Positions 1 through 64,000 of a stretch of 64,000 nt of DNA are shown piece after piece. Under the pieces are notes generated by a model that was given only the letters and a program-made list of their open reading frames with translations, did not search any database and was not told the origin of the DNA. The stretch is taken from NCBI GenBank assembly GCA_027692465.1, contig JAQEYU010000003.1, forward strand, positions 1-64,000, given 5' to 3'. This DNA is from Enterococcaceae bacterium OF42-14pH9A. Lineage in GTDB: Bacteria > Bacillota > Bacilli > Lactobacillales > Enterococcaceae. The translations under genes were made by a program, and so were the position numbers. Every line of letters begins with the position of its first letter. Positions within the stretch are counted from its first letter, which is position 1.

Positions 1-58
1 TGGTAGTAGCGCATGACTGTTAATCATGATGTCGTAGGTTCGAGTCCTACTGCCGGAG
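1..58 (+). tRNA. tRNA-Asn (GTT), 5' end cut by window edge
   Basis: The anticodon stem and loop with GTT at 19-21, the T arm (34-50) and the 3' acceptor strand (51-57) are visible. The 5' acceptor strand and part of the D arm lie before base 1. It is the first visible member of a tRNA array that probably trails an rRNA operon (inference). Confidence 0.93.
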
Positions 59-102
59 TTCTCTATCTTTGAGAAGGGTAGGGTATCGCTTCTTTTATCT
101 CT

Positions 103-192
103 GGAGAGTTGTCCGAGTGGCCGAAGGAGCATGATTGGAAATCATGTAGATGGGTATACCCTGTCTCAAGGGTTCAAATCCCTTACTCTCCG
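103..192 (+). tRNA. tRNA-Ser (GGA)
   Basis: A class II tRNA with a long variable arm. The acceptor strand GGAGAGT pairs with ACTCTCC. The anticodon loop reads TTGGAAA with GGA. CCA is not encoded. Confidence 0.96.
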
Positions 193-200
193 TTTTGATT

Positions 201-272
201 GGTCCGTTGGTCAAGTGGTTAAGACACCGCCCTTTCACGGCGGTAACACGGGTTCGAATCCCGTACGGATCA
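201..272 (+). tRNA. tRNA-Glu (TTC)
   Basis: Complete cloverleaf. Acceptor GGTCCGT pairs with ACGGATC (one G-T pair), the anticodon is TTC, and the T arm is GGGTTCGAATCCC. CCA is not encoded. Confidence 0.96.
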
Positions 273-286
273 TTAATCGAATATTT

Positions 287-359
287 GGGGGTTTAGCTCA
301 GCTGGGAGAGCATCTGCCTTACAAGCAGAGGGTCAGCGGTTCGATCCCGTTAACCCCCA
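287..359 (+). tRNA. tRNA-Val (TAC)
   Basis: Acceptor GGGGGTT pairs with AACCCCC. The anticodon is TAC in the loop CTTACAA, and the T arm is GCGGTTCGATCCCGT. Confidence 0.96.
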
Positions 360-368
360 TTAAATGTT

Positions 369-441
369 GGTCCCGTAGTGTAGTGGTTATCACGCCTGCC
401 TGTCACGCAGGAGATCGCGGGTTCGAGTCCCGTCGGGACCG
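369..441 (+). tRNA. tRNA-Asp (GTC)
   Basis: Acceptor GGTCCCG pairs with CGGGACC. The anticodon is GTC in the loop CTGTCAC, and the discriminator base is G. Confidence 0.96.
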
Positions 442-482
442 CCATTTTAAAAATTCGATTAATTATACAATTTTATAATTAT

Positions 483-555
483 GGCTCGGTAGCTCAGTTG
501 GTAGAGCAATGGATTGAAGCTCCATGTGTCGGCAGTTCGATTCTGTCCCGCGCCA
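483..555 (+). tRNA. tRNA-Phe (GAA)
   Basis: The anticodon is GAA in the loop TTGAAGC. Acceptor GGCTCGG faces CCGCGCC, which leaves one T-C mismatch at the fourth pair. CCA is encoded directly after the discriminator (556-558). The rest of the cloverleaf is regular. Confidence 0.93.
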
Positions 556-559
556 CCAT

Positions 560-640
560 GGAGGAGTAGCGAAGAGGCTAAACGCGACGGACTGTAAATC
601 CGTTCCTTCGGGTTCAGTGGTTCGAATCCACTCTCCTCCA
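560..640 (+). tRNA. tRNA-Tyr (GTA)
   Basis: A class II tRNA with a long variable arm. Acceptor GGAGGAG pairs with CTCCTCC, and the anticodon is GTA in the loop CTGTAAA. It starts only two bases after the encoded CCA of tRNA-Phe. Confidence 0.95.
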
Positions 641-649
641 TTTATAACT

Positions 650-720
650 AGGGGTATAGTTTAAAGGTAGAACAGCGGTCTCCAAAACCGTTAGTGTGGG
701 TTCAATTCCTGCTACCCCTG
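650..720 (+). tRNA. tRNA-Trp (CCA)
   Basis: Acceptor AGGGGTA pairs with TACCCCT. The anticodon is CCA in the loop CTCCAAA, the discriminator is G, and CCA follows in the DNA (721-723). Confidence 0.95.
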
Positions 721-730
721 CCATTATTAT

Positions 731-804
731 GGCGACCGTGGCGAAGTGGTTAACGCACCGGATTGTGGCTCCGGCATTCGTGGGTTCGATTCCCATCGGT
801 CGCC
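731..804 (+). tRNA. tRNA-His (GTG)
   Basis: The anticodon is GTG in the loop TTGTGGC. The extra G(-1) at 731 faces the C discriminator at 804, the identity pair of tRNA-His. Acceptor GCGACCG pairs with CGGTCGC. Confidence 0.96.
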
Positions 805-812
805 CTTTACAT

Positions 813-884
813 TGGGGTATAGCCAAGCGGTAAGGCAAGGGACTTTGACTCCCTCATGCGTTGGTTCGAATCCAGCTACCCCAG
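813..884 (+). tRNA. tRNA-Gln (TTG)
   Basis: Acceptor TGGGGTA pairs with TACCCCA, and the anticodon is TTG in the loop CTTTGAC. Confidence 0.95.
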
Positions 885-915
885 TTGGTTTTTTTAAACC
901 ATACAATCATATAGT

Positions 916-987
<72 letters not shown>

Positions 988-1014
988 TAGTACTGCTATC
1001 AGTACCTTCAACAT

Positions 1015-1099
1015 GCCGGCGTGGCGGAATTGGCAGACGCGCTGGACTCAAAATCCAGTGCCCGTTGAGGGCGTGCCGGTTCGACCCCGGCCGCCGGTA
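1015..1099 (+). tRNA. tRNA-Leu (CAA), last gene of the array
   Basis: A class II tRNA. Acceptor GCCGGCG faces CGCCGGT, and the anticodon is CAA in the loop CTCAAAA. A nearly identical copy with the same trailing terminator lies inverted at 6387-6471. Confidence 0.95.
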
Positions 1100-1102
1100 T
1101 CG

Positions 1103-1133
1103 ACTTCCATCAATTGATGATGGAAGTTTTTTT
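1103..1133 (+). terminator. Rho-independent terminator of the tRNA array
   Basis: A perfect 10-bp stem (1103-1112 with 1118-1127) and 5-nt loop are followed by seven T residues. It begins four bases after tRNA-Leu. Confidence 0.9.
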
Positions 1134-1225
1134 GTTATTTTAATTACTTTAGGTTCTAAGTCAAATGGTGTTGTTTTAGTTAAATCACTTAAGGGGAGTG
1201 CTTCGGCATTTCTCTTTTTGCGTTA

Positions 1226-1874
1226 TTAAATGATTTCACAGATGTTCTGTTGGATCAGGACGCGCATGCGAAGATGGCGGAAGGTTCTGAAGACAAAAGC
1301 GATTCGTTTGATGACCTTGATTAAGTTGTTCTTCCCTTCCAACTTCCCGTTAGAGTAAGGGAAGTTAAGCGAGTGGATGATCGCTCTTTTGTGTTTATTC
1401 AAGTAGAGGATGGCCTTTTTAAACCCAGCGTCTAATGTGGCTGGCAAATGATCGACCAACTCAAAGAAGGCTTCGGCGTCCTTCGCATCAAAAGCAGTGA
1501 ATAAGTCTTGGTAGACCTCGTAGCTTTCTCTTAGCTGTTCATTGATTGACAATAAGTGATCCAAGACTTCTGATTCAGTATGGTATTTTCTTTGAAAGAG
1601 CGGATATTGCTTGGGGGACTTCTTGATAAGGAATCAGTTGGATCCAACTGCCTTTGTAGGAATGACGAATGAGGTTCGTAAAACCACACTGGGGACAACG
1701 GTCAACTTTGTAGGTCAGGATACCTGTAAAGATATTGGCCATTCTGCCATTTACTTTTTCCTTAGAGACAGCCTCTTTGGAGAAACGGATATTGGCATCT
1801 TTGATATTTAAGAGTTGTTTGATGGTTTTGTCTAGGTATTCGTCTTTTTCTCTGGTATTCTTACTTATGGACAT
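1226..1874 (-). pseudogene. ISL3-family transposase, internally deleted and frameshifted
   Basis: The N-terminal piece (1575-1874) starts with ATG at 1874 behind an AGGAGG site and carries the zinc-finger region CPQCGFTNLIRHS. It runs out of frame after the residues IPYQEVP. The C-terminal piece (1226-1564, readable a little further upstream in the same frame as KYHTESEVLDHLLS) has the typical end of the DDE_Tnp_ISL3 domain, including KLEGKNNLIKVIKRIAF and the FRHLRMRV region. The DDE core between them, roughly half the protein, is deleted, and the junction near 1600-1615 shifts the frame. The gene is therefore inactive. Confidence 0.88.
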
Positions 1875-1945
1875 TTGGTTATCCTCCTATGATTGGGTTC
1901 AGCGATTTAATTATAGGACGACCAAATGTCTTTTTGTTATAAAAA

Positions 1946-1990
1946 AATATTTGGTGTCACTACTCATTTTGAGTAACAACACCAAATATT
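1946..1990. repeat. Subterminal hairpin of the ISL3 remnant
   Basis: A perfect 12-bp inverted repeat (AATATTTGGTGT with ACACCAAATATT) encloses a second 6-bp inverted repeat, TACTCA/TGAGTA. It lies just inside the right end of the insertion sequence and overlaps the stop codon and last codons of the AraC-type gene. Confidence 0.8.
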
Positions 1991-3015
1991 ATAGAGCCAC
2001 GAAATTCCTTCGGTGTTTGGTGGTAATAGTCCTTAAAGTTACGGTAAAAGCGGGAACTGTCACTGTAGCCGATGTCATACATAATGATTTCAATTGATTT
2101 TGAGGTGTTTTTTAGCAGATGAGCGGCTTTTTTGAGGCGGAGCTCTTTTAAGAGTTGTTTAAAACTTTTGCCGGTGGCTTCTTTGATCCAACGGCTTAGA
2201 TAGCCTTGGCTGAGGGAAAATGCAGCAGCCAGTTGCGGAAGTGTAACAGACTGGAGCTCTTGATGCATATAGGATAAGATATTTTTTAATCGGGAAGCTT
2301 GGGTATTTTGTTCCAGAAGCAGATAATCTTGTGGAAAAACCCGCAAAAGCGACGCTAATAAAATCATGACGAGGCTGCGTTGGATGATCTGTTGGTAAGG
2401 TAAATTTTTGTCGGTTTCTGTAATCAGCTGATCAATGATGGTGGAAAGTACAGTTGACGTATCTTTTTGCCACAATAAGATTGGCTTTTTGAGTGCATGG
2501 AGCATCTGCAAGAGCAGGGCAGACAATTCCGTATCCTCGAATAAAAGGGCTGAAAAAGCTGTTTGAAAGGTTGAACGCTTGATCAGCAGATTCCATACAA
2601 CCGTATCTGGATTGTTTGTGAACAGGCTTTGGCGGGTTTCCGGTGGTACAATGCAGACCGAACCTGCCCTCATTTGATAGGGATGATTATTTACGGTAAG
2701 ACGGGCGGATCCGGCTTTGATATAAATCAATTTGAACATCTCCAAACGATGGATGAAATCGGGAGTAAAATTCGTGTGCTGAATCATGCAGATATCCTTA
2801 TCAGGATGTGCTGCAAAAAAGTCAGGCTCGGAAAGGTAACTTTCAATGATCGAAGGTGCTAACTCCGGCAGGGAAGTTTCCGGTAATTTTTCAAGATAAT
2901 AGTGACGAAACTCTTCCCAGGAGCTGAATTGGGGAAAGTTGTCAAAGGGCAGCTCTTGATACATTTGGTAATAGATATGTTCGTTTTTGGATAGTTCAAG
3001 TTCATCAGTTGTCAT
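1960..3015 (-). CDS. AraC-family transcriptional regulator, C-terminus replaced by IS sequence
   Basis: A 351-residue protein with an N-terminal cupin-like sensor region (about 80-180, including a PDTVVWNLLI segment) and a C-terminal double HTH of the AraC/XylS family (about 245-340), ending in the family signature GYSDSSRFYRNFKDYY...TPKEFR. It probably activates the divergent GH78 rhamnosidase gene in response to a sugar (inference from context). ATG at 3015 is preferred because a G-rich site lies seven bases upstream. GTG at 3030 and ATG at 3021 are also in frame but badly spaced. The last twelve or so residues (GSIIFGVVTQNE) are encoded by the end of the ISL3 remnant. The HTH itself is complete, so the protein may still work. 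Confidence 0.88.
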   Translation of the reverse strand: MTTDELELSKNEHIYYQMYQELPFDNFPQFSSWEEFRHYYLEKLPETSLPELAPSIIESYLSEPDFFAAHPDKDICMIQHTNFTPDFIHRLEMFKLIYIKAGSARLTVNNHPYQMRAGSVCIVPPETRQSLFTNNPDTVVWNLLIKRSTFQTAFSALLFEDTELSALLLQMLHALKKPILLWQKDTSTVLSTIIDQLITETDKNLPYQQIIQRSLVMILLASLLRVFPQDYLLLEQNTQASRLKNILSYMHQELQSVTLPQLAAAFSLSQGYLSRWIKEATGKSFKQLLKELRLKKAAHLLKNTSKSIEIIMYDIGYSDSSRFYRNFKDYYHQTPKEFRGSIIFGVVTQNE

Positions 3016-3119
3016 TTCCATACCCCCCACAGGTCATAAAAAGCCAGTCGTAAAAGCCGCTGTCTGGTGTCATTTTTGCTGTTACTCTGATTGTATCAAA
3101 GTGAAGTGAGGGAAGAAAG

Positions 3120-6068
3120 ATGACAGATATGAGAATTCTGAATCTGAAGACAGGTGGACTGACGGCGCCGCTGGGAATTGAAATTGTGGATGTTTCATGG
3201 AGTTGGCAAATGGTTTCAAGCAGAGTGGGAGCAGCACAGAAGGCGTATCGACTGGAACTGTTTGATGAGCAGGGCCGATTATTGCAGCAAACTGAAAGAA
3301 TCGACGGTGAATTTTCGACAGGAATCCAGTGTCCGTTTCCACTGATGCCGGGATCTTGTTACGGTTGGCGGGTGGCTGTTTTGGATGAGCAGGGTTTTTG
3401 GACGTATTCCCAAACGGCAGAATTCGAAACTGCGATCAGCAGCGATCAAAAGTGGCAGCAGTTGCCGTTTTGTGTTCCTAAGCAGGAAAGCGAAGTGCTG
3501 CCGGTCTTCAGTTATTGTCGTAGATTGCCGGATGATGTTGTAAAAGCACGGATATATCTTGCAGTTTTGGGAGTTTCCGAGGTTTACCTTAACGGTGAGC
3601 GATTGGGAGATGAAGCAGCTGGTGAGCGCGCTGTTTTTCTGAATCCGGGATATGGGAATGGCGGGTTAAGTCAGAATTACCTAACTTGTGATATAAGCGG
3701 GTACCTGCAAAATGAGACAGATCTGCGATTGACTTGCGGCGTTGGCAAGGGCTGGTTTTGGGGGATGGACTCGGGAAGCTATCGTCCGGCACTTAAATTT
3801 CTGGTCCGTTTTTTCACCAGCTCAGGAGAAATGATTCAGTGGACCAGTGACGACGAGCGGGTTCGGCTTTCATACAACAGTTGCATTCGGAAGAACAGTA
3901 TTTATGATGGCGAGCAGATCGACGGAGCTTGGCCGTCGCTGCAACAGTTGAATACAGGCGGATCATCGGAAATATCAGATGGAGAACCAGCGTCCCTGGA
4001 GACTTATGAGGTGCGGTTGGTAAGCCGTCCTGCTTTAAGAGGATACGTCTTGTGGTCTGAGATTTTGGAGCCGACCACTGTCACGATTTACACAGGAAGC
4101 AGCGCGAATGACAGCTATCCTGGCGGGACTATCAAAGAAAAGATGCGCATGGAAAAGACGGCGACCGTAAAAAATCTACAATATCAGGAGCTGCTGCCGG
4201 GAGAGACGATGGTGGTGGACTTCGGTCAAAATACTACTGCTGTTCCTCACGTTGTTTTTTCACTGCAGGAAGCAGGTGAAGTAAGACTGCGATTTTCTGA
4301 AATGCTCAACGACGGGCGCCTCTGGGATGACGATCCCTATTCAAGAACGGGAGACGGTCCGCGAGGAAGCTTGTACACAAAAAATTACCGGCAGGCAGGC
4401 AGTCGGGTCCTATATAAAAGTCAGGGGGATGTCCGGGAAGAGTATCGACCGGCAACGACTTTTTTCGGTTACCGATACATGGAGATCACGGCAACTGCGC
4501 CGATGAAAATCACGAGCTTGCTGTCAATTCCGCTATCTTCTGTCTACGAGAGGACCGGCAGGCTGGTAACAAATAACCAGGATGTCAATCGTCTGATTGA
4601 GAATTGTTGTTGGAGTCAAAGCAGTAATTATTTTACGACTGCAACAGATTGTCCGCAGCGAGACGAACGATCGTTTTGGAGCGGAGATGCCCAGGTCTTT
4701 TGCCAAACCGGGCTGTTCAATTTTGACTGTGCTGCCTTTATAGGATCTTTGCAGCAGGTGATGGTGGAAAGTACCGACAAGAAGGGGTATTGTCCGATGG
4801 TAGTGGATCAGACCGATGAAGAGTATTTCAGTACTTTTTGTGCCGGGTGGAGTGATGCACTGGTTATCGTAGCCTGGACGCTGTATCTGCAGTCCGGCGA
4901 CAGGCTCCAGTTGAAACGATCTTGGAAGACCATTTGCCGGTATTTGGAGTTTTTGGAAACCAATGAGCGGATGCCGGATGCAGCCCCACTTTTCGGGGAG
5001 CGAAATTGCGGTGACTGGCTCGCCTTTCAAGGAACCTGTGTGGCGATGATGGCAGATTACTACTACCTCTATACCCTGAAATTGGCGGGGAAGATTGCAG
5101 CTGTTTTGAAGGAAACAGCAGAGGAGAAATGCTGGTCGCAAAAACAACAGCGGGTCCGGGAGCGGTTCTATCAAAATCACATCAAGTTTAATGATCTTGA
5201 GCCGATTCTCTGTTCCGGCGATCGCTCCAGCTGGCAGTATCAGTTCCATGCACCGGAAGGAAAGAGCGGTGTCTGGGAGGACGATTCCCAGACGGCGCTG
5301 CTTTGGTATTTGCAGCTGGATTTGTGCCGCAATGAAGAAGAACGACAGAAAATCTGTGAGAAATTAGCAGCAAATATTAAAAATCATGCGCCCAAGACAA
5401 CCAGTATACGGGCCAAACAGGCGGAAAGGACGCTCTCGGTGGGCTTTTTAGGTGTGAATGTCTTGGCTCCGGTATTGAGCGAAAATGGGATGGCAGAGCT
5501 GGCTTATGATCTTTTGTTACAAGATCAGCTGCCTTCATGGCTTTTTGAGGTGAAAAACGGCGGAACCACGATCTGGGAGCGTTGGAATTCTTACGATCCT
5601 GATAAAGGGTTTGGCATTAGTGAGATGAATTCCTTTAATCATTATGCTTATGGGGCAATCGTTGAATGGCTGTATCGCTATGTATTGGGGATTTCCTGGT
5701 CTGAAACGGCTGCGGGCTTCAAGCATATTCGCCTGGCACCGCATTTTGACACTGGGTCTGCCTACAATACTCAGCGGCGTATCGGAGCGGTCAGTGGTAC
5801 TTATGATTCTCCGTACGGTCCGATTGCTGTTTCTTGGGAAACGACAGAGAGCAGGCTTAGGCACTATGAGGTGAGGCTTCCGGCCAATACGACGGCGGAG
5901 TTGTTTTTACCCGGAGCGGTTCTTCCTGAAGATGACAACCTGCCCGCCGGCGTTGTTATAGAGGGGCTTGAAAACGGCCGGCAGCATTTCAGTCTGGCTG
6001 CAGGGCATTGGCTATTTAGTGTCAACAATGGCCATTTAATAGTGGAAGACGGCGCATCTAAAGGATGA
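3120..6068 (+). CDS. Alpha-L-rhamnosidase, GH78
   Basis: A 982-residue GH78 enzyme that removes terminal alpha-L-rhamnose from plant glycosides or rhamnogalacturonan fragments. The order is N-terminal beta-sandwich domains, a catalytic (alpha/alpha)6 barrel and a C-terminal beta domain, the normal size for the family. The acid-site motif D510-C-P-Q-R-D-E516-R...GD523-A-Q and the general-base motif W-E820-R-W are present, followed by the conserved SFNHYAYGA segment. No signal peptide is seen, so it should act in the cytoplasm. ATG at 3120 follows a GAGGG site. It is divergent from the AraC-type gene across a 104-bp gap in which I see no convincing promoter. No terminator is visible directly downstream. 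Confidence 0.95.
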   Translation: MTDMRILNLKTGGLTAPLGIEIVDVSWSWQMVSSRVGAAQKAYRLELFDEQGRLLQQTERIDGEFSTGIQCPFPLMPGSCYGWRVAVLDEQGFWTYSQTAEFETAISSDQKWQQLPFCVPKQESEVLPVFSYCRRLPDDVVKARIYLAVLGVSEVYLNGERLGDEAAGERAVFLNPGYGNGGLSQNYLTCDISGYLQNETDLRLTCGVGKGWFWGMDSGSYRPALKFLVRFFTSSGEMIQWTSDDERVRLSYNSCIRKNSIYDGEQIDGAWPSLQQLNTGGSSEISDGEPASLETYEVRLVSRPALRGYVLWSEILEPTTVTIYTGSSANDSYPGGTIKEKMRMEKTATVKNLQYQELLPGETMVVDFGQNTTAVPHVVFSLQEAGEVRLRFSEMLNDGRLWDDDPYSRTGDGPRGSLYTKNYRQAGSRVLYKSQGDVREEYRPATTFFGYRYMEITATAPMKITSLLSIPLSSVYERTGRLVTNNQDVNRLIENCCWSQSSNYFTTATDCPQRDERSFWSGDAQVFCQTGLFNFDCAAFIGSLQQVMVESTDKKGYCPMVVDQTDEEYFSTFCAGWSDALVIVAWTLYLQSGDRLQLKRSWKTICRYLEFLETNERMPDAAPLFGERNCGDWLAFQGTCVAMMADYYYLYTLKLAGKIAAVLKETAEEKCWSQKQQRVRERFYQNHIKFNDLEPILCSGDRSSWQYQFHAPEGKSGVWEDDSQTALLWYLQLDLCRNEEERQKICEKLAANIKNHAPKTTSIRAKQAERTLSVGFLGVNVLAPVLSENGMAELAYDLLLQDQLPSWLFEVKNGGTTIWERWNSYDPDKGFGISEMNSFNHYAYGAIVEWLYRYVLGISWSETAAGFKHIRLAPHFDTGSAYNTQRRIGAVSGTYDSPYGPIAVSWETTESRLRHYEVRLPANTTAELFLPGAVLPEDDNLPAGVVIEGLENGRQHFSLAAGHWLFSVNNGHLIVEDGASKG

Positions 6069-6175
6069 GTCAAAATATCAGCTGCGAGACGGTTTTGTTC
6101 TGAAAGTATCCTGTCGATGGTCAGGATCTTTTTGGCTGCAGCCGGAGCGTAGTTGTTTTTTGTAAAAATCAGCAG

Positions 6176-6321
6176 GTGTCTCAAAACGTCAGCGATAGCT
6201 CTTTTAACCTTCTCCACCGCAATCTGAGCAGTAAATGTTCAGCTGTAACCTCACAGCGGCTACGTTTTAATTTTTGCTTCCGACAGGCCTTCAAAAAACT
6301 GAACTTTATCCGTGTTTTTCA
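6176..6321 (-). repeat. Dispersed intergenic repeat (MITE-like), copy 1
   Basis: This degenerate copy lies in reverse orientation in the gap between the rhamnosidase and tRNA-Leu. It starts GTGTCTCAAAACGTC and keeps the internal blocks CACCGCAATCTG, TAAATGTTCAGCTG and TTGCTTCCGACAGG, which are shared with the copies at 11902, 44052 and 60973. Apart from this repeat the 318-bp gap holds nothing I recognise. Confidence 0.7.
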
Positions 6322-6349
6322 CTTCATGAGATGAGCAGTGAAAAAGTGC

Positions 6350-6383
6350 AAAAAAATAACTTCCATCGTCAATCGATGGAAGT
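6350..6383 (-). terminator. Terminator of the solitary tRNA-Leu
   Basis: A 10-bp stem (ACTTCCATCG with CGATGGAAGT) is followed on the minus strand by T-rich sequence. It is closely related in sequence to the terminator at 1103-1133. Confidence 0.85.
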
Positions 6384-6386
6384 CGA

Positions 6387-6471
6387 TACCGGCGGCCGGG
6401 GTCGAACCGGCACGCCCTCAACGGGCACTGGATTTTGAGTCCAGCGCGTCTGCCAATTCCGCCACGCCGGC
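6387..6471 (-). tRNA. tRNA-Leu (CAA), solitary inverted copy
   Basis: A class II tRNA with anticodon CAA. By reading, it is identical to the tRNA-Leu at 1015-1099 over the whole gene, and the similarity continues into the terminator. It has its own promoter upstream. Confidence 0.95.
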
Positions 6472-6513
6472 AAAATAACACAAACGACATAATGTCTGTC
6501 ACTTACTTAAATG

Positions 6514-6542
6514 AGTATACCTGTCTTGCATGGGAATTTCAA
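6514..6542 (-). promoter_or_regulatory. Sigma-A promoter of tRNA-Leu
   Basis: On the minus strand a TTGAAA -35 box (6537-6542) and a TATACT -10 box (6514-6519) are separated by 17 bp, about 45 bp upstream of the tRNA. Confidence 0.8.
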
Positions 6543-6679
6543 CACTTTTTTTGAATTTTTCAGAAATAAATTTGCTTGTCGCAGGAGAGTGCTTACCACA
6601 ATATTTGATCAATTTGTGAGCCAGGGGCAGGACAGGTGACTTTTAACGAGCTGCCCAAGGATTGATTTTGCGAAAGCCC

Positions 6680-6708
6680 TTGCAATCTAGTAGTTTGAGT
6701 TGTATGAT
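6680..6708 (+). promoter_or_regulatory. Sigma-A promoter of the uxaC operon
   Basis: A TTGCAA -35 box (6680-6685) and TATGAT -10 box (6703-6708) are separated by 17 bp. Transcription should start near 6715, about 30 bases before uxaC. Confidence 0.8.
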
Positions 6709-6722
6709 ACTAATATATTAGT
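6709..6722. promoter_or_regulatory. Putative operator of the uxaC operon
   Basis: The perfect 14-bp palindrome ACTAATATATTAGT directly abuts the -10 box and covers the expected start site. This is a typical repressor position. The regulator is not identified here; GntR- or LacI-type repressors control hexuronate genes in other Firmicutes (known of the pathway). Confidence 0.55.
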
Positions 6723-6747
6723 TTAGAGAAAGAGCAGAGGTGTCCTG

Positions 6748-8145
6748 ATGTTTATCCATGAAAATTTTTTATTATCCACGGCGGTCGGTCAGAAACTCTA
6801 TCACCAAACCGCTAAAACACTGCCTATTATTGATTATCACTGTCATTTGGAGCCGGACCTGATTGCTGAAAATCATCGCTTCACCTCCATTACCGATCTT
6901 TGGTTGGGAGGCGATCATTACAAATGGCGGGCGATGCGGGCCAACGGTGTACCGGAGGCTTTGATTACCGGTGACGGTAACGATTGGGAGAAATTTTACG
7001 CTTGGGCCGAGACGGTGGAGAATTTGATTGGTAATCCGCTGTACCATTGGACTCATTTGGAATTAAAAGAATATTTTGGTGTGACGGATCTTTTGGACAG
7101 GGAGTCTGCTGAAAGAATCTATGCTACCTGCAATCGGCTTCTGGCAGAAAAAAACTATACTGCAAGGGCACTGATTAAGCATTCCGATGTGCGCTTTATC
7201 GGAACGACGGATGATATTTTGAGTGATCTGAAGGACCATAAAAAAATTCGCGAAACTGAAGATTTTGTGGTGGCCCCTTCGTTTCGACCGGATCCGATTT
7301 TGAATCTGCACAAAGGGCTGTCAGGCTATCTTGAGCGGTGTCGGCAGCTCAGTGGTAAGGGTCTTGCGACCTATCGGGAACTGGCAGTATTTCTGGCCGA
7401 ACGGGTGCAGTATTTCCACGAAAACGGCTGTATCATTTCCGATCACGGGTTCACCGAATTTCTTTACCAGCCTGCTACAGATGATGAAATTGAAGCCATC
7501 TATCAAAAAGGGTTGCAAGATCTGCCGGTTTCACGAGTGGAGCTGGCTAAATGGCAGGGAAGAGTGATGACTGACCTGGGTATCTTGTATGCGAAGCTGG
7601 GGTGGACGATGCAGTTGCATTTCGGTGCAGTCCGCAGTGCCAATACCCGTTTGTTCAATGAACTAGGTCCGGATATCGGCTGTGATTCTATCTTGGATCA
7701 GGGGGATGTCGCTGTGAATTTGAACGGTTTTTTAGATGCACTGGACGCAAAGAAACGGCTGCCTCAAACGATTCTTTATAATCTGAATCCGATGATCAAC
7801 GACGTGGTCGCCACTACCTGCGGCAATTTCCAACGAAATGACCAAGGGATCAAAAATAAGGTCCAGTTCGGAGCCGGCTGGTGGTTCAATGACACTTTCG
7901 ACGGTATGGTGAAACAGTTGGATACGCTGGCAAATCAGGGCCTGCTGATGAATTTTACGGGGATGCTGACGGACTCCCGCAGTTTCATCTCTTATCCGCG
8001 GCATGATTATTTCCGCCGAATCCTTTGTGACTATATCGGGAAGAAGGCAGAGAGCGGATTTTATCCGGCAGATATGGCTCTTTTAGAAAAAATGGTCACC
8101 AATATCTGCTATGAGAATGCCCGCAACTACTTCAAATTGACATAA
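6748..8145 (+). CDS. uxaC: Glucuronate isomerase
   Basis: A 465-residue UxaC that converts D-glucuronate to D-fructuronate (and D-galacturonate to D-tagaturonate) in the cytoplasm. The N-terminus has the metal-binding DYHCHLEP motif of this amidohydrolase-fold family, and the length matches bacterial UxaC. ATG at 6748 follows a purine-rich site and sits about 30 bases after the predicted start site. It is first in the order uxaC-uxuB-uxuA, which takes glucuronate to 2-keto-3-deoxygluconate. No KDG kinase or aldolase gene is in the window, so the pathway must finish elsewhere. Confidence 0.96.
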   Translation: MFIHENFLLSTAVGQKLYHQTAKTLPIIDYHCHLEPDLIAENHRFTSITDLWLGGDHYKWRAMRANGVPEALITGDGNDWEKFYAWAETVENLIGNPLYHWTHLELKEYFGVTDLLDRESAERIYATCNRLLAEKNYTARALIKHSDVRFIGTTDDILSDLKDHKKIRETEDFVVAPSFRPDPILNLHKGLSGYLERCRQLSGKGLATYRELAVFLAERVQYFHENGCIISDHGFTEFLYQPATDDEIEAIYQKGLQDLPVSRVELAKWQGRVMTDLGILYAKLGWTMQLHFGAVRSANTRLFNELGPDIGCDSILDQGDVAVNLNGFLDALDAKKRLPQTILYNLNPMINDVVATTCGNFQRNDQGIKNKVQFGAGWWFNDTFDGMVKQLDTLANQGLLMNFTGMLTDSRSFISYPRHDYFRRILCDYIGKKAESGFYPADMALLEKMVTNICYENARNYFKLT

Positions 8146-8187
8146 GCGACAGCTGGCAAGCGGTCGAAAACCTCAGGAGGAATCATT

Positions 8188-9795
8188 GTGAAACTGAACA
8201 AAGAAATCTTGCTGCATAAAGAGCAGCTGACAGCAGAAGGATTCGCATTGCCGGAATATGATCCGGCTGTTGTGAAGAAAGCGACTCAGGCGGAGCCGGT
8301 TTGGCTGCAGCTGGGAGCCGGTAATATCTTTCGGGCCTTTTTAGCCGGCACTGCGCAAAAGTTGCTGAAAGATGGTCTGACAGATAAAGGAATCATCGTG
8401 GCAGAAGGCTATGATTACGAGATTGTGGATCGATTGGCGGACTATGATGATCTGACAGTCAACGTAACTCTAAGAAGCAGCGGCGACGTGGACAAAGAAA
8501 TCCTGGCCAGTATTACCGACTATCTGAAAATGGATCCAGACAGTCCGGATTTTGTCCGCTTGCAGGAGATTCTGCGGGCGCCTTCGCTGCAGCTGATCAG
8601 TCTGACAATTACTGAAAAAGGCTACAGTCTGGTGGACAATCAAGGTCAGCTCACTGGACCGGTCGCAGAAGACTTTAGAAACGGTCCCAAAAAACCAATC
8701 AGCTATATGGGCAAGATTGCAGCTTTGCTGTTTACCCGGTTTGAAGCTGGTCAACTGCCACTTGCAGTGGTCAGCATGGATAACATGAGTCACAATGGCG
8801 AAAAACTGCAGAAGACCCTGCTCCATTTTGCCGATGAATGGGTAAAAAACGGTGTCGCTCCAAAGGCTTTTGCTGAGTATCTCGGTGCGGGCAAGCAGGT
8901 GTCCTTTCCCTGGACGATGATCGATAAAATCACGCCGCGACCGGATCCCTCCGTTGAAGCCCTGCTGACGAAGGCGGGCCTCTCGGAGATGGGACCGGTG
9001 GAAACGACGAAACATAGCTTTGTCGCACCATATGTGAACGGCGAAGAGACCGAGTATCTCGTGATAGAGGATACTTTTCCCAATGGCCGGCCGCCGTTGG
9101 AGAAAGCCGGCGTGATCTTCACTGATCGGCAAACGGTCAATCAGGTGGAGACGATGAAAGTGACGACCTGCTTGAATCCGCTCCACACGGCGCTGGCTGT
9201 TTTCGGCTGCCTTTTGGGTTATACGTCAATCCATGCGGAAATGAAAGATACTGATCTGGCATCATTGATCAAAAAGTTGGGATACGATGAAGGGCTCCCG
9301 GTGGTGGTGGACCCTAAGATAATTGATCCCAAGCAGTTCATTGATGAGGTCATCCAGGTTCGTTTCCCGAATCCATATATTCCTGATACACCGCAGCGGA
9401 TCGCGACAGACACGTCACAGAAACTCTCGGTGCGGTATGGGGAAACTCTGAAAGCGTATCTGCGTTCTGATACTTTGTCAGTCTCAAATTTGAAGGTGAT
9501 TCCGCTGGTCTTTGCCGGGTGGTTGCGCTATTTGACCGGGATCAGCGATGACGGTACTAAAATGGCTTTGAGTCCGGATCCGCTGCTGGATCAGCTGACG
9601 CCGTTGTTTGCCGATTTTCGCTTAGGGAAGCCTTTTGATACAGAGTTGCTCAGGAATCTTCTGGCGGATGAGCAGGTTTTCGGTGTGGACTTAAATAAAA
9701 TCGGGCTGTCCGCTACTGTTTTAAAACTATTTACTGAAATGAGCAGCAGTCCCGGCGCAGTCCGAACAACGATTCAACAGGTCCTCGCTTCCTAA
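8188..9795 (+). CDS. uxuB: Fructuronate reductase (mannitol dehydrogenase family)
   Basis: A 535-residue member of the long-chain mannitol dehydrogenase family. It is predicted to reduce D-fructuronate to D-mannonate with NADH. The N-terminal nucleotide-binding segment contains LGAGNIFRAF, and the catalytic signature K-x5-N-x2-H is seen in MKVTTCLNPLHTA. The start is GTG at 8188, chosen because a strong CAGGAGG site lies nine bases upstream. The gene follows uxaC after 42 bp, clearly in one operon. Tagaturonate reductase (uxaB) is the main alternative, but the adjacent uxuA favours uxuB. Confidence 0.92.
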   Translation: MKLNKEILLHKEQLTAEGFALPEYDPAVVKKATQAEPVWLQLGAGNIFRAFLAGTAQKLLKDGLTDKGIIVAEGYDYEIVDRLADYDDLTVNVTLRSSGDVDKEILASITDYLKMDPDSPDFVRLQEILRAPSLQLISLTITEKGYSLVDNQGQLTGPVAEDFRNGPKKPISYMGKIAALLFTRFEAGQLPLAVVSMDNMSHNGEKLQKTLLHFADEWVKNGVAPKAFAEYLGAGKQVSFPWTMIDKITPRPDPSVEALLTKAGLSEMGPVETTKHSFVAPYVNGEETEYLVIEDTFPNGRPPLEKAGVIFTDRQTVNQVETMKVTTCLNPLHTALAVFGCLLGYTSIHAEMKDTDLASLIKKLGYDEGLPVVVDPKIIDPKQFIDEVIQVRFPNPYIPDTPQRIATDTSQKLSVRYGETLKAYLRSDTLSVSNLKVIPLVFAGWLRYLTGISDDGTKMALSPDPLLDQLTPLFADFRLGKPFDTELLRNLLADEQVFGVDLNKIGLSATVLKLFTEMSSSPGAVRTTIQQVLAS

Positions 9796-9943
9796 AACCG
9801 CAAAGATTTTGGGACCACCCGGCGCTGTTTGGAAGCCGAACCGATGCTGGTTTTCAAGCCTAGCGAAGTCTGGCAAGCTTGAATGATCATTTTTAGAAGT
9901 TATGAGGCGCCTCTTGAAAACTTGGGAGAGCGTTGAAATCAAG

Positions 9944-10020
9944 AGATGTCTGAAAACTTCGGTGGCAGATCTTTTAGTTCTTTTGGGGCAATCTGCAGCC
10001 CTCAAAGTTTCCAGACACAC
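9944..10020 (+). repeat. Dispersed intergenic repeat, short (deleted) copy
   Basis: Between uxuB and uxuA a 77-bp element runs from ATGTCTGAAAACTTCGG to a degenerate inverse end, CTCAAAGTTTCCAGACACAC. The central part of the full-length repeat is missing, though a GCAATCTGC block remains. The rest of the 251-bp gap holds nothing else recognisable. Confidence 0.65.
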
Positions 10021-10046
10021 ACCAATCACAGAAATGGGGAAAATAT

Positions 10047-11120
10047 ATGAAAATGTCGTTTCGCTGGTATGGCAGAGGCAACGATCCCATCACGTTGGAC
10101 TATATCCGACAAATTCCGGGAGTAGAAGAAATCGTCTGGGCGCTGCACGAAAAACAGGCAGGTGAGCTTTGGACTAAAGAAGAGATTAAGGCAGAGATAA
10201 GTTATATTGAAAGTTACGGCTTGAAGGGGACGGTTGTCGAATCTGTCAATATTCATGAGGATATCAAGTTGGGACTGCCGACTCGGGACGGCTATATCGA
10301 AACCTATAAAGAATGTTTGAAAAATCTGGCAGAAAACGGTGTCGAAACGGTCTGCTACAACTTTATGCCGATTTTTGACTGGACCCGTACCGATATGTTC
10401 CATCCGCTGAAAGATGGCTCCACGGCGTTGTTTTTTGACAAAGCTAAAATTTTGGCTGCTGATCCGCAAGAACTGGTAGACATGGTGGAACGAGAGAGTC
10501 ACGGATTGACACTTCCCGGGTGGGAGCCGGAGCGGTTGGCCCGGATCAAAGACCTGTTTGCGGCTTATGAAGGATTTGATGACGACCGTCTGCGGGAAAA
10601 TTTCAAGTATTTTATGGATGCGATTATCCCGACTTGTGAAGCATATGATATCAAGATGGCGATCCATCCTGATGATCCGCCGTTCGCTATTTTCGGGCTG
10701 CCCCGCTTGGCAAATAATGAAGCCAATATCACAAAGCTTTTGGCAGCCAACCCGAGTCCGTATAACGGTTTGACATTTTGTACCGGTTCATTGGGATCCG
10801 ATCCGGCAAATGATGTGGTCGAATTGTTGAAAAAATTCAGAGGGCGCGTCCATTTCATGCATGTTCGAAATGTACGAGTCGATCCGAATGGGGATTTCAG
10901 CGAAGTTTCCCATCGAACTCAAGACGGAACTGTTGATATCACCGGTATCATGAAGGTGCTGTCGGATACTGATTTTACCGGCTGTATCCGTCCCGATCAT
11001 GGGCGTCATGTTTTCGGCGAGAATGCAGCAAACGTCCGACCGGGCTATGGTCTTTACGATCGGGCCATGGGGGCGATGTATTTGACAGGCAGCTGGGATA
11101 TGGCTCGACGATTGAAATAA
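10047..11120 (+). CDS. uxuA: Mannonate dehydratase
   Basis: A 357-residue UxuA that dehydrates D-mannonate to 2-keto-3-deoxy-D-gluconate. The start KMSFRWYGRGNDPI, the NFMPIFDWTRTDM segment and the C-terminal RPDHGRH motif are characteristic of the family, and the length is normal. ATG at 10047 follows a GGGG site eight bases upstream. It is separated from uxuB by 251 bp that contain a repeat element, so it may be co-transcribed or have its own promoter; I see no clear one. A strong terminator follows immediately. Confidence 0.96.
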   Translation: MKMSFRWYGRGNDPITLDYIRQIPGVEEIVWALHEKQAGELWTKEEIKAEISYIESYGLKGTVVESVNIHEDIKLGLPTRDGYIETYKECLKNLAENGVETVCYNFMPIFDWTRTDMFHPLKDGSTALFFDKAKILAADPQELVDMVERESHGLTLPGWEPERLARIKDLFAAYEGFDDDRLRENFKYFMDAIIPTCEAYDIKMAIHPDDPPFAIFGLPRLANNEANITKLLAANPSPYNGLTFCTGSLGSDPANDVVELLKKFRGRVHFMHVRNVRVDPNGDFSEVSHRTQDGTVDITGIMKVLSDTDFTGCIRPDHGRHVFGENAANVRPGYGLYDRAMGAMYLTGSWDMARRLK

Positions 11121-11171
11121 AAAAGCATCGTAACAGACTCTGTCAATGAGCCTTGTTACGATGCTTTTCTT
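11121..11171 (+). terminator. Rho-independent terminator after uxuA
   Basis: A perfect 15-bp stem (11121-11135 with 11154-11168, the arms containing AGCATCGTAACA and its complement) is followed by a short T-rich run. It begins at the base after the uxuA stop codon. Confidence 0.92.
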
Positions 11172-11227
11172 TAGGTTAAATTTGAAAATACCAATGCCGG
11201 CGACAGCTTCCTTCACCGCACCGCAGG

Positions 11228-11279
11228 CTGTGTCGGAACTATCAACTGAAAACCGCATAAGCGGATATTTCAGACACAG
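11228..11279. repeat. Degenerate short copy of the dispersed repeat
   Basis: The outer arms CTGTGTC and GACACAG enclose CTGAAAACCGC, ATAA and GCGGATATTTCAG. Only the two ends of the larger repeat remain, forming a compact hairpin. Confidence 0.55.
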
Positions 11280-11362
11280 GTTATGCTAAAAAAGGATCAA
11301 AACAGCTGCCACGGCTTTTTGCGACACGCCAAGGCAGCCAGAGTATGATCCGAAAATCCGAA

Positions 11363-11587
11363 TCAGCTGAAAAAGCAGGTTTCCCCCAACATGCCCTTCA
11401 CGTCTGAATAGTTTGCCAAGACCTCATTTTCTGCCGCCGCCGCAGTTTGGCGGTCGCAGATGTCACAATAGTCAATCTGAAATACGATCTGCCCGTTTGA
11501 CAGCTCTTTGGCCACCCCTATGATATTGCGATGAAAAGCAGCCGGCTTTACTTCGTATTTTTTCCCCAAAACGATCTCTTTTTGCAT
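11363..11587 (-). CDS. Small conserved-looking hypothetical protein
   Basis: A 74-residue protein of unknown function. It has a pair of cysteines in CDICDR (near residues 41-46) and another cysteine close to the C-terminus. There is no signal peptide or membrane segment. An AAAGGGG sequence lies 11 bases before the ATG, slightly far for a ribosome binding site. The gene stands alone between the uxu terminator and the Mga-type regulator. I regard it as probably real because its composition and start context look coding, but I do not recognise a family. Confidence 0.55.
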   Translation of the reverse strand: MQKEIVLGKKYEVKPAAFHRNIIGVAKELSNGQIVFQIDYCDICDRQTAAAAENEVLANYSDVKGMLGETCFFS

Positions 11588-11729
11588 GATTGAATAACCC
11601 CTTTACACTATATGGTAGTTAAATGGTAACATACCAATTTGATTTAATAAACATAAATGTGCTGTCATATAGCTATTTTATCTTGTATATACATATATAC
11701 CTTATTTCTGATCGGCCATGCACAGCTGA

Positions 11730-11745
11730 TTGTATAACGCTTTCA
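11730..11745. promoter_or_regulatory. cre-like site
   Basis: TTGTATAACGCTTTCA matches 14 of 16 bases with TTGTAAAACGCTATCA upstream of the solute-binding protein at 57007. It resembles a CcpA cre site but carries one extra base between the half sites. It lies in the 571-bp gap before the Mga-type regulator. That gap otherwise holds a repeat copy (11902-12058) and no gene. Confidence 0.35.
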
Positions 11746-11901
11746 CAGACTGTTGAAAATTGTTACCCGTCTAGACAAGTTATCCGGTGGTTCTAGACAA
11801 CTTGAAGGGGCGGGGAGCCGAAGATCTCTGATTTTGGCGGAACTGCAAAGACAGATTGATTTATCAATTTTTTTATTTTTGATAAAGTTAAATCAGTACT
11901 G

Positions 11902-12058
11902 GGGCGTGTCTAAAACGTCAGCGGCAGAGCTCTTGTTTCTTAGCTCCGCAATTTTTGGCGTTAGCGCTCGTGTGGGTATCACATAAACTGCATGTTACTT
12001 CTTGATGCCGGCAGGTCCGTAAAAATTCTGAATCTTAACGGCGTTTGCAGACACACCC
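11902..12058 (-). repeat. Dispersed intergenic repeat, full-length copy (157 bp)
   Basis: The ends GGGCGTGTCTAAAACG and, inverted, GGGTGTGTCTGCAAACGC frame a 157-bp element in reverse orientation upstream of the Mga-type regulator. Its internal blocks match the copies at 44052 and 60973. Confidence 0.8.
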
Positions 12059-12158
12059 TAATGAAATTTCGGAAACACCTGATTGCAGTAAAAAGAGGAG
12101 CGAATGTCTTTTTTAGTGCAATCAAAGACGGTTCGATAATAAGGAGAGGAGGCAGCGG

Positions 12159-13670
12159 ATGGATTTACGACAGATTTTAGGAAAGAGTGCTCAAAGAAGG
12201 CTGCGCCTGATCGAAGCTTTGTATTTTCAAGCAGAGGGGATCCCGGTGGAGAGTCTGGTCGCGTATCTGGGCTGCTCGTTACCGGTATTGTGGAATGACA
12301 TCAAAGCAGTCAACGATGAAGGGCAAGGCTTTTTTATAGAAAAAAGATTCGGGAGTGTCTACCTGATCAAAGAAGGGGCGGCATCTTTAGGCAGCATCTA
12401 CAGTCGGCTGCTGCAGGACTCGTATGCTTTTCAGATTCTCGAAGAACTTTTGTACGAACGGCATGAAGGGATCGCAGAGCTGGCTGAAGGACTGTTTTTG
12501 AGTGTCTCTAATGCCCAGCGGTATTTGAAGCGTATCGAAAATGCTCTGGCGCCGGCTGGAATCCAGCTTACTCATCGTCCGTTGCAGCTGGGGGGCAATG
12601 AAGCTCTCCTGCGCCATCTGTACTACAAATTTTTTATCGAGAAATACCATGACTGCCAACTGTGTTTTCCACTGCTTACGCCGGAGCAGCAGAAGAGTAT
12701 TGCGGAGTTTATCGATGCATTTGCGGAAGAAAACGGCTTTTATCGGACGCTGCCGCTGCAGATCCGCTTGAACTATAATCTTTTTATCAGCGCTTGGCGC
12801 ATCAAAAACGGTCACTTTTTTCCGAGGGGGATCTTATTTGATGACTATCCCAGGATCCCTGCCAAGCAGCAGACTGTCGAATTGAAGCAGACCCTGCAAC
12901 GCTGTTTTGGGGGACGCTGGAAAGACGAGGAGTTGCGGGATCTGGTCTGGCTGACTGCTGCCGACGCGTTGGTTTTCAGTGGTGAGCATCGCGTCCGAGC
13001 CCCGCTTCGAAATCAGCGCTACTGGGAGCACCAACAGATCCATGAAGAACTGGTAGCCGAATATGCCAAGCTGTTCGGCGGCCGCTTGACTCGGGAAGAG
13101 CAGGCGGATCTGGTGATCGTGTTGCAGAATGCCACCTTTTTGTACCCTTGCAATGGTCCCCATATCGAAATATTACGCAAAAATCAGTTGCATTTTACAT
13201 TGATGATGCAGGAATTTTATGGGGTGGCATTGGAGCAAATCGCAGCCTGTATCGACAGGGTTACTAAAAAACATGATTTCTATCGCGAGGAGGATTTTCG
13301 GCACAGTCTGTTGTACTGGCTGGTTTCTGCCGTACCCGACAGTTTGCGTCGGCTGCAGCATCAGGAGATACCGCTGCGGGTTTTGCTGATCACTCGTTTG
13401 TCACCAACAGAAGAAGCGTTTTTGACTCGCCAGTTGGAACAGACCATTTACGGCAACCTGTGGATTGATTATTTGCGGGATCCGGAAGAATCTTTACCGA
13501 GCGTAGCGTCTGCTTATGATCTGATCTTGTCCACGGCAGCCATCAGAAATTGCCCGGAAGCGACCGCTTTTGCGACCATCGATCCCTACTTGACCTGGCC
13601 TTCTTTACGAAGTATTCAGCAGCTGGTCGATCGATTGTACCGTAGGAAACGCTGTGAAAATCCTGAATGA
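12159..13670 (+). CDS. Mga-family transcriptional regulator
   Basis: A 503-residue regulator of the Mga type. It has an N-terminal HTH (about 15-60, RLRLIEALYFQAEGIPVESL), a second Mga HTH domain (about 90-165), a central PRD-like helical region and a C-terminal EIIB-like domain (about 400-490, LRVLLITRLSP). In other Firmicutes such proteins couple sugar PTS status to transcription. The target is unknown; the following amylase is the nearest candidate. ATG at 12159 follows an AGGAGAGGAGG run. No PTS genes lie nearby. Confidence 0.82.
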   Translation: MDLRQILGKSAQRRLRLIEALYFQAEGIPVESLVAYLGCSLPVLWNDIKAVNDEGQGFFIEKRFGSVYLIKEGAASLGSIYSRLLQDSYAFQILEELLYERHEGIAELAEGLFLSVSNAQRYLKRIENALAPAGIQLTHRPLQLGGNEALLRHLYYKFFIEKYHDCQLCFPLLTPEQQKSIAEFIDAFAEENGFYRTLPLQIRLNYNLFISAWRIKNGHFFPRGILFDDYPRIPAKQQTVELKQTLQRCFGGRWKDEELRDLVWLTAADALVFSGEHRVRAPLRNQRYWEHQQIHEELVAEYAKLFGGRLTREEQADLVIVLQNATFLYPCNGPHIEILRKNQLHFTLMMQEFYGVALEQIAACIDRVTKKHDFYREEDFRHSLLYWLVSAVPDSLRRLQHQEIPLRVLLITRLSPTEEAFLTRQLEQTIYGNLWIDYLRDPEESLPSVASAYDLILSTAAIRNCPEATAFATIDPYLTWPSLRSIQQLVDRLYRRKRCENPE

Positions 13671-13677
13671 TACCGGA

Positions 13678-13835
13678 GTATGTTGGAAAACTCCGGGGTT
13701 TTCAGAGTTCTTCAGTTTTTTACCGTCCTCAAGAAATAAAGCGCTGCTGATGGGGGCTGAAGCTGTGCAGTATGGTATGGCACAAATTGCGGAGGCAAGG
13801 AGTAAAATGGCTGTTGCCGAAGTTTTCAGACATAC
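13678..13835 (+). repeat. Dispersed intergenic repeat, full-length copy (158 bp)
   Basis: The inverted ends GTATGTTGGAAAACTCCGG and (other strand) GTATGTCTGAAAACTTCGG match at 16 of 19 positions. It begins eight bases after the stop of the Mga-type gene and ends just before that transcript's terminator, so it is probably transcribed. Confidence 0.8.
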
Positions 13836-13840
13836 TTACT

Positions 13841-13867
13841 AAAGACTCTTGTCCGAGAGTCTTTTTT
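13841..13867 (+). terminator. Terminator downstream of the Mga-type regulator
   Basis: A 9-bp stem, AAAGACTCT with AGAGTCTTT, is followed by a run of T residues. It lies directly after the repeat copy. Confidence 0.88.
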
Positions 13868-13976
13868 GGCGTAAAGAGCTGGTTGTTGAAGTCATTTTGG
13901 GGAGATGTACTTGTAATCGTGAAAAGGTAGTTTCCGGTCAAGGGGATGCAACATCCGGAAACTTACGCAATCTTTG

Positions 13977-13990
13977 TGCAACCGTTTTCG
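13977..13990. promoter_or_regulatory. cre site (CcpA) upstream of the amylase
   Basis: TGCAACCGTTTTCG fits the core TGNAANCGNWNNC of the catabolite-responsive element. It lies about 60 bp before the amylase start, where CcpA would repress it when preferred sugars are present. CcpA itself is not in the window. Confidence 0.6.
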
Positions 13991-14049
13991 TCAAGGCGGA
14001 TTCTGTGTTATCCTCAAAGAAAGCTTGAAAAAAGAAGGGAGCAGCGAGG

Positions 14050-15669
14050 ATGAGAGTAAAGCATTTTGTAAGGGGATTGGTATTGAGCGGAGTCATGTTG
14101 GCATTGGGAGGCTGTCAAAAACAGGCGTCAAAGAGCCAGGCGAGCACTTCGTCGGAACTCCCTCAGGCACAAGTAAAGAGTGATCCGGACCTGCAGCGGA
14201 ATTTCTATGAGATTTTCGTAGGCAGCTTTTATGACAGTAATGAAGATGGTATCGGCGACCTCGCCGGAATCACAGAGAAACTGGACTACTTGAATACCGG
14301 TGATCCCGATTCCGAACAGGATCTCAAAGTGAACGGACTCTGGTTGACCCCGATCATGCCATCCCCCAGTTACCACAAGTATGATGTGACGGATTATTAC
14401 GATATCGATCCTGCATTTGGCAACCTGGAGGATTTTGAAACTCTGGTGACCGAAGCCAAGCAGCGGGGAATTGCAGTGATTATGGATCTGGTGATCAACC
14501 ATACTGCCAGCGACCATCCCTGGTTTAAAAAAGCTCTGGCAAGCTTTGAAGCAGACGCTACTGCAGGGGAGCAGACTTACCGGGAATACTATGTTTTCAA
14601 AGAGACAAATGAAAGCGGCTATACACCGGTCCCCGGCCATGAAGAATGGGCGTATGAAAGTCGCTTCTGGTCGGGGATGCCGGATCTGAATCTGGACAAT
14701 CCGGCGGTCAAAGAAGAGCTTGCCAAAATCATTGCGTTCTGGTTGGAAAAAGGCATCGCAGGGTTTCGTCTGGATGCCACCAGTCATTATTTTGAAGGAG
14801 ACACTGCCAAAAATATCGAATTTCTCAACTGGCTTGAGGAAACCGTCAAGGGACAAAAGGCAGATGCCTATCTGGTGGCTGAGGCTTGGGAAGAAGAACA
14901 GGTGATCACGGAGATGTATGCATCGGAAATCGACAGTTTGTTCAATTTCCGCTTTTCCCAGGCAGATCGCATCGGTGATATCACAGAGGCGGTCCAATTT
15001 GGCAATGGCCGCTCATTGGGAGAAGCTGTCGTGGAATACAATGAGGCTGTCAAAAAAGAAAACCCTCATGCGCTGGATGCCGTTTTTCTGAGTAATCATG
15101 ACAATGGTCGTTCAGCTGAAGTACTGGAAACGCCGGCAGAAAGGAAAATGGCGGCTTCGACGTATTTGTTGCTGCCGGGCAATCCGTTTATCTATTACGG
15201 CGAAGAAATCGGGCTGACCGGTGTCGGAATCGACGAGGACAAAAGGCTGCCGATGCTTTTCACAGAGGATGGTAAAGGACAGCCGGCCCCTCCGGAAAAT
15301 GCCACCCAGGAATCAAAGACTGATGGTGGCAGTGTCGAGGCCCAATTACAGGCTAAAGACTCTCTGTTGGCATGGTATCAAGCCGTTTTGCGGATCAAAA
15401 ACGATTTTCCGGTGATCGGCCGCGGACAAGTAACCGCGACTGAAGCAGAAGATCACTCCAGTCTTTGTGTATTGACCTATCACTATGACCAAAAGACAGC
15501 CACAGTCATTCACAATTTTGACCAGGAAGACACCGTCACCTGGCAGCTGCCGAAAGAATTGGCAACGAAAAAGCTCCAAGCTGTCTTGTCCATCGGTGGC
15601 GAAGAAGCAAAACTCACCGGGGGTCAGCTGGTGATCCCACCGTTTACCACAGTGATCTTGGCTGAATAG
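14050..15669 (+). CDS. GH13 alpha-amylase family lipoprotein
   Basis: A 539-residue alpha-glucan hydrolase of family GH13. It has a lipoprotein signal (VLSGVMLALGGC, lipidated Cys at about 22), so it is anchored outside the membrane. The GH13 conserved regions are visible in order: DLVINH, GFRLDA (nucleophile Asp), LVAEAW (acid/base Glu) and FLSNHD. A beta-sandwich follows at the C-terminus. It should cut extracellular starch or maltodextrins. ATG at 14050 has a GAGG site immediately upstream and AGGGAG slightly further. A cre site lies upstream. It stands alone with no maltose transporter adjacent. The exact subfamily and product are not determined. Confidence 0.9.
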   Translation: MRVKHFVRGLVLSGVMLALGGCQKQASKSQASTSSELPQAQVKSDPDLQRNFYEIFVGSFYDSNEDGIGDLAGITEKLDYLNTGDPDSEQDLKVNGLWLTPIMPSPSYHKYDVTDYYDIDPAFGNLEDFETLVTEAKQRGIAVIMDLVINHTASDHPWFKKALASFEADATAGEQTYREYYVFKETNESGYTPVPGHEEWAYESRFWSGMPDLNLDNPAVKEELAKIIAFWLEKGIAGFRLDATSHYFEGDTAKNIEFLNWLEETVKGQKADAYLVAEAWEEEQVITEMYASEIDSLFNFRFSQADRIGDITEAVQFGNGRSLGEAVVEYNEAVKKENPHALDAVFLSNHDNGRSAEVLETPAERKMAASTYLLLPGNPFIYYGEEIGLTGVGIDEDKRLPMLFTEDGKGQPAPPENATQESKTDGGSVEAQLQAKDSLLAWYQAVLRIKNDFPVIGRGQVTATEAEDHSSLCVLTYHYDQKTATVIHNFDQEDTVTWQLPKELATKKLQAVLSIGGEEAKLTGGQLVIPPFTTVILAE

Positions 15670-15693
15670 CAAGCAGAAGGCGTTGCAAGAGGA

Positions 15694-15834
15694 GCTATCT
15701 GGAAAACTCGGTGGGACTTGGCTTTTTGCGGATCGGGTGGCAATCAAGGCGTAAAGCACAGCTTAGAGGGGGAGCGGTGTCTTTACAATGCAGCTTATGA
15801 CGAAAAAGACCATGCCGGTATTTTCAGACACGGC
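15694..15834 (+). repeat. Dispersed intergenic repeat, near full-length copy
   Basis: It runs from CTATCTGGAAAACTCGG to GCCGGTATTTTCAGACACGG, with internal blocks TTTTTGCGGA, AATCAAGGCGTAAAGC and AATGCAGCTTATGACG. It fills most of the 379-bp gap between the amylase and the next gene. I see no clear terminator there. Confidence 0.7.
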
Positions 15835-16048
15835 TTACTGTTCTGCAGCACCTCTGCCTGCTCGGTGGAGGCTTCCAAGAAGGGTTTCAAAAAACTGAAA
15901 GAGCACTCTGCCCCATAAGCGTGACCATCAAAAAGCGGAATCGTGCCAAAGTTTCCGGATGCAGCCTTGCTTTTTCAATCGATCCGTCTTTTTCGTATTT
16001 CGGCTAGGACTTTGATAGAATAAGAAAAAGACCAGATGAGGTATGGCT

Positions 16049-16849
16049 ATGACAGCAACGACATTAAAAGAGTTATTTTTGACACTGACTGAGGGACAGA
16101 AAAAAGCCGTCGGAGAATACTATGAACGGCATTTTACAGAAGACGGCGGCCCTGATTTTTTACCGGTGCTCACTGATTTTTATCAACAGCTGCAGGCTCC
16201 GGTACCACAACTGGTAAATGGCGCTCGCCTGCGGATCAAAAGTTTCAGTGAGTATGAAAATGAGGCGCAGCTCTTGGCCGTTTACCAAAAGCGGGCGGCA
16301 GAAGATCCGGCAGCCGCTGACAAAAAGGAACCCACTTATTTTATCACGGAAGCCGGAGAAAAACTGGCGGGTCCGCTGCTGCCTTCTCTATCAGAGGAAA
16401 TCATGCGCTTGGAAAATGAGATGGCCAATGATCAATGGGAAAAAAGTTTCTATCCCGATTTCAGTTATCTCCCCGGCGGAACCCCGCCGGATCCGGCTGA
16501 CTTTACTGATCAGGAAAAATTCAAGCAGGCAGAAGATGCCTACTTTTTCGGGTATGCCGTAGACTTTATGCCGACGGATCTTTTAATCAATCTGCCAATG
16601 GAACTCTCGGATGAGGATCGTCAACGGCTGTCGCCGCCGTTGATCATCGCTGATTTTCTGTATGAAAACTATTTTTTCGGCGGTGAAAATGTCACGGCGG
16701 TCAAAGAGGAGCTCTTGAAAGATGTGAAAAGAAGTGCCGCCGCTGCCAGCGGGATGGCAGCCAAGTATGAAAATGCCCGCATGCTGGAGGAAAAATTAGC
16801 GGCTTTTTTAGCAACTGAGCCACAGGAATTTCAGGAAGATAATGAATAG
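16049..16849 (+). CDS. Hypothetical protein, soluble and acidic
   Basis: A 266-residue protein I do not recognise. It is rich in Glu and Asp, predicted soluble, with no signal peptide, and appears mainly helical with a short loop containing PGGTPPDPADF. ATG at 16049 is preferred because the GATGAGG site is then seven bases away; ATG at 16043 is also possible but too close. It is followed after 26 bp by the SIMPL-domain gene, and the two probably share a transcript ending at the 17541 terminator. No function is proposed. Confidence 0.75.
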   Translation: MTATTLKELFLTLTEGQKKAVGEYYERHFTEDGGPDFLPVLTDFYQQLQAPVPQLVNGARLRIKSFSEYENEAQLLAVYQKRAAEDPAAADKKEPTYFITEAGEKLAGPLLPSLSEEIMRLENEMANDQWEKSFYPDFSYLPGGTPPDPADFTDQEKFKQAEDAYFFGYAVDFMPTDLLINLPMELSDEDRQRLSPPLIIADFLYENYFFGGENVTAVKEELLKDVKRSAAAASGMAAKYENARMLEEKLAAFLATEPQEFQEDNE

Positions 16850-16875
16850 GCAGGTCTGAAAAGGGAGGGAACAAT

Positions 16876-17529
16876 ATGGGAATTATCCGTGTCAAAGGCT
16901 ATAGTCGAGATCAGCGTCAAGCAGACCGGGTCGAACTGACTTTGACCTTCAATACGTCAGATCCGGTCTATGAAGCGGCTTACAACAAGACAGCAGAAAA
17001 AATCAATCGGATGGAGGCCGAGCTGACAGCGATTGGTTTTGCCAAGGAAAAGATCGTAACACAACATTTTTCAGTAACCAGTGAGTACGAATCCTTCAAT
17101 GATCCCACAGGGAATTGGCAGCAGCGCTTCAAAGGCTATTCGGTCAATCAGGTGCTGCAGCTGCATTTTGCTTTCGAAAACGAGGAGTTGGAAAAAGTCA
17201 TGGGAGCTGTGGCTCTCGCCGATGGAAATCCGGAAATACAGCTGTCATTTACGATCACTGATCAGACAGCCTTCAAAAATGAACTGCTGCGTCAAGCGGT
17301 GGCGGATGCGGCAGCCAAAGCGGCTGTTTTAGCTGCTGCTGCCGGTAAAGAGTTGGGGGCGTTGGAAACGATCTCCTATGGACAGGAAGATCATAATTTT
17401 TCATCCCGGACTGAGGTGGCTCCGCGACTGGCAGCGGCTGCCAGTGGGGTTTTCAAAATGCCTGAGATCCGACCGGCCGCTATCTCAAGCAACGAAATGG
17501 TAGACTGTGTTTGGCAGCTGAAGGATTGA
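16876..17529 (+). CDS. SIMPL (DUF541) domain protein
   Basis: A 217-residue SIMPL-domain protein: IRVKGYS at the start, the repeated beta-alpha pattern and the FKGYSVNQVLQL segment are typical. Many relatives are secreted or periplasmic; this one has no signal peptide and should be cytoplasmic. The role of the family is poorly known. A good AAGGGAGGG site precedes ATG at 16876, and a strong terminator follows. Confidence 0.85.
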   Translation: MGIIRVKGYSRDQRQADRVELTLTFNTSDPVYEAAYNKTAEKINRMEAELTAIGFAKEKIVTQHFSVTSEYESFNDPTGNWQQRFKGYSVNQVLQLHFAFENEELEKVMGAVALADGNPEIQLSFTITDQTAFKNELLRQAVADAAAKAAVLAAAAGKELGALETISYGQEDHNFSSRTEVAPRLAAAASGVFKMPEIRPAAISSNEMVDCVWQLKD

Positions 17530-17540
17530 TACGATAAAGC

Positions 17541-17592
17541 AAAAAGGATCGAAACGGGAGGCTGATGAGCCCCTCTTTTCGATCCTTTTTGT
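17541..17592. terminator. Bidirectional terminator between the SIMPL gene and the ABC operon
   Basis: A 14-bp perfect stem (17541-17554 with 17577-17590) has A residues on one side and T residues on the other, so it can serve both converging transcripts. Confidence 0.9.
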
Positions 17593-17635
17593 ACTCAAGA
17601 TCTAGTGTTCTATCCAGACAGAAATAAAATCAATT

Positions 17636-17688
17636 TACTCGAAAACTTCAGAGCCAGCTGACCGTAGGGAGGGTGTTTTCGGACATGC
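17636..17688. repeat. Short degenerate copy of the dispersed repeat
   Basis: CGAAAACTTCAGAGCCAGCTG leads to GTGTTTTCGGACATGCC over about 53 bp. The left part, with the preceding TAGTGTTCTATCCAGACAG, recurs in similar form near 33830-33885. Confidence 0.45.
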
Positions 17689-17689
17689 C

Positions 17690-18493
17690 TTAAGACAGCA
17701 GTAATTGATCGTCCTTTAGCTCGGTCCCGCTGTTTTGATGGAAAAGGGCCATCAGTTGGGGAACAGTCAGATCTTTTTTCTTATCCTGAGACAAGTCCAC
17801 TACGATCTGTCCTTGATGGAGCATAATCAGTCGATTGCCGTAACGGATGGCATCTTCCATATCGTGGGTCACCATGAACGCTGTCAGAGACTGTTCTTGG
17901 ATCAGCTTGGTGGTTAGTTCCATTACTGTTACGGAAGTTTTCGGATCGAGAGCAGCCGTGTGTTCATCCAGCAAGATCAGCTCCGGCCGCTGCAGCGTAG
18001 CCATCAGCAGGGTGATGGCCTGGCGCTGTCCACCGGAAAGCAGCCCAATCTCGGCACCCAGGCGCTCTTCCAAGCCCAATCCCAGGCGGGCCAGCTGTTC
18101 TTTGAAAAAACCCCGATCATTGGCTTTTACACCGTAGCGAAAGCCGCGCTTTTGACCGCGCTTCATCGCCAACGCCATGTTCTCTTCAACTGTCAGACGA
18201 ACGGCAGTCCCCATCTTAGGATCTTGGAAGACCCGACTGACAGCCTTCGAACGACGGGTCACAGATTGACGGGTGATATTTTCACCATTCAAGAGGATTG
18301 TACCTTGTTCGACAGGGATCGTGCCGGCGATACTGTTCAACAGGGTGGATTTACCGGCGCCGTTTCCACCGATAATGGTGATGAATTCGCCTTGCTGCAT
18401 CGTCAGGTCGATCCCTCGAAGCACATGGTTTTCATTGACTGTTCCGGCTTCAAAGATTTGATGAAGACCATTGATTTGCAATACAGGAGTCAT
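17690..18493 (-). CDS. ABC importer, ATP-binding protein
   Basis: A 267-residue ATPase with Walker A GGNGAGKST, signature LSGGQ, Walker B LILLDEH and the H-loop THD. It energises the adjacent permease. The start ATG overlaps the permease stop (ATGA), and a GGAGGTG site lies seven bases upstream. The set ATPase, BPD_transp_2 permease and ABC_sub_bind (PF04392) binding protein is the arrangement called TrpXYZ-like in some Firmicutes. The substrate here is not determined; aromatic amino acids are one possibility. Confidence 0.92.
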   Translation of the reverse strand: MTPVLQINGLHQIFEAGTVNENHVLRGIDLTMQQGEFITIIGGNGAGKSTLLNSIAGTIPVEQGTILLNGENITRQSVTRRSKAVSRVFQDPKMGTAVRLTVEENMALAMKRGQKRGFRYGVKANDRGFFKEQLARLGLGLEERLGAEIGLLSGGQRQAITLLMATLQRPELILLDEHTAALDPKTSVTVMELTTKLIQEQSLTAFMVTHDMEDAIRYGNRLIMLHQGQIVVDLSQDKKKDLTVPQLMALFHQNSGTELKDDQLLLS

Positions 18494-19401
18494 TTTTGCG
18501 CACCTCCTTTGGCTGCTTTCTTGGCAGCAAATCGGCTGCGGACTTGCGGCATTGACAGGCAGACGACCAGGATCAAGGCACTGAACAGTTTGATATCCTG
18601 CGGCTGGACATTGAATTCGAAGACAATCGCCAAAATAAAGCGGTAAATCACTGCCCCCAGAACAATCGTCAGCATCCGAGGTAACAGCGGCAGGTTGCGG
18701 AACAGGACTTCAGCAATGATGATTGCTGCCAAGCCGATGACGATAGTACCGACACCGGAGTTCAGATCCGCATAGCCGTTGTTTTGGGCCAGCAGTGCAC
18801 CCGACAATGCGATACAACCATTAGAGAGCATGTAGCCGATCAGTTTCATATTGTCAGTGTTGATCCCATTGGCTTCACTCATGGCATCATTGTCGCCGGT
18901 AGCACGAATCGCCAGTCCAATCTCTGTTTTGAAAAAGAAGTAGAGGATCACGATTACCAATGCTGCAAAGCCGCAACCGACTAGGATGGCGGCATTATTT
19001 TTGGACAGGCCGCTTTCTTCCAACCAACTGTAGACACTGCTATTGCCCAGCAGGGGAATATTGGGAGCACCCATGACCCGGTTAGTAACCGAATACAGAC
19101 CGGTCATGGTGATGATCCCTGCCAAGAGTGCCGGGATTTTCAATTTTGTGTGGAAAATTCCGGTCATCAGTCCGGCCAGAACACCGCCGCCGAATGCGAA
19201 TAGACATGCAAGATAAGGTGAAACTTCTTTGGTGATGGCCAAAGCGGCAATCCCGGCTCCCAAAGGAAAAGTTCCCTCGGCAGTCAGATCGGCGATATCC
19301 AATATCCGGTAGGTCAAAAAGACCCCGATGGCCAAAAGCGACCACAAGACACCTTGCGAGAAGGCGGACTGCAATAAAACGAATATCGTTTCAAAACTCA
19401 T
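18490..19401 (-). CDS. ABC importer, permease
   Basis: A 303-residue integral membrane protein of the BPD_transp_2 (branched-chain amino acid/ribose) type with about eight to nine hydrophobic segments. It includes the conserved GLAIRATGDNDAMSEANGI cytoplasmic loop that contacts the ATPase. A GGGG site precedes ATG at 19401. It lies 103 bp after the binding-protein gene in the same orientation. Confidence 0.92.
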   Translation of the reverse strand: MSFETIFVLLQSAFSQGVLWSLLAIGVFLTYRILDIADLTAEGTFPLGAGIAALAITKEVSPYLACLFAFGGGVLAGLMTGIFHTKLKIPALLAGIITMTGLYSVTNRVMGAPNIPLLGNSSVYSWLEESGLSKNNAAILVGCGFAALVIVILYFFFKTEIGLAIRATGDNDAMSEANGINTDNMKLIGYMLSNGCIALSGALLAQNNGYADLNSGVGTIVIGLAAIIIAEVLFRNLPLLPRMLTIVLGAVIYRFILAIVFEFNVQPQDIKLFSALILVVCLSMPQVRSRFAAKKAAKGGAQK

Positions 19402-19504
19402 ACAAATTCCCCAAATCTTTCAGATTTCGACCGTCCGTGCCGGCCGGCTTCCTGTTGGAGCGCAACGAGTGGCGGTCGATATAATTATTTTCGGTTGGTC
19501 CGGT

Positions 19505-20503
19505 TTACTCGGGTTGCTTAATCGAATCTTTATCGATTCCGAGGGCTGCGGCCATATCTTCATTGACCACCAGGGTAAAGTCTTCGGCGGATTGGATCGG
19601 CATATCCGCAGGTTTGGCTTTGCCGTCCAGAATCTCCGCCGCCATTTTTCCGGTGAGTTTGCCCAAGGACTTGTAATCGATTCCGTAAGTTGCCAGTGCG
19701 CCGCCGTCTACCTGCTCGACAGAACCGGTCACGACTGGTGTTTTAGTTTGTTTGGCAACATCACCCACCACCGGAGCAGCTGTGGCAAAGGTATTATCGG
19801 TAGGGATGTAGATTCCGTCAGCATCTTTAGCCAGGCTGGTCATGACCTGCTGGACATCATTGGTGGTGTTGGCAGTCAGGACCTTCGCTTTGACCCCGGC
19901 TTTTTTCAGAGCAGCTTCGGCAGCGTCGGCTTGAATTTTGGAGTTGGTTTCACCGGCGTTGTAGGCGATGCCGACTGTTTTGGCATCCGGGATGATCGAC
20001 AAAAGGAGCTCAATCTGTTTTTCCACTGGGGCCCAGTCGGTTGTACCGGTCACGTTGCCGCCGGGTTTTTCATTGTCGGCGACCAGTTTGGCCCCCACCA
20101 GATCGGTAACTGCTGTTACCGTGATCGGCAGATCTTTGGTTTCATTGACCAGTGCTTGGGCTGCCGGTGTCGCAATGGCCAACAGGACATCCGGTTTTGC
20201 TTTGACCAGTTTTTCACTCATGGATTTCAGATTGGCCTGGTCATTTTGGGCGTTTTGATAATCCAGCTGAATCTTGTCTTCAGGGTAGCCGTTTTCCGCC
20301 AAGCCTTCCAAAAAGCCTTCATAGGAAGCGTCAAGGGAGGCGTGGGCGACCAGTTGCAGGACACCAACTTTTTTTACGCCTTCTGCCGCAGCGTCGCCCG
20401 CGGCTTTTGAGCTGTCGCTTGTCCCTTGATCGTTACCACAAGCGGCTGTTCCCAACAAACAGGCTGCCAATAAGGTTGCGACTGTCCATTTCTTCAATTT
20501 CAT
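19505..20503 (-). CDS. ABC importer, substrate-binding lipoprotein (ABC_sub_bind family)
   Basis: A 332-residue lipoprotein (signal KWTVATLLAACLLGTAACG, lipidation at the second Cys) of family PF04392. It is tethered outside the cell and delivers ligand to the permease. ATG at 20503 is preferred over 20509 because the GGGGG site is then seven bases away. It is the first gene of the operon and follows a 300-nt leader containing an intrinsic terminator, so expression is probably controlled by attenuation. Confidence 0.92.
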   Translation of the reverse strand: MKLKKWTVATLLAACLLGTAACGNDQGTSDSSKAAGDAAAEGVKKVGVLQLVAHASLDASYEGFLEGLAENGYPEDKIQLDYQNAQNDQANLKSMSEKLVKAKPDVLLAIATPAAQALVNETKDLPITVTAVTDLVGAKLVADNEKPGGNVTGTTDWAPVEKQIELLLSIIPDAKTVGIAYNAGETNSKIQADAAEAALKKAGVKAKVLTANTTNDVQQVMTSLAKDADGIYIPTDNTFATAAPVVGDVAKQTKTPVVTGSVEQVDGGALATYGIDYKSLGKLTGKMAAEILDGKAKPADMPIQSAEDFTLVVNEDMAAALGIDKDSIKQPE

Positions 20504-20815
20504 TTTCATTCCCCCATAGAATTGTATTCTCCCTGTTTCATAAATCTGTGAGACTGCTGGTGGACTCGTTGACCTAAACTTTGCCCATCAATCAAAAAAA
20601 CCATCCAGCTGTTGCCGAATGGATCGTTTTGATGCTGTCACTCCGGCAAACCTTTCAGGTATATTCATCTGGATGGGCCAAAACTGCAGTGGATGAAAAT
20701 CATCGGTGCGGATCTGGTCAACGGTCCTCGGAGCAGCTGTTCACAGCGGTATGAAAGCAGAGCAGTACTGCTTTGAAAGTAAAATGGATATTTTTATCAA
20801 ACTTTCAAAGATATT
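20504..20815 (-). promoter_or_regulatory. Structured 5' leader, candidate riboswitch or attenuator
   Basis: Between a strong promoter and the binding-protein gene lies about 310 nt of leader. It begins with a perfect 10-bp stem (20801-20810 with 20771-20780). Near its end, CCATCCAG (20669-20676) is fully complementary to CTGGATGG (20601-20608), the 3' arm of an intrinsic terminator. Within that span are ACCT-GAA-AGGT (20650-20660) and TTGCCGGA pairing with TTCGGCAA (20642-20649 with 20612-20619), so an alternative three-way junction excludes the terminator. No T-box sequence (AGGGTGGNACCGCG) is present, and I recognise no known riboswitch class. That this is ligand-responsive is inference. 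Confidence 0.6.
20593..20628 (-). terminator. Intrinsic terminator inside the ABC leader
   Basis: On the minus strand AACGATCCA pairs with TGGATGGTT (one mismatch) around a 12-nt loop and is followed by seven T residues, about 90 bases before the start codon. Confidence 0.75.
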
Positions 20816-20821
20816 TCTTAA

Positions 20822-20851
20822 ATTATACGGGAATCTGCAAGATCAAGTCAA
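20822..20851 (-). promoter_or_regulatory. Sigma-A promoter of the ABC operon
   Basis: On the minus strand a TTGACT -35 box (20846-20851) and perfect TATAAT -10 box (20822-20827) are separated by 18 bp. Transcription should start near 20815. Confidence 0.82.
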
Positions 20852-20920
20852 CCGGATTTTGTAATTTTCTGAATAATATTACAATTTTTAGGTTCTGAAC
20901 AAGTGAAGTAGAAAGAAAGC

Positions 20921-20963
20921 GAACAAAACCGCTGCAAAGTACCTGCCACACTTTGCAGCGGTT
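20921..20963 (-). terminator. Terminator after the two-component genes
   Basis: A perfect 14-bp stem, AACCGCTGCAAAGT with ACTTTGCAGCGGTT (20927-20963), is followed on the minus strand by a T-rich but interrupted run. It lies 19 bp after the kinase stop codon. Confidence 0.75.
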
Positions 20964-20981
20964 CAGTGAAAAAGAGTGCTT

Positions 20982-22025
20982 TTACTTCTTGTGATTCGGT
21001 AAAAAGACTGTGAAACAAGTCTGCTCTTCTGGCAGCAGTTCCGCTTCGACGCGTCCTCCGTGGAGTTGAAGAATCTCCCGTACCAGTGTTAGTCCCAACC
21101 CGTTGCCGGCCGTTTTACGGCTGGTGTCCCCCTGGTAAAATTTGTCGAAGATTCGTTTCAGTTCGGTTTCCGGGATTGAAAGACCGCGATCGGTAAAGCT
21201 GACGGTCAAATAATCACTGGCATCTGCCAGTTTGACTGCGACTGTTTCTTTAGAGTGGGAATACTTCACTGCATTGTCCATCAGATTCAGCCAAACTTGA
21301 TACAAAAGTTCCTCGTTGCCGCTGTAGATCGTCTTTGGCAGGTGCAGATCCAGCTCCAGTTCTTTTTCCTCCCAACGCGGCTGCAAAAACAAGAGGACTT
21401 CGCGGATCTGTTCATCGATGCGAAAGGGCACTTTTTCGATAGGCAGATTTTGCGTTTCCAACTTTGTCAACCGCAGGATATTGTCACTGAGATGGGCCAG
21501 CTGTTGGGTTCCTTCGAGAATCCGGGCGTAGTAGTCGGCTTTTTCAGCTTGGCTGAGTCGGCTGTGCTGCAGCAGCTGGATGTAACCTTGGATCGTCGCA
21601 ATCGGTGTTTTGAATTCGTGGGAAACATTAGCAACAAAGTCATTACGCAAGGTTTCAGTACTGTTGAGCTCTGTGACCATGATATTGAAGTCAGCAAAAA
21701 GATTTTGAATCTCCTCGATCTTCTGATTGGTATTGGCTTGAACGGAAAAATCACCGGAAGCCACGCTGTTCATTTTTTCCGACAATTCCCGCACCGGCGC
21801 CAGGATCCGCCGGCCGACGACAGCGGAAGACCCGGTTCCCACCAGCACACTGAAGGCCAAGAGGATAAAAATAACAAATAGGTGATTGTCGCCGCCGGGT
21901 TGGATCAGTCCTTGCCTGGATAAAAAGAGGATCAAGCCGCCAGTCAAAATGGAGAATACCACCAACGTCAAAAAGACCAGACAGGAAAAGTAGATCCAAA
22001 GCTTGGAATAGATTTTATGTTTCAT
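20982..22025 (-). CDS. Sensor histidine kinase (EnvZ/PhoR type)
   Basis: A 347-residue membrane kinase. It has transmembrane segments at about 11-33 and 49-69, a very short extracellular loop, HAMP (about 72-125), a HisKA domain with phosphorylatable H136 in VSHEFKTP, and HATPase_c with the N box NLMDNAVKYS and G box GNGLGL. ATG at 22025 is chosen because GGCGGTG lies upstream; it overlaps the response-regulator end by 11 bp. The short loop suggests sensing within the membrane, as in kinases paired with peptide-exporting ABC transporters. The divergent ABC gene fits that role (inference). Confidence 0.93.
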   Translation of the reverse strand: MKHKIYSKLWIYFSCLVFLTLVVFSILTGGLILFLSRQGLIQPGGDNHLFVIFILLAFSVLVGTGSSAVVGRRILAPVRELSEKMNSVASGDFSVQANTNQKIEEIQNLFADFNIMVTELNSTETLRNDFVANVSHEFKTPIATIQGYIQLLQHSRLSQAEKADYYARILEGTQQLAHLSDNILRLTKLETQNLPIEKVPFRIDEQIREVLLFLQPRWEEKELELDLHLPKTIYSGNEELLYQVWLNLMDNAVKYSHSKETVAVKLADASDYLTVSFTDRGLSIPETELKRIFDKFYQGDTSRKTAGNGLGLTLVREILQLHGGRVEAELLPEEQTCFTVFLPNHKK

Positions 22026-22695
22026 CTGTAAGCACCGCCTTATAGCCCAGGCCACGAATCGTAGTGATGGCAAAATCCGGGTTGCTTTGCAGCTTTTCCC
22101 TCAGCCGTTTGATATGAACATCCACAGTGCGCTCGTCACTGGGATTATCAAGGCCCCAGATTTCATCCATCAGCTGCTGGCGGGTGAAGATCTTATTAGG
22201 ATAGCTCAACAGTTTGTACAGTAATTGAAATTCCTTGTTCCGCAGCAGGAGGACTTCTTCTTTGCGTCTCAATGTCAACTCCTGTCGGTTCAATGTCGTT
22301 TGTCCTACCGTCAGTTCTTCCTCGTGGGCGATCTTGGCCCGGCGCAAAAGAGCTTCCACCCGTAACAGCATCTCTTCAAGATTGATAGGTTTAACCATGT
22401 AATCATCAGCACCCAGACGAAAGCCTCTTTTTTTGTCATTGAAACTGGCTTTGGCGGTAATCATCAAAATCGGCAGGTCATAGCCGCTTTGACGTAACAA
22501 TTGGGTAAAAAGAAAACCGTCCATATCCGGCATCATGATATCGGTAATCACCAGATCGACGTGTACCGCCTCTAATTTGGTCAATCCCTGTTCGCCGTTT
22601 TCAGCAGTCACCACTTCGAAGTGATGGTCGCTCAAGACTCGTTCATACAGACGGATCAGATTGGGTTCATCTTCGATCACAAGGATCCTGTTCAT
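22015..22695 (-). CDS. OmpR-family response regulator
   Basis: A 226-residue regulator with a receiver domain (acidic pair E8/D9, phosphoacceptor D52 in LVITDIMMPDMDG, K102 in MVKP) and a C-terminal winged helix (Trans_reg_C, DERTVDVHIKRLREKL). It is the first gene of the two-gene operon with the kinase. It probably controls the divergent ABC transporter through the phased repeats at 22896-22931 (inference). Confidence 0.94.
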   Translation of the reverse strand: MNRILVIEDEPNLIRLYERVLSDHHFEVVTAENGEQGLTKLEAVHVDLVITDIMMPDMDGFLFTQLLRQSGYDLPILMITAKASFNDKKRGFRLGADDYMVKPINLEEMLLRVEALLRRAKIAHEEELTVGQTTLNRQELTLRRKEEVLLLRNKEFQLLYKLLSYPNKIFTRQQLMDEIWGLDNPSDERTVDVHIKRLREKLQSNPDFAITTIRGLGYKAVLTDET

Positions 22696-22895
22696 AAGCT
22701 ACTCCTTAAAATTTTTTATTGAAGGGCTCTGATTGTACGTGGAAAGATTACTGACAGACCAGACCGCTTAGCTCTTTTTGTTGGCATCGTTGCAGTGAAT
22801 ACAGGAAAAGAACTTCAGTAAAAAGCAGTTCCTCGATGGCTGTTTATGAGCCGCCCTCAAGGAGAGTTTAGCATTTTTAAAGGCTGCGGCACAAG

Positions 22896-22931
22896 TTCAT
22901 GAAAATCATATGGATTTCATTTTCAGTTCAT
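22896..22931. promoter_or_regulatory. Phased TTCAT repeats, putative response-regulator binding site
   Basis: TTCAT occurs at 22896, 22916 and 22927, with a related ATCAT at 22905, giving a period close to one helical turn. The array lies between the two-component operon and the ABC transporter, just upstream of a TTATGC-like -10 region (about 22940). OmpR-type regulators bind such direct repeats. The rest of the 395-bp gap holds nothing else I can name. Confidence 0.5.
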
Positions 22932-23090
22932 ACAAAGGTGTTATGCTGTTCCTGTTAATGCCTGGGATCCTGAGAGTACGCAAAATTTAGCAGATTATGG
23001 GATAATTTCTGTGACGTGAAAGCAGCAGTTTCGCAACTGTATTGCTTACGGAGGAGAAACCGGCAGACAGCAATCAAGGAGGTACCAATT

Positions 23091-25433
23091 ATGCTGGAAT
23101 TAAAAGATATCAAAAAGTATTATACGGTAGGAGAAACGACCACCAAGGCACTGGACGGTGTTTCCGTCGCCTTTCGCAAACAAGAGTTTGTTGCGATCTT
23201 GGGTCCCAGCGGCTCAGGGAAGACCACTATGTTGAACGTGATTGGCGGATTGGACAATTATGACTCCGGTGATATGGTCATCAACGGCAAATCCACCAAA
23301 ACTTTCAAGGACAGCGACTGGGATGCCTATCGCAACAACTCCATCGGTTTTGTCTTTCAAAGTTACAATCTGATCAGCCATCTGGGGATCATCGACAATG
23401 TCGAGTTGGGGATGACTTTGAGCGGTGTTTCAAAAGAGGAGAAAACACGCCGGGCAGAAGATGCCCTTACCAGAGTCGGTTTGAAAGACCATATGCATAA
23501 GAAACCCAATCAGCTTTCCGGGGGCCAAATGCAGCGAGTGGCCATTGCCCGCGCACTGGCCAACGATCCGGATATCCTGCTGTGTGACGAACCCACTGGT
23601 GCCTTGGATTCCGAGACCAGTCTGCAGATCATGGCGCTGATCCAAGAGCTTTCTCGCGAAAAACTGGTGATTATGGTCACCCATAATCCGCAGCTGGCCC
23701 ACCAATATGCCGACCGGATCATTGAGTTTTCCGATGGGCAGATCCGGAAAGATTCGCATCCCCACAAGGAACGGCCAAAACCGGATATGTTCAATTTGAA
23801 GCACACGAAGATGAAATTCACCACGGCATTGCACCTGTCTTTCAACAATATCCGTACCAAAAAAGGCCGCACATTTCTGACAGCTTTTGCTTCCAGTATC
23901 GGGATTATCGGTATTGCCGTCGTCCTGTCCTTGTCAAACGGTTTCCAAAAGCAGATTGACTCGACTCAGGCCGAAACGTTGGCGAAATTTCCGATTACGA
24001 TCTCTAAGATCACCACAGAAGAGGATCGGGAAGCGATGATGCAGGATAGCCCCAAAGCCGAGTTCCCGAAAGATAAAACAATCACGGCGGAGACCAGTGC
24101 TGCCGATCAAGCACAGCATGTCAATAAATTGGACCAGGCTTATGTGGATTATATCAATGACATCGATCCTGGGCTTTCCAATAACATCGGCTATACCCGT
24201 CTGGTCAACCTGAATCTGATGCGAGAAGTCGACGGTAAGCCTCAAAGTGTCGCTATTTCCAATGATTCGCCGGACAATCCGGAGGGCGGATCTATGATGT
24301 CCATGATGTCTTCTGTGACGGGAGTCGGGGTTTCCTCGTTTCCCAAGCAGCTGCAAAAAGACGGAACGGATTTCTTGAAGGATAATTATTCTCTATTGGC
24401 AGGCGCTTATCCTAAAAAAGATACCGATCTGGTCTTAGTGGTGGATAAATACAACAATACCAACATCAATGGATTGAAAAATCTCGGTTTCGATGTCAAA
24501 GATGGTGAACAGCTGTCCTTTGACGAATTGCTGGGGACCAAGCTGAAACTGATCTACAATGATGCTTATTACAGTCAGCTGCCTACCGGTAATTTCATTC
24601 CAAATCAGGATCTGGAAGCCGTGTATCAAAATAAAGACAACGAGGAATTGACCATCTCGGGGATCTTGCGGGTAAAATCTTCGGCTACCATGGATCTGTT
24701 GGCACCGGGGATTGCTTATAGTGACAGTCTGGCTCAGCAGGTCATCAAGAAAAATCAGGATTCAGCTATCGTCAAAGCTCAAAAAGACAGTGACGTGAAT
24801 GTGATGACCAATGAAAAACTGGACCAGGCGGGTAAAGACAATTTTCTGGACTACCTTGGAGCCAGCGGGATCCCGTATTCTATGATGATCTATCCGAATA
24901 ACTTCAAAGACAAAGATCAGATCTTGGATTACCTGGATGCATGGAACAAAGGCAAATCAAAAGCCGACAAAATTGTGTACTCGGACTTGGCAGGAACCAT
25001 GACTGAGTTGACCGGCGGCTTGATGGATGCAATCACCTATGTCCTGGTAGCCTTTGCGGGAATATCGCTGGTGACCAGTATGATCATGATCGCCATCATC
25101 ACCTACACATCAGTCATCGAGCGTACTAAAGAAATCGGTGTCTTGAAAGCATTGGGTGCGCGTAAAAAGGACATTACCCGGGTGTTCGATGCGGAAACGG
25201 CAATCTTGGGCGTCTTCTCGGGAACATTGGGGGTGGTGATCGCTTATCTGGCGACATTCCCTATCAATTCCGTGATCTACAAGCTGACGGAACTTAAAAA
25301 TGTGGCACAACTGGATATCGGCCATGCAGTGATCTTGGTGATCATATCCACGATCCTGACGATCATGGGAGGGCATATCCCGGCACGAATGGCAGCCAAA
25401 AAAGATGCAGCGATCGCCTTGCGAGCCGATTGA
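23091..25433 (+). CDS. ABC transporter, fused ATPase and MacB/FtsX-type permease
   Basis: A 780-residue fusion. The N-terminal LolD/MacB-type ATPase (about 1-225) has Walker A GPSGSGKT at 38-45, LSGGQMQR and Walker B LLCDEPTGALD. A first transmembrane segment follows (about 270-292), then a large extracellular MacB-PCD-like domain (about 295-640) and a C-terminal FtsX domain with three membrane segments (about 645-770). It likely exports or resists a peptide or envelope-active compound. ATG at 23091 follows AAGGAGG; upstream in-frame codons lack such a site. It is divergent from a two-component system, the usual pairing for such exporters. A terminator follows. Confidence 0.92.
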   Translation: MLELKDIKKYYTVGETTTKALDGVSVAFRKQEFVAILGPSGSGKTTMLNVIGGLDNYDSGDMVINGKSTKTFKDSDWDAYRNNSIGFVFQSYNLISHLGIIDNVELGMTLSGVSKEEKTRRAEDALTRVGLKDHMHKKPNQLSGGQMQRVAIARALANDPDILLCDEPTGALDSETSLQIMALIQELSREKLVIMVTHNPQLAHQYADRIIEFSDGQIRKDSHPHKERPKPDMFNLKHTKMKFTTALHLSFNNIRTKKGRTFLTAFASSIGIIGIAVVLSLSNGFQKQIDSTQAETLAKFPITISKITTEEDREAMMQDSPKAEFPKDKTITAETSAADQAQHVNKLDQAYVDYINDIDPGLSNNIGYTRLVNLNLMREVDGKPQSVAISNDSPDNPEGGSMMSMMSSVTGVGVSSFPKQLQKDGTDFLKDNYSLLAGAYPKKDTDLVLVVDKYNNTNINGLKNLGFDVKDGEQLSFDELLGTKLKLIYNDAYYSQLPTGNFIPNQDLEAVYQNKDNEELTISGILRVKSSATMDLLAPGIAYSDSLAQQVIKKNQDSAIVKAQKDSDVNVMTNEKLDQAGKDNFLDYLGASGIPYSMMIYPNNFKDKDQILDYLDAWNKGKSKADKIVYSDLAGTMTELTGGLMDAITYVLVAFAGISLVTSMIMIAIITYTSVIERTKEIGVLKALGARKKDITRVFDAETAILGVFSGTLGVVIAYLATFPINSVIYKLTELKNVAQLDIGHAVILVIISTILTIMGGHIPARMAAKKDAAIALRAD

Positions 25434-25435
25434 TC

Positions 25436-25473
25436 AAACAGACAGCTTCTCTTCAGGAGGCTGTCTGTTTTGC
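25436..25473 (+). terminator. Terminator after the fused ABC transporter
   Basis: An 11-bp stem, AAACAGACAGC with GCTGTCTGTTT, is followed by further T residues, right after the stop codon. Confidence 0.88.
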
Positions 25474-25599
25474 TGTTCTGCTGTTTTCTCGATAGGACTC
25501 TGAAAAAGTACCCGCAAGGCAAGCGATTAACGCGAACAACAGCAAAAGGAAAAAGGTTGTCTGAAAGTTCGTCTCTGCAGCTGAAGCAGGAGCTTGTCA

Positions 25600-25608
25600 T
25601 GCTATAAT
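25600..25608 (+). promoter_or_regulatory. Extended -10 promoter for the acetyltransferase-ribokinase pair
   Basis: TGCTATAAT is a perfect extended -10 element about 40 bp before the start codon. No good -35 box is present at the normal distance. Confidence 0.6.
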
Positions 25609-25647
25609 GATAAAGGTAAATGATTTCAGAAAAGAAGGGTGAGTTTT

Positions 25648-26244
25648 GTGGAGACAGAAAAAATCAAACAGCAGATGGATTCAGGGGAAATTTATTTTGA
25701 AAACGAGGAAATCATGGAGGAGCAGGCCCATTATCGGGATCTGCTGTTCCGGTTCAACCATACATTGCCCAGCCAAACAGAAGAAAAACAGGCGCTCCTG
25801 CAGCAGCTGTTGGGATCTTTCGGAGCCGGTTCCTATATCGAGCCGCCGTTTTCTGCCAACTGGGGCAAAAATACTTATTTCGGCAAAGGCGTCTATGCCA
25901 ACTCTCATCTGACATTAGTAGATGACACCAAGATCATCATCGGCGACAAAGTGATGATGGGTCCCAACGTCAGTTTGTGTACGGCAGGCCATCCGTTGTC
26001 ACCAAAATTGCGGCTGCAGGCTGCTCAGTTTAACAAACCGGTAACAATCGGTAAAAATGTTTGGCTGGGGGCCGGAGTGACGGTGCTGCCGGGAGTCACT
26101 ATCGGGGAAAATTCGGTAATCGGTGCCCACAGCCTGGTCACAAAGGACATTCCGGCAAACGTGCTGGCATTTGGAACACCGTGTCGGGTGATCCGCCAAC
26201 TGTCGGAGGAAGAGTGTCTGGCTGAGGGGGAGACGATGAAATGA
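25648..26244 (+). CDS. Maltose/galactoside O-acetyltransferase-like (left-handed beta-helix)
   Basis: A 198-residue acetyl-CoA-dependent sugar acetyltransferase of the LacA/Maa type. The N-terminal helical Mac domain is followed by hexapeptide repeats (about 70-185), including the catalytic-His motif CTAGHPL and IGKNVWLGAGVTVLPGVTIG. GTG at 25648 is chosen since AAGGG lies eight bases upstream; GTG at 25639 overlaps that site. It overlaps the ribokinase start (ATGA), so the two are translationally coupled. The true acceptor sugar cannot be read from the sequence. Confidence 0.9.
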   Translation: METEKIKQQMDSGEIYFENEEIMEEQAHYRDLLFRFNHTLPSQTEEKQALLQQLLGSFGAGSYIEPPFSANWGKNTYFGKGVYANSHLTLVDDTKIIIGDKVMMGPNVSLCTAGHPLSPKLRLQAAQFNKPVTIGKNVWLGAGVTVLPGVTIGENSVIGAHSLVTKDIPANVLAFGTPCRVIRQLSEEECLAEGETMK

Positions 26245-27158
26245 GTGTGCTGGTACTGGGCAGCTTGAATATGGATATCGTGATGGAAGTAGCCGAGATG
26301 CCGGCTGTCGGAGAGACGGTGCTGGGAGACAATGTCAGTTATTTTTTCGGCGGCAAAGGAGCCAATCAAGCGGTTGCCTGCCGCCGGATGGGTGAGCCGG
26401 TATCTTTAGTAGGAAAAGTTGGCAATGATACCTTTGGTGATAAGCTGATGATCCATATGAATATGGCAGACGTCGATATGAGTCAGGTTACATTGGAAGC
26501 GGCTGCCTTTACCGGGACTGCGGCGATTATGAAACTGCCGGAAGACAATGCTATCGTTGTCCTTCCAGGTGCTAACCAGCTTGTCGCCCCAGAAGATTTG
26601 AAAGATACGGTGCTGGAAAATTCTCGGGTACTGCTGGCGCAGCTGGAGATTCCGCCGGCAACAGTGGCCGATGCTCTCAAGCGGGGGCGGGAAAAAGGAC
26701 TGATCACTATTTTGAATCCGGCTCCGTACCATGAAAAAGTCCCTGAAATGCTGCCCTTTGTCGATTACGTGACTCCCAATGAAAGGGAATTTCGGCGCAT
26801 GACCCAGCCCGCAACAGATAAAGCTGCCTTTGATGTGGAAGCTGCGATGTTGGCCTGGTCAAAGGAACATGAGACTTGTCTGATCGTGACTCGTGGCAGC
26901 AAAGGCGTCTCTTATGTCAGCGAGGGGCAGGTCAAGACAGTAGCTGCTCCTAACGTAACTGTCAAAGATACGACAGGGGCCGGAGACACCTTCAACGGTA
27001 TTTTGGCGGCGGCCTTTGCCCAAGGAGAAAACTTGAGCAGTGCGGTATTGAAAGCTTCATTCGGCGCATCGCTGTCGGTTACCAAAATGGGTGCCCAAAG
27101 CGGGATGCCTTCAGCCAAGCAGCTGGCAGCTTTTATGGCAAAAAACGCAGCTGATTGA
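26241..27158 (+). CDS. rbsK: Ribokinase
   Basis: A 305-residue PfkB-family kinase that phosphorylates D-ribose with ATP. The N-terminal signature GGKGANQAVACRRMG and the C-terminal DTTGAGDTFNG (catalytic Asp and anion hole) are both present, and length is normal. It is coupled to the upstream acetyltransferase by a 4-bp overlap. No ribose transporter or repressor lies nearby, so another pentose or nucleoside-derived substrate is possible. Confidence 0.9.
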   Translation: MSVLVLGSLNMDIVMEVAEMPAVGETVLGDNVSYFFGGKGANQAVACRRMGEPVSLVGKVGNDTFGDKLMIHMNMADVDMSQVTLEAAAFTGTAAIMKLPEDNAIVVLPGANQLVAPEDLKDTVLENSRVLLAQLEIPPATVADALKRGREKGLITILNPAPYHEKVPEMLPFVDYVTPNEREFRRMTQPATDKAAFDVEAAMLAWSKEHETCLIVTRGSKGVSYVSEGQVKTVAAPNVTVKDTTGAGDTFNGILAAAFAQGENLSSAVLKASFGASLSVTKMGAQSGMPSAKQLAAFMAKNAAD

Positions 27159-27216
27159 TGGCGGAACCTGTAGTACGATACGTATCATGGGAGTTGCTTA
27201 ATTTCGAAATCAATAA

Positions 27217-27270
27217 AGAAAATCCCCTCAACGCTTCATTTTTTACACGAAGCAATGAGGGGATCTTTTT
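27217..27270. terminator. Bidirectional terminator between rbsK and mvaS
   Basis: A long stem (AATCCCCTCA...GCTTC with GAAGC..TGAGGGGATC) has A residues on the left and T residues on the right. It serves both converging genes. Confidence 0.88.
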
Positions 27271-27322
27271 TGACCGGCAGCTGCTGAAGCAAGATCAGTG
27301 GCTACGCAGGATTTTTACCAGG

Positions 27323-28474
27323 TCAAAGGCGGTATTTTCGAATCTGCTGCTGAACAGCTTCCAGGCGGAAACGGGTATTGTCGGGATCAGCAGCCAGATT
27401 GGTGTTGGTCAGCTGGGTGCTGAACATTTTCTCATATTCGGCGACTGTCAATCGGTTTCTCGCATCTAAGAGCAGCTCGTGTTCAGCTTTTCGGAGATGA
27501 TCAGCAAAACCTTCCTGCAGCGTCCCGGTAAAGAACTCGGCAACCGCACCTGAGCCGTAACTGAACAGACCCAACTGTGATCCTGCTGTCAGCTGCTGAC
27601 TGTTTTCAAGCAGTGAAATCAACCCCAGATAAAGTGAGCCGGTGTAGAGATTGCCGATTTTCCGACTGTAGCGGATGCTTTCTTCATAACGGGCCAGAAG
27701 CCGTTCTTGTTCTGCGGCGCTTTCAGAAGCAAGTCCTGCCAGCAGTGCTTTTTTACCCATTTTCGTATAAGGAATGTGAAAGCTCAGTGCTGCAAAGTCC
27801 GAAAAGCTCTTGTGATAGCGGCGACTAAATTCTTGCCAGACTTTTTGGAAGGACTCGATGTAAGTGGCGTTTGACAGGGGGCCATCCACCACCGGATACT
27901 CGACACCGGTGGGCCGCCAGAAGTCGTAAATATCTTGAGTCAGCGGGACACTTTCTTCGGAAAGTGCCAGAATCCGCGGTTGGGAACTGATTACCATTGC
28001 TACGGCGCCGGCGCCTTGTGTCGGTTCACCGCCGGAGTTCAATCCGTAACGAGCGATATCTGCTGCGATCACCAGAGCTTTGCGGTCCGGGTGGTGCAAG
28101 ACGTATTCTTTGGCAAATTGAAGACCGGCCGTTGCACTGTAACACGCTTCCTTTAATTCGATAGCGCGGGCGAAAGGTTGAATTCCCAACAAACCGTGGA
28201 GAATCACAGCTGAAGCTTTGGACTCATCGATACTTGATTCTGTGCCGACGATGACCAGATCAATCTTCTGCTTGTCTTCTTCACTGAGAATCGGCAGTGC
28301 GGCATTGGCTGCCAATGTGACGATGTCGTGGGAGACAGGGGAAACCGCCATTTGATCCTGACCGATCCCGATGGTGAATTTGTCGGGATCTACATCACGA
28401 GCGTGGGCCAGATCCTTCATGTCCAAGTAATAGGGGGGGGCAAAAAAGTTTATTTTATCGATACCTGCAGTCAT
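27323..28474 (-). CDS. mvaS: Hydroxymethylglutaryl-CoA synthase
   Basis: A 383-residue HMG-CoA synthase that condenses acetyl-CoA with acetoacetyl-CoA in the mevalonate pathway to isoprenoids. Catalytic residues E79, C111 (EACYSAT) and H233 (SFHIPYTK) fall at the numbers known for the Enterococcus faecalis enzyme. ATG at 28474 follows AGGAGG. It is divergent from mvaE, whose product supplies acetoacetyl-CoA and uses HMG-CoA, an arrangement known from Enterococcus. Confidence 0.98.
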   Translation of the reverse strand: MTAGIDKINFFAPPYYLDMKDLAHARDVDPDKFTIGIGQDQMAVSPVSHDIVTLAANAALPILSEEDKQKIDLVIVGTESSIDESKASAVILHGLLGIQPFARAIELKEACYSATAGLQFAKEYVLHHPDRKALVIAADIARYGLNSGGEPTQGAGAVAMVISSQPRILALSEESVPLTQDIYDFWRPTGVEYPVVDGPLSNATYIESFQKVWQEFSRRYHKSFSDFAALSFHIPYTKMGKKALLAGLASESAAEQERLLARYEESIRYSRKIGNLYTGSLYLGLISLLENSQQLTAGSQLGLFSYGSGAVAEFFTGTLQEGFADHLRKAEHELLLDARNRLTVAEYEKMFSTQLTNTNLAADPDNTRFRLEAVQQQIRKYRL

Positions 28475-28758
28475 TTTGGGCCTCCTGAATAGTTACAAAG
28501 GCAAAAGCAGCACTGTCTTTGTAGTTTGATATTTTATCAGATCCTGTTGCAGTGTGCCGTAAAAAGCCGGGCGGAATCCGCATTTTTGAAAAACAGCCGG
28601 AGTTTGTAAGTAACGCAAGGCTCATGTGACTGATAAGCCGGTAGTTGCGATGCAGATCAGATCAAATCGGCTCTTGCCCAAGTTTCACAAGACACACTGA
28701 AATCCTCTATTAAAGTAGCACAAAAACGACAGCTTGCGAAAGCAAAAAGTGATTATTT

Positions 28759-28776
28759 AAAGTTTGTTAAAACTTT
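28759..28776. promoter_or_regulatory. Palindrome in the mvaS-mvaE intergenic region
   Basis: AAAGTTT-GTTA-AAACTTT is a perfect 7-4-7 inverted repeat about 80 bp before mvaE, a plausible operator or small hairpin. A further degenerate end of the dispersed repeat (CAGCCGGAGTTTGTAAG) lies near 28590. Nothing else is recognised in this 382-bp gap. Confidence 0.4.
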
Positions 28777-28856
28777 TCCGGGGCCAAAGACCCGCTGAAG
28801 AAATGTTATTTGTTTTTATGAATAGAAATGTTATATTGCAAGGTGGAGGTGGCTTC

Positions 28857-31286
28857 ATGAAAGAAGTGGTCATTTTAGACGGATTGCGTACACCAATCGG
28901 TAAATACAAAGGGCAGTTGAAAGAATTTTCAGCTGTTCAATTAGGTACAAAGGTGACGCAAGCATTATTCAGTAAATACCCGCAGGTGAAAGCAGATATC
29001 AAACAAGTCTATTTCGGGAATGTCCTGCAGGCCGGCAATGGTCAAAATCCGGCCCGACAGATCGCATTGGCTGCCGGGCTGGATTACAGTGTACCGGCAG
29101 CGACGATCAACGAAGTGTGCGGCTCGGGAATGAAGGCAGTTTTGCTGGCTCGGCAAGCTATCTTGCTAGGGGAAGCAGAAGTCGTTTTGGCCGGCGGTAT
29201 CGAAAGTATGTCGAGAGCACCGCAGCTGGAACCTTTTGAGGCAGCGACAGGAGAATACGGGGCCCCCCTTTCCAGCATGATCATCGATGGCCTGACCGAT
29301 GCCCAAAGCGGCCGACATATGGGGCTGACTGCCGAGAACGTTGCAGAGACCTACCACATCAGCCGTGAGGAACAAGATACGTTTGCCGTCCGTTCCCAAG
29401 ATAAGGCGGCGGCTGCCAGAGCGGCCGGACTTTTTGCGCCGGAAATTGTCCCTGTTGCTTTGACGGAAGGGCTGATGACCGAAGATGAAGGGATCCGGCC
29501 GGGGTCAACGGTGGAAAAATTAGCTACCCTTAGAACAGCCTTTAAAAAAGACGGGACGGTAACTGCCGGCAACGCCTCAACGATCAATGACGGCGCAGCG
29601 GCCTTACTGATAGCCTCAAAGGAATATGCCGATCAAAACGGGCTTACTTATTTGGCTGTCATCAAAGAGGTGGCCGAAATCGGGATCGATCCGGCTTATA
29701 TGGGGATTGCACCGATTACTGCGATCCGAAACCTCTTGGCCAAAGCCGATATGGAAATAGCAGATATCGATCTGTTCGAAATCAACGAAGCCTTTGCTGC
29801 TTCTTCGATTGTGGTGGAGCGGGAATTGGCGATTCCTTCAGAAAAAGTCAACAGCTACGGCGGCGGAATCTCGCTGGGACATGCGATTGGAGCCACCGGT
29901 GCCAGGATCCTGACAACGTTGGGGCATCAGCTGCAGGCCCAGCAGAAACGCTACGGGATTGCTTCACTGTGTATCGGCGGCGGTTTGGGTCTGGCTGTAT
30001 TGCTGGAAACCGTTCCCCCAAAAGCAGACGCAAAAAAAAAACGCCGCCGCTTCTATGAGCTGACGACAGCGGAGCGGTTGACCGAGCTGAAAAAACAAGA
30101 AATCATTGATGAGGCGGGGGCAGCAGAACTGGCGCAGACCGCATTGGCTGAAGACATCGCTGATCATCTGATCGAAAACCGTATCAGTGAAGTGGAGATT
30201 CCCATGGGAGTTGTACCGGGTCTGATAGTTAACGGTCAGACTTACACGGTTCCGGTAGCTACCGAGGAACCTTCTGTCATCGCCGCCATGAGCAACGGCA
30301 GCAAAATCGCCGGCGAGATTACGGCATTTGCACCGGAGCGTCTGGCAAGAGGACAGATCGTTTTCCATCAAGTTAGCGATCAGGAAAAAATCGTTGTTTT
30401 CGCAGAATCTGCAAAAGAACAGCTTTTTGCTGTTGCCAAAGAAGCCTATCCATCGATTTATGCCCGTGGCGGCGGTTTGCGGGAGATTACGGTGCGCAAG
30501 ATCGACAGTGAATTCGTCACACTCGATTTTTTGGTGGACACCAAAGATGCGATGGGCGCCAATATCATAAATACGATCTTGGAAGCCTGCGCCGCTTTCT
30601 TGCGGGAAGGTTTGCCGGATGAAGCAATCCTGATGAGCATCCTTTCCAATCTGACCACTGAAGCATTGGTGACAGCACTTTGCCGTATTCCGGTGGAGAA
30701 ACTCAGTCGCAGCGGCAATGGTCGTGAGGTCGCCGAGCGCATTGCTGCTGCTTCTCGTTATGCTCAGGCTGATCCATATCGGGCAGCGACCCATAACAAA
30801 GGAATTATGAACGGTATCGACGGAATCCTGTTGGCCACCGGCAACGATACCCGGGCACAAGCAGCAGCCTGTCACGCTTTTGCAGTCAAAGAAGGCCGCT
30901 ATCGGGGCTTGAGCCATTGGAAAATAGAAGCTGATCAGCTGGTGGGAGAATTGACATTGCCTCTTTCAGTAGGGACAGTAGGAGGCGGGACCCGCGTCTT
31001 ACCTAAAGCACAGGCCGCTCTGAAAATATTGGGAGTGACTTCGGCCCAGGAATTGGCCATGGTGATTGCGGCCGGCGGTCTGGTCCAGAATTTGGCGGCA
31101 TTGCGGGCACTGGTTTCCGAAGGGATCCAGAAGGGACACATGGCGTTGCAGGCCCGCTCGCTCGCCCTGACTGTCGGTGCCAAAGAAGCGGAAATCCAAA
31201 TAATCAGCCGACTGCTGAAAAAAGAGCCGATCATGAATGAAGCCGCAGCGAGACGTTTATTGACGAAACTGCGCGACAACGGATAA
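28857..31286 (+). CDS. mvaE: Bifunctional acetyl-CoA acetyltransferase / HMG-CoA reductase
   Basis: An 809-residue fusion. The N-terminal thiolase (about 1-385) has the acyl-accepting C88 in NEVCGSGMK, the GHAIGATGARI histidine motif and the C-terminal cysteine in CIGGGLG. The C-terminal class II HMG-CoA reductase (about 400-809) has ENRISEVEIPMGVVPGL and the DAMGANIIN cofactor-binding motif. It makes acetoacetyl-CoA and reduces HMG-CoA to mevalonate. ATG at 28857 follows AAGGTGGAGG; earlier in-frame ATGs lack a site. The fusion is a hallmark of Enterococcus and a few relatives. Confidence 0.98.
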   Translation: MKEVVILDGLRTPIGKYKGQLKEFSAVQLGTKVTQALFSKYPQVKADIKQVYFGNVLQAGNGQNPARQIALAAGLDYSVPAATINEVCGSGMKAVLLARQAILLGEAEVVLAGGIESMSRAPQLEPFEAATGEYGAPLSSMIIDGLTDAQSGRHMGLTAENVAETYHISREEQDTFAVRSQDKAAAARAAGLFAPEIVPVALTEGLMTEDEGIRPGSTVEKLATLRTAFKKDGTVTAGNASTINDGAAALLIASKEYADQNGLTYLAVIKEVAEIGIDPAYMGIAPITAIRNLLAKADMEIADIDLFEINEAFAASSIVVERELAIPSEKVNSYGGGISLGHAIGATGARILTTLGHQLQAQQKRYGIASLCIGGGLGLAVLLETVPPKADAKKKRRRFYELTTAERLTELKKQEIIDEAGAAELAQTALAEDIADHLIENRISEVEIPMGVVPGLIVNGQTYTVPVATEEPSVIAAMSNGSKIAGEITAFAPERLARGQIVFHQVSDQEKIVVFAESAKEQLFAVAKEAYPSIYARGGGLREITVRKIDSEFVTLDFLVDTKDAMGANIINTILEACAAFLREGLPDEAILMSILSNLTTEALVTALCRIPVEKLSRSGNGREVAERIAAASRYAQADPYRAATHNKGIMNGIDGILLATGNDTRAQAAACHAFAVKEGRYRGLSHWKIEADQLVGELTLPLSVGTVGGGTRVLPKAQAALKILGVTSAQELAMVIAAGGLVQNLAALRALVSEGIQKGHMALQARSLALTVGAKEAEIQIISRLLKKEPIMNEAAARRLLTKLRDNG

Positions 31287-31296
31287 TTTTCATACG

Positions 31297-31345
31297 AAAA
31301 AGTCTACCTGACAGCAAGATGGTTTGCTGTCAGGTAGACTTTGTT
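31297..31345. terminator. Bidirectional terminator after mvaE
   Basis: A perfect 19-bp stem (31299-31317 with 31324-31342, arms AAAGTCTACCTGACAGCAA and its complement) has a 6-nt loop, with A residues before and T residues after it. Confidence 0.95.
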
Positions 31346-31392
31346 TAGTTTGCTTTATTACTGGACCAAAACAGTGGGATTCATACTCGGAT

Positions 31393-32142
31393 TCAACGCT
31401 CGCTAAGGGGTGTTTGTGCGAAGGCTTCAATAACCGGAATCACTTCGGTTTTCAGTTTGTATTTGCGCTCCAAAGCCTTTTCGATTGTGAATTCACCGAG
31501 ATTTTTTCGAGAAATTGTCGCCAATAAACGATCTTCTTTCGCGGTTTTTTCTTTCAACAGAATGTCTTCAGCCGTTTCTTCTACGAAAAATTTTGGAAAC
31601 TGTTCGACAGCGGCAGTGAAGGCAGTCAAAGACAGAGCAGCAATCGGAGTCGCAGGTCCTTCTGCTTTTTCTGCTTTAGCGACTGTTTTTTCAGAAGCCT
31701 CGCTGCTGTCTTCTTGAGCAGATACGTCGGCTTTTTCATCTTTTTGCACAGTAGCGGCCGGACTTTCCTCGGGTGTTTCAGAGATAGCTGCCGCTTGTGT
31801 TTCAGGAGCAGGCTTCGCCAGTGGCACGTACCAGTAATTGGCAATCTCATGGGTCAAGTTGGTGGCAAATTGATCCAGCAGACCTTTTTCCCGCTTTTGA
31901 ATCCGTTTCACGATGGTGGTGAAGCTTTGATCCACCGGCACGGTCAATTGTTTGTCGCGAGTGGTGGGTCCTTGATTTTCGATGAGCAGTTCATCAGTCT
32001 TCTTAGGATTAAGTTTGACCGAAATCTTCAGTCCATACAATTCATCAGCTTTTTTCTCCAAGTGTTGGAACAATTGTTGACGGGCATTTTCAAAAGAGGG
32101 GCGGAAAGCTTGCAACAGCTTTTCTTTTTGTTTTTTCTTCAT
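31393..32142 (-). CDS. Hypothetical protein with a low-complexity linker
   Basis: A 249-residue protein of unknown function. A basic N-terminal domain (about 1-115) is joined by an Ala/Glu/Pro/Ser-rich linker (about 115-170) to a C-terminal domain (about 170-249). It has no signal peptide or membrane segment. The AAAGGAG site before ATG at 32142 is strong, and the promoter and 190-nt leader upstream suggest a single-gene transcript ending at the 31297 terminator. I do not recognise the family. Confidence 0.8.
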   Translation of the reverse strand: MKKKQKEKLLQAFRPSFENARQQLFQHLEKKADELYGLKISVKLNPKKTDELLIENQGPTTRDKQLTVPVDQSFTTIVKRIQKREKGLLDQFATNLTHEIANYWYVPLAKPAPETQAAAISETPEESPAATVQKDEKADVSAQEDSSEASEKTVAKAEKAEGPATPIAALSLTAFTAAVEQFPKFFVEETAEDILLKEKTAKEDRLLATISRKNLGEFTIEKALERKYKLKTEVIPVIEAFAQTPLSER

Positions 32143-32340
32143 TGGTGAGGCTCCTTTTTGTTTGTGTTAGAGACAGTCGGATTCAGCTGTTCAGATTTGC
32201 CGGATGAAAAGGCATTGATAGAATGAACAAATGAAGGGGACTGTCCCGCGGTTGTCAGCCGAAAATCAGACGTACTGTTTTTTGGCGACAGCCTTTCCCG
32301 CAGTCTTTCGGATTGCGGAAAGCGAGTAAAATCCCATCTG

Positions 32341-32369
32341 ATTATAAAGAATAAATTGTTTTTTGAAAA
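32341..32369 (-). promoter_or_regulatory. Probable promoter of the linker-containing hypothetical gene
   Basis: On the minus strand a perfect TATAAT (32341-32346) lies 17 bp after TTTTCA (32364-32369), a weak -35 box. The resulting leader of about 190 nt carries a stable hairpin (CTTTCC.GCAGTC with GATTGCGGAAAG, 32293-32322). Confidence 0.5.
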
Positions 32370-32378
32370 GCTTTATGT

Positions 32379-32440
32379 AAAAAAAGTCTCCTCATCGGAA
32401 AGTTTTCAGCAAAGAAAGATCCGTTGAGGAGACTTTTTTA
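32379..32440 (-). terminator. Terminator of the aldo/keto reductase transcript
   Basis: The arms AAAAAGTCTCCTCA..CGGA and TCCG..TGAGGAGACTTTTT form a long stem with T residues on both strands. It lies about 80 bp downstream of the 84-residue gene. Confidence 0.85.
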
Positions 32441-32459
32441 TAGACGGAAACAGAGAGAG

Positions 32460-32520
32460 GTCTGACAGTTTTCATGGAATTCAGATTTTTTAGGACCTGT
32501 TCCGGCGGTTTTCAGACCGG
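32460..32520 (+). repeat. Short copy of the dispersed repeat
   Basis: GGAATTCAGATTTTTTAGGACCTGTTCC corresponds to the left part of the full element, followed directly by its inverse end CGGCGGTTTTCAGACC. The middle is deleted. Confidence 0.55.
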
Positions 32521-32522
32521 CC

Positions 32523-32777
32523 CTAAAGTGAGGAAAAGCCGGGAATCACGAGGATCAATTCTTTGTAAGGCGAAGTGGCAATCAAGCAGTCCCGCCAATG
32601 ATCATAATCGACGTTGGTTCCCAGATACTCGTGAACTTTTGCCAACACCTGCTCTTTTGTCCAACTGCGCGCAGGGAAGTGTTGGACCTTATTCGGGAAT
32701 ACCAGAAAAATAAAATCCTTATGAAAGGTCCGAGTGACATTGGCCGACAGGTTACCCAAGCGTTCGTCTATGTTCAT
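32523..32777 (-). CDS. Small hypothetical protein
   Basis: An 84-residue soluble protein that I do not recognise. It follows the aldo/keto reductase by ten bases in the same orientation, with AAGGCG as a modest ribosome binding site before ATG at 32777, so it is likely the second gene of that operon. The operon ends at the 32379-32440 terminator. Confidence 0.65.
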   Translation of the reverse strand: MNIDERLGNLSANVTRTFHKDFIFLVFPNKVQHFPARSWTKEQVLAKVHEYLGTNVDYDHWRDCLIATSPYKELILVIPGFSSL

Positions 32778-32787
32778 AGCTTACGCC

Positions 32788-33639
32788 TTAAAAGGTTGTT
32801 TGGTCCGGATCGCCGGCTTTTCCGACGACCCCATCCAGTGCGTCGATCTGTGCCATATCAGCAGCACTCAATTCAAAATTGAAGAGTTGGGCATTTTCCC
32901 GGATGCGGCTTGGGGTAACCGATTTCGGCAAAGGCAGAAAGCCGTGTTGCAAGGACCAGCGCAATGCGATTTGCGCAATCGTTTTGTCATGTTTGGCAGC
33001 CAATTCCTGCATTTCGGGAACAGCGAAAATCTTTCCGGTTCCCAGCGGGCTGTAGGCTTCCAGCCGTATGTTGTTTTCTTCGCAATAAGCAACGACTGCT
33101 TCCTGTTTTTCACCGGGGGCCAAAAAGATCTGATTCACCATTGGCAGAATCTTTGCAGTTTTTTTCAATTCTTCGATGTGGTGGGGACGGAAATTAGAGA
33201 CGCCGATTGCTTTGATTTTGCCTGCTTCATAGAGCTCTTCCATTGCCTTCCAGGATTGGGCATTTGCTTCTTGCCAATGATCTCTGAAGTCAACCGGATT
33301 CGGCCAATGGATCAAAAACAGATCCACATAGTCTGTCTGCAATTTTTCCAAAGATTCCGCAAAAGAAGACATGGTCAGGTCATAACTATGATTTTTGTTC
33401 CACAATTTAGTGGTCAAAAAGATCTCTTCTCTGGGAATACCGCTTTCCTTGATGGCCCGGCCGACCCCTTCTTCGTTTTTATAAGCTTGAGCAGTGTCGA
33501 TGTGCCGATAGCCTTCTTGCAATGCGGCTTTGACTGATGAGACAGCGACTTCGCCGTCCGGAGTCTGCCACGTGCCGAAACCCACGATAGGAATTTTAAT
33601 GCCGTTTGCCAAGGTGTAAGTTGAAGTCAATGATTGCAT
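32788..33639 (-). CDS. Aldo/keto reductase
   Basis: A 283-residue NADPH-dependent oxidoreductase with the catalytic tetrad D48, Y53, K78 and H111 and the family signatures GYRHIDTAQAY and the C-terminal LPKSVTPSRIREN NADPH-binding loop. It most resembles the 2,5-diketo-gluconate reductase/glyoxal reductase branch. The physiological substrate is not predictable. ATG at 33639 has a perfect AAAGGAGG site. It probably forms an operon with the 84-residue gene downstream. Confidence 0.92.
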   Translation of the reverse strand: MQSLTSTYTLANGIKIPIVGFGTWQTPDGEVAVSSVKAALQEGYRHIDTAQAYKNEEGVGRAIKESGIPREEIFLTTKLWNKNHSYDLTMSSFAESLEKLQTDYVDLFLIHWPNPVDFRDHWQEANAQSWKAMEELYEAGKIKAIGVSNFRPHHIEELKKTAKILPMVNQIFLAPGEKQEAVVAYCEENNIRLEAYSPLGTGKIFAVPEMQELAAKHDKTIAQIALRWSLQHGFLPLPKSVTPSRIRENAQLFNFELSAADMAQIDALDGVVGKAGDPDQTTF

Positions 33640-33789
33640 AGATTACTTCCTCCTTTTTCTAAGAAACGGGTACCAGGAGAAAACCGAATGTCTTTGCTTT
33701 CCGACAAGTCGCCGGGTAAACGTTCAGCCTGCCTCACTGGCATTTCCGCTTCCTGTTAATCCATACCAAGTGTATCGTAATCCCAACGA

Positions 33790-34335
33790 AAAAGCCTGAA
33801 TTTTGCATTCTTGACAAACACATCCTAGTGCTCTATCTGGACAGGAATCAAAACAATTTGTCCGAAGACTCCAGAGCCAGCTGGCATGCCAATCATCGTG
33901 GTGCACGGTCGGCTCCAACCTCAGCAAGCTGAGGTTTACGCCTAAATGTGTCAAACTCACTGTAAAGTTCGCTTCTGCAAACTTAACAGTGACTAGTTCC
34001 ACATTTCCCTTAAAGTGCACTACGATGCTGTCATGCGCTGTCTCTTCCGTCTTCTCCGCGGCTATATCCAGAAAAGTTTCAGAAGGCTCGGAGACTGACC
34101 CCGGCGTACAGATTTTACCGTTTGAATGGCTATCAGGCCCGTTACGCATACAGTTGCTTCTAAGCAGAGCCCGCTAAGAAGAACTTACAAACTACTGACA
34201 GTTCGGCGCTGATTTGAAAAATCAGTGGCGTTACTGTCAGTTTGAAGTCAATAGGCCCAAGACAATGAGAAATTTCCGCTGCCTTTCAAGCGGAATTTCT
34301 CGTTGGCTTCGGCCGGCGGCTGTACGCCGGGGGTC
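33790..34335. other. Hairpin-rich intergenic region, no gene recognised
   Basis: The 991-bp gap 33640-34630 has no credible gene. It holds a series of inverted repeats: AACCTCAGC/GCTGAGGTT (33917-33936); a compound hairpin at about 33943-34004 with outer arms AAATGTG/CACATTT and inner arms CACTGTAAAGTT/AACTTAACAGTG; ACTGACAGT/ACTGTCAGT enclosing CTGATTT/AAATCAG (34194-34241); GAGAAATTTCCGCT/AGCGGAATTTCTC (about 34267-34305); and CCGGCG/CGCCGG near 34312-34330. A phrase near 33830-33885 recurs in degenerate form at 17600-17665. It may be a structured RNA or decayed mobile DNA. Confidence 0.5.
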
Positions 34336-34630
34336 AGATCGGAGAGTCTTCTGAAACTTTTCGGCACTCGACCGATCATTTTAATTCCAGTCTGGATGAA
34401 ATACTAAAAGTCAAATCACTGTAAAAGACAGCAAAAGAGACTAAAATAGACTGTGTCTGAAAATACCGGCAAGTTTTATCATTCAGAGGAATTGCTGTTG
34501 GCAGGGAGGAGTTGGCTTTAGGCGGTTCACAAACGGCATTTTTGGTACAGCGTACATATGTCTGGCGCTTTTGTCTTCAGATATATAGAGACCCTGTGCA
34601 AGATACCGGCAAGGTCGAGGGGGGAGCTTC

Positions 34631-35731
34631 ATGAGAAAAATCAGCAGTATTTTATTGAGCGTAATCTTTTTAACGGCGCTTTTTTTGGCAGTGATGGTCA
34701 AGGAAACAGCAGATGGCGAGGATTGTTCCCGGATCGCTATGGCAGCGACTTCCCTGACAGAGCCGACGAAAGCGGACTTGCTTCAAACAGAGATTGAAAA
34801 CGAATTGCGCCAGCAGTCTTTTAAGGGGACAGCATTGATCATCAGGGATCGGCAGCTCCTCTATCAGGCGTCTTTCGGGTATGCCGATGTCAAGAAAAAG
34901 CTGCTGAATGCTGAAAACGTTGCTTATCCGATTGCTTCTTTGGAGAAAGTGATAACCGGCGTGATGATTCAACAGCTGGTTTCGGAAAAGCTGGTGACTT
35001 ACGATACCACTGTGGCGGCATTCTATCCGGAGTTGAAAGAGAATCCTCCGATCACCCTGCGTCAGCTTTTAGACCAGACTTCCGGTATCCGGATGACAGA
35101 GAGTACGCCAGATCATCTGCTGACCACTGAAAAAGAGCAGTTGAGCTATACCTTGACTGAACTGACCAGCGGAAACCAGCAAGAGTTTTCCTATACGAAT
35201 GCCAACTATACCCTTTTGGCAGGGATCATCAGCCGCTTGACCGGCAAGAGTTATGAAGAAAACCTGCAGGAGCGCATCATTCGACCATTGCACCTGAACC
35301 ATACCTGGTCGTGGGATCAGCTTCCTGAAAATGCTGTAAAACCGCAAGCTTATCTCCATGAGAAAGGAAAAGATTATCAGCCGGATCCATTTGAAAACAG
35401 TGACCGCTTGTTTTCCAGTCTGCTGGGTGCGGGCAATCTGTATATGACGGCGACTGACATGTGGCGTATGCAGCAGGGAATGACTGATGGTCGGCTGTTG
35501 ACGGAGACAGAATACCGTCAGCTGGCAGATATCGATTCCGAGGAGTACAGCGGCGGGCTGTGGCACACGGCTGGCCGCAAAGTAATTCACGGATCACTGG
35601 GGGGCTTTGATACGGCTGTTTATGGGGATGAAACCAATGAAACGTTGGTGATCCTTTTTGCCAATCAGGCACCGGCTGACGGAGCAGATACCTTGGCAGA
35701 GACGTTGTTTGATCTGGTGAGTCGACATTGA
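34631..35731 (+). CDS. Serine hydrolase of the class C beta-lactamase/PBP fold
   Basis: A 366-residue secreted or membrane-anchored protein (N-terminal hydrophobic segment about 5-23). The SxxK motif is S103-L-E-K106, the second motif Y-T-N appears in FSYTNANYT, and HGSLGG takes the place of the KTG box. Such proteins include D-Ala-D-Ala peptidases, esterases and beta-lactamase-like enzymes, so the substrate is uncertain. ATG at 34631 follows GAGGGGGGAG. It stands alone, upstream of the nucleoid-protein gene. Confidence 0.88.
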   Translation: MRKISSILLSVIFLTALFLAVMVKETADGEDCSRIAMAATSLTEPTKADLLQTEIENELRQQSFKGTALIIRDRQLLYQASFGYADVKKKLLNAENVAYPIASLEKVITGVMIQQLVSEKLVTYDTTVAAFYPELKENPPITLRQLLDQTSGIRMTESTPDHLLTTEKEQLSYTLTELTSGNQQEFSYTNANYTLLAGIISRLTGKSYEENLQERIIRPLHLNHTWSWDQLPENAVKPQAYLHEKGKDYQPDPFENSDRLFSSLLGAGNLYMTATDMWRMQQGMTDGRLLTETEYRQLADIDSEEYSGGLWHTAGRKVIHGSLGGFDTAVYGDETNETLVILFANQAPADGADTLAETLFDLVSRH

Positions 35732-35816
35732 CTTGTTTTTTGGCGGTTGTTTTGTGTAAACTGAATAGGCATGAAAAAAAGCCTCTTTGCAGGTTGTGAA
35801 AAGAAGGAAAGACACT

Positions 35817-36821
35817 ATGGATATTTATTTGAAACAAGCAATTCTCCATTTATTGGATCGGGAGTCAGGGGCGCCGGTTTTCTCCCAAGTACCATTGGAT
35901 CTCACTACCGAGTACATCCGGGAATATTTGACCAAAAAGATCCAAAAACTCTCGACCCCCCAGACCAAGACGGGGATTCTAGCAGAGGAAGCTCCCTTTA
36001 CTAAAATGGTCAAGCAGCTGCCGACAGACTTTGTGACCGTATCGGCAGACGTGACCCAGCGCTGGTATGAGAGTTACAACCAAAGCGAAGATGCGCCGGG
36101 CTGTGATGTTTTTGTTGTCTTGTATGAACTGGATACAGCTCTTCACACGGCTTTTTTGAAGGTGAATTACAATGAAGGCTACACGCATTATGTCGACAGC
36201 GAGGAAGCCGGCTTGAAAAATCAGCTGATTATCAATCGGGCGATTTTGGCCAATAAAACGCAAAAAGCCGATGAAGGCCTGACGATTGACTTGACGACTC
36301 TTGCGTATGAACTGGTGGAAAAAAAGTATACCTTCTCCGGTGAAAAACGTCTGTATTTCTCTACAGAAGTTATCGAGAGTCAACCTCAGCTTTCTCTGGA
36401 GGACAATGTCAAGGTGATCAAGAAGGTGGCGGAGAAAATCGGCAGCAAATTTGATGCACCGAAGCATGATTTGATCGCCGATGTGAAAGAGGCCGTTTAT
36501 GAATCCATCGAAGAGACTGGCGAGCTGGCTGTTGAAGAAGTAGCAGAAAAGGTCTTCAAAGACAATATCACTGCCAAGATGGCATTTAAAGAGGAAGTCG
36601 CAGAAAAAGGGTTTGTGGATCGGGCCCCTTTACTACGGGAGGTCAAAGAACTGACAGAGAAAAAATACGGCAAACAGAAACTGAAACTTTCCAATGGTAT
36701 CGAGTTAATCGTTCCCCTGGAGGTCTATCGTGATCCGAACCTGATTGAGTTTGTCAACAACCCTGACGGTACTATTTCGGTGACCATCAAAAATGTGGAA
36801 GATGTGATCAACCGTCTTTGA
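35817..36821 (+). CDS. Nucleoid-associated protein, NdpA/YejK (NA37) family
   Basis: A 334-residue member of the NA37 family (PF04245), found on the bacterial nucleoid. The N-terminal DIYLKQAILHLLD start and the C-terminal IELIVPLEVY..PNLIEFVNNPDG..SVTIKNV region are characteristic. Its role in Firmicutes is not established. ATG at 35817 follows AGAAGGA at a good distance; a start at 35787 has no site. Confidence 0.82.
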   Translation: MDIYLKQAILHLLDRESGAPVFSQVPLDLTTEYIREYLTKKIQKLSTPQTKTGILAEEAPFTKMVKQLPTDFVTVSADVTQRWYESYNQSEDAPGCDVFVVLYELDTALHTAFLKVNYNEGYTHYVDSEEAGLKNQLIINRAILANKTQKADEGLTIDLTTLAYELVEKKYTFSGEKRLYFSTEVIESQPQLSLEDNVKVIKKVAEKIGSKFDAPKHDLIADVKEAVYESIEETGELAVEEVAEKVFKDNITAKMAFKEEVAEKGFVDRAPLLREVKELTEKKYGKQKLKLSNGIELIVPLEVYRDPNLIEFVNNPDGTISVTIKNVEDVINRL

Positions 36822-36961
36822 CAGTAGCAACGTGACGGCGAGCATTCGACCGTCATGATTTTGGTGACAGGAAACACGGCAAAGTGATAAGCAAAATATC
36901 GGTATGGGTAGGAAGTGCCTGAAAATCCGACCCAGAGGAACTAATGATTGGAGAGAAATCT

Positions 36962-37801
36962 ATGAGCGGACCGCAGCAATGGCCGAAATGTGATCCCAAA
37001 ATTAAGCAGTATATTCAAGGATTTTCCGAATTGCTGCAACGAGAACTAGGACCGGAATTGGTGGGGATCTATCTGCACGGCTCACTTTCTATGGGCAGTT
37101 TTTATGCTCCTAACAGTGATTTAGACTTGATAGGGGTAGTAAAGGCGCCTTTGATAGCACAAAATGCGGACCGGTTGCTGTTAAAAATTGCTGAGCTTTC
37201 GATTGGACGCCCTTTTGCAGGGGATATCGAGTTCAGCTTGATTACAGCCGATACAGCACAAAATCCGCAGGGATCGATCACTTATGAGCTCCATTACAGT
37301 GATTTTTGGCGGGAAGCGATCCTTTCAGGTAGGGTACACTACCAAAAGGAGCAGTATGATAATGATTTGTTTTCTCACCTGACCTACGTCGTTCAGCGGG
37401 GGATTTGTCTGTATGGGGACCCGATTTCAACAGTGTTTTCGCCGGTATCACATGCCTTGTTTATGGACTCCGTCTTTGCCGATCTGGCTGATATTTTAGA
37501 AGAGAATCAACTGTTCCAAAAACCGATCTACGGTCTGCTGAATATCTGTCGCTGTCTACAGCTTATGACTGTTCCTGCAGAAAAAAACGTCTACAGTAAA
37601 GACGAAGGAGCTGCCTGGGGACTTGCCCATCTACCTGTTTATTTTCATCCGCTGATCAGAGCCGCATTGGAGCGCTACCATGGAGAAACCGTGATCGATA
37701 ACGTATCAAATAGTTGCTTTTCAAACGCTTATGGTGGTGAGTTGCAAGCTATTCGAGACTATACCCGAGCGGCTTTGTCGGCAGAAAATCAGCGAATCTA
37801 A
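36962..37801 (+). CDS. Aminoglycoside adenylyltransferase-like nucleotidyltransferase
   Basis: A 279-residue protein with an N-terminal polymerase-beta-type nucleotidyltransferase domain (GIYLHGSLSMG at about 35-45, then the metal-binding pair D53-L-D55) and a C-terminal DUF4111-like helical domain, as in ANT(3'')/ANT(9) enzymes that adenylylate streptomycin or spectinomycin. The fold is clear, but resistance activity is not. ATG at 36962 behind GGAGAG is preferred; ATG at 36944 behind GAGG is a real alternative (285 residues). It is not within a recognisable transposon, so it looks like a chromosomal homologue. Confidence 0.8.
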   Translation: MSGPQQWPKCDPKIKQYIQGFSELLQRELGPELVGIYLHGSLSMGSFYAPNSDLDLIGVVKAPLIAQNADRLLLKIAELSIGRPFAGDIEFSLITADTAQNPQGSITYELHYSDFWREAILSGRVHYQKEQYDNDLFSHLTYVVQRGICLYGDPISTVFSPVSHALFMDSVFADLADILEENQLFQKPIYGLLNICRCLQLMTVPAEKNVYSKDEGAAWGLAHLPVYFHPLIRAALERYHGETVIDNVSNSCFSNAYGGELQAIRDYTRAALSAENQRI

Positions 37802-37802
37802 A

Positions 37803-37893
37803 AAAAGAGCCTGTCAGTATTTTTAAGCAATCACTGTGTGAAGGAGAATTTATTTTTCACACGCAGCGATCTGCAAAATACTGATAGGCTTTT
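37803..37893 (+). terminator. Terminator after the nucleotidyltransferase gene
   Basis: The outer arms GCCTGTCAGTATTTT and AAAATACTGATAGGC (one mismatch) enclose an inner stem CTGTGTGAA/TTCACACGCAG and are followed by TTTT. Confidence 0.82.
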
Positions 37894-37930
37894 AAGATAG
37901 GACCGAAAAGTCAGCAGAAACTATTTTGGA

Positions 37931-38053
37931 TAAGTGCACTGTAATTCACGTCATAAATGCGCAGACTTCGCGCCATATAAGCTTGGTTGTCTTTCTGAAT
38001 TTCGACAAAAAGTCCATAAAAATCTGAGTTCTACCGGAGTTTGCAGATACGTC
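37931..38053 (-). repeat. Dispersed intergenic repeat, truncated copy
   Basis: A reverse-oriented copy from TTCACGTCATAAATGCGCAG to CCGGAGTTTGCAGATACG. It lacks the other terminus and ends at the stop codon of the YxeA-like gene. Confidence 0.65.
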
Positions 38054-38392
38054 TTAGTCCAACTGATCCATGGCTTTTTTCGGTACTTGATCCGGCTGAA
38101 CTTCTTCCCAGCTGAGAACCCCTTTTTGCGGATTGACCAGCAGTTTCAAATAGGCGCCCTGTCGTAAGGGCTGCTTGCGATACTCGTGCATTTCCACTGA
38201 AATCCGATCACCTTGTTCATCATACGCATCCTGACGATAAGTATAGACGGTATCTTCTCCACTGCCGACTTTGTCCCCGTCGTCTTGAATGACGGTATAA
38301 AAGCTGCTGCCGCCGTAGAAATAGTGGTACGTATAGAAACAGCCGGCACAAAAGACTGCCAACGTCAGCAATGCTGCAAACCATTTTTTCAT
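38054..38392 (-). CDS. YxeA-family (DUF1093) secreted protein
   Basis: A 112-residue protein with an N-terminal signal or anchor (LLTLAVFCAGCFYTYHYF; the CAGC stretch could be a lipobox) and the short YxeA-type beta domain with FYTVI, YTYRQDAYDEQG and QGAYLKLLVN. These small exported proteins are often near peptide-resistance genes; their function is unknown. ATG at 38392 follows GAGGTGAG. The longer frame to 38482 has no ribosome binding site. Confidence 0.8.
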   Translation of the reverse strand: MKKWFAALLTLAVFCAGCFYTYHYFYGGSSFYTVIQDDGDKVGSGEDTVYTYRQDAYDEQGDRISVEMHEYRKQPLRQGAYLKLLVNPQKGVLSWEEVQPDQVPKKAMDQLD

Positions 38393-38701
38393 GCTGCTCA
38401 CCTCGTTAAGTAAAATTCCAGCGATGGATGTTGTGGTTTTCTTCACCACAATCTGTGTCATGAATACTTGCCAATGTATCACGTAAGTTGTATTTTACCT
38501 ATGATTTCGGGGGGAAAGTCCGAACAAAATTGAATACACCGGAGTTTTCATACAGATTATTGCGTGCCATCTGACTAGTAAGTAATGACATTTCTACCAA
38601 GACACCAGATTCAGCTTACCTGATAATCTGAATAGAGCACAGGTATGCATATTATTATACCTTATTTGCTCTGCAAAATCGGAATAGATACTGACACAAC
38701 T

Positions 38702-38717
38702 TGGCACATAAATTGCT
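38702..38717 (+). promoter_or_regulatory. Sigma-54 promoter (-24/-12) of the GH36 gene
   Basis: TGGCAC-ATAAA-TTGCT matches the sigma-54 consensus TGGCAC-N5-TTGCW exactly. The start site should lie near 38728, 34 bases before the coding region. An inverted repeat AGGTAT-N10-ATACCT (about 38641-38662) upstream is a candidate activator site. A degenerate dispersed-repeat end (ACACCGGAGTTTTCATACAG) lies near 38535. Confidence 0.85.
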
Positions 38718-38761
38718 TACTGATGAATGAGAAATTGAATGAGAAGTAGAGGTGCTTTTTT

Positions 38762-40843
38762 ATGGAATTGATCGCAACAGTTACTTTTGGTGACATGATA
38801 GCGAATTATTATACTTGTGACGGAAATCTAGAGTGGGTTTTGGTCCCGGCTAAAATGTCAGAAAAAATTCAACTTATGGAACGTCTGAAGAAGGACTCTC
38901 TGATTCAAGCGAAATTGGTTGGAGATGACTACCCTAAAGGATTTTCTACCGGACATACGATGCGTAATTCTAAAACTACAAAGATGTTGAATTTCATTGA
39001 ACAGCAAGTGACAGAGGATAAAGATGGTTTAAAGGTTGATTCAATTATGGAGGACTATCGGGGAAATCAATTTATACATCACGTTCAGTGGAATCACGAA
39101 TATCCGGTTTTGAAAACATGGACGACTTTCAGGAATCAAACCGCCCAAACCCAAAAGCTGGAGTTATTGTCGAGTTTCTCATTGAGCTGTCTCAGCCCTT
39201 TTTCTGGAGGAAACGAGCCTGGGACGTTAGAGTTGGTGAGGTATCGCAGCAAGTGGAGTTCTGAGGGGCGACGTTTGGTGCAGCCGATTGAGGATTTGCA
39301 GTTAGAGCCTTCTTGGAAACCTTCCGGCGTTGGACTAGAAAAATTTGGGCAAATTGGCTCAATGCCGGTTCGAGGCTATTTCCCTTATGCAGCAGTAACA
39401 GATAAGGAGCGACAAGTATCTTGGGCAGTTCGTCTGGCAATCCCGGGTTCCTGGCAAATGGAAGCATATCGATTAGACGAAGATCTGTGTTTATCGGGTG
39501 GACTGGCAGATCGTGACTATGGAGACTGGCTGAAAGAAATAGAACCAGGTGAAAGCTTTGACACACCGCCAGCCTATTTAACCGTCGCCATAGGTCAGGA
39601 ATCAGAGGCATCTCAACGTTTGACAAGTATTCAAAGAGATACGCTCAAACTGGATCATGCATCAGAAGTTGAGTTGGCAGTTCAATTTAATGAGTTTTGT
39701 ACAACGTGGGGAAAGCCGACGGAGCATTCTGTAACAGAGACTCTGAATGCATTGAAGGGTAAAGGAATCAAATACTACGTGATTGATGCCGGGTGGTATG
39801 CTGATCCAAAATTTGGATGGGAACGCAGCCATGGAGACTGGATTTTGAATGAAGAGCAGTTTCCTAATGGCTTGGAACCGGTCTTGGATAAAATTCGTGA
39901 TGCTGGGATGATTCCCGGGATCTGGTTTGAAATTGAAACGGTAGGACGTGACTCAAAGGCAAGTCATCTGTCGGAACACTTATTGAAACGAGATGGTATT
40001 CCGATGACCTGCGGCGATCGTCGTTTTTGGGATATGCGTGATCCCTGGGTTCAGGATTACCTCTTCAACAGAATCATCAGCTTCTTAAAAGAATACAACT
40101 TTGGCTATTTAAAAATTGACTATAATGAGAATTTTGGTCGAGGGTTTGATGATTCTCAACTGTCAATGGGTGAGGCTGGACGTCAGACTCTAGAAGCATC
40201 TCAATCTTTCATCAGGAGAATCAAGGATGAACTACCTGATCTCGTGATTGAAAACTGTTCCTCTGGTGGGCATCGGTTGGAGCCTTCTATGATGGCATTA
40301 ACAGATCTATCCAGTTTTTCTGATGCGCATGAGGCGGAATGTATCCCGATTATTGCAGCTAACCTGCACCATCACCTCCTGCCTCAGCAAAGTCTGATTT
40401 GGGCCGTATTGCGAAAAAAAGATACGTTGAAGCGCTTATACTATTCGATGTCTGCAACATTTCTGGGCAGAATCTGTCTATCCGGAGATGTTCAGCTTTT
40501 GGATAAGGAGCAATGGCAGGTAGTTTCAGATGCGTTGTCCTATTACGAAGAGGTCAGGGATTTGCTGACAAAGGGGTTAACAGAAATCATTGGGAAACCA
40601 CAGCAGACATATCGAGAATTGACCGGATATCAGGTTGTTCTGAGAAAAGGGGCTAAAAAGACTCTTGCCGTAATTCATCAATTTGATACCAAGGAAATTC
40701 TTTTGCCAAAAAGAATTGGTGAAATTCAAAAATCTTACGGCATAGTGAATCAAGGGATTGTATTAAATGAGAATGAAGACAATTACATGATAAGTTTTCC
40801 GGAGCAGATGATGGGTTGCAGTATATTGTTTAATAGACATTGA
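38762..40843 (+). CDS. Alpha-galactosidase, GH36
   Basis: A 693-residue GH36 enzyme that removes alpha-linked galactose. An N-terminal beta-supersandwich is followed by a (beta/alpha)8 barrel with nucleophile D453 in YLKIDYNEN and acid/base candidate D521 in FSDAHE, and a C-terminal beta domain. No signal peptide is seen, so it acts on imported sugars. AGAGGTG lies before ATG at 38762. It is transcribed from a sigma-54 promoter, directly upstream of the activator gene. It is distinct from the second GH36 at 50981 and belongs to a different branch, judging by the catalytic motifs. Confidence 0.93.
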   Translation: MELIATVTFGDMIANYYTCDGNLEWVLVPAKMSEKIQLMERLKKDSLIQAKLVGDDYPKGFSTGHTMRNSKTTKMLNFIEQQVTEDKDGLKVDSIMEDYRGNQFIHHVQWNHEYPVLKTWTTFRNQTAQTQKLELLSSFSLSCLSPFSGGNEPGTLELVRYRSKWSSEGRRLVQPIEDLQLEPSWKPSGVGLEKFGQIGSMPVRGYFPYAAVTDKERQVSWAVRLAIPGSWQMEAYRLDEDLCLSGGLADRDYGDWLKEIEPGESFDTPPAYLTVAIGQESEASQRLTSIQRDTLKLDHASEVELAVQFNEFCTTWGKPTEHSVTETLNALKGKGIKYYVIDAGWYADPKFGWERSHGDWILNEEQFPNGLEPVLDKIRDAGMIPGIWFEIETVGRDSKASHLSEHLLKRDGIPMTCGDRRFWDMRDPWVQDYLFNRIISFLKEYNFGYLKIDYNENFGRGFDDSQLSMGEAGRQTLEASQSFIRRIKDELPDLVIENCSSGGHRLEPSMMALTDLSSFSDAHEAECIPIIAANLHHHLLPQQSLIWAVLRKKDTLKRLYYSMSATFLGRICLSGDVQLLDKEQWQVVSDALSYYEEVRDLLTKGLTEIIGKPQQTYRELTGYQVVLRKGAKKTLAVIHQFDTKEILLPKRIGEIQKSYGIVNQGIVLNENEDNYMISFPEQMMGCSILFNRH

Positions 40844-40876
40844 TATGTAAGCTGGTACTTAAACTTGAGTTGATTG

Positions 40877-41013
40877 TCTAGTGCAGCGTCTGCTTGATAA
40901 TGCTGACCCAGTTCGTAAAGGAGCCCACGCTCTGGATATTGGCAATAGATCGTATTTTATGGTCTATGACAACTTTTTCAAAAATTTGAAATGTCAGCGC
41001 GACACTACACTAG
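40877..41013. repeat. Possible small element with imperfect inverted ends
   Basis: CTAGTGCAGCGTC at 40877 and, on the other strand, CTAGTGTAGTGTC at 41013 form 13-bp ends with two mismatches around 137 bp. It lies in the 395-bp gap between the GH36 gene and the activator and is unrelated to the main dispersed repeat. It may be a decayed mobile element. No clear terminator after the GH36 gene is visible. Confidence 0.35.
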
Positions 41014-41172
41014 TACCTGATTTTACATTTGGTTTGTTATATTTCGGAATAACAATAATAGCGATCGGCTACAATTGAAAAACGGAAAAATGCCATTATT
41101 CCTAAGCGTTCTCTTTTAATAAGACTAGGAATTTTCAAATTTTCTTTATACCTTCGACAGAATAGGAAAAAC

Positions 41173-41200
41173 TTGTATGTGTCGATAACCTATGTATAAT
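41173..41200 (+). promoter_or_regulatory. Sigma-A promoter of the sigma-54 activator gene
   Basis: TTGTAT (41173-41178) and a perfect TATAAT (41195-41200, preceded by TG) are separated by 16 bp, about 40 bp before the start codon. Confidence 0.7.
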
Positions 41201-41238
41201 AATAGAAAACGACGTGTCAAGAAGTGAGGGGGAAAAGA

Positions 41239-43986
41239 ATGTCAAAACAAGAAATACTGAAGTTTTTGAGGGATGCGACTGATGAACTTTCAGAAATTAA
41301 TGGAAGTGAACAATTAACGACTGAGGGAATCTGTGAATCGGCGGGAATTCAACGTAACACCGCCAGCCAGTATCTGAACGAATTTGTAAAAAATCGCATA
41401 GCGTTTAAGGTCAAAACCCGGCCGGCTTTGTTTTTTCACCGAGAGACATTTGAAAGTAAATTTTTCACCGTAACTCAAGACGTATATGAAAGTCTCGATC
41501 AGCTGAGAAACGGCAAAGTCGGAATGTCATTCGCAGACAGCAGGGTGTTCGACTCAATAATTGGTGTTCGATCCAGTCTGCGGATGGCTATCGACCAAAT
41601 TAAAGCTGCGGTAATGTACCCAGGGATTGGGCTACCGATGATGTTTCATGGTGAGACTGGAGTAGGTAAAAGTCTGTTAGCTAAAAAAGCTTATGAATAT
41701 TGCGTGGAGCAGGAATTAGTCGAAGAAAAGGCTGCTTTTTTAGAGTTGAATTGTGCCCAGTATTACCACAACCCTGAACTTTTAAGCAGTATTTTATTCG
41801 GTTATAAAAAAGGAGCATTCACCGGTGCTGTTGAAGACCAAATAGGGATGCTGGAGGCAGCAGATGGTGGTGTGCTGTTTTTGGATGAATGTCATCGCTT
41901 ATCTTCGGAAAGTCAGGAGAAGCTCTTTACTTTTATGGACAGTGGAACGTTTTCCAGAATCGGTGAAAATAACCGTAAACGAAAGGCAAAGGTCCGTCTG
42001 ATTTTTGCAACTACTGAAAATCTGCAAACAAGTTTTTTACGAACTTTTACCCGTCGTGTGCCGGTGACAATCAATATTCCTTCCCTTTCAGAAAGAACTT
42101 CCCAAGAGTTGTTGGAGTATCTTTACACTTTTTTGATTCGGGAAAGCTGCCAGTTCCATAAAGAAATCGTTATTACGCCCTGGATTATTAATCGTATGAT
42201 GTCGCTGACATATCGCGACAATGTGGGAGAATTGAAGAATATGATTAAGATAATCTGTGCCAACGCGTATAGTAAACAAGCCCATAAGCCGATAGTGGTT
42301 ATCAATTCAGAAGCTCTGGAAAACAGTTTACTGTCGAAATTTTTATCCCTCAAAGAAATTGATAATACAGAAAATCGAGACGTGATCATTACACCGGAGA
42401 GTCGTATTGAGGATTTCATGAAGACAGAAAACGAAGAGACGGCTATGATGCGAGGAATCTTCAAAGTCTTTCAACAAGTACTGATCCAGTTTCAGGAAAA
42501 AAAAGTGAGTGTCGATTATGTGATTCTGCAGTTGTCCCGGGAGGCCAGCACCGTCGTGGAGATGCTGGTCTATGATACCCCGAGTGAAGAAAATACATTG
42601 AAACTCCTTCAAGGAACAATCAAAGAGCTGGTCAACTTTTTAGAAACCAATTTCTTTGTAAACATAAGTGGAAATTCCATTATTGCACTGACCAGCTACC
42701 TCTATAAAAGGTCGTCATTTGTCGCCGATCTTCCTGAACTTGATCCCAAAACGTTAGCGATGATCCGTGATTTCATATCAATCAATCTGCTGACAGAGCA
42801 AAAGATTCTTAACGCACTTCTGGAATTGGTAGAATCAAAACTCGATGTTGTATTAACAGATTCCGAAAAGATCCTCTTGGCCTTTTATTTGAAAGGTCTG
42901 GACCTCCAGGTGAAAAAGCCGCTCATTCGTGGAGTGATCTTAGCCCATGGATTTTCCACTGCCAGCTCGATCGCTGACGTGGTGAACCGCTTTATGGAAG
43001 AACACTTGTACGACGCTTTTGATATGCCATTCAACGTTGAATTGGATAAAGTTCAAGACTATATGCAGCATTACCTCAAAACCAATGACTGCAGTAAAGG
43101 TTTAGTAATTTTAGCCGACATGGGTTCATTGATGGTTTTAACAGAAACGTTAGAAGATCACTTAACTGGGCCAATGTTGATGTTAAATAATGTAACTACA
43201 CAACAGGCTCTTTTTGCTGCTGAGATGATCAAGAAGAATACAGACTTGGAAGTAATTGGCGATAAAATCACAGAAAATTTGCATACAGACTATAAAGTGA
43301 TCTATCCCCAACTTACGAAGCCGCCACTGATTATTACAGTTTGTCATACTGGATTAGGTGCTGCACAGCAATTAAAGGATTTTTTAAGCAGCAGTATTCC
43401 ATCTGACCTGGGATATCATGTAGAAGCTGTTGACTACCACTATTTGAAAAAATACGGGAAAGACAACTCTCTTTTTAAGCAATACGATGTGCAGGGGATT
43501 ATTGGTACAGCAGATCCTGGACTTGAAGAGGTCAGTTTTGTTTCTCTTGAAGACCTTATTTCCGGACAGGGGTTGGAAAACATTGACCGTATTTTCTATG
43601 GAATCGAGGATGCCAAGATGCGTAAAAACATCAACGACAATCTTGTGCGTAATCTGTCTATTGAGAGACTGTTATCAGCAATCACAATTTTGGATGTTCA
43701 GCGAGTCATCTCTTACATCGATGAGGCCCTTGCGGAGATCGAACGTCGGTTGAAAGTCAATCTTTTTAATAGTAAAAAAGCTATTCTCTATGTGCATATT
43801 GCCAGTCTTGTGGAAAGATCGATTCGAAATCACGAGATATCGGAATACTTAGGTGAAGAGGATGCTAGTCGAAGTGAAGCTTTGAAGATTATCCAAGAGG
43901 CAATGGAAGATCTGGAAAATGCATATAGCATCAAGATTAGTGAATATGAATTAAACTATCTGTACGATATTATTTTTGATGCTTGA
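41239..43986 (+). CDS. LevR/ManR-type sigma-54-dependent PTS activator
   Basis: A 915-residue activator. It has an HTH (about 20-60), a sigma-54 AAA+ domain (about 105-340) with Walker A GETGVGKS 138-145, GAFTGA 192-197 and Walker B VLFLDE 212-217, then PRD1 (about 470-560), an EIIA-Man-like domain (about 563-690, H570), an EIIB-Gat-like domain (about 696-790, C702) and PRD2 (about 815-915, H853). PRD1 shows YLYKRS preceded by Thr where a His is expected. Family members are switched by PTS phosphorylation and open sigma-54 promoters of mannose-type PTS operons; three such promoters flank this gene. GTG at 41224 is rejected because it overlaps the GAGGGGG site used by ATG 41239. Confidence 0.95.
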   Translation: MSKQEILKFLRDATDELSEINGSEQLTTEGICESAGIQRNTASQYLNEFVKNRIAFKVKTRPALFFHRETFESKFFTVTQDVYESLDQLRNGKVGMSFADSRVFDSIIGVRSSLRMAIDQIKAAVMYPGIGLPMMFHGETGVGKSLLAKKAYEYCVEQELVEEKAAFLELNCAQYYHNPELLSSILFGYKKGAFTGAVEDQIGMLEAADGGVLFLDECHRLSSESQEKLFTFMDSGTFSRIGENNRKRKAKVRLIFATTENLQTSFLRTFTRRVPVTINIPSLSERTSQELLEYLYTFLIRESCQFHKEIVITPWIINRMMSLTYRDNVGELKNMIKIICANAYSKQAHKPIVVINSEALENSLLSKFLSLKEIDNTENRDVIITPESRIEDFMKTENEETAMMRGIFKVFQQVLIQFQEKKVSVDYVILQLSREASTVVEMLVYDTPSEENTLKLLQGTIKELVNFLETNFFVNISGNSIIALTSYLYKRSSFVADLPELDPKTLAMIRDFISINLLTEQKILNALLELVESKLDVVLTDSEKILLAFYLKGLDLQVKKPLIRGVILAHGFSTASSIADVVNRFMEEHLYDAFDMPFNVELDKVQDYMQHYLKTNDCSKGLVILADMGSLMVLTETLEDHLTGPMLMLNNVTTQQALFAAEMIKKNTDLEVIGDKITENLHTDYKVIYPQLTKPPLIITVCHTGLGAAQQLKDFLSSSIPSDLGYHVEAVDYHYLKKYGKDNSLFKQYDVQGIIGTADPGLEEVSFVSLEDLISGQGLENIDRIFYGIEDAKMRKNINDNLVRNLSIERLLSAITILDVQRVISYIDEALAEIERRLKVNLFNSKKAILYVHIASLVERSIRNHEISEYLGEEDASRSEALKIIQEAMEDLENAYSIKISEYELNYLYDIIFDA

Positions 43987-43994
43987 TAAGGAAG

Positions 43995-44020
43995 GAGACT
44001 CTCTGATGGGTCTCTTTTTT
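43995..44020 (+). terminator. Terminator after the activator gene
   Basis: A short stem GAGAC/GTCTC around a 10-nt loop is followed by six T residues, eight bases after the stop codon. Confidence 0.6.
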
Positions 44021-44051
44021 ATATCTTCTGAAAAGATCTTTGCATATTAGG

Positions 44052-44206
44052 GGGTGCTTGAAAACGCCGGGGAATCCAGATTTTTACAGACCTGTCGAAA
44101 TCAAGAAGTAAAGCGCAACTTATGTGGTACAAAGCTGTGCATTTATGACGCAGATTGCGGTGAAAAGGCCCCAAATACCTGCCATTGGAGTTTTCAGACT
44201 TAGCTC
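44052..44206 (+). repeat. Dispersed intergenic repeat, full-length copy (about 155 bp)
   Basis: It starts GTGCTTGAAAACGCCGGGG and ends TTGGAGTTTTCAGACTTAG, with the core AAGTAAAGCGCAACTTATGTGG, AAAGCTGTGCATTTATG and GCAGATTGCGGTGAAAA in between (each part shared with the copy at 60973). The core can fold as GCGCAAC..GCTGTGC. It fills the gap after the activator gene. Downstream of it, AGAGGT-CAGA-ACCTCT (44260-44275) is a perfect 6-4-6 palindrome that may be an activator site. Confidence 0.8.
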
Positions 44207-44320
44207 AGGCTCATTGTAAACGTGAAATCACTGTACTTCTACTCTGATTCGCCAAGCAAAGAGGTCAGAACCTCTGTTTAGAATGTTGTTAAGCAAACCT
44301 AGGCACTTCCAGACACAATC

Positions 44321-44336
44321 TGGCATGAAAATTGCT
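44321..44336 (+). promoter_or_regulatory. Sigma-54 promoter (-24/-12) of the HAD phosphatase gene
   Basis: TGGCAT-GAAAA-TTGCT differs from the sigma-54 consensus TGGCAC-N5-TTGCW at one position. The start site should be near 44347, just before the AGGAGG site of the next gene. Confidence 0.75.
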
Positions 44337-44360
44337 CCTATCTAGATAGGAGGTGCAGAT

Positions 44361-45179
44361 ATGAAATTGATTGCAATCGATTTAGATGGAACATTGTTGG
44401 ACACAAATCATCAGTTATCAGACAAAAATAAAGCAGCAGTACGTAGAGCGCATGATGCTGGTATCATAATTGTAATAGCGACCGGACGTTCCTTGTTCTC
44501 TGTAAAAGAAATTTTTGCTGATCTGGCAATCGATGGTTACATGATCGCATTGAATGGCAGTTTCATTGCCAAAATAGACAAAAGGCAACAGGTGACAAAA
44601 CTTTTTAGGGAAAGGGTCGACAGAAAGAAACTAATTCAGGCTTTTGAAATCGCCATGGAGCATCAGATTACCTTTATTGCGACCAATGAGTTGGGTAGTG
44701 ACCGGGTATTGATAGAGGATGGAAACGAACTTGTTCAAGAATTTCTGGTAAATCGTCCGGATTTGAGAAATCGTCAGATCAATGAAATGGCAAGCTTGCT
44801 TTCAGAGAGGTTCAATGAGTATCTGAAAGCAGCCTTTACAAATAAAGATCGCGAAAGACTGATAGAACTACGAAGCAATCTACAGGAAAAGGGAATCGAC
44901 ACAATTTTTTCTGATACGTATTACATCGAGTTTCTTCCTTACGGTGTAAACAAAGGGACAGCACTGGGACGCTTATGTGAGTATATACAATTGCCACTTT
45001 CGGAGACAGCCGCATTTGGTGATCAGGAGAATGATATTGAAATGCTGCAGATGAGCGGAGTCGGGCTCGCTATGGGCAATGCTCAACCTAATGTTAAGGC
45101 TGCTGCAGACAGGATTACCATGGATAACGATCATAACGGTGTAGCTGACGGAATTTTGAATTTTTTATTGAAAGAATAG
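44361..45179 (+). CDS. Cof-type HAD-IIB sugar phosphatase
   Basis: A 272-residue HAD hydrolase. Motif I is DLDGTLLD (nucleophile D8), motif II ATGRS, motif III Lys in the FLPYGVNKGTAL stretch, and motif IV GDQENDIEML, with a C2B cap between. Family members dephosphorylate sugar phosphates. Because the gene has its own sigma-54 promoter and immediately precedes the PTS operon, it probably acts on a phosphorylated sugar that the PTS brings in (inference). A strong AGGAGG site precedes ATG at 44361. Confidence 0.92.
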   Translation: MKLIAIDLDGTLLDTNHQLSDKNKAAVRRAHDAGIIIVIATGRSLFSVKEIFADLAIDGYMIALNGSFIAKIDKRQQVTKLFRERVDRKKLIQAFEIAMEHQITFIATNELGSDRVLIEDGNELVQEFLVNRPDLRNRQINEMASLLSERFNEYLKAAFTNKDRERLIELRSNLQEKGIDTIFSDTYYIEFLPYGVNKGTALGRLCEYIQLPLSETAAFGDQENDIEMLQMSGVGLAMGNAQPNVKAAADRITMDNDHNGVADGILNFLLKE

Positions 45180-45192
45180 TTCGACAGATTTT

Positions 45193-45208
45193 TGGCACAG
45201 AAATTGCT
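45193..45208 (+). promoter_or_regulatory. Sigma-54 promoter (-24/-12) of the PTS operon
   Basis: TGGCAC-AGAAA-TTGCT is an exact sigma-54 match. It sits 13 bases after the phosphatase stop codon and about 40 bases before the EIIB start. Confidence 0.85.
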
Positions 45209-45245
45209 TTTAAAGAAATGCAAATAAATAAAGGAGGAATCTTCA

Positions 45246-45737
45246 ATGATTTCAATGATTCGTATCGATGACCGCCTGGTACACGGGCAGGTAGCTGTAA
45301 AATGGTCAAAACAACTGAATGTTAGCCGTATTGTAGTAGTGAGTGATGTGATTGCCCAAAATGAAATTCAGACCAGCGCCTTGAAAATGGCTGCCCCCGC
45401 AGGAGTAAAGGTTGCTGTACTAACAATCGCCAAGGCTATCGGGATTCTAAATGATCCTCGTTCAAAAGACTTGCGTATTCTGGTAGTGACAAATGATCCA
45501 AAAGTAGTTGCAGAATTACTGCCACAACTGGAAGAAAAAAATCTATTTCTGAATATGGCCAACTATGGCCGAATCGGTGGTGCCTTGTCTGATAAGGAAA
45601 AAATCACCGAAACTGTTTATTTATCTCCGGAAGACAAACAAGTCGTTCAATCGATTTTCGACATGGGGTATGATTTTAAATACCAGCCTCTGCCGGATGA
45701 TACACCACAGTCTTTAAAACAACTGGTAGGAGGTTGA
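45246..45737 (+). CDS. PTS mannose-family EIIB component
   Basis: A 163-residue cytoplasmic EIIB. The phosphorylated histidine is H13 in the signature IDDRLVHGQV. It passes phosphate from EIIA to the incoming sugar. GGAGG lies nine bases before ATG at 45246. It is the first gene of a sigma-54-driven operon IIB-IIC-IID-IIA-DUF2264-GH88. Sequence alone does not give the sugar, but the downstream enzymes point to an unsaturated-uronyl disaccharide, as in the hyaluronan PTS operons of streptococci. Confidence 0.95.
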   Translation: MISMIRIDDRLVHGQVAVKWSKQLNVSRIVVVSDVIAQNEIQTSALKMAAPAGVKVAVLTIAKAIGILNDPRSKDLRILVVTNDPKVVAELLPQLEEKNLFLNMANYGRIGGALSDKEKITETVYLSPEDKQVVQSIFDMGYDFKYQPLPDDTPQSLKQLVGG

Positions 45738-45742
45738 TGTAA

Positions 45743-46597
45743 ATGATAGTCGAAGCTTTAATTGTTGGGTTCGTTGTAGCCCTGGCTAAATTTTTGGACT
45801 GGTGGGGATCGACACAATTGGCCCGACCAATCTTTATTGTCGCATTACTCGGAATTATGTTGGGACATCCGACAGAAGGAATCATTCTTGGTGCACAATT
45901 GGAACTGATCTTTTTGGGTAATGTTTCGCTGGGTGGCGTCATGCCTTCTGATATTACGTTAGGGTCAATCTTTGGTGCAGCGTTCGCAATGATCGTCGGG
46001 TCTGATTTGAATGTTGCGATAGCTTTGGCAGTTCCAATCTCTATGTTGGGAACACTGTTGTACTCAGTAATGAAGATGGTTATCACTTCAATGGTCCCTC
46101 GATTCGAAAAGCACATCAAAGATCAAGACTATAAAGCCTTCAACCGATTGTGGCACATGCAGTTCTGGGGCTTTGAATTGGCATATTTCCTGTTGGGCTT
46201 TATCGTAATTTTGGCAGGTGCAGAAGCGGTCAAGGCTTTCGTTGAATGGCTGCCTGCTTGGGTGCAAAGTTCCATGACCGTAGCTTCAACGATGCTTCCA
46301 GCAATTGGCTTGGCGCTGTTGTTGAAAATGTTGTGGCAAAAATCTTTGGCACCTTATTACTTTCTCGGCTTCGCTCTCGGGGCCTTCTTCTTCTACCAAA
46401 AGGCGGTAGAAGTCAAAGATGGTGTGGTCACAACACAACCTTCCAGTATCCTGAGTCTGGTACAAATCGCTTTTATTGGTTTTATCGTAGCGGCGTTAGT
46501 TGTTATGGCTGAACTCAAGAGCAATAAACAAGCTCCGTCACAAAACGCAGCTGCTGTCGGCGGAGATGACGATGAGGAGGACTTTTTCAATGACTAA
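45743..46597 (+). CDS. PTS mannose-family EIIC component
   Basis: A 284-residue membrane protein with several hydrophobic segments and the family motif GAQLELIFLGNVSLGGVMPSD. Together with EIID it forms the sugar channel. The C-terminal tail is acidic (GGDDDEEDFFND). GGAGG lies 11 bases before ATG at 45743, six bases after EIIB. The coding end overlaps the EIID start by 8 bp. Confidence 0.95.
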   Translation: MIVEALIVGFVVALAKFLDWWGSTQLARPIFIVALLGIMLGHPTEGIILGAQLELIFLGNVSLGGVMPSDITLGSIFGAAFAMIVGSDLNVAIALAVPISMLGTLLYSVMKMVITSMVPRFEKHIKDQDYKAFNRLWHMQFWGFELAYFLLGFIVILAGAEAVKAFVEWLPAWVQSSMTVASTMLPAIGLALLLKMLWQKSLAPYYFLGFALGAFFFYQKAVEVKDGVVTTQPSSILSLVQIAFIGFIVAALVVMAELKSNKQAPSQNAAAVGGDDDEEDFFND

Positions 46598-47432
46598 AAA
46601 TGCAATGTTTAAGTTGGACAAGACAGAGCGGAAAACAATTTCAAAAATGTTTTGGCGCAACCAGTTTTTAATGTTTTGTACCAGCTATACGAAACAACAA
46701 GGGATTACTTTCGGATGGTTGATGGCACCATTTTTGCAGCGAATCTATGGCAAGGATACACCGGAGTTTTACGATGCGATGCAACGACATCTGGATTTCT
46801 TTAACACCGCTCCGGCAATGAATGGGTTCATCTCTGCTTTAAGTTTATCTATGGAAGAAGAAAATAAGCAGATGGTAGATGAAGGCAAATTTTTTGATCC
46901 AACTTCGATTTCTGCTTTGAAGACTTCTTTGATGGGACCTTTAGCCGGAATTGGGGATGCGATTTACTTGTCAGTTTTGCGGGTTATTGCAACTGGGGTG
47001 GCTTTGGGCTTGAGTGAAAAAGGCAGCTATTTGGGACCGATTTTGTTCCTGCTGATTGTCAACGTGCCAAATATGCTGATCCGGTGGTATACAACTGTGG
47101 TTGGATATAAAGCTGGTGGACAATTCATTTCTGATGCATTAAAGTCGGGAACTTTCCAAGCCATTACAAAGGGAGCAGCAGTTCTTGGTTTGATCATGAC
47201 AGGTGCTATGACCGCACAGTTTGTTACTTTTAAGACCAGCTTTACCGCTCAGCTTTCAGGTACGACCTTTAATTTGCAAAGTGTCTTTGATTCAATTCTT
47301 CCGGGACTGTTACCGCTGGGGATTACAATGATCTGCTTTGCTTATTTGCGAAAACACAACAAGCCGGTCACTGCATTGGTAGTGATGTTTATCGCTGCTG
47401 TGGTGCTGACTGTTTTAGGCATCGCCGGTTGA
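46590..47432 (+). CDS. PTS mannose-family EIID component
   Basis: A 280-residue EIID with the family features QGITFGWLMAPFL, the SLMGPLAGIGDA segment and a hydrophobic C-terminus. ATG at 46590 is chosen because GAGGAGG (46574-46580) lies just upstream inside the EIIC gene; the open frame further upstream has no site. The 8-bp overlap with EIIC suggests translational coupling. Confidence 0.95.
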   Translation: MTKNAMFKLDKTERKTISKMFWRNQFLMFCTSYTKQQGITFGWLMAPFLQRIYGKDTPEFYDAMQRHLDFFNTAPAMNGFISALSLSMEEENKQMVDEGKFFDPTSISALKTSLMGPLAGIGDAIYLSVLRVIATGVALGLSEKGSYLGPILFLLIVNVPNMLIRWYTTVVGYKAGGQFISDALKSGTFQAITKGAAVLGLIMTGAMTAQFVTFKTSFTAQLSGTTFNLQSVFDSILPGLLPLGITMICFAYLRKHNKPVTALVVMFIAAVVLTVLGIAG

Positions 47433-47437
47433 TAGAT

Positions 47438-47463
47438 GGCTGTCCAGGACTTTCCTGGCAGCC
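47438..47463 (+). other. Hairpin between the EIID and EIIA genes
   Basis: GGCTGTCCAGG and CCTGGCAGCC pair with one bulge around a 5-nt loop. No T run follows, so this is more likely a processing or stabilising hairpin than a terminator. It lies six bases after the EIID stop codon in the only sizeable gap (122 bp) of the operon. Confidence 0.6.
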
Positions 47464-47554
47464 AATACATATTTGTTCTGTTGACTGAGAAGTTTTTCAT
47501 TAACATTGGGCTTTCTACGGTCAGTGGAAGTATGGAATTTTTGAAAGAGGGAAA

Positions 47555-47968
47555 ATGATGAAAAAAAAATATTTTTTGATCTCACATAATGAATACGCCT
47601 TGGGTCTAAAAAAAGCGCTGGAAATGATTGTCGGCGAACAAGCAAATTTGACTGCTTATGGTTTAATGCCTGGCGGACATCCAGATGACATCGCCAATGA
47701 AATTGAAAAGCAAATTGACGATGAAACGCAGGTTGTGATTCTTGGCGATATCGCCGGGGGAAGCGTATGTAATTCATGTTTGCCTTTGACTACAAAACCA
47801 AATGTGGTTCTGGTGACAGGTACAAATCTTCCGTTGGCAATGGAAATTGTAGTAGCTCAGATCAGTGACAAACAGGCAATTGATACGATTATAGCGGCTT
47901 GCCGTGAAGGTATGAGAACATTGACTTTAGAACTTACTAATGAGGATGGTGGGGATGATTTCTTCTAA
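47555..47968 (+). CDS. PTS mannose-family EIIA component
   Basis: A 137-residue cytoplasmic EIIA; the phosphorylated histidine is H11 in FLISHNEYALGLKKALEM. It takes phosphate from HPr. Two ATG codons in a row (47555 and 47558) are possible. The AGAGGG site is better spaced for the second, so the protein may be one residue shorter. It overlaps the DUF2264 gene by 14 bp. Confidence 0.93.
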   Translation: MMKKKYFLISHNEYALGLKKALEMIVGEQANLTAYGLMPGGHPDDIANEIEKQIDDETQVVILGDIAGGSVCNSCLPLTTKPNVVLVTGTNLPLAMEIVVAQISDKQAIDTIIAACREGMRTLTLELTNEDGGDDFF

Positions 47969-49763
47969 TAGAAAAAATCTTACTACTCGTGAAGACTTGA
48001 GCATTTGGCTGGATGAAATGCTGCCCAAAGATTTCAGTTACTTGGAGCAGTCCGGGGCAGGCTATTTGAAGGAAATCCGTTGCTTTGAATCCGTGATGCG
48101 CCCAATGTGGGGGCTGTTTCCGAAATATGCCGGCAGAGATGATTTTAACGGCTTCGCACAAGAGCCGATTTTTCAGGACTTTCAAGAACTGGTGAAAGCG
48201 AAGCACTTGCCGCATTTTTCGACTGAAAATCGACAAATTGCTGTTGAAGTTGGTGTGCTGGGATATGTGATTGGGACATTCGGAGAGAAATTTTTGGGAC
48301 TTTTTTCACCAGAGGAACAGGATTATCTCCTGCAATGGTTAAGCGGCATTAATACGATTGACTTTCCTCCGGGAAACTGGTATTTCTTCCTGATATTGGT
48401 CAATACGGCTCTGAAAAAGTCAGGAGCAGAGTATTCCGAGATTCGATTACAGGCAGCTTTAGACGGCATTGAGAGTTTTTACCTTGGGGAGGGATGGTAT
48501 TCAGACGGAGACAATCAGCAGCGGGACTACTATGTTTCCTTTGCCTTTCATTTTTACGGTCTATTGTACTGCCGTTTCGGAGATTCTGATATTGCTGAGC
48601 GATTTCAAGGACGCGCCTTGCGTTTTGCAGAGGATTTTAAGTATTGGTTTGACAATTCAGGCCGGTCATTGCCATTTGGACGAAGCATGACCTATCGTTT
48701 TGCTCATGTGTCTTTCTGGGCAGCATTGGTAGTGACTGGAGTTTATCGAAAAGCCACCTGCTCATTAGGTGAGATCAAGCAAATGCTGTTAGATAATTTA
48801 CGATTTTGGCAGAAGCAGCCGATTACTCTGCCTGGCGAAAATAATCTTTCTATCGGCTACGGGTATAATAATCTGATTATGTCGGAGGATTACAATGCTC
48901 CGGCTTCACCAATGTGGGCGTTTAAAAGCTTTATTATTTTGGAATTACCGGATGAGGATATCTTTTGGCAGGTACCAGAACAATCACCGGTCAAAACATC
49001 TTTAATCAGTCAGCCTCATGCTGGATTTATTCTTCAGACTAATCAGGACCAAACAATTGCGTTGAGTTGTTCGCAATATGCCATTAGTCCGGGTCTCTAT
49101 CATGGACGGGAAAAATATAGCAAATTTGCTTATTCTACTTATTTCGGTTTCAATATCGTCCGGGATAATCAAGGTTTGGAGCAGTTTGCAATTGATTCGA
49201 CACTGGCTTTCAGCCTGCCTAATACAAACCAATTTCAAGCGCGAGGGCCGATTATCAGTGGAAAGACTTATGACAGATACTCTGTCAGTCAGTGGCAGGT
49301 TTATGACAGAATCCAAGTGACGACTTATTTGCTTCCTGTAGACAGTTGCGGGCACATCCGGATCCATGAAGTCTTTACTCCCATTTCGGTAGTATGTGTG
49401 GAAGGTGGTTTTCCATTGCTGGATTGGAATCAAAAGTATCATCAACCGGAATTGACAGAACGCAGTTGTATTCTGCAAAATAATTCCGGCTATTCACAGA
49501 TTACCGACTTACTAACGAACAGAAAACCACGGGTCACACAGCAAGGACCCAATAGCAATATCTACTCTCCTGAGAAAAATGCTGTGCCTACATTGTTTGA
49601 CAAGCTTTCAGCCGGAAGAAACGTGTTGGCATCATATGTGGTCGCAAACCCCCAAAAAACGGTGAAGCCATCGTCGGAAGTAAAAATTATTATTAATGAG
49701 AAAACGGATTATTTCTGTGTTATCACTGATAAAATCATGGAAATCAAAAAGGAGCGATTTTGA
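47955..49763 (+). CDS. DUF2264 family protein, probable glycan-active enzyme
   Basis: A 602-residue protein of the DUF2264 family (PF10022). The conserved stretches VMRPMWGLFP, GNWYFFLILVNTAL, GEGWYSDGDNQQRDYY and SFAFHFYGLLYC are present, in an (alpha/alpha)-barrel-like N-terminal half followed by a beta-rich C-terminal half. Relatives occur in plant- and host-glycan operons and are thought to act on uronic-acid-containing glycans; the reaction here is not established. No signal peptide is seen. ATG at 47955 is taken because GAGG lies nine bases upstream. It is coupled to EIIA before it and to GH88 after it. Confidence 0.88.
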   Translation: MISSNRKNLTTREDLSIWLDEMLPKDFSYLEQSGAGYLKEIRCFESVMRPMWGLFPKYAGRDDFNGFAQEPIFQDFQELVKAKHLPHFSTENRQIAVEVGVLGYVIGTFGEKFLGLFSPEEQDYLLQWLSGINTIDFPPGNWYFFLILVNTALKKSGAEYSEIRLQAALDGIESFYLGEGWYSDGDNQQRDYYVSFAFHFYGLLYCRFGDSDIAERFQGRALRFAEDFKYWFDNSGRSLPFGRSMTYRFAHVSFWAALVVTGVYRKATCSLGEIKQMLLDNLRFWQKQPITLPGENNLSIGYGYNNLIMSEDYNAPASPMWAFKSFIILELPDEDIFWQVPEQSPVKTSLISQPHAGFILQTNQDQTIALSCSQYAISPGLYHGREKYSKFAYSTYFGFNIVRDNQGLEQFAIDSTLAFSLPNTNQFQARGPIISGKTYDRYSVSQWQVYDRIQVTTYLLPVDSCGHIRIHEVFTPISVVCVEGGFPLLDWNQKYHQPELTERSCILQNNSGYSQITDLLTNRKPRVTQQGPNSNIYSPEKNAVPTLFDKLSAGRNVLASYVVANPQKTVKPSSEVKIIINEKTDYFCVITDKIMEIKKERF

Positions 49764-50896
49764 TGTTTACAGAGGAAACAAAACAATGGGCGCGAGAAGT
49801 TTTAGAAAAAATGGACCATAAGCTTTCAGAATCAGCTGAGCGTTTGGGTAATAAGGTACCTTATATTCCTGATGAGGAGACCGGCAAGTATGAAGTAGAC
49901 ATGGTAGCAAAAGAAGCTGTCTGGTGGACCAATGGCTTTTGGGCAGGGATAATGTGGCAAATGTATCATGCCACAGAAAAAGAACTGTACAAGAAAACCG
50001 CAGAGGCCAATGAAGAACGTATGGATGCAGCTTTTGATATCTATACAGGCTTACATCATGATGTTGGTTTTATGTGGCTGCATCTCTCTGTCGCCAACTA
50101 TCGACTGACCGGAAACGAACGTTCAAAAGCCCGCGGGCTACATGCTGCTCATTTGCTGGCAGGACGTTATAATCCACGTGGCAAGTTCATCCGTTCTTGG
50201 AATCGAGACCGTTCCGGTTGGGTGATCATTGATTCTATGCTGAACATCCCCTTGTTGTACTGGGCACGCGACACCATCGAAGATCCTCGTTTCGGTTATG
50301 TGGCAGAGGACCATGCTGATAAAGTGATGAAAGATATTGTGCGGCCGGATGGTTCAGTCAATCATATCGGCGTGTTTGATCCGACCAATGGTGATCTTTT
50401 AGAGACACCGGCGGGACAAGGATACGCTTCTGGCTCTTCTTGGTCCCGAGGACAGTCATGGGCATTGTATGGTTTTGCCCTGAGCTATCTGCATACTGGT
50501 AAAAAAGAGTATCTCGATACCGCAAAAAAAGTTGCACATTACTTTATTTCGGAGGTTTCCAAAACCGGTTGGATTCCGTTGGTGGATTTCCGTGCGCCTA
50601 AAGAACCGGTGATGTGGGATACATCTGCGGGTATGTGTGCAGCTTGCGGACTATTGGAAATTGCTAAACATGTGGATGAATATGAACGAGACTTGTACGT
50701 GGAAGCTGCAGTCAACATCTTGAGAGCGACTGAAGAAAAGTACGCAATCTACGAGACGGAAAGAGACGGTCTGATCGATATGCAGACTGCGGATTACCAT
50801 TCCGAGCATTGGACCCATATGCCCATCATTTATGGGGACTACTATTTTGTGGAGGCTATTTTACGTTTGTTGGATAAAGATTTTCTAATTTGGTGA
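49763..50896 (+). CDS. Unsaturated glucuronyl hydrolase, GH88
   Basis: A 377-residue GH88 enzyme that hydrates and opens the 4,5-unsaturated uronic acid at the non-reducing end of lyase-derived oligosaccharides. The two catalytic aspartates are seen as D100 in LHHDVGFMW and D157 in IIDSMLNIPLLYWA (D88 and D149 in the Bacillus enzyme). No signal peptide. ATG at 49763 overlaps the DUF2264 stop (TGATG) and has GGAG eight bases upstream. Its place behind a mannose-type PTS resembles streptococcal hyaluronan operons, but no polysaccharide lyase gene is in this window. Confidence 0.94.
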   Translation: MFTEETKQWAREVLEKMDHKLSESAERLGNKVPYIPDEETGKYEVDMVAKEAVWWTNGFWAGIMWQMYHATEKELYKKTAEANEERMDAAFDIYTGLHHDVGFMWLHLSVANYRLTGNERSKARGLHAAHLLAGRYNPRGKFIRSWNRDRSGWVIIDSMLNIPLLYWARDTIEDPRFGYVAEDHADKVMKDIVRPDGSVNHIGVFDPTNGDLLETPAGQGYASGSSWSRGQSWALYGFALSYLHTGKKEYLDTAKKVAHYFISEVSKTGWIPLVDFRAPKEPVMWDTSAGMCAACGLLEIAKHVDEYERDLYVEAAVNILRATEEKYAIYETERDGLIDMQTADYHSEHWTHMPIIYGDYYFVEAILRLLDKDFLIW

Positions 50897-50919
50897 TCTT
50901 GTATATGTATAAAGGAAGA

Positions 50920-50948
50920 AGACTTAAGGCAGATCCTTGAGTCTTTTT
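50920..50948 (+). terminator. Terminator or attenuator between GH88 and GH36
   Basis: AGACTTAAGG pairs with CCTTGAGTCT (one G-T pair) around a 5-nt loop and is followed by a T run. It lies 23 bases after the GH88 stop, within an 84-bp gap, so it may end the operon or only reduce downstream expression. Confidence 0.75.
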
Positions 50949-50980
50949 CTGCAATAGCAGTAGTTGAAGGAGCATAATTT

Positions 50981-53176
50981 ATGAATATCAAAGCAAGGCA
51001 TACGCTGCAGTTGACAACGGAAAAGACGCAGCTGAATTTGGTAGTTTTGGAGACTGGTCATGTCATATGGGGCTATCTGGGCAGACGCTTTTCGGATGCA
51101 GCTGATGAATCGGGACCAGAGTTGGATTATGTTGCTCACGAGATCGCCCGGGCCAGCTATATGGCCGATACTGACAATCTCAAAGATTACAAGCTAGAGC
51201 AGCTGCCTCTACTTTATCCTGCATATGGCAACACGGATTTGGGGATGCCAGCGCACTCGGAGTGTTTTCCCGATGGCAGCCGAGTGAGTGATTTTCGTTA
51301 TGAAAGTCATTGTTACGTGAAAGAAAAACCGATACTTGACGGACTGCCCAGTGCTTTTGCTGATGTGAGTCAAACGCTGATCGTGAGCCTAAAAGAAACA
51401 ATAAGCGGAGACTCGCTGCAGATTATACTGACAGCTTACCCGGAATATGATGTATATACTCAATCGGTTTCATATCATCGTAAGGATCAGGGGTCTCTCA
51501 AACTTGAGGAATTGACATCTTTGAACCTCAGCTTCTTGAGGGATGATTTCGATTTGTTGACATTGAGTGGTGCTTGGGGACGTGAAAATGAGATTTGTCG
51601 TCGAGCATTAGTGCAGGGAGTCCAAGGACTGGAGAGTCGCCGCGGTGCCAGCGGCCATGGTCAAAATCCCTTCTTCTGTTTATGTGATCCGGAGGTAACC
51701 GAAGATCATGGCGATTTAGTCGCCGGTACCCTTTTGTACAGTGGAAATTTCAAAGTATTGGCTCAAGTAGATATGCATCAGAATACCCGCGTGCAATTGG
51801 GCATTCAGCCGGATAATTTTTCATGGCACTTGGAAGAAGGAGAATCTTTTACTACACCAGAAGCTGTATTTATGAGCTGTACAGACGGATTGGATCAGAT
51901 GAGTCGTCGATTTCACCGCTTTTTCAGTGAGTGTGTCATCCGCAGTAGCTGGAAAAAACGTCAGCGTCCTGTGCTGATAAACAATTGGGAAGCCACTTAT
52001 TTTGATTTTGACAAGCAGACTCTTTGTGATTTAGCTGAAGCAGCCGTTGAAGTCGGTGTGGAATTATTTGTATTGGATGATGGGTGGTTCGGACAACGAA
52101 ATGATGATACTTCATCTTTGGGAGACTGGTTTCCAAATGTCGAGAAACTAGGGGGCAGCTTGCAAGATTTCATCCATAGCATCAAGAAAAAAGGTCTACT
52201 GTTCGGGCTTTGGCTGGAGCCGGAAATGATTTCAGAGAATAGCCGTCTGTATCAAGAGCATCCTGACTGGGTAATTCAGGTCCCAGGTCGAAAACCGCAA
52301 GCGGTCCGTAATCAGTTTGTGCTGGATTTGAGCAGGAGCGAAATCCAGGATTATCTAATCAGTATATTGGATACTCTATTGACTGAAAATGACATAGACT
52401 ATATCAAATGGGATATGAACCGCAATTTGACTGATTTATACTCACCGACACTGACACCTGATCGACAGTTGGAGATTTCTCATCGTTATATTTTGGGACT
52501 ATACCGAATCTTAGAAGAAATTACACACCGTCATCCGCAGGTATTGTTCGAAAGCTGTGCCGGTGGGGGTGGGAGATTTGATGGTGGTATGCTGTTTTAT
52601 ATGCCTCAGATCTGGACCAGTGATGACACGGACGCCATTGCCCGCTTGAATATTCAAAAGGGAACTGCTCTTGTCTATCCCCCGGCAGCCATGGGTTGTC
52701 ATATTTCAGCTGTACCCAACCATCAAGTCGGTCGGATTACCAGTATGGAGACCCGTAATGCGGTGGCCCAGCAAGGAAATTTTGGTCTGGAATTGAGCTT
52801 GTTGACGTTATCAGAGGCTGAAAAAGCAAAGTGTAAAGAATTGATTGCTGTTTATAAAGAAAATCGTCAGATACTGCAATTTGGAGAGCAATCCCGTTTG
52901 AAGGTGTACGATGAGGCAAATGAAGCTGCTTGGCAGAAAATCGGATCAGATGGAGAAGTCATTGTGACACATATAAATATCCTGAACAAACCCAATACCG
53001 TTCCCAAACGTCTGCGTCTCAAGCATCTGGATTTTCAACAGCGGTACCGGATCAACGATGACGATATCCGCAGTGGTGGGGAGCTCATGCAGATTGGACT
53101 GATGATCCCGCCAACGGTAGAGGATTTCGTCGCTGTAACATGGACGTTGCACCCTTTGTCTGAGTGGAAAAAATAA
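50981..53176 (+). CDS. Alpha-galactosidase, GH36 (AgaB-like)
   Basis: A 731-residue GH36 alpha-galactosidase. The nucleophile is D478 in YIKWDMNR and the acid/base D548 in WTSDDTDAI; both residue numbers equal those of Geobacillus AgaB-type enzymes. It is intracellular (no signal peptide). GAAGGAG precedes ATG at 50981. It starts the second group of the locus (GH36, galactose-binding-fold protein, two GH43), with spacing of 17 bp to the next gene. Confidence 0.96.
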   Translation: MNIKARHTLQLTTEKTQLNLVVLETGHVIWGYLGRRFSDAADESGPELDYVAHEIARASYMADTDNLKDYKLEQLPLLYPAYGNTDLGMPAHSECFPDGSRVSDFRYESHCYVKEKPILDGLPSAFADVSQTLIVSLKETISGDSLQIILTAYPEYDVYTQSVSYHRKDQGSLKLEELTSLNLSFLRDDFDLLTLSGAWGRENEICRRALVQGVQGLESRRGASGHGQNPFFCLCDPEVTEDHGDLVAGTLLYSGNFKVLAQVDMHQNTRVQLGIQPDNFSWHLEEGESFTTPEAVFMSCTDGLDQMSRRFHRFFSECVIRSSWKKRQRPVLINNWEATYFDFDKQTLCDLAEAAVEVGVELFVLDDGWFGQRNDDTSSLGDWFPNVEKLGGSLQDFIHSIKKKGLLFGLWLEPEMISENSRLYQEHPDWVIQVPGRKPQAVRNQFVLDLSRSEIQDYLISILDTLLTENDIDYIKWDMNRNLTDLYSPTLTPDRQLEISHRYILGLYRILEEITHRHPQVLFESCAGGGGRFDGGMLFYMPQIWTSDDTDAIARLNIQKGTALVYPPAAMGCHISAVPNHQVGRITSMETRNAVAQQGNFGLELSLLTLSEAEKAKCKELIAVYKENRQILQFGEQSRLKVYDEANEAAWQKIGSDGEVIVTHINILNKPNTVPKRLRLKHLDFQQRYRINDDDIRSGGELMQIGLMIPPTVEDFVAVTWTLHPLSEWKK

Positions 53177-53193
53177 ATGGAGGAAACATTATT

Positions 53194-53994
53194 ATGCTGA
53201 CATTGAAATTACTGGCTGTCGACCGCACTGTCGTCGCTGAACGAACACACCAAACGGAAACTTATCTGGCATTCAAAAGCCGGGAATATACCACTGGAGA
53301 AACGATCCAATTAGAAATCAGTGAACCAAATCGATTTGTCTGGGTACAATTGGACGAAGCCTTGGCTCCTTCATTGATTTATCTGACTGGAACCACTTGG
53401 GAATACCCGGTGAACTTGGAGCCGGAGTTCAAAAGAGCCTGGTCGCCGAAAATATTTTGCGGGGAGCGGCATTATCTCCGTGCCTGGCTTCCACAAGAAG
53501 ATGAGATCCTTGCATACCGCAATCTAGCTTTGAATCCTCATGATCATAAGGAGGATAGTGCTGCTTATCCTCACGCTTATGCCAATGTAGAAACGCGAAA
53601 CGATTCGACTTTTTTTGCCCGCAATGCCATAGACGGTATGATTGCTAATGAAAGTCACGGTTCTTTCCCTTATCAGTCCTGGGGAATCAATCAGCAGCAG
53701 GATGCGCAACTAACAATTGATTTCGGTCGCTGGGTCACTGTGGACAAAATTTCGCTGGTCCTGCGGGGAGACTATCCTCATGATAGTTTCTGGACCAGCG
53801 TAACATTGGAATTCAGTGATGGTGAAACATTGGTATTCAATCCGACCAATCAACTGGATCGTCAGTTTTTCTGTTTTTCGAAAAAAAATACCACATCAGT
53901 TACATTAAAAGAACTAATTAAACATGAAGATGATTCACCTTTTCCTGCGCTGACAGAATTTGAAGTCTATGGAGTGGAAGCGGATGAGAAATAG
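53194..53994 (+). CDS. Galactose-binding-fold (F5/8 type C-like) protein of the glycan operon
   Basis: A 266-residue protein without a signal peptide. The N-terminal half (about 1-115) is a beta-rich domain, and the C-terminal half (about 118-260) looks like a discoidin/carbohydrate-binding jelly roll (NAIDGM..NESHGSFPYQSWGINQQQDAQLTIDFG, read in two parts, then FPALTEFEVYG). It may bind a sugar or be a non-classical glycosidase; the activity is unknown. ATG at 53194 has GGAGG upstream; a GTG at 53164 overlaps the GH36 end and lacks a site. It overlaps the next gene by 11 bp. Confidence 0.78.
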   Translation: MLTLKLLAVDRTVVAERTHQTETYLAFKSREYTTGETIQLEISEPNRFVWVQLDEALAPSLIYLTGTTWEYPVNLEPEFKRAWSPKIFCGERHYLRAWLPQEDEILAYRNLALNPHDHKEDSAAYPHAYANVETRNDSTFFARNAIDGMIANESHGSFPYQSWGINQQQDAQLTIDFGRWVTVDKISLVLRGDYPHDSFWTSVTLEFSDGETLVFNPTNQLDRQFFCFSKKNTTSVTLKELIKHEDDSPFPALTEFEVYGVEADEK

Positions 53995-54955
53995 AAACGG
54001 TCAAATGTGGTTCACTAAAGACGGCAAACGAATCCAGGCTCATGGAGGTATGATCTTGCACCATGAGGGTACCTTTTACTGGTACGGCGAGAATAAAGAA
54101 GGCGAAAATGCGCTGTCAAAAGGCGGTGGTCGACGGGTAGATTTCATCGGTATCAACTGCTATTCTTCCAAAGACCTAATGGATTGGCAGGATGAAGGAA
54201 TGGTGTTAAAGGCGACGACCAACCCTGAGAGTCCATTGTACAAAGATAACGTAGTTGAACGACCAAAAGTCATATTCAATGAAAAGACTGGTAAATTTGT
54301 TCTATGGTTTCATTATGACACTGACGATTACCTGACAGCATCCTGTGGCGTCGCTATAGCGGATAAACCAACTGGTCCCTTTGTATTACAGTCGATTTTT
54401 ACCCCTAACCGTAAAGATAGCCGCGATATGACCATCTTCAAAGATGAGGAAAAGGCCTATTTGATTCACAGTTCGGATTTCAACAAGACGCTTTATATCG
54501 CTGAACTTACTGATGATTACCAAAATGTCAGCGGCGTTTATACCAAAATATTCGTGGATCAGGAGCGGGAAGCCCCGACGATGTTCAAAGCAGGAGGCAA
54601 TTATTACACCGTAACATCCGGCTGTACCGGTTGGGAGCCCAATTCGGCCTTAGCTTCATGGTCGCCACAGCTCTTTGCCCCCCATAAACTGATGGATAAT
54701 CCCTGTGAAGGACCGAATTATCGCAAGACGTTTGGCGGACAACCGACCTATATTTTTGAACACGCAAATACTTTTTATTTGATGATCGATCATTGGCAGC
54801 CGGAAGAGTTGAAGAATTCAGGTTACAGCATACTGCCGATTGAACGTTACGGACGGAAAAAGCGTGAACTCCGGATATCCTGGAGCGATAAGCCTTTTGG
54901 CGGTAAAGTGACGTCTTTAGACGATTTTAATCATGAAGAGGAGCATAAAAAATGA
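53984..54955 (+). CDS. GH43 enzyme, exo-beta-1,3-galactanase-like
   Basis: A 323-residue single-domain five-bladed propeller of family GH43, closest in motif to subfamilies 24/34. The start IQAHGGMILHHEGTFYWYGENK (in two parts) and the EAPTMFKAGGNYY and TSGCTGWEPN segments are typical of galactan 1,3-beta-galactosidases and relatives. No signal peptide. ATG at 53984 follows GGAG; TTG at 53960 is unlikely. The end overlaps the next gene by 4 bp (ATGA). Together with the alpha-galactosidases it suggests arabinogalactan-type side chains. Confidence 0.85.
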   Translation: MRNRNGQMWFTKDGKRIQAHGGMILHHEGTFYWYGENKEGENALSKGGGRRVDFIGINCYSSKDLMDWQDEGMVLKATTNPESPLYKDNVVERPKVIFNEKTGKFVLWFHYDTDDYLTASCGVAIADKPTGPFVLQSIFTPNRKDSRDMTIFKDEEKAYLIHSSDFNKTLYIAELTDDYQNVSGVYTKIFVDQEREAPTMFKAGGNYYTVTSGCTGWEPNSALASWSPQLFAPHKLMDNPCEGPNYRKTFGGQPTYIFEHANTFYLMIDHWQPEELKNSGYSILPIERYGRKKRELRISWSDKPFGGKVTSLDDFNHEEEHKK

Positions 54956-56544
54956 CGACAGTAATAAACCCTGTGTTGCGGGGATTCAATCCCGACAACA
55001 GCTTGATAAAGGTCGGAGCCGATTACTATATGGCAACATCAACATTTGAATGGATGCCCGGTGTAGAGATCTATCATTCAAAAGATTTGGTAAATTGGGA
55101 GCTGGCAGCAAACCCGCTGCAGCACACCAGTCAAGCCGACTTGATCGGTAATTATAATTCTGGTAGCATTTGGGCACCTCATCTCAGCTACAAAGAAGGA
55201 AAATTTTATCTGCTGATTACCGATGTCAAAACCGGTACCGCCTTTAAGGATACGTTGAACTATGTACTGACAGCAGATGCTATTGATGGAAAATGGAGTG
55301 AGCCGCTTTTTGTCACAGCCAGCGGATTTGATCCGAGCTTTTTTCACGATGAAGATGGGCGCAGTTACATCATGAGCATGTTATTTGACCATCGTTTGGA
55401 CAAGCCTCGTTTTTCCGGATTAGTAATTCAGGAATTCAATACCGATACCATGAAGTTAATGGGACTCCGGGAGCATTTCTTCTATGGTACTGATCTGGGT
55501 GTCTGTGAAGGCCCAATGATGATGAAAAAGGACGGGTGGTACTACCTTCTTTGTGCGGCAGGAGGGACCGGTTATTCCCATGCTGCAACAGTTTGTCGTT
55601 CAAAAAATGTAACGGGTCCTTACGAAGTGTCACCTTATCATCCTCTCTTGACCACCAAGCCTTATCCGGACAATCCCTTGCAAAAAAGTGGTCATGCCTG
55701 CTTTTGTGAGGTGACGGAGGATGAATGGTATATTATGCACATCTGCTCTCGCCCGCTAACGAAAAGGGGAAACTGTACTCTGGGTCGAGAGACTGCTCTT
55801 CAAAAAATTGATTGGATCGATGGTTGGCCGAGACTATCAAATGGTACCATGCAGCCGGACTTGGAAATAGAATCGCCAAGTATCGCTTATAACGTCGTGC
55901 AAAAGACTGATTTTTCGACTCGTACCGATTTTGATGAATCGTCATTACCGACTTATTTCAAGAGTTTGCGACAACCGGCAGTCGATAATGATTGCATTGA
56001 TCTGCTCTCTCGTCCGGGCTGGCTGCGGCTGCATGGAAGACAAAGTATCGCTAGTCTTCATCGTCAAACATTGATTGCTCGACGTTGGCAGCACTTTTTC
56101 TTCACTGCTGAGACAGTTATGGAGTTTGAACCGAAAAGCTTTCAACAGATGGCTGGTTTGACTCTTTTTTACGACACAGACAATTGGCATTACCTCCATG
56201 TTTCTTGTGATGAGAAGACCGGTGAGAAGAATATCCAATTGGAGACATGTGATATCAATCAGTTCAGCTATTCTTCCGAACGCATCGTCATTGCAAAAAA
56301 CCAACCAATCCGTTTGACTGTAACTGTAGAAGGAGATAAGGCACAGTTTTATTATGCGATGGGAGATGGTGAGCTGCAACCGATCGGCAATCCGGTTACT
56401 GCCGACCATTTGAGTGATGATTACATCAAAGCAAATGGTAAGTTGGCTTTTACAGGCGCGATGGTAGGACTTTGCGCACAGGATATGGATGATCACAGTT
56501 CATTTGCCGACTTCGATTATTTCAGCTACTCAGAGAATCATTGA
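54952..56544 (+). CDS. GH43 beta-xylosidase/arabinofuranosidase-like enzyme
   Basis: A 530-residue two-domain GH43 enzyme of the XynB type. The catalytic triad is D15 (FNPDNS), D127 (SGFDPSFFHD) and E186 (VCEGPMMM), nearly the same numbers as Geobacillus XynB3 (D15, D128, E187). The usual PDPS motif is PDNS here. A C-terminal beta-sandwich (about 330-530) shapes the active site. It is intracellular and acts on short xylo-, arabino- or related oligosaccharides. GAAGAGGAG precedes ATG at 54952. Confidence 0.92.
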   Translation: MTTVINPVLRGFNPDNSLIKVGADYYMATSTFEWMPGVEIYHSKDLVNWELAANPLQHTSQADLIGNYNSGSIWAPHLSYKEGKFYLLITDVKTGTAFKDTLNYVLTADAIDGKWSEPLFVTASGFDPSFFHDEDGRSYIMSMLFDHRLDKPRFSGLVIQEFNTDTMKLMGLREHFFYGTDLGVCEGPMMMKKDGWYYLLCAAGGTGYSHAATVCRSKNVTGPYEVSPYHPLLTTKPYPDNPLQKSGHACFCEVTEDEWYIMHICSRPLTKRGNCTLGRETALQKIDWIDGWPRLSNGTMQPDLEIESPSIAYNVVQKTDFSTRTDFDESSLPTYFKSLRQPAVDNDCIDLLSRPGWLRLHGRQSIASLHRQTLIARRWQHFFFTAETVMEFEPKSFQQMAGLTLFYDTDNWHYLHVSCDEKTGEKNIQLETCDINQFSYSSERIVIAKNQPIRLTVTVEGDKAQFYYAMGDGELQPIGNPVTADHLSDDYIKANGKLAFTGAMVGLCAQDMDDHSSFADFDYFSYSENH

Positions 56545-56672
56545 AAATATTTTGCTTATTTTGGATTTGATTTGGAGTCGATTACGTATGATGAAATTTG
56601 AAGTAGAATAAGAAAAAAGCAAGGAAAAAACAGATCGAATCATGTCGATTGTCAGTATAGCAAAATTGACTC

Positions 56673-56705
56673 AAAAGCGGGACCTGAAAGAGGTGCCGCT
56701 TTTTT
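56673..56705 (+). terminator. Terminator of the glycosidase operon
   Basis: AAAGCGG..ACCT pairs with AGGT..CCGCTTT around GAAAG and is followed by a T run. It lies about 130 bp after the GH43 stop. Confidence 0.85.
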
Positions 56706-56767
56706 GCGACAAAACAAAGGGAGAGACTCCTTCGAATGCATTGATCTATCGAATTGTGATTGAACCT

Positions 56768-56881
56768 ATCTTGATCGGAGTCGGATCAAGATGTGATTGC
56801 TTTTCCAGATCGAGAGGAGATGCCTCCTCAAGAGAGCTTTTCAGGTATTCTTCAGGTGCGGCACCTCATCAAAATGAGGTG
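56768..56881 (+). promoter_or_regulatory. Consecutive hairpins upstream of the solute-binding protein
   Basis: Three strong inverted repeats lie in a row: ATCTTGATC/GATCAAGAT (56768-56792), GAGGAG-ATGC-CTCCTC (56814-56829) and CACCTCAT-CAAA-ATGAGGTG (56862-56881). The last competes with AGGTGC-G-GCACCT just before it, because both use CACCT. No T run follows, so it is not a plain terminator. It could be a leader switch or relic hairpins. This is most of the 462-bp gap 56545-57006. Confidence 0.45.
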
Positions 56882-56948
56882 GTAAGAGGAACTGTAGGAA
56901 GTGTGTAGATTTTTTATAAAACTGTTGATAATTGTCGGCCAAGGATGG

Positions 56949-56964
56949 TTGTAAAACGCTATCA
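56949..56964. promoter_or_regulatory. cre-like site upstream of the solute-binding protein
   Basis: TTGTAAAACGCTATCA resembles a CcpA cre site with one extra base in one half, and closely matches the site at 11730. It lies 43 bp before the start codon. Confidence 0.4.
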
Positions 56965-56972
56965 TAAACGCA

Positions 56973-56988
56973 TAAGCGAAACCGCTTA
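56973..56988. promoter_or_regulatory. Inverted repeat operator candidate
   Basis: TAAGCG-AAAC-CGCTTA is a perfect 6-4-6 inverted repeat, 18 bp before the start codon and partly cre-like. A repressor bound here would block initiation. Confidence 0.45.
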
Positions 56989-57006
56989 CCAGAAGGGGGA
57001 AATAAA

Positions 57007-58698
57007 ATGAAAAGCATTTGGAAAAAGTTTGGCATGGGAATGATAGCAACGGCTCTATTGTTCTCGGCAACTGCTTGTGGTGGTAAAAATGATACAGCTA
57101 GTGGCAATAAGCGTAGCAATGAACTGACGGTCTATACTCAAGCGGCGACCTATGAAGGAACGGTCAACGGGTATGTCGGTAAACATTTTAAGGACAAACT
57201 GGGAGTAGAGCTGAAGGTTGTGCCGAATTCAGTCGGCGGTACCAGCCGGTTTGAAACACGTCTGACTACCGGGAATTTAGGGGATATAGTAATTTTCACC
57301 AGCGAGGATGACTTTGAGAAAGCTGTTAAAGCCGGTGTTATCAAAGATCTTTCCGGTGATTTGGATAAAATGCCCAATGTCGCCCGCTTTACCGATGCAA
57401 TTGACAAAATGAAGAAGAAAAATGAGGATAAAGTGTACGGAATCCCTTGTGAAGTGGCACTTGACAAAGAGGTGACTCCGAATGATCCGGTACAGGTTCC
57501 ATCGTTGCGCTATGATTACTACACGGAGCTGGGGTCACCAGAGATCAAAGACTATTGGGATTATGCGACGGTAATTGAACAGATGGTAGAAAAACATCCA
57601 ACTACTGAATCCGGAGACAAGTTTTACGGGTTATCCATGTTCTCTGAATGGGATGGTAAAAATGTCAATCAAATCCGCAGTATCGCTCGTGCGTTGGGCT
57701 ATAATACGTTAACTGATTTCTTGAATGTCAGTGCGACCGATGAAACGATGGAAGATATTTTGGCGGAAGATTCTACGTATATGCAAGGATTGAAATGGGC
57801 CAATGCTTTTAATCAAAAGGGTCTGTTAGATCCCGATTCAGCTTCGCAAACCTGGGAAGATTTTTTGAAAAAAGCTGAGAAAGGTCAGTCGGCAATGTGG
57901 ATTTTCGGTTATATGGGTGACTTGAACTTCAATCCGGTCAATAAAGAATTGACTGCAGAAGGAAAAGGGTACAAGCGGATTCCAAACAACAGCATGCAAG
58001 CAGTTGATCAGATGACCTCAACGTATGGAAATAATTGGTATTATGCGATTTCTTCCAAAGCAGAGAACCAGGAAAAAGCGATGTCTTTCATTGATTATAT
58101 GTATTCTGATGAGGGAGCCTTCACCTTTGAAAACGGCCCTCAAGGTGTTCTTTGGGATTTGGATGAGAATCAGAAACCTTATCTGACAGAAGTCGCTCAG
58201 GGCAGTTGGGAAGCCAAAGTACCTGAAGATCAGGGCGGCGGTGTCGTCTCCGATACCTATAAGAAGTTGGTGAACGGCCCAACAATGGCAAGCGGAGCAA
58301 CAAATCCTCAATATAATTCACCTTCCACTTATAACACCTGGGAATCCTATTTAAAAGATAATGCTTCTACTTTAGACAAGGCTTGGACAGAGGACTTCGA
58401 TGGTGCTTTGAATATTAAAGAGTACCTGGTTAAGAACGATATGATCGCCTCTTATCCTGCAGTGGATTTGGCACCGATGAAATATTCCGATGAACAGCAG
58501 GTTGTAGCCAATCAAGTGGGGGATACGATTAAAGAAATGTCTTGGCAAATGATTTATGCCAAAGATGATGCCACTTTTGAAAATTTGAAAGCTGACTTGA
58601 TCAAAAAAGCGAACAGTCTCGGGTATGCTGCCTGTGTCAAAGCTGAAAAAGAATATGCTCAGGAATACTTTGCAGCTCGTAAGGCAGCAGCAGAATAG
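57007..58698 (+). CDS. Extracellular solute-binding lipoprotein, family 1 (LplA/YtcQ-like)
   Basis: A 563-residue sugar-binding lipoprotein. The signal is GMIATALLFSATACGG with lipidated Cys at about 23, and the mature part is a large two-lobed family-1 binding protein. Length and motifs suggest the LplA/YtcQ type used by rhamnogalacturonan and complex-glycan importers with YesMN control. No permease or ATPase gene is next to it: upstream is a terminator, downstream a 572-bp gap. The permeases may lie beyond 64 kb. AGAAGGGGG precedes ATG at 57007. Confidence 0.92.
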   Translation: MKSIWKKFGMGMIATALLFSATACGGKNDTASGNKRSNELTVYTQAATYEGTVNGYVGKHFKDKLGVELKVVPNSVGGTSRFETRLTTGNLGDIVIFTSEDDFEKAVKAGVIKDLSGDLDKMPNVARFTDAIDKMKKKNEDKVYGIPCEVALDKEVTPNDPVQVPSLRYDYYTELGSPEIKDYWDYATVIEQMVEKHPTTESGDKFYGLSMFSEWDGKNVNQIRSIARALGYNTLTDFLNVSATDETMEDILAEDSTYMQGLKWANAFNQKGLLDPDSASQTWEDFLKKAEKGQSAMWIFGYMGDLNFNPVNKELTAEGKGYKRIPNNSMQAVDQMTSTYGNNWYYAISSKAENQEKAMSFIDYMYSDEGAFTFENGPQGVLWDLDENQKPYLTEVAQGSWEAKVPEDQGGGVVSDTYKKLVNGPTMASGATNPQYNSPSTYNTWESYLKDNASTLDKAWTEDFDGALNIKEYLVKNDMIASYPAVDLAPMKYSDEQQVVANQVGDTIKEMSWQMIYAKDDATFENLKADLIKKANSLGYAACVKAEKEYAQEYFAARKAAAE

Positions 58699-58840
58699 CT
58701 GTCAGTGTGTGCGTAGCTCTGTTCTCAATAAAGACGAAGATCTGCTAACTGAATGCTATCTGATAAACTTTCGGATTATCGAAAAAAACTTGATGAGCCG
58801 GTAATTAAAGAGACAGTCGAATGTTCCTGTTTTGCAGTAG

Positions 58841-58932
58841 GCGTGTCTGAAAACACCAACGATAGATATTTTGTTTCTTTTCTCAGAAAAGTCCTCAAAA
58901 TATGATATTTGGCGGAGTTTTTCAGGCGCGTC
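58841..58932 (+). repeat. Dispersed intergenic repeat, short copy (92 bp)
   Basis: GCGTGTCTGAAAACACC and, inverted, GCGCCTGAAAAACTCCGCC bound an element that lacks the usual core. The rest of the 572-bp gap 58699-59270 has no gene and no clear terminator or promoter that I can support. Confidence 0.7.
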
Positions 58933-59270
58933 TTACTTGTATTCCTGATTTTTTCTCCCATAAAAAGATTGCTGCAATTGAAAGTGAAATAGAAAAGTAC
59001 ATTTTTTTCGACAGAGATTTTCAACTTCTGTTCCAGACTATTTCGAAATATTCCGTAATGACATCAAAAGATTCAAGTAGCTTTGATCAAATAGATATCT
59101 TACACTTAGAGTGTCTTTAGGAAATAACGAATGATTTGTCGTTTTGTTTCAAGAAATGGTTCTTTTGAGGAAAGCCGAAAGCGCATCTTATCGTATTTTG
59201 AAGAACAACTTGAGCAGTAGTAAACGTAGAAAGGGACAAGGGGTGAGTATCCCTGCTTGAAGTGAAAAGA

Positions 59271-60728
59271 ATGCACAGAGAAAGTAAATTGAAAATTTAT
59301 CCCCAACCCGCCTATGCAGAAAAGCACAATGCCGGCTATTCATTGAAAGTCCGTCCTCTTGGAGAAAATAGTTGGCAAGATCTCCCTGTTTATGCGGTAA
59401 AGGTCGACATGCACGATCCGCGCGAAGCCGGTATGGCAACCTTTGATTTTGAGGGAGTAGTTGAAATTGAGATGATCTATGACAAATTTCAACCAATTTA
59501 CCAGGCGGCGATTCATCCTCTTTCATTGGGGATCGAGCCGAAATTCGAAGGTAGTCGGTTAAGTTTTACTTTGGAAGAAGCTAATGACCTTGCTGTCGTG
59601 GTAAACAATGAACGGTTTCATAATCTTCATCTGTTTGCCAATCCTATCGAAGAAGCTCCGGCGAAAGATAACGAGAATGTTCTCGTAATCAAGGGGGATT
59701 TGGAGCGCTATTCAATTCTTCCGGAAAGCAATTATTTGAATGAACAAATTGCTCAGTTAGGGCCTAATCCGCTTGTCTATTTTGAGGCTGGCTACCATTC
59801 GATGTGCGAATTTATATGGCAGATTCCATCAGGAACGACAGTTTATTTTGAAGGTGGAGCTGTTTTTCGGGGAAGTCTGATCATCGAGGATGCAGAACAG
59901 GTTACTATCTTTGGTCGCGGAATCATCGATCAAAAGACATTTGGTCAAATCTCAGGGACGCGTGGGATGCGGTTGCAACGAGCCCAAAATGTCGCAGTGC
60001 ACGATTTGATCATGATTAATCCGGGACACTATACTGTCTATGTAGGTCAGTCAACGAAGATTTTACTTGAAAACATTCGGTCTTTCAGTTGTGAAGGTTG
60101 GACAGACGGCATCGATATGATGAGCAGTCAGGATATCACTGTTTCCGGAGGATTTTTGCGCACTTCCGATGACTGTATCGCTGTTTATGGCAGTCGTTGG
60201 CAGAATTGCGGAGATACGAGAAATGTTCTCATTGAGGGGATCACACTGTGGGCGGATGTTGCACACCCCATGATGATTGGTACTCATGGCGATCACGAAC
60301 ATAATGGTGATAGGATAGAAAATCTGGTCTTCAGAAATATTGATATCATCGATCAACACGAATTACAAGACAATTATCTTGGGGTCATGGCAATAGCACC
60401 CGGGGATATGAATCTTGTTCGGAACATTCAGTTCGAGAATATTCGAGTGGAAGGGATGAGTCATGGTAGATTATTTGATTTTAGGGTCAAGCACAATTCT
60501 GATTACAACCCCTCTCCAGGCAGAGGCGTTGAGGATGTCACTGTGAAGGACATCTTTGTCACTTCTTCAAAAGGTGAAGAAGTGTCCTTGGTAGCGGGAT
60601 TTGACGAGGTAAGAAGGGTAAAAAATATTCGTTTTGAAAATATTGTTCGGGACGGAAAAAAGGTAAATGATTTTGCTGCTGCTAATATTGTTGTAGGAGA
60701 ATTTACCACCGATGTGAGCATAAAATGA
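59271..60728 (+). CDS. GH28 family glycoside hydrolase
   Basis: A 485-residue right-handed beta-helix enzyme of the GH28 (polygalacturonase-like) family. The catalytic aspartates are seen as D279 (WTDGID) and D300/D301 (TSDDCIAVYG). The usual GHG motif is replaced by GTHGDH. An N-terminal beta domain (about 1-150) precedes the helix. No signal peptide is present, so it likely trims imported oligogalacturonate or related glycans by exo action. The start is uncertain: ATG 59271 and GTG 59262 both have only a weak GAAG-type site. It faces a terminator at 60849. Confidence 0.88.
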   Translation: MHRESKLKIYPQPAYAEKHNAGYSLKVRPLGENSWQDLPVYAVKVDMHDPREAGMATFDFEGVVEIEMIYDKFQPIYQAAIHPLSLGIEPKFEGSRLSFTLEEANDLAVVVNNERFHNLHLFANPIEEAPAKDNENVLVIKGDLERYSILPESNYLNEQIAQLGPNPLVYFEAGYHSMCEFIWQIPSGTTVYFEGGAVFRGSLIIEDAEQVTIFGRGIIDQKTFGQISGTRGMRLQRAQNVAVHDLIMINPGHYTVYVGQSTKILLENIRSFSCEGWTDGIDMMSSQDITVSGGFLRTSDDCIAVYGSRWQNCGDTRNVLIEGITLWADVAHPMMIGTHGDHEHNGDRIENLVFRNIDIIDQHELQDNYLGVMAIAPGDMNLVRNIQFENIRVEGMSHGRLFDFRVKHNSDYNPSPGRGVEDVTVKDIFVTSSKGEEVSLVAGFDEVRRVKNIRFENIVRDGKKVNDFAAANIVVGEFTTDVSIK

Positions 60729-60848
60729 GGTAAAAGTGCGGCAATTTAAAAATCCTGGAGTATGGTTAAAGAATTTGTAGAAAACGAAATGACCGGCTCC
60801 GCAATAGGCGAGTCTGCTGAGAAGAACCGTAGCTGTTTTCAGACACTC

Positions 60849-60902
60849 AAAAACCAACTGTTTTCGCTGTTTCAAAAGACAACGAAGGCAGTTGGTTTTT
60901 TT
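60849..60902. terminator. Bidirectional terminator between GH28 and YesN
   Basis: AAAAACCAACTG pairs with CAGTTGGTTTTT around an internal TTCG/CGAA stem, with T runs in both directions. Confidence 0.88.
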
Positions 60903-60972
60903 GAGAGCTCATTTATCCTCTTCTGGATAAAGCTGTCGAAAAAAGTCGGATGAACAATCCTGGAACAAACCA

Positions 60973-61130
60973 GGGTGTGTCTGAAAACACCGGGGGAATC
61001 CAGATTTTTTCGGATAGTTTACCGAAATCAAGGAGTAAAGCGCAGTTTATGTGGTGCAAAGCTGCGCATTTACGAACAGATTGCGGTGAAAATAACCCAA
61101 ATAGCTACCGCTGGAGTTTTCAGAGCGCCC
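60973..61130 (+). repeat. Dispersed intergenic repeat, full-length copy (158 bp)
   Basis: This is the best-preserved copy. The ends GGGTGTGTCTGAAAACACCG and (other strand) GGGCGCTCTGAAAACTCCAG are inverted repeats. The core holds GGAATCCAGATTTTTTCGGA, AAATCAAGGAGTAAAGCGCAG, CAAAGCTGCGCATTTA and CAGATTGCGGTGAAAATA (read in parts). GCGCAG..CTGCGC forms an internal stem. Its last base touches the stop codon of the YesN gene. Confidence 0.82.
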
Positions 61131-62605
61131 TATTTTTGTACGTCATTTTCCTCCAATATTTGATTTCGGTACTGGGTAGGACTGACACCGGTGTGGTGGG
61201 AAAAAACAGAATTAAAATGATGTGTGCCGATATAGCCGATTTCATCTGCAATTACGAAAACTCTTTTATCTGTCTCTGTCAGTAGACGTTTGGCTTCTGC
61301 AATGCGCAGGTTGGTTTGAAAGGATTTAAAGCTTTCGCCGGTATGCCGTTTGAAGTAAGTAGAGACGTAAGTTCGATTCATATTCACCAGCTCTGCCAAT
61401 TCTGTCAGTGATAGGTCCTTTCGAAAGTTTTTTCGGATGTAGTCCATCAGAAGATAGACGTCCTTTGGCAGCTCATCTTGTGCTAAGCGAGCAGTAACGA
61501 GAATTTTATTTTTTAAATCATAATCCATGAGACTGATCAGCTTATTATAGTTTGGTTGGATCAGCCAATGATGCAACAAAGCAGTGGGAAGATAGTTTTC
61601 CTCTGAAGGGAAATGCGCCTTTAACAAAGTTAAAAGCCGAAGCATCCGTTCAGAAAAATTTTGGTAAAATGCGGTGATATCTTGATGGAAGTTTGCAGCA
61701 ATCAGGTTCGTCAACTGGAGAATCGTCTCTCTAATTCGCTGGGGGGCCTCAGCGCTTTCAATCCATTGTTCCAATTCATGAAATAATTTTCGATAATCGT
61801 TTGGTTGACTTGCAGGAAAAAAGGTTTCTGCGAAAAAGACATCACGGCGCTTTTGCTGTAGTCGGCCTAGTGCCCCATAGACTTCTGTCAACTTTTCAAA
61901 GGATGAACTATTGAGTATCTGCCAAGTAGGCTGCAGTCGCTTTAGCTGCAGGCATTCTTCCTGCCAATCTGTGTCGGGAAATCCCTCCAAAAGAAAGAAA
62001 CAATTTTCTTGAGATTCAGCAAAAGATACACCTTTTCGAAAAGCTCTAAAATAATTTCGCCAGTATTCCACAGGTGTAACTGAATGATTTGATTCTGATT
62101 CACCCAGCAGATAAAATAAGCACCAGTTGCTTTTTTGGCGGTTCCATTGAATGGGACGCAGAGAAACCAATTCGCCGGATTGTAGATAACGATTTAATCT
62201 GTCACGAATGATTGTTTCTTGTGTGACACTATCGTTAGCGAGTTTCACATCGGTCTTTTCCAATGATTCCAGAAGTTCACGTTCATCAATAGGTTTTACC
62301 AAATAGTTGTTCACTCCTAGTTCAAGGGCAGACTTGGCATAGCGGAAGTCGCGAAAAGCAGTCAAAAAGATGACTTCGGTTTTGGGCCCGTTTTTTCTTA
62401 ACTCCGCAACCAGCTGGATTCCAGTCATCTTGGGCATTTCAATGTCAGTCAGCAAAATATCCGGATGAAGTGTTCGAACCATTTCCAAAGCTTCATTGCC
62501 GTTCAAAGCAGTTCCTACCACATGATACAGCGGATAGTTGGCCAGGATTGCCTGGATGCCTTTGGCGATTAGCGGTTCATCTTCTGCAATTACAATACGA
62601 ATCAT
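61130..62605 (-). CDS. YesN-type response regulator (receiver plus AraC HTH)
   Basis: A 491-residue regulator. It has an N-terminal receiver (D9, phosphoacceptor D54 in ILLTDIEMPKM, K104 in LVKPIDE), a variable middle region, and a C-terminal AraC-type double HTH (about 390-485, LAELVNMNRTYVSTYFKRHTGESF read in parts, then IGYIGTHHFNSVF). In related systems YesN activates genes for plant-glycan import. ATG at 62605 follows AAAGGAG; earlier codons lack a site. Its start overlaps the kinase stop (ATGA). Likely targets are the solute-binding protein and GH28 gene. Confidence 0.93.
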   Translation of the reverse strand: MIRIVIAEDEPLIAKGIQAILANYPLYHVVGTALNGNEALEMVRTLHPDILLTDIEMPKMTGIQLVAELRKNGPKTEVIFLTAFRDFRYAKSALELGVNNYLVKPIDERELLESLEKTDVKLANDSVTQETIIRDRLNRYLQSGELVSLRPIQWNRQKSNWCLFYLLGESESNHSVTPVEYWRNYFRAFRKGVSFAESQENCFFLLEGFPDTDWQEECLQLKRLQPTWQILNSSSFEKLTEVYGALGRLQQKRRDVFFAETFFPASQPNDYRKLFHELEQWIESAEAPQRIRETILQLTNLIAANFHQDITAFYQNFSERMLRLLTLLKAHFPSEENYLPTALLHHWLIQPNYNKLISLMDYDLKNKILVTARLAQDELPKDVYLLMDYIRKNFRKDLSLTELAELVNMNRTYVSTYFKRHTGESFKSFQTNLRIAEAKRLLTETDKRVFVIADEIGYIGTHHFNSVFSHHTGVSPTQYRNQILEENDVQK

Positions 62606-64000
62606 AATATATGCTCCTTTGGTATCAAAATACGAACTAGCGTCCATTGATCTTTTTTAGAGGTGATTTCAATTCCCGCGTTCGGTCCAAAATGATCTTG
62701 AAGGCGTAAATGAACAATGCTGACACCGAGATGGTCGGAGGGTTCCAGCATATGCCTTCTTACCGAATCTAATTCGGCTTTTGTCATGCCTGCGCCGTCA
62801 TCGAGAATCTCAATCACATATTCTTGAGAGTCTTCATAGGCGGTTATGGACACTTCTCCACTGTTTCCATTATGAGCCAGACCGTGTTTAACGGCATTCT
62901 CAACAAGAGGCTGCAGACTAAGACGAGGAATGAGAAGTTTCTCCAAATCTTTCTCGATATTGATTCGATAACTGATTCGACCTTCATAGCGGACATTTAT
63001 CAGTTCCAGGTAATCGACAACATTAGCTACTTCCGTCTGTAAGGGAACTAACTCCTGGCTGGTTTCACGCAAAATGTATTCTAATTGATTGGAAAGATGT
63101 TTGATCATTTTAGCAACACTTTCATCATGGTTGATGATCGCACTCATCCGAATGACTTCAAGAGTGTTGTAGAGGTAGTGAGGTTGAATCTGACTTTTCA
63201 AGGCCTTCAATTCAGCCTCACGTTGTTTAACTTGTGCATTGGTGAGACGCTCATGATAGACGAATAAATCCTCTAACATCTGGTTAATTTTCCGGGAAAG
63301 GATGCCCAGCTCATTATCGGGAATTTTAGAAATGTCGATAGCATACGCATTGCCACCTGCTTGAACAATTTCATCCACAAGCAGTTCTAGTGGACGTAAC
63401 GTCGTTCGATTGATTACCGAATAGATAGTTAGTGGGATCGCTACTGCAAAAAGAATACTTAATCCAATGAAAATCCAATAACTGGGCTTGGACAATAACT
63501 GCTGGGAGTGATTGCGCAGCGTCAATACTTTGAGGTTGTTCAAATAGACTGAAGGACTTGAAGAAATCTCGGCAGTTCGTTGCAGGTCACTTTGGTAATT
63601 TTCGATGACATCTTTTTCTGAAAATGTCAGCAATTTTTGCGTTTTTTCCGGGGTATAAACGACGCGATCTCGGTATAACACATAGTAATCCAACTGATCA
63701 TTTGTTTCACTGGCATTAATGATTTCTTCCAAAGCATCCGGCCGCAAAAATAAAAATAGAGTCCCAAGATAGGCAGAAGAAGGCTGCGGGGATGTCAAGA
63801 GATTGGGATCGAAAAGATTGCGATAAATAACGATTAGTGGTTTGGTTTCACCCAGAAAGTTTTCAAAGTGCAGTTCGCGGATAAAGAGATCTCGTCTGGT
63901 AGGATCAAGATAACCAAAGTTCCGATTGAACCGTTCCGTACTAAAGCTGTCACGGGTTTCAATATAAAACTGTCTTTTTTGATTTCTGAACAAAACGCCC
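62602..64000 (-). CDS. YesM-type sensor histidine kinase, N-terminus cut by window edge
   Basis: The frame is open to the window edge, so the true start and first transmembrane segment lie beyond 64000. The visible part has an extracellular sensor region, a transmembrane segment (WIFIGLSILFAVAIPLTIY), HAMP, the His_kinase domain with QIQPHYLYNTLE (phosphorylated His) and HATPase_c with LQPLVENAVKHGL and DDGAGMT. It pairs with YesN, which it overlaps by 4 bp. In related loci it senses an extracellular sugar, often with a binding protein. Confidence 0.93.
   Translation of the reverse strand, partial: GVLFRNQKRQFYIETRDSFSTERFNRNFGYLDPTRRDLFIRELHFENFLGETKPLIVIYRNLFDPNLLTSPQPSSAYLGTLFLFLRPDALEEIINASETNDQLDYYVLYRDRVVYTPEKTQKLLTFSEKDVIENYQSDLQRTAEISSSPSVYLNNLKVLTLRNHSQQLLSKPSYWIFIGLSILFAVAIPLTIYSVINRTTLRPLELLVDEIVQAGGNAYAIDISKIPDNELGILSRKINQMLEDLFVYHERLTNAQVKQREAELKALKSQIQPHYLYNTLEVIRMSAIINHDESVAKMIKHLSNQLEYILRETSQELVPLQTEVANVVDYLELINVRYEGRISYRINIEKDLEKLLIPRLSLQPLVENAVKHGLAHNGNSGEVSITAYEDSQEYVIEILDDGAGMTKAELDSVRRHMLEPSDHLGVSIVHLRLQDHFGPNAGIEITSKKDQWTLVRILIPKEHIL

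What the first reader, a model, noticed from the sequence alone, without database searches (positions are those of the whole stretch)
38702..50896. A sigma-54 regulon built around a LevR-type activator, with three -24/-12 promoters
Two promoters (38702 and 45193) match TGGCAC-N5-TTGCW exactly and a third (44321) differs at one base. Each lies just before a gene: GH36, HAD phosphatase, and the PTS operon. Between them is an activator with GAFTGA, EIIA, EIIB and PRD domains. That family is known to control mannose-type PTS operons from sigma-54 promoters. Here the regulon also takes in a glycosidase and a phosphatase with separate promoters, which is not the usual single-operon arrangement.
Basis: partly seen in the sequence, partly recalled or inferred. 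Interest (0 to 1): 0.75.

Follow-up and report, generated by a model that had tools for sequence, protein, structure and literature searches.

The report
LevR-type sigma-54 regulon with promoter-adjacent tag
A sugar-uptake gene cluster appears to be switched on from several sigma-54 promoters by one sugar-sensing activator, and most of these promoters carry the same short extra DNA word right beside the promoter, which is probably where the activator itself docks.

Summary
The three -24/-12 sites are real: exact at 38702 and 45193, one mismatch at 44321. A third exact match, at 46723, lies inside the EIID gene. About 0.08 exact matches are expected per window. No genome is held for the window, but 7 of 7 relatives searched carry rpoN, one as a fragment. 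In orthologous loci EIIB has the promoter in 9 of 9, HAD in 5 of 7, EIIA in 7 of 9 but not in the window.

It matches at 5 of 7 positions or better in 26 of 28 promoters, against a mean of 0.7 at other offsets. It is nearly confined to this locus (14 of 19 sites versus 0 of 54 elsewhere in six genomes) and mostly tracks the activator across genomes. Inverted copies recur upstream of the activator gene, so it is probably the activator's half-site.

Best reading: a LevR-type activator drives a multi-promoter regulon for uronic-acid oligosaccharides and marks its promoters with a site abutting the -24 box. All inference from sequence; nothing was measured.

The parts
38702..38717 (+). -24/-12 promoter 1 (TGGCAC N5 TTGCT), before the GH36-like gene
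   Evidence: exact match; weaker 2-mismatch counterpart at L001 7661
38692..38698 (+). proximal element TGACACA, 10 bp upstream of TGG
38762..40843 (+). GH36-like glycosidase (Melibiase domain 106 bits; only NCBIfam match is beta-L-arabinopyranosidase, 156 bits against a cut-off of 1100)
41155..41184 (.). inverted pair CGACAGA...TGTGTCG (30 bp), candidate autoregulatory operator of the activator gene; TATAAT at 41195-41200
   Evidence: similar pairs read by eye in L001, L037, L038, L039, L040
41239..43986 (+). LevR-type sigma-54 activator, 915 aa: HTH, AAA+ with GAFTGA (192), EIIA-Man His570, EIIB-like Cys702, PRD His853
44311..44317 (+). proximal element AGACACA, 10 bp upstream of TGG
   Evidence: same word before HAD in L036 10146
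44321..44336 (+). -24/-12 promoter 2 (TGGCAT N5 TTGCT), before HAD; predicted leader about 14 nt
   Evidence: one mismatch; counterparts in L036, L038, L042, L110
44361..45179 (+). Cof-type HAD-IIB phosphatase
45182..45188 (+). proximal element CGACAGA, 11 bp upstream of TGG
45193..45208 (+). -24/-12 promoter 3 (TGGCAC N5 TTGCT), before EIIB
   Evidence: exact match; present before EIIB in 9 of 9 loci
45246..45737 (+). PTS EIIB (mannose/sorbose family)
45743..46597 (+). PTS EIIC
46590..47432 (+). PTS EIID; holds an exact TGGCACN5TTGCW at 46723 inside the gene, probably not a promoter
47555..47968 (+). PTS EIIA; no sigma-54 site before it, unlike 7 of the 9 loci with EIIA
47940..49763 (+). DUF2264 protein; PDB sequence matches are one chain named beta-galactosidase and two named glucuronate dehydratases
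49760..50896 (+). GH88 unsaturated glucuronyl hydrolase-like

Best explanation
A LevR-type, PTS-sensing sigma-54 activator controls a multi-promoter regulon for uptake and breakdown of a uronic-acid-bearing oligosaccharide. Its target promoters carry an activator half-site, CGACA(G/C)A, about one helical turn upstream of the -24 box (about -36 to -30), so the activator is anchored next to the waiting sigma-54 polymerase. The same word, as an inverted pair of about 30 bp at the activator's own sigma-70-like promoter, probably mediates autoregulation. Shown here: the sites, their conservation, their spacing, their near confinement to the locus, and the domain content. Inferred: sigma-54 dependence, activator binding to CGACA(G/C)A, phospho-control by HPr and EIIB at His570 and His853 by analogy with LevR, and the substrate.
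For: Sites exact and rare by chance. EIIB promoter in 9 of 9 loci with EIIB. rpoN in 7 of 7 relatives. Proximal element in 26 of 28 promoters at 5 of 7 or better, against a mean of 0.72 and a maximum of 3 at 266 other offset pairs; 1.0 to 2.0 bits at six of its seven positions against at most 0.34 in columns -20 to -3 before it. Under the strict form YGACA(G/C/A)A it is in 20 of 28. In six relatives 14 of 19 in-locus TTGGCAY sites carry YGACA, against 0 of 54 elsewhere (hand tally; Fisher p 3e-11). In loci of other LevR clades 0 of 35 sites carry it. Of 395 order genomes, 5 of 5 with a close activator orthologue have the composite site at least twice, against 9 of 390 others with one each. Inverted pair upstream of the activator gene in 6 of 9 loci. 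GH88 and two of the three PDB matches of DUF2264 are named for glucuronic acid chemistry.
Against: No binding or expression data. The word was chosen from the same promoters it is scored on, and the best of two offsets was taken. The element is not exclusive: DagR-like activators about 29% identical to the window's also have CGACAGAT next to the -24 box (L106, L107, L108), and one G397 promoter has it with no LevR match within 18 kb. 2 of 28 promoters lack it (L041 1739, L042 7045), and L042 copies are loose (3 of 7 pass the strict form). Window promoters 1 and 2 carry weak copies (PWM 6.0 and 7.2 against 15.1). L110 was reached through the composite pattern, so its EIIB and EIIA promoters are no independent test; only its HAD promoter (TGACACA) is. 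A strict pattern for the inverted pair found only the window and L038 (and its copy L034) among these loci plus one unrelated place, against 2 in reversed sequence; the other pairs were read by eye. Related loci are not independent samples. 3 of the 28 sites fall inside open frames of 150 aa or more.
Confidence: 0.68

Rival explanations
1. An ordinary LevR regulon: remote UAS sites do the activation, and the proximal CGACA copy is a governor-like or repressing site that limits activity at high activator concentration.
For: Paired CGACA sites 22 bp apart at -196/-174 (L001) and -193/-171 (L037), and single copies at -177 and -175 (L039, L040), upstream of the PTS promoter. The inverted pair at the activator promoter looks repressive. 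NtrC has low-affinity governor sites downstream of its enhancers at glnAp2 (PMC3870243, passages). CelR and LevR use UAS sites, LevR at -125 (PMC10864463, passages).
Against: 9 of 34 promoters show the strict word only at the proximal place within 300 bp on both strands; no convincing distal pair was found in the window.
Confidence: 0.35
2. The element is bound by another protein, not by the LevR-type activator.
For: A G397 promoter has the element beside a two-component and ABC cluster with no LevR match in 18 kb. An AraC-type gene lies in L001. Other regulators in the loci were not searched systematically.
Against: The composite site tracks the activator across 395 genomes and occurs again at a second, DagR-like, LevR-type locus.
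Confidence: 0.18
3. The element is part of sigma-54 recognition in these bacteria (an extended -24 box).
For: Narrow spacing of 10 or 11 bp.
Against: 0 of 54 other TTGGCAYN5TTGCW sites in the same genomes have it; inverted copies occur at the activator promoter without a -24/-12 box.
Confidence: 0.05
4. One or more of the window sites is not a working promoter (the HAD gene or the GH36-like gene is read from elsewhere).
For: Promoter 2 has a mismatch; in L001 and L037 HAD directly follows the activator gene with no own promoter. The GH36-like promoter has only a 2-mismatch counterpart in L001.
Against: HAD promoters with predicted leaders of 14 to 18 nt in L036, L038, L042 and L110; same AGACACAA word in L036.
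Confidence: 0.2

Closest known systems
LevR of Bacillus subtilis and the levanase PTS operon
   Same: HTH, sigma-54 AAA+, EIIA-Man, EIIB-like and PRD layout; mannose-family PTS target; equivalents of the phospho-accepting His residues
   Different: LevR binds a UAS at -125 of one operon (PMC10864463, passages); here several promoters, with a candidate site at about -36
Enterococcus faecalis MptR, LpoR and other LevR-like activators
   Same: same family; LpoR was suggested to regulate lpt, an operon it does not directly precede
   Different: the LpoR UAS at lpt was called as-yet-unidentified (PMC8262876, passages); other sigma-54-like sites in the relatives lack CGACA
DagR/DgaR-type activators of D-glucosaminate operons
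   Same: LevR type; three DagR-like loci also carry CGACAGAT abutting the -24 box (L106, L107, L108, found through the composite pattern)
   Different: about 29% identity; the window activator scores 478 bits against a 1400 cut-off for DagR, L106 scores 983; different operon content
NtrC governor sites at glnAp2
   Same: activator sites between the enhancers and the sigma-54 promoter
   Different: low-affinity extra sites below strong enhancers (PMC3870243, passages); here the proximal site is the most constant one

Membership tests
LevR-type sigma-54 activator | AAA+ sigma-54 interaction domain with GAFTGA | tested here: met
   PF00158 139 bits; GAFTGA at residue 192
LevR-type sigma-54 activator | EIIA-Man domain with phospho-His | tested here: met
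   PF03610 22.2 bits, cut-off 21.4; His570
LevR-type sigma-54 activator | EIIB-Gat-like domain | tested here: inconclusive
   no Pfam match at 1e-3; Cys702 motif only
LevR-type sigma-54 activator | two PRDs, the second with regulatory His | tested here: inconclusive
   one PRD found, residues 834-917 of the GTG frame, His853; PRD1 not detected
sigma-54 promoter | -24 GG and -12 GC with correct spacing | tested here: met
sigma-54 promoter | rpoN in the genome | tested here: inconclusive
   window genome not held; 7 of 7 relatives have it, G002 as a fragment
sigma-54 promoter | RpoN-dependent start about 12 bp after -12 | not testable with these tools
   needs RNA data
Enhancer-dependent activation from a remote UAS | conserved activator sites 80 to 250 bp upstream | tested here: inconclusive
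   pairs at -170 to -196 of the PTS promoter in L001 and L037, singles in L039 and L040; none convincing in the window

The most novel reading that the evidence does not exclude
Some LevR-type activators do not need a remote enhancer: they recognise a half-site fused to the -24 box at a fixed 10 or 11 bp, so the sigma-54 promoter itself encodes which activators may fire it. This lets one activator own several separate promoters, and gives the many LevR paralogues of one cell a way to stay apart.
Probability: 0.3. Interest if true: 0.75.

Novelty: new variant of a known kind. Interest (0 to 1): 0.55.

Why it matters
Sigma-54 activators are usually described as enhancer-binding proteins that act through loops from about 80 to 250 bp away (PMC8262876 and PMC6615313, passages). 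A conserved, nearly locus-specific activator word at -36 with narrow spacing would be a different promoter logic. It would also supply a searchable signature for LevR-type regulons in enterococci and their kin, where one UAS had been called as-yet-unidentified. In relatives it already picked out linked GH28 genes and an ABC transporter cluster as candidate members.

Tried and rejected
Sigma-70 -35 reading of CGACA: rejected, because by eye no -10 lies at a suitable distance, the C is kept, and inverted copies exist. Universal proximal element in the LevR family: rejected, because 0 of 35 sites in loci of other LevR clades carry it; of the 20 further loci, 12 showed no exact site near the activator. 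The 46723 site as a fourth promoter: rejected, because it is inside EIID and no relative shares it. A conserved distal UAS in the window: not found. CGACA copies in EIIC (+675 to +679) and in DUF2264 lie in coding sequence and were set aside. A similarity between CGACA(G/C)A and the CCACTA word of another clade is suggestive only. The related-loci scan of genome contigs gave one locus. Structure prediction and fold search were not used. Literature searches (listings, and passages of some papers) showed no report of this element or of a sigma-54 promoter inside a terminator hairpin; they cover open-licence PMC papers only, and supplementary files were not read.

Full report
OBSERVATION. Exact matches are rare by chance: mean 0.08 per simulated window, none of 300 simulations reached 2, and 3 were observed. 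The third exact match, 46723, is inside EIID and is not shared by the relatives compared, so one exact match here is probably accidental. The genes are a GH36-like enzyme, a LevR-type activator, a Cof-type HAD phosphatase, EIIB-EIIC-EIID-EIIA of the mannose family, a DUF2264 protein, a GH88 protein, and then a clear GH36, a protein with a sub-threshold F5/8 match and two GH43.

RELATIVES. One named locus was found, in Vagococcus allomyrinae (L001, 66% identity). One search scored only two candidates per genome. 7 of 7 of these genomes match the sigma-54 DNA-binding family: G002 by a contig-end fragment, G389 by three complete matches and one in a broken frame, one of the complete ones next to this locus. 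Promoters precede EIIB in 9 of 9 loci with EIIB (window, L001, L036, L037, L038, L039, L040, L042, L110); HAD in 5 of 7 (window, L036, L038, L042, L110; not L001, L037); EIIA in 7 of 9 (L001, L036, L037, L039, L042, L110, L077; not the window, L038). So a multi-promoter regulon is a lasting property of this locus, while the set of promoters shifts. Predicted HAD leaders are 14 to 16 nt in the window, L036, L038 and L110 and 18 nt in L042 (arithmetic).

THE PROXIMAL ELEMENT. Aligned on TGG, the promoters share TTCGACA(G/C)A starting 10 bp (17 of 28) or 11 bp (11 of 28, better of the two offsets) upstream. 26 of 28 match CGACAGA at 5 of 7 positions or better, 20 of 28 at 6 of 7; 266 other offset pairs give means of 0.72 and 0.12, maxima 3 and 2. 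Information content is 1.0 to 2.0 bits at six of its seven positions (0.59 at the G/C/A one), against at most 0.34 in columns -20 to -3 before it. The word was taken from these same promoters, so these figures lean its way. L041 1739 and L042 7045 lack it; L042 copies are generally loose. The strict form YGACA(G/C/A)A is in 20 of 28. L110, another piece of the G002 locus, has it in 3 of 3, but was reached through the CGACA composite pattern; only its HAD promoter (TGACACA) is an unselected case. 3 of 28 sites lie inside frames of 150 aa or more; two of these frames are upstream extensions of the HAD and EIIA frames, the third is 7025-7753 of L042. In the window, promoter 3 has the full word, and promoters 1 and 2 have TGACACA and AGACACA.

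SPECIFICITY. Six relatives hold 73 TTGGCAYN5TTGCW sites. By hand tally 19 lie in the activator locus, and 14 of these also match YGACA-N5/6-TGGCAY; 0 of the other 54 do (Fisher p 3e-11). Of 20 composite sites in the six genomes, 19 are linked to the locus, counting GH28 genes and a contig taken as part of the duplicated G375 locus, and one is inside an unrelated gene. Of 395 genomes of the order, 14 have the CGACA composite site: 5 of 5 with a close activator orthologue, with at least two each, and 9 of 390 others with one each. Of 105 genomes of the G307 family, in part the same genomes, 10 have it: 4 of 4 with the activator and 6 of 101 others. Of the exceptions together, three are DagR-like loci (G291, G148, G141; DgaE and DgaF enzymes in G291) with CGACAGAT at the same place; five sites (G334, G250, G216, G003, G006) lie inside frames of 150 aa or more and look accidental; G218 and G403 are unclear; G397 looks like a real promoter, before a sensor kinase and an ABC cluster related to the window's 57007 gene. 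The DagR-like and G397 cases weaken strict one-activator specificity, though the former fit a site read by several LevR-type proteins. In 45 loci of other LevR clades (L008 to L032, L111 to L130), 0 of 35 TGGCAYN5TTGCW sites carry YGACA at that place.

OTHER COPIES. Upstream of the activator gene, CGACA(G/C)A is followed by its inverse, spanning 30 to 32 bp, in 6 of 9 loci: window, L001, L037, L038, L039, L040 (read by eye; two of the six are copies within G375). A strict pattern over 824 kb of fetched sequence found only the window and L038 (with its copy L034) plus L048, and 2 hits in reversed sequence, so the argument rests on the shared position, not on rarity. In the window the pair overlaps a sigma-70-like promoter (TATAAT 41195-41200, weak -35), which suggests autoregulation. 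L036 has instead a sigma-54-like site with its own CGACACA (by eye). Paired copies 22 bp apart lie at -196/-174 and -193/-171 of the PTS promoter in L001 and L037. For 9 of 34 promoters the proximal copy is the only strict copy within 300 bp.

MECHANISM. Most likely the activator binds these half-sites through its N-terminal HTH (RNTASQYLN, residues 39-47) and contacts the closed complex. Whether the proximal site drives, tethers or restrains is open. Phospho-control by HPr and EIIB is taken from LevR and CelR (PMC10864463, passages) and rests here only on conserved His570, Cys702 and His853. The enzymes suggest a glucuronosyl oligosaccharide: GH88 resembles unsaturated glucuronyl hydrolase; DUF2264 matches one PDB chain named beta-galactosidase (best, 4e-14) and two named glucuronate dehydratases (5e-13, 4e-12). 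Dehydration of a uronic acid end followed by GH105 cleavage is known from ulvan, with a different enzyme predicted through PL37 (PMC8511951, passages). The substrate is inference.

PRINT RECORD. Papers were seen as search listings and matched passages only. LevR UAS at -125, CelR with three UAS, Clostridiales UAS mostly at 100 to 250 bp, and the enterococcal LpoR UAS as yet unidentified: none of the passages describes a site at about -36.

Noticed in passing
L008 to L032 (activators 34-38% identical to the window's), TGG about 25-27 bp after the activator stop codon where the frame is intact: The -24/-12 box is the 3' arm of a long hairpin followed by a T-rich run, i.e. a sigma-54 promoter inside a terminator-like structure. 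Even the free N5 spacer covaries: 86.7% of cells paired against 38-45% when slid, 10 of 19 pairs with changes on both sides, 46 double-change cells against 16.1 shuffled (22 of 25 sequences used). The loop keeps CT, and nearly always A. No report seen in listings.
   Followed up: partly
G389 (L042 about 6421-6891 and three other places): Three complete sigma-54 DNA-binding matches and one in a broken frame in one genome, one complete one beside the activator locus; a dedicated sigma-54 paralogue is possible.
   Followed up: no
window 44335-44352: Perfect 18 bp palindrome CTCCTATCTAGATAGGAG over the predicted start of the HAD transcript and its ribosome site; not seen in L036.
   Followed up: no
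window 46723: Exact TGGCACN5TTGCA inside EIID, not conserved.
   Followed up: yes
window 36944-37801: Protein with an AadA_C (aminoglycoside adenylyltransferase C-terminal) domain.
   Followed up: no
L109 8465 (G397): CGACAGATAA-TGGCAT promoter before a sensor kinase, permease-like genes and a solute-binding protein 55% identical to window 57007-58698, with no LevR match in the 18 kb fetched.
   Followed up: partly
L001 about 7977-7994 and L037 about 6022-6025: GH36-like genes appear frame-broken in these relatives.
   Followed up: no
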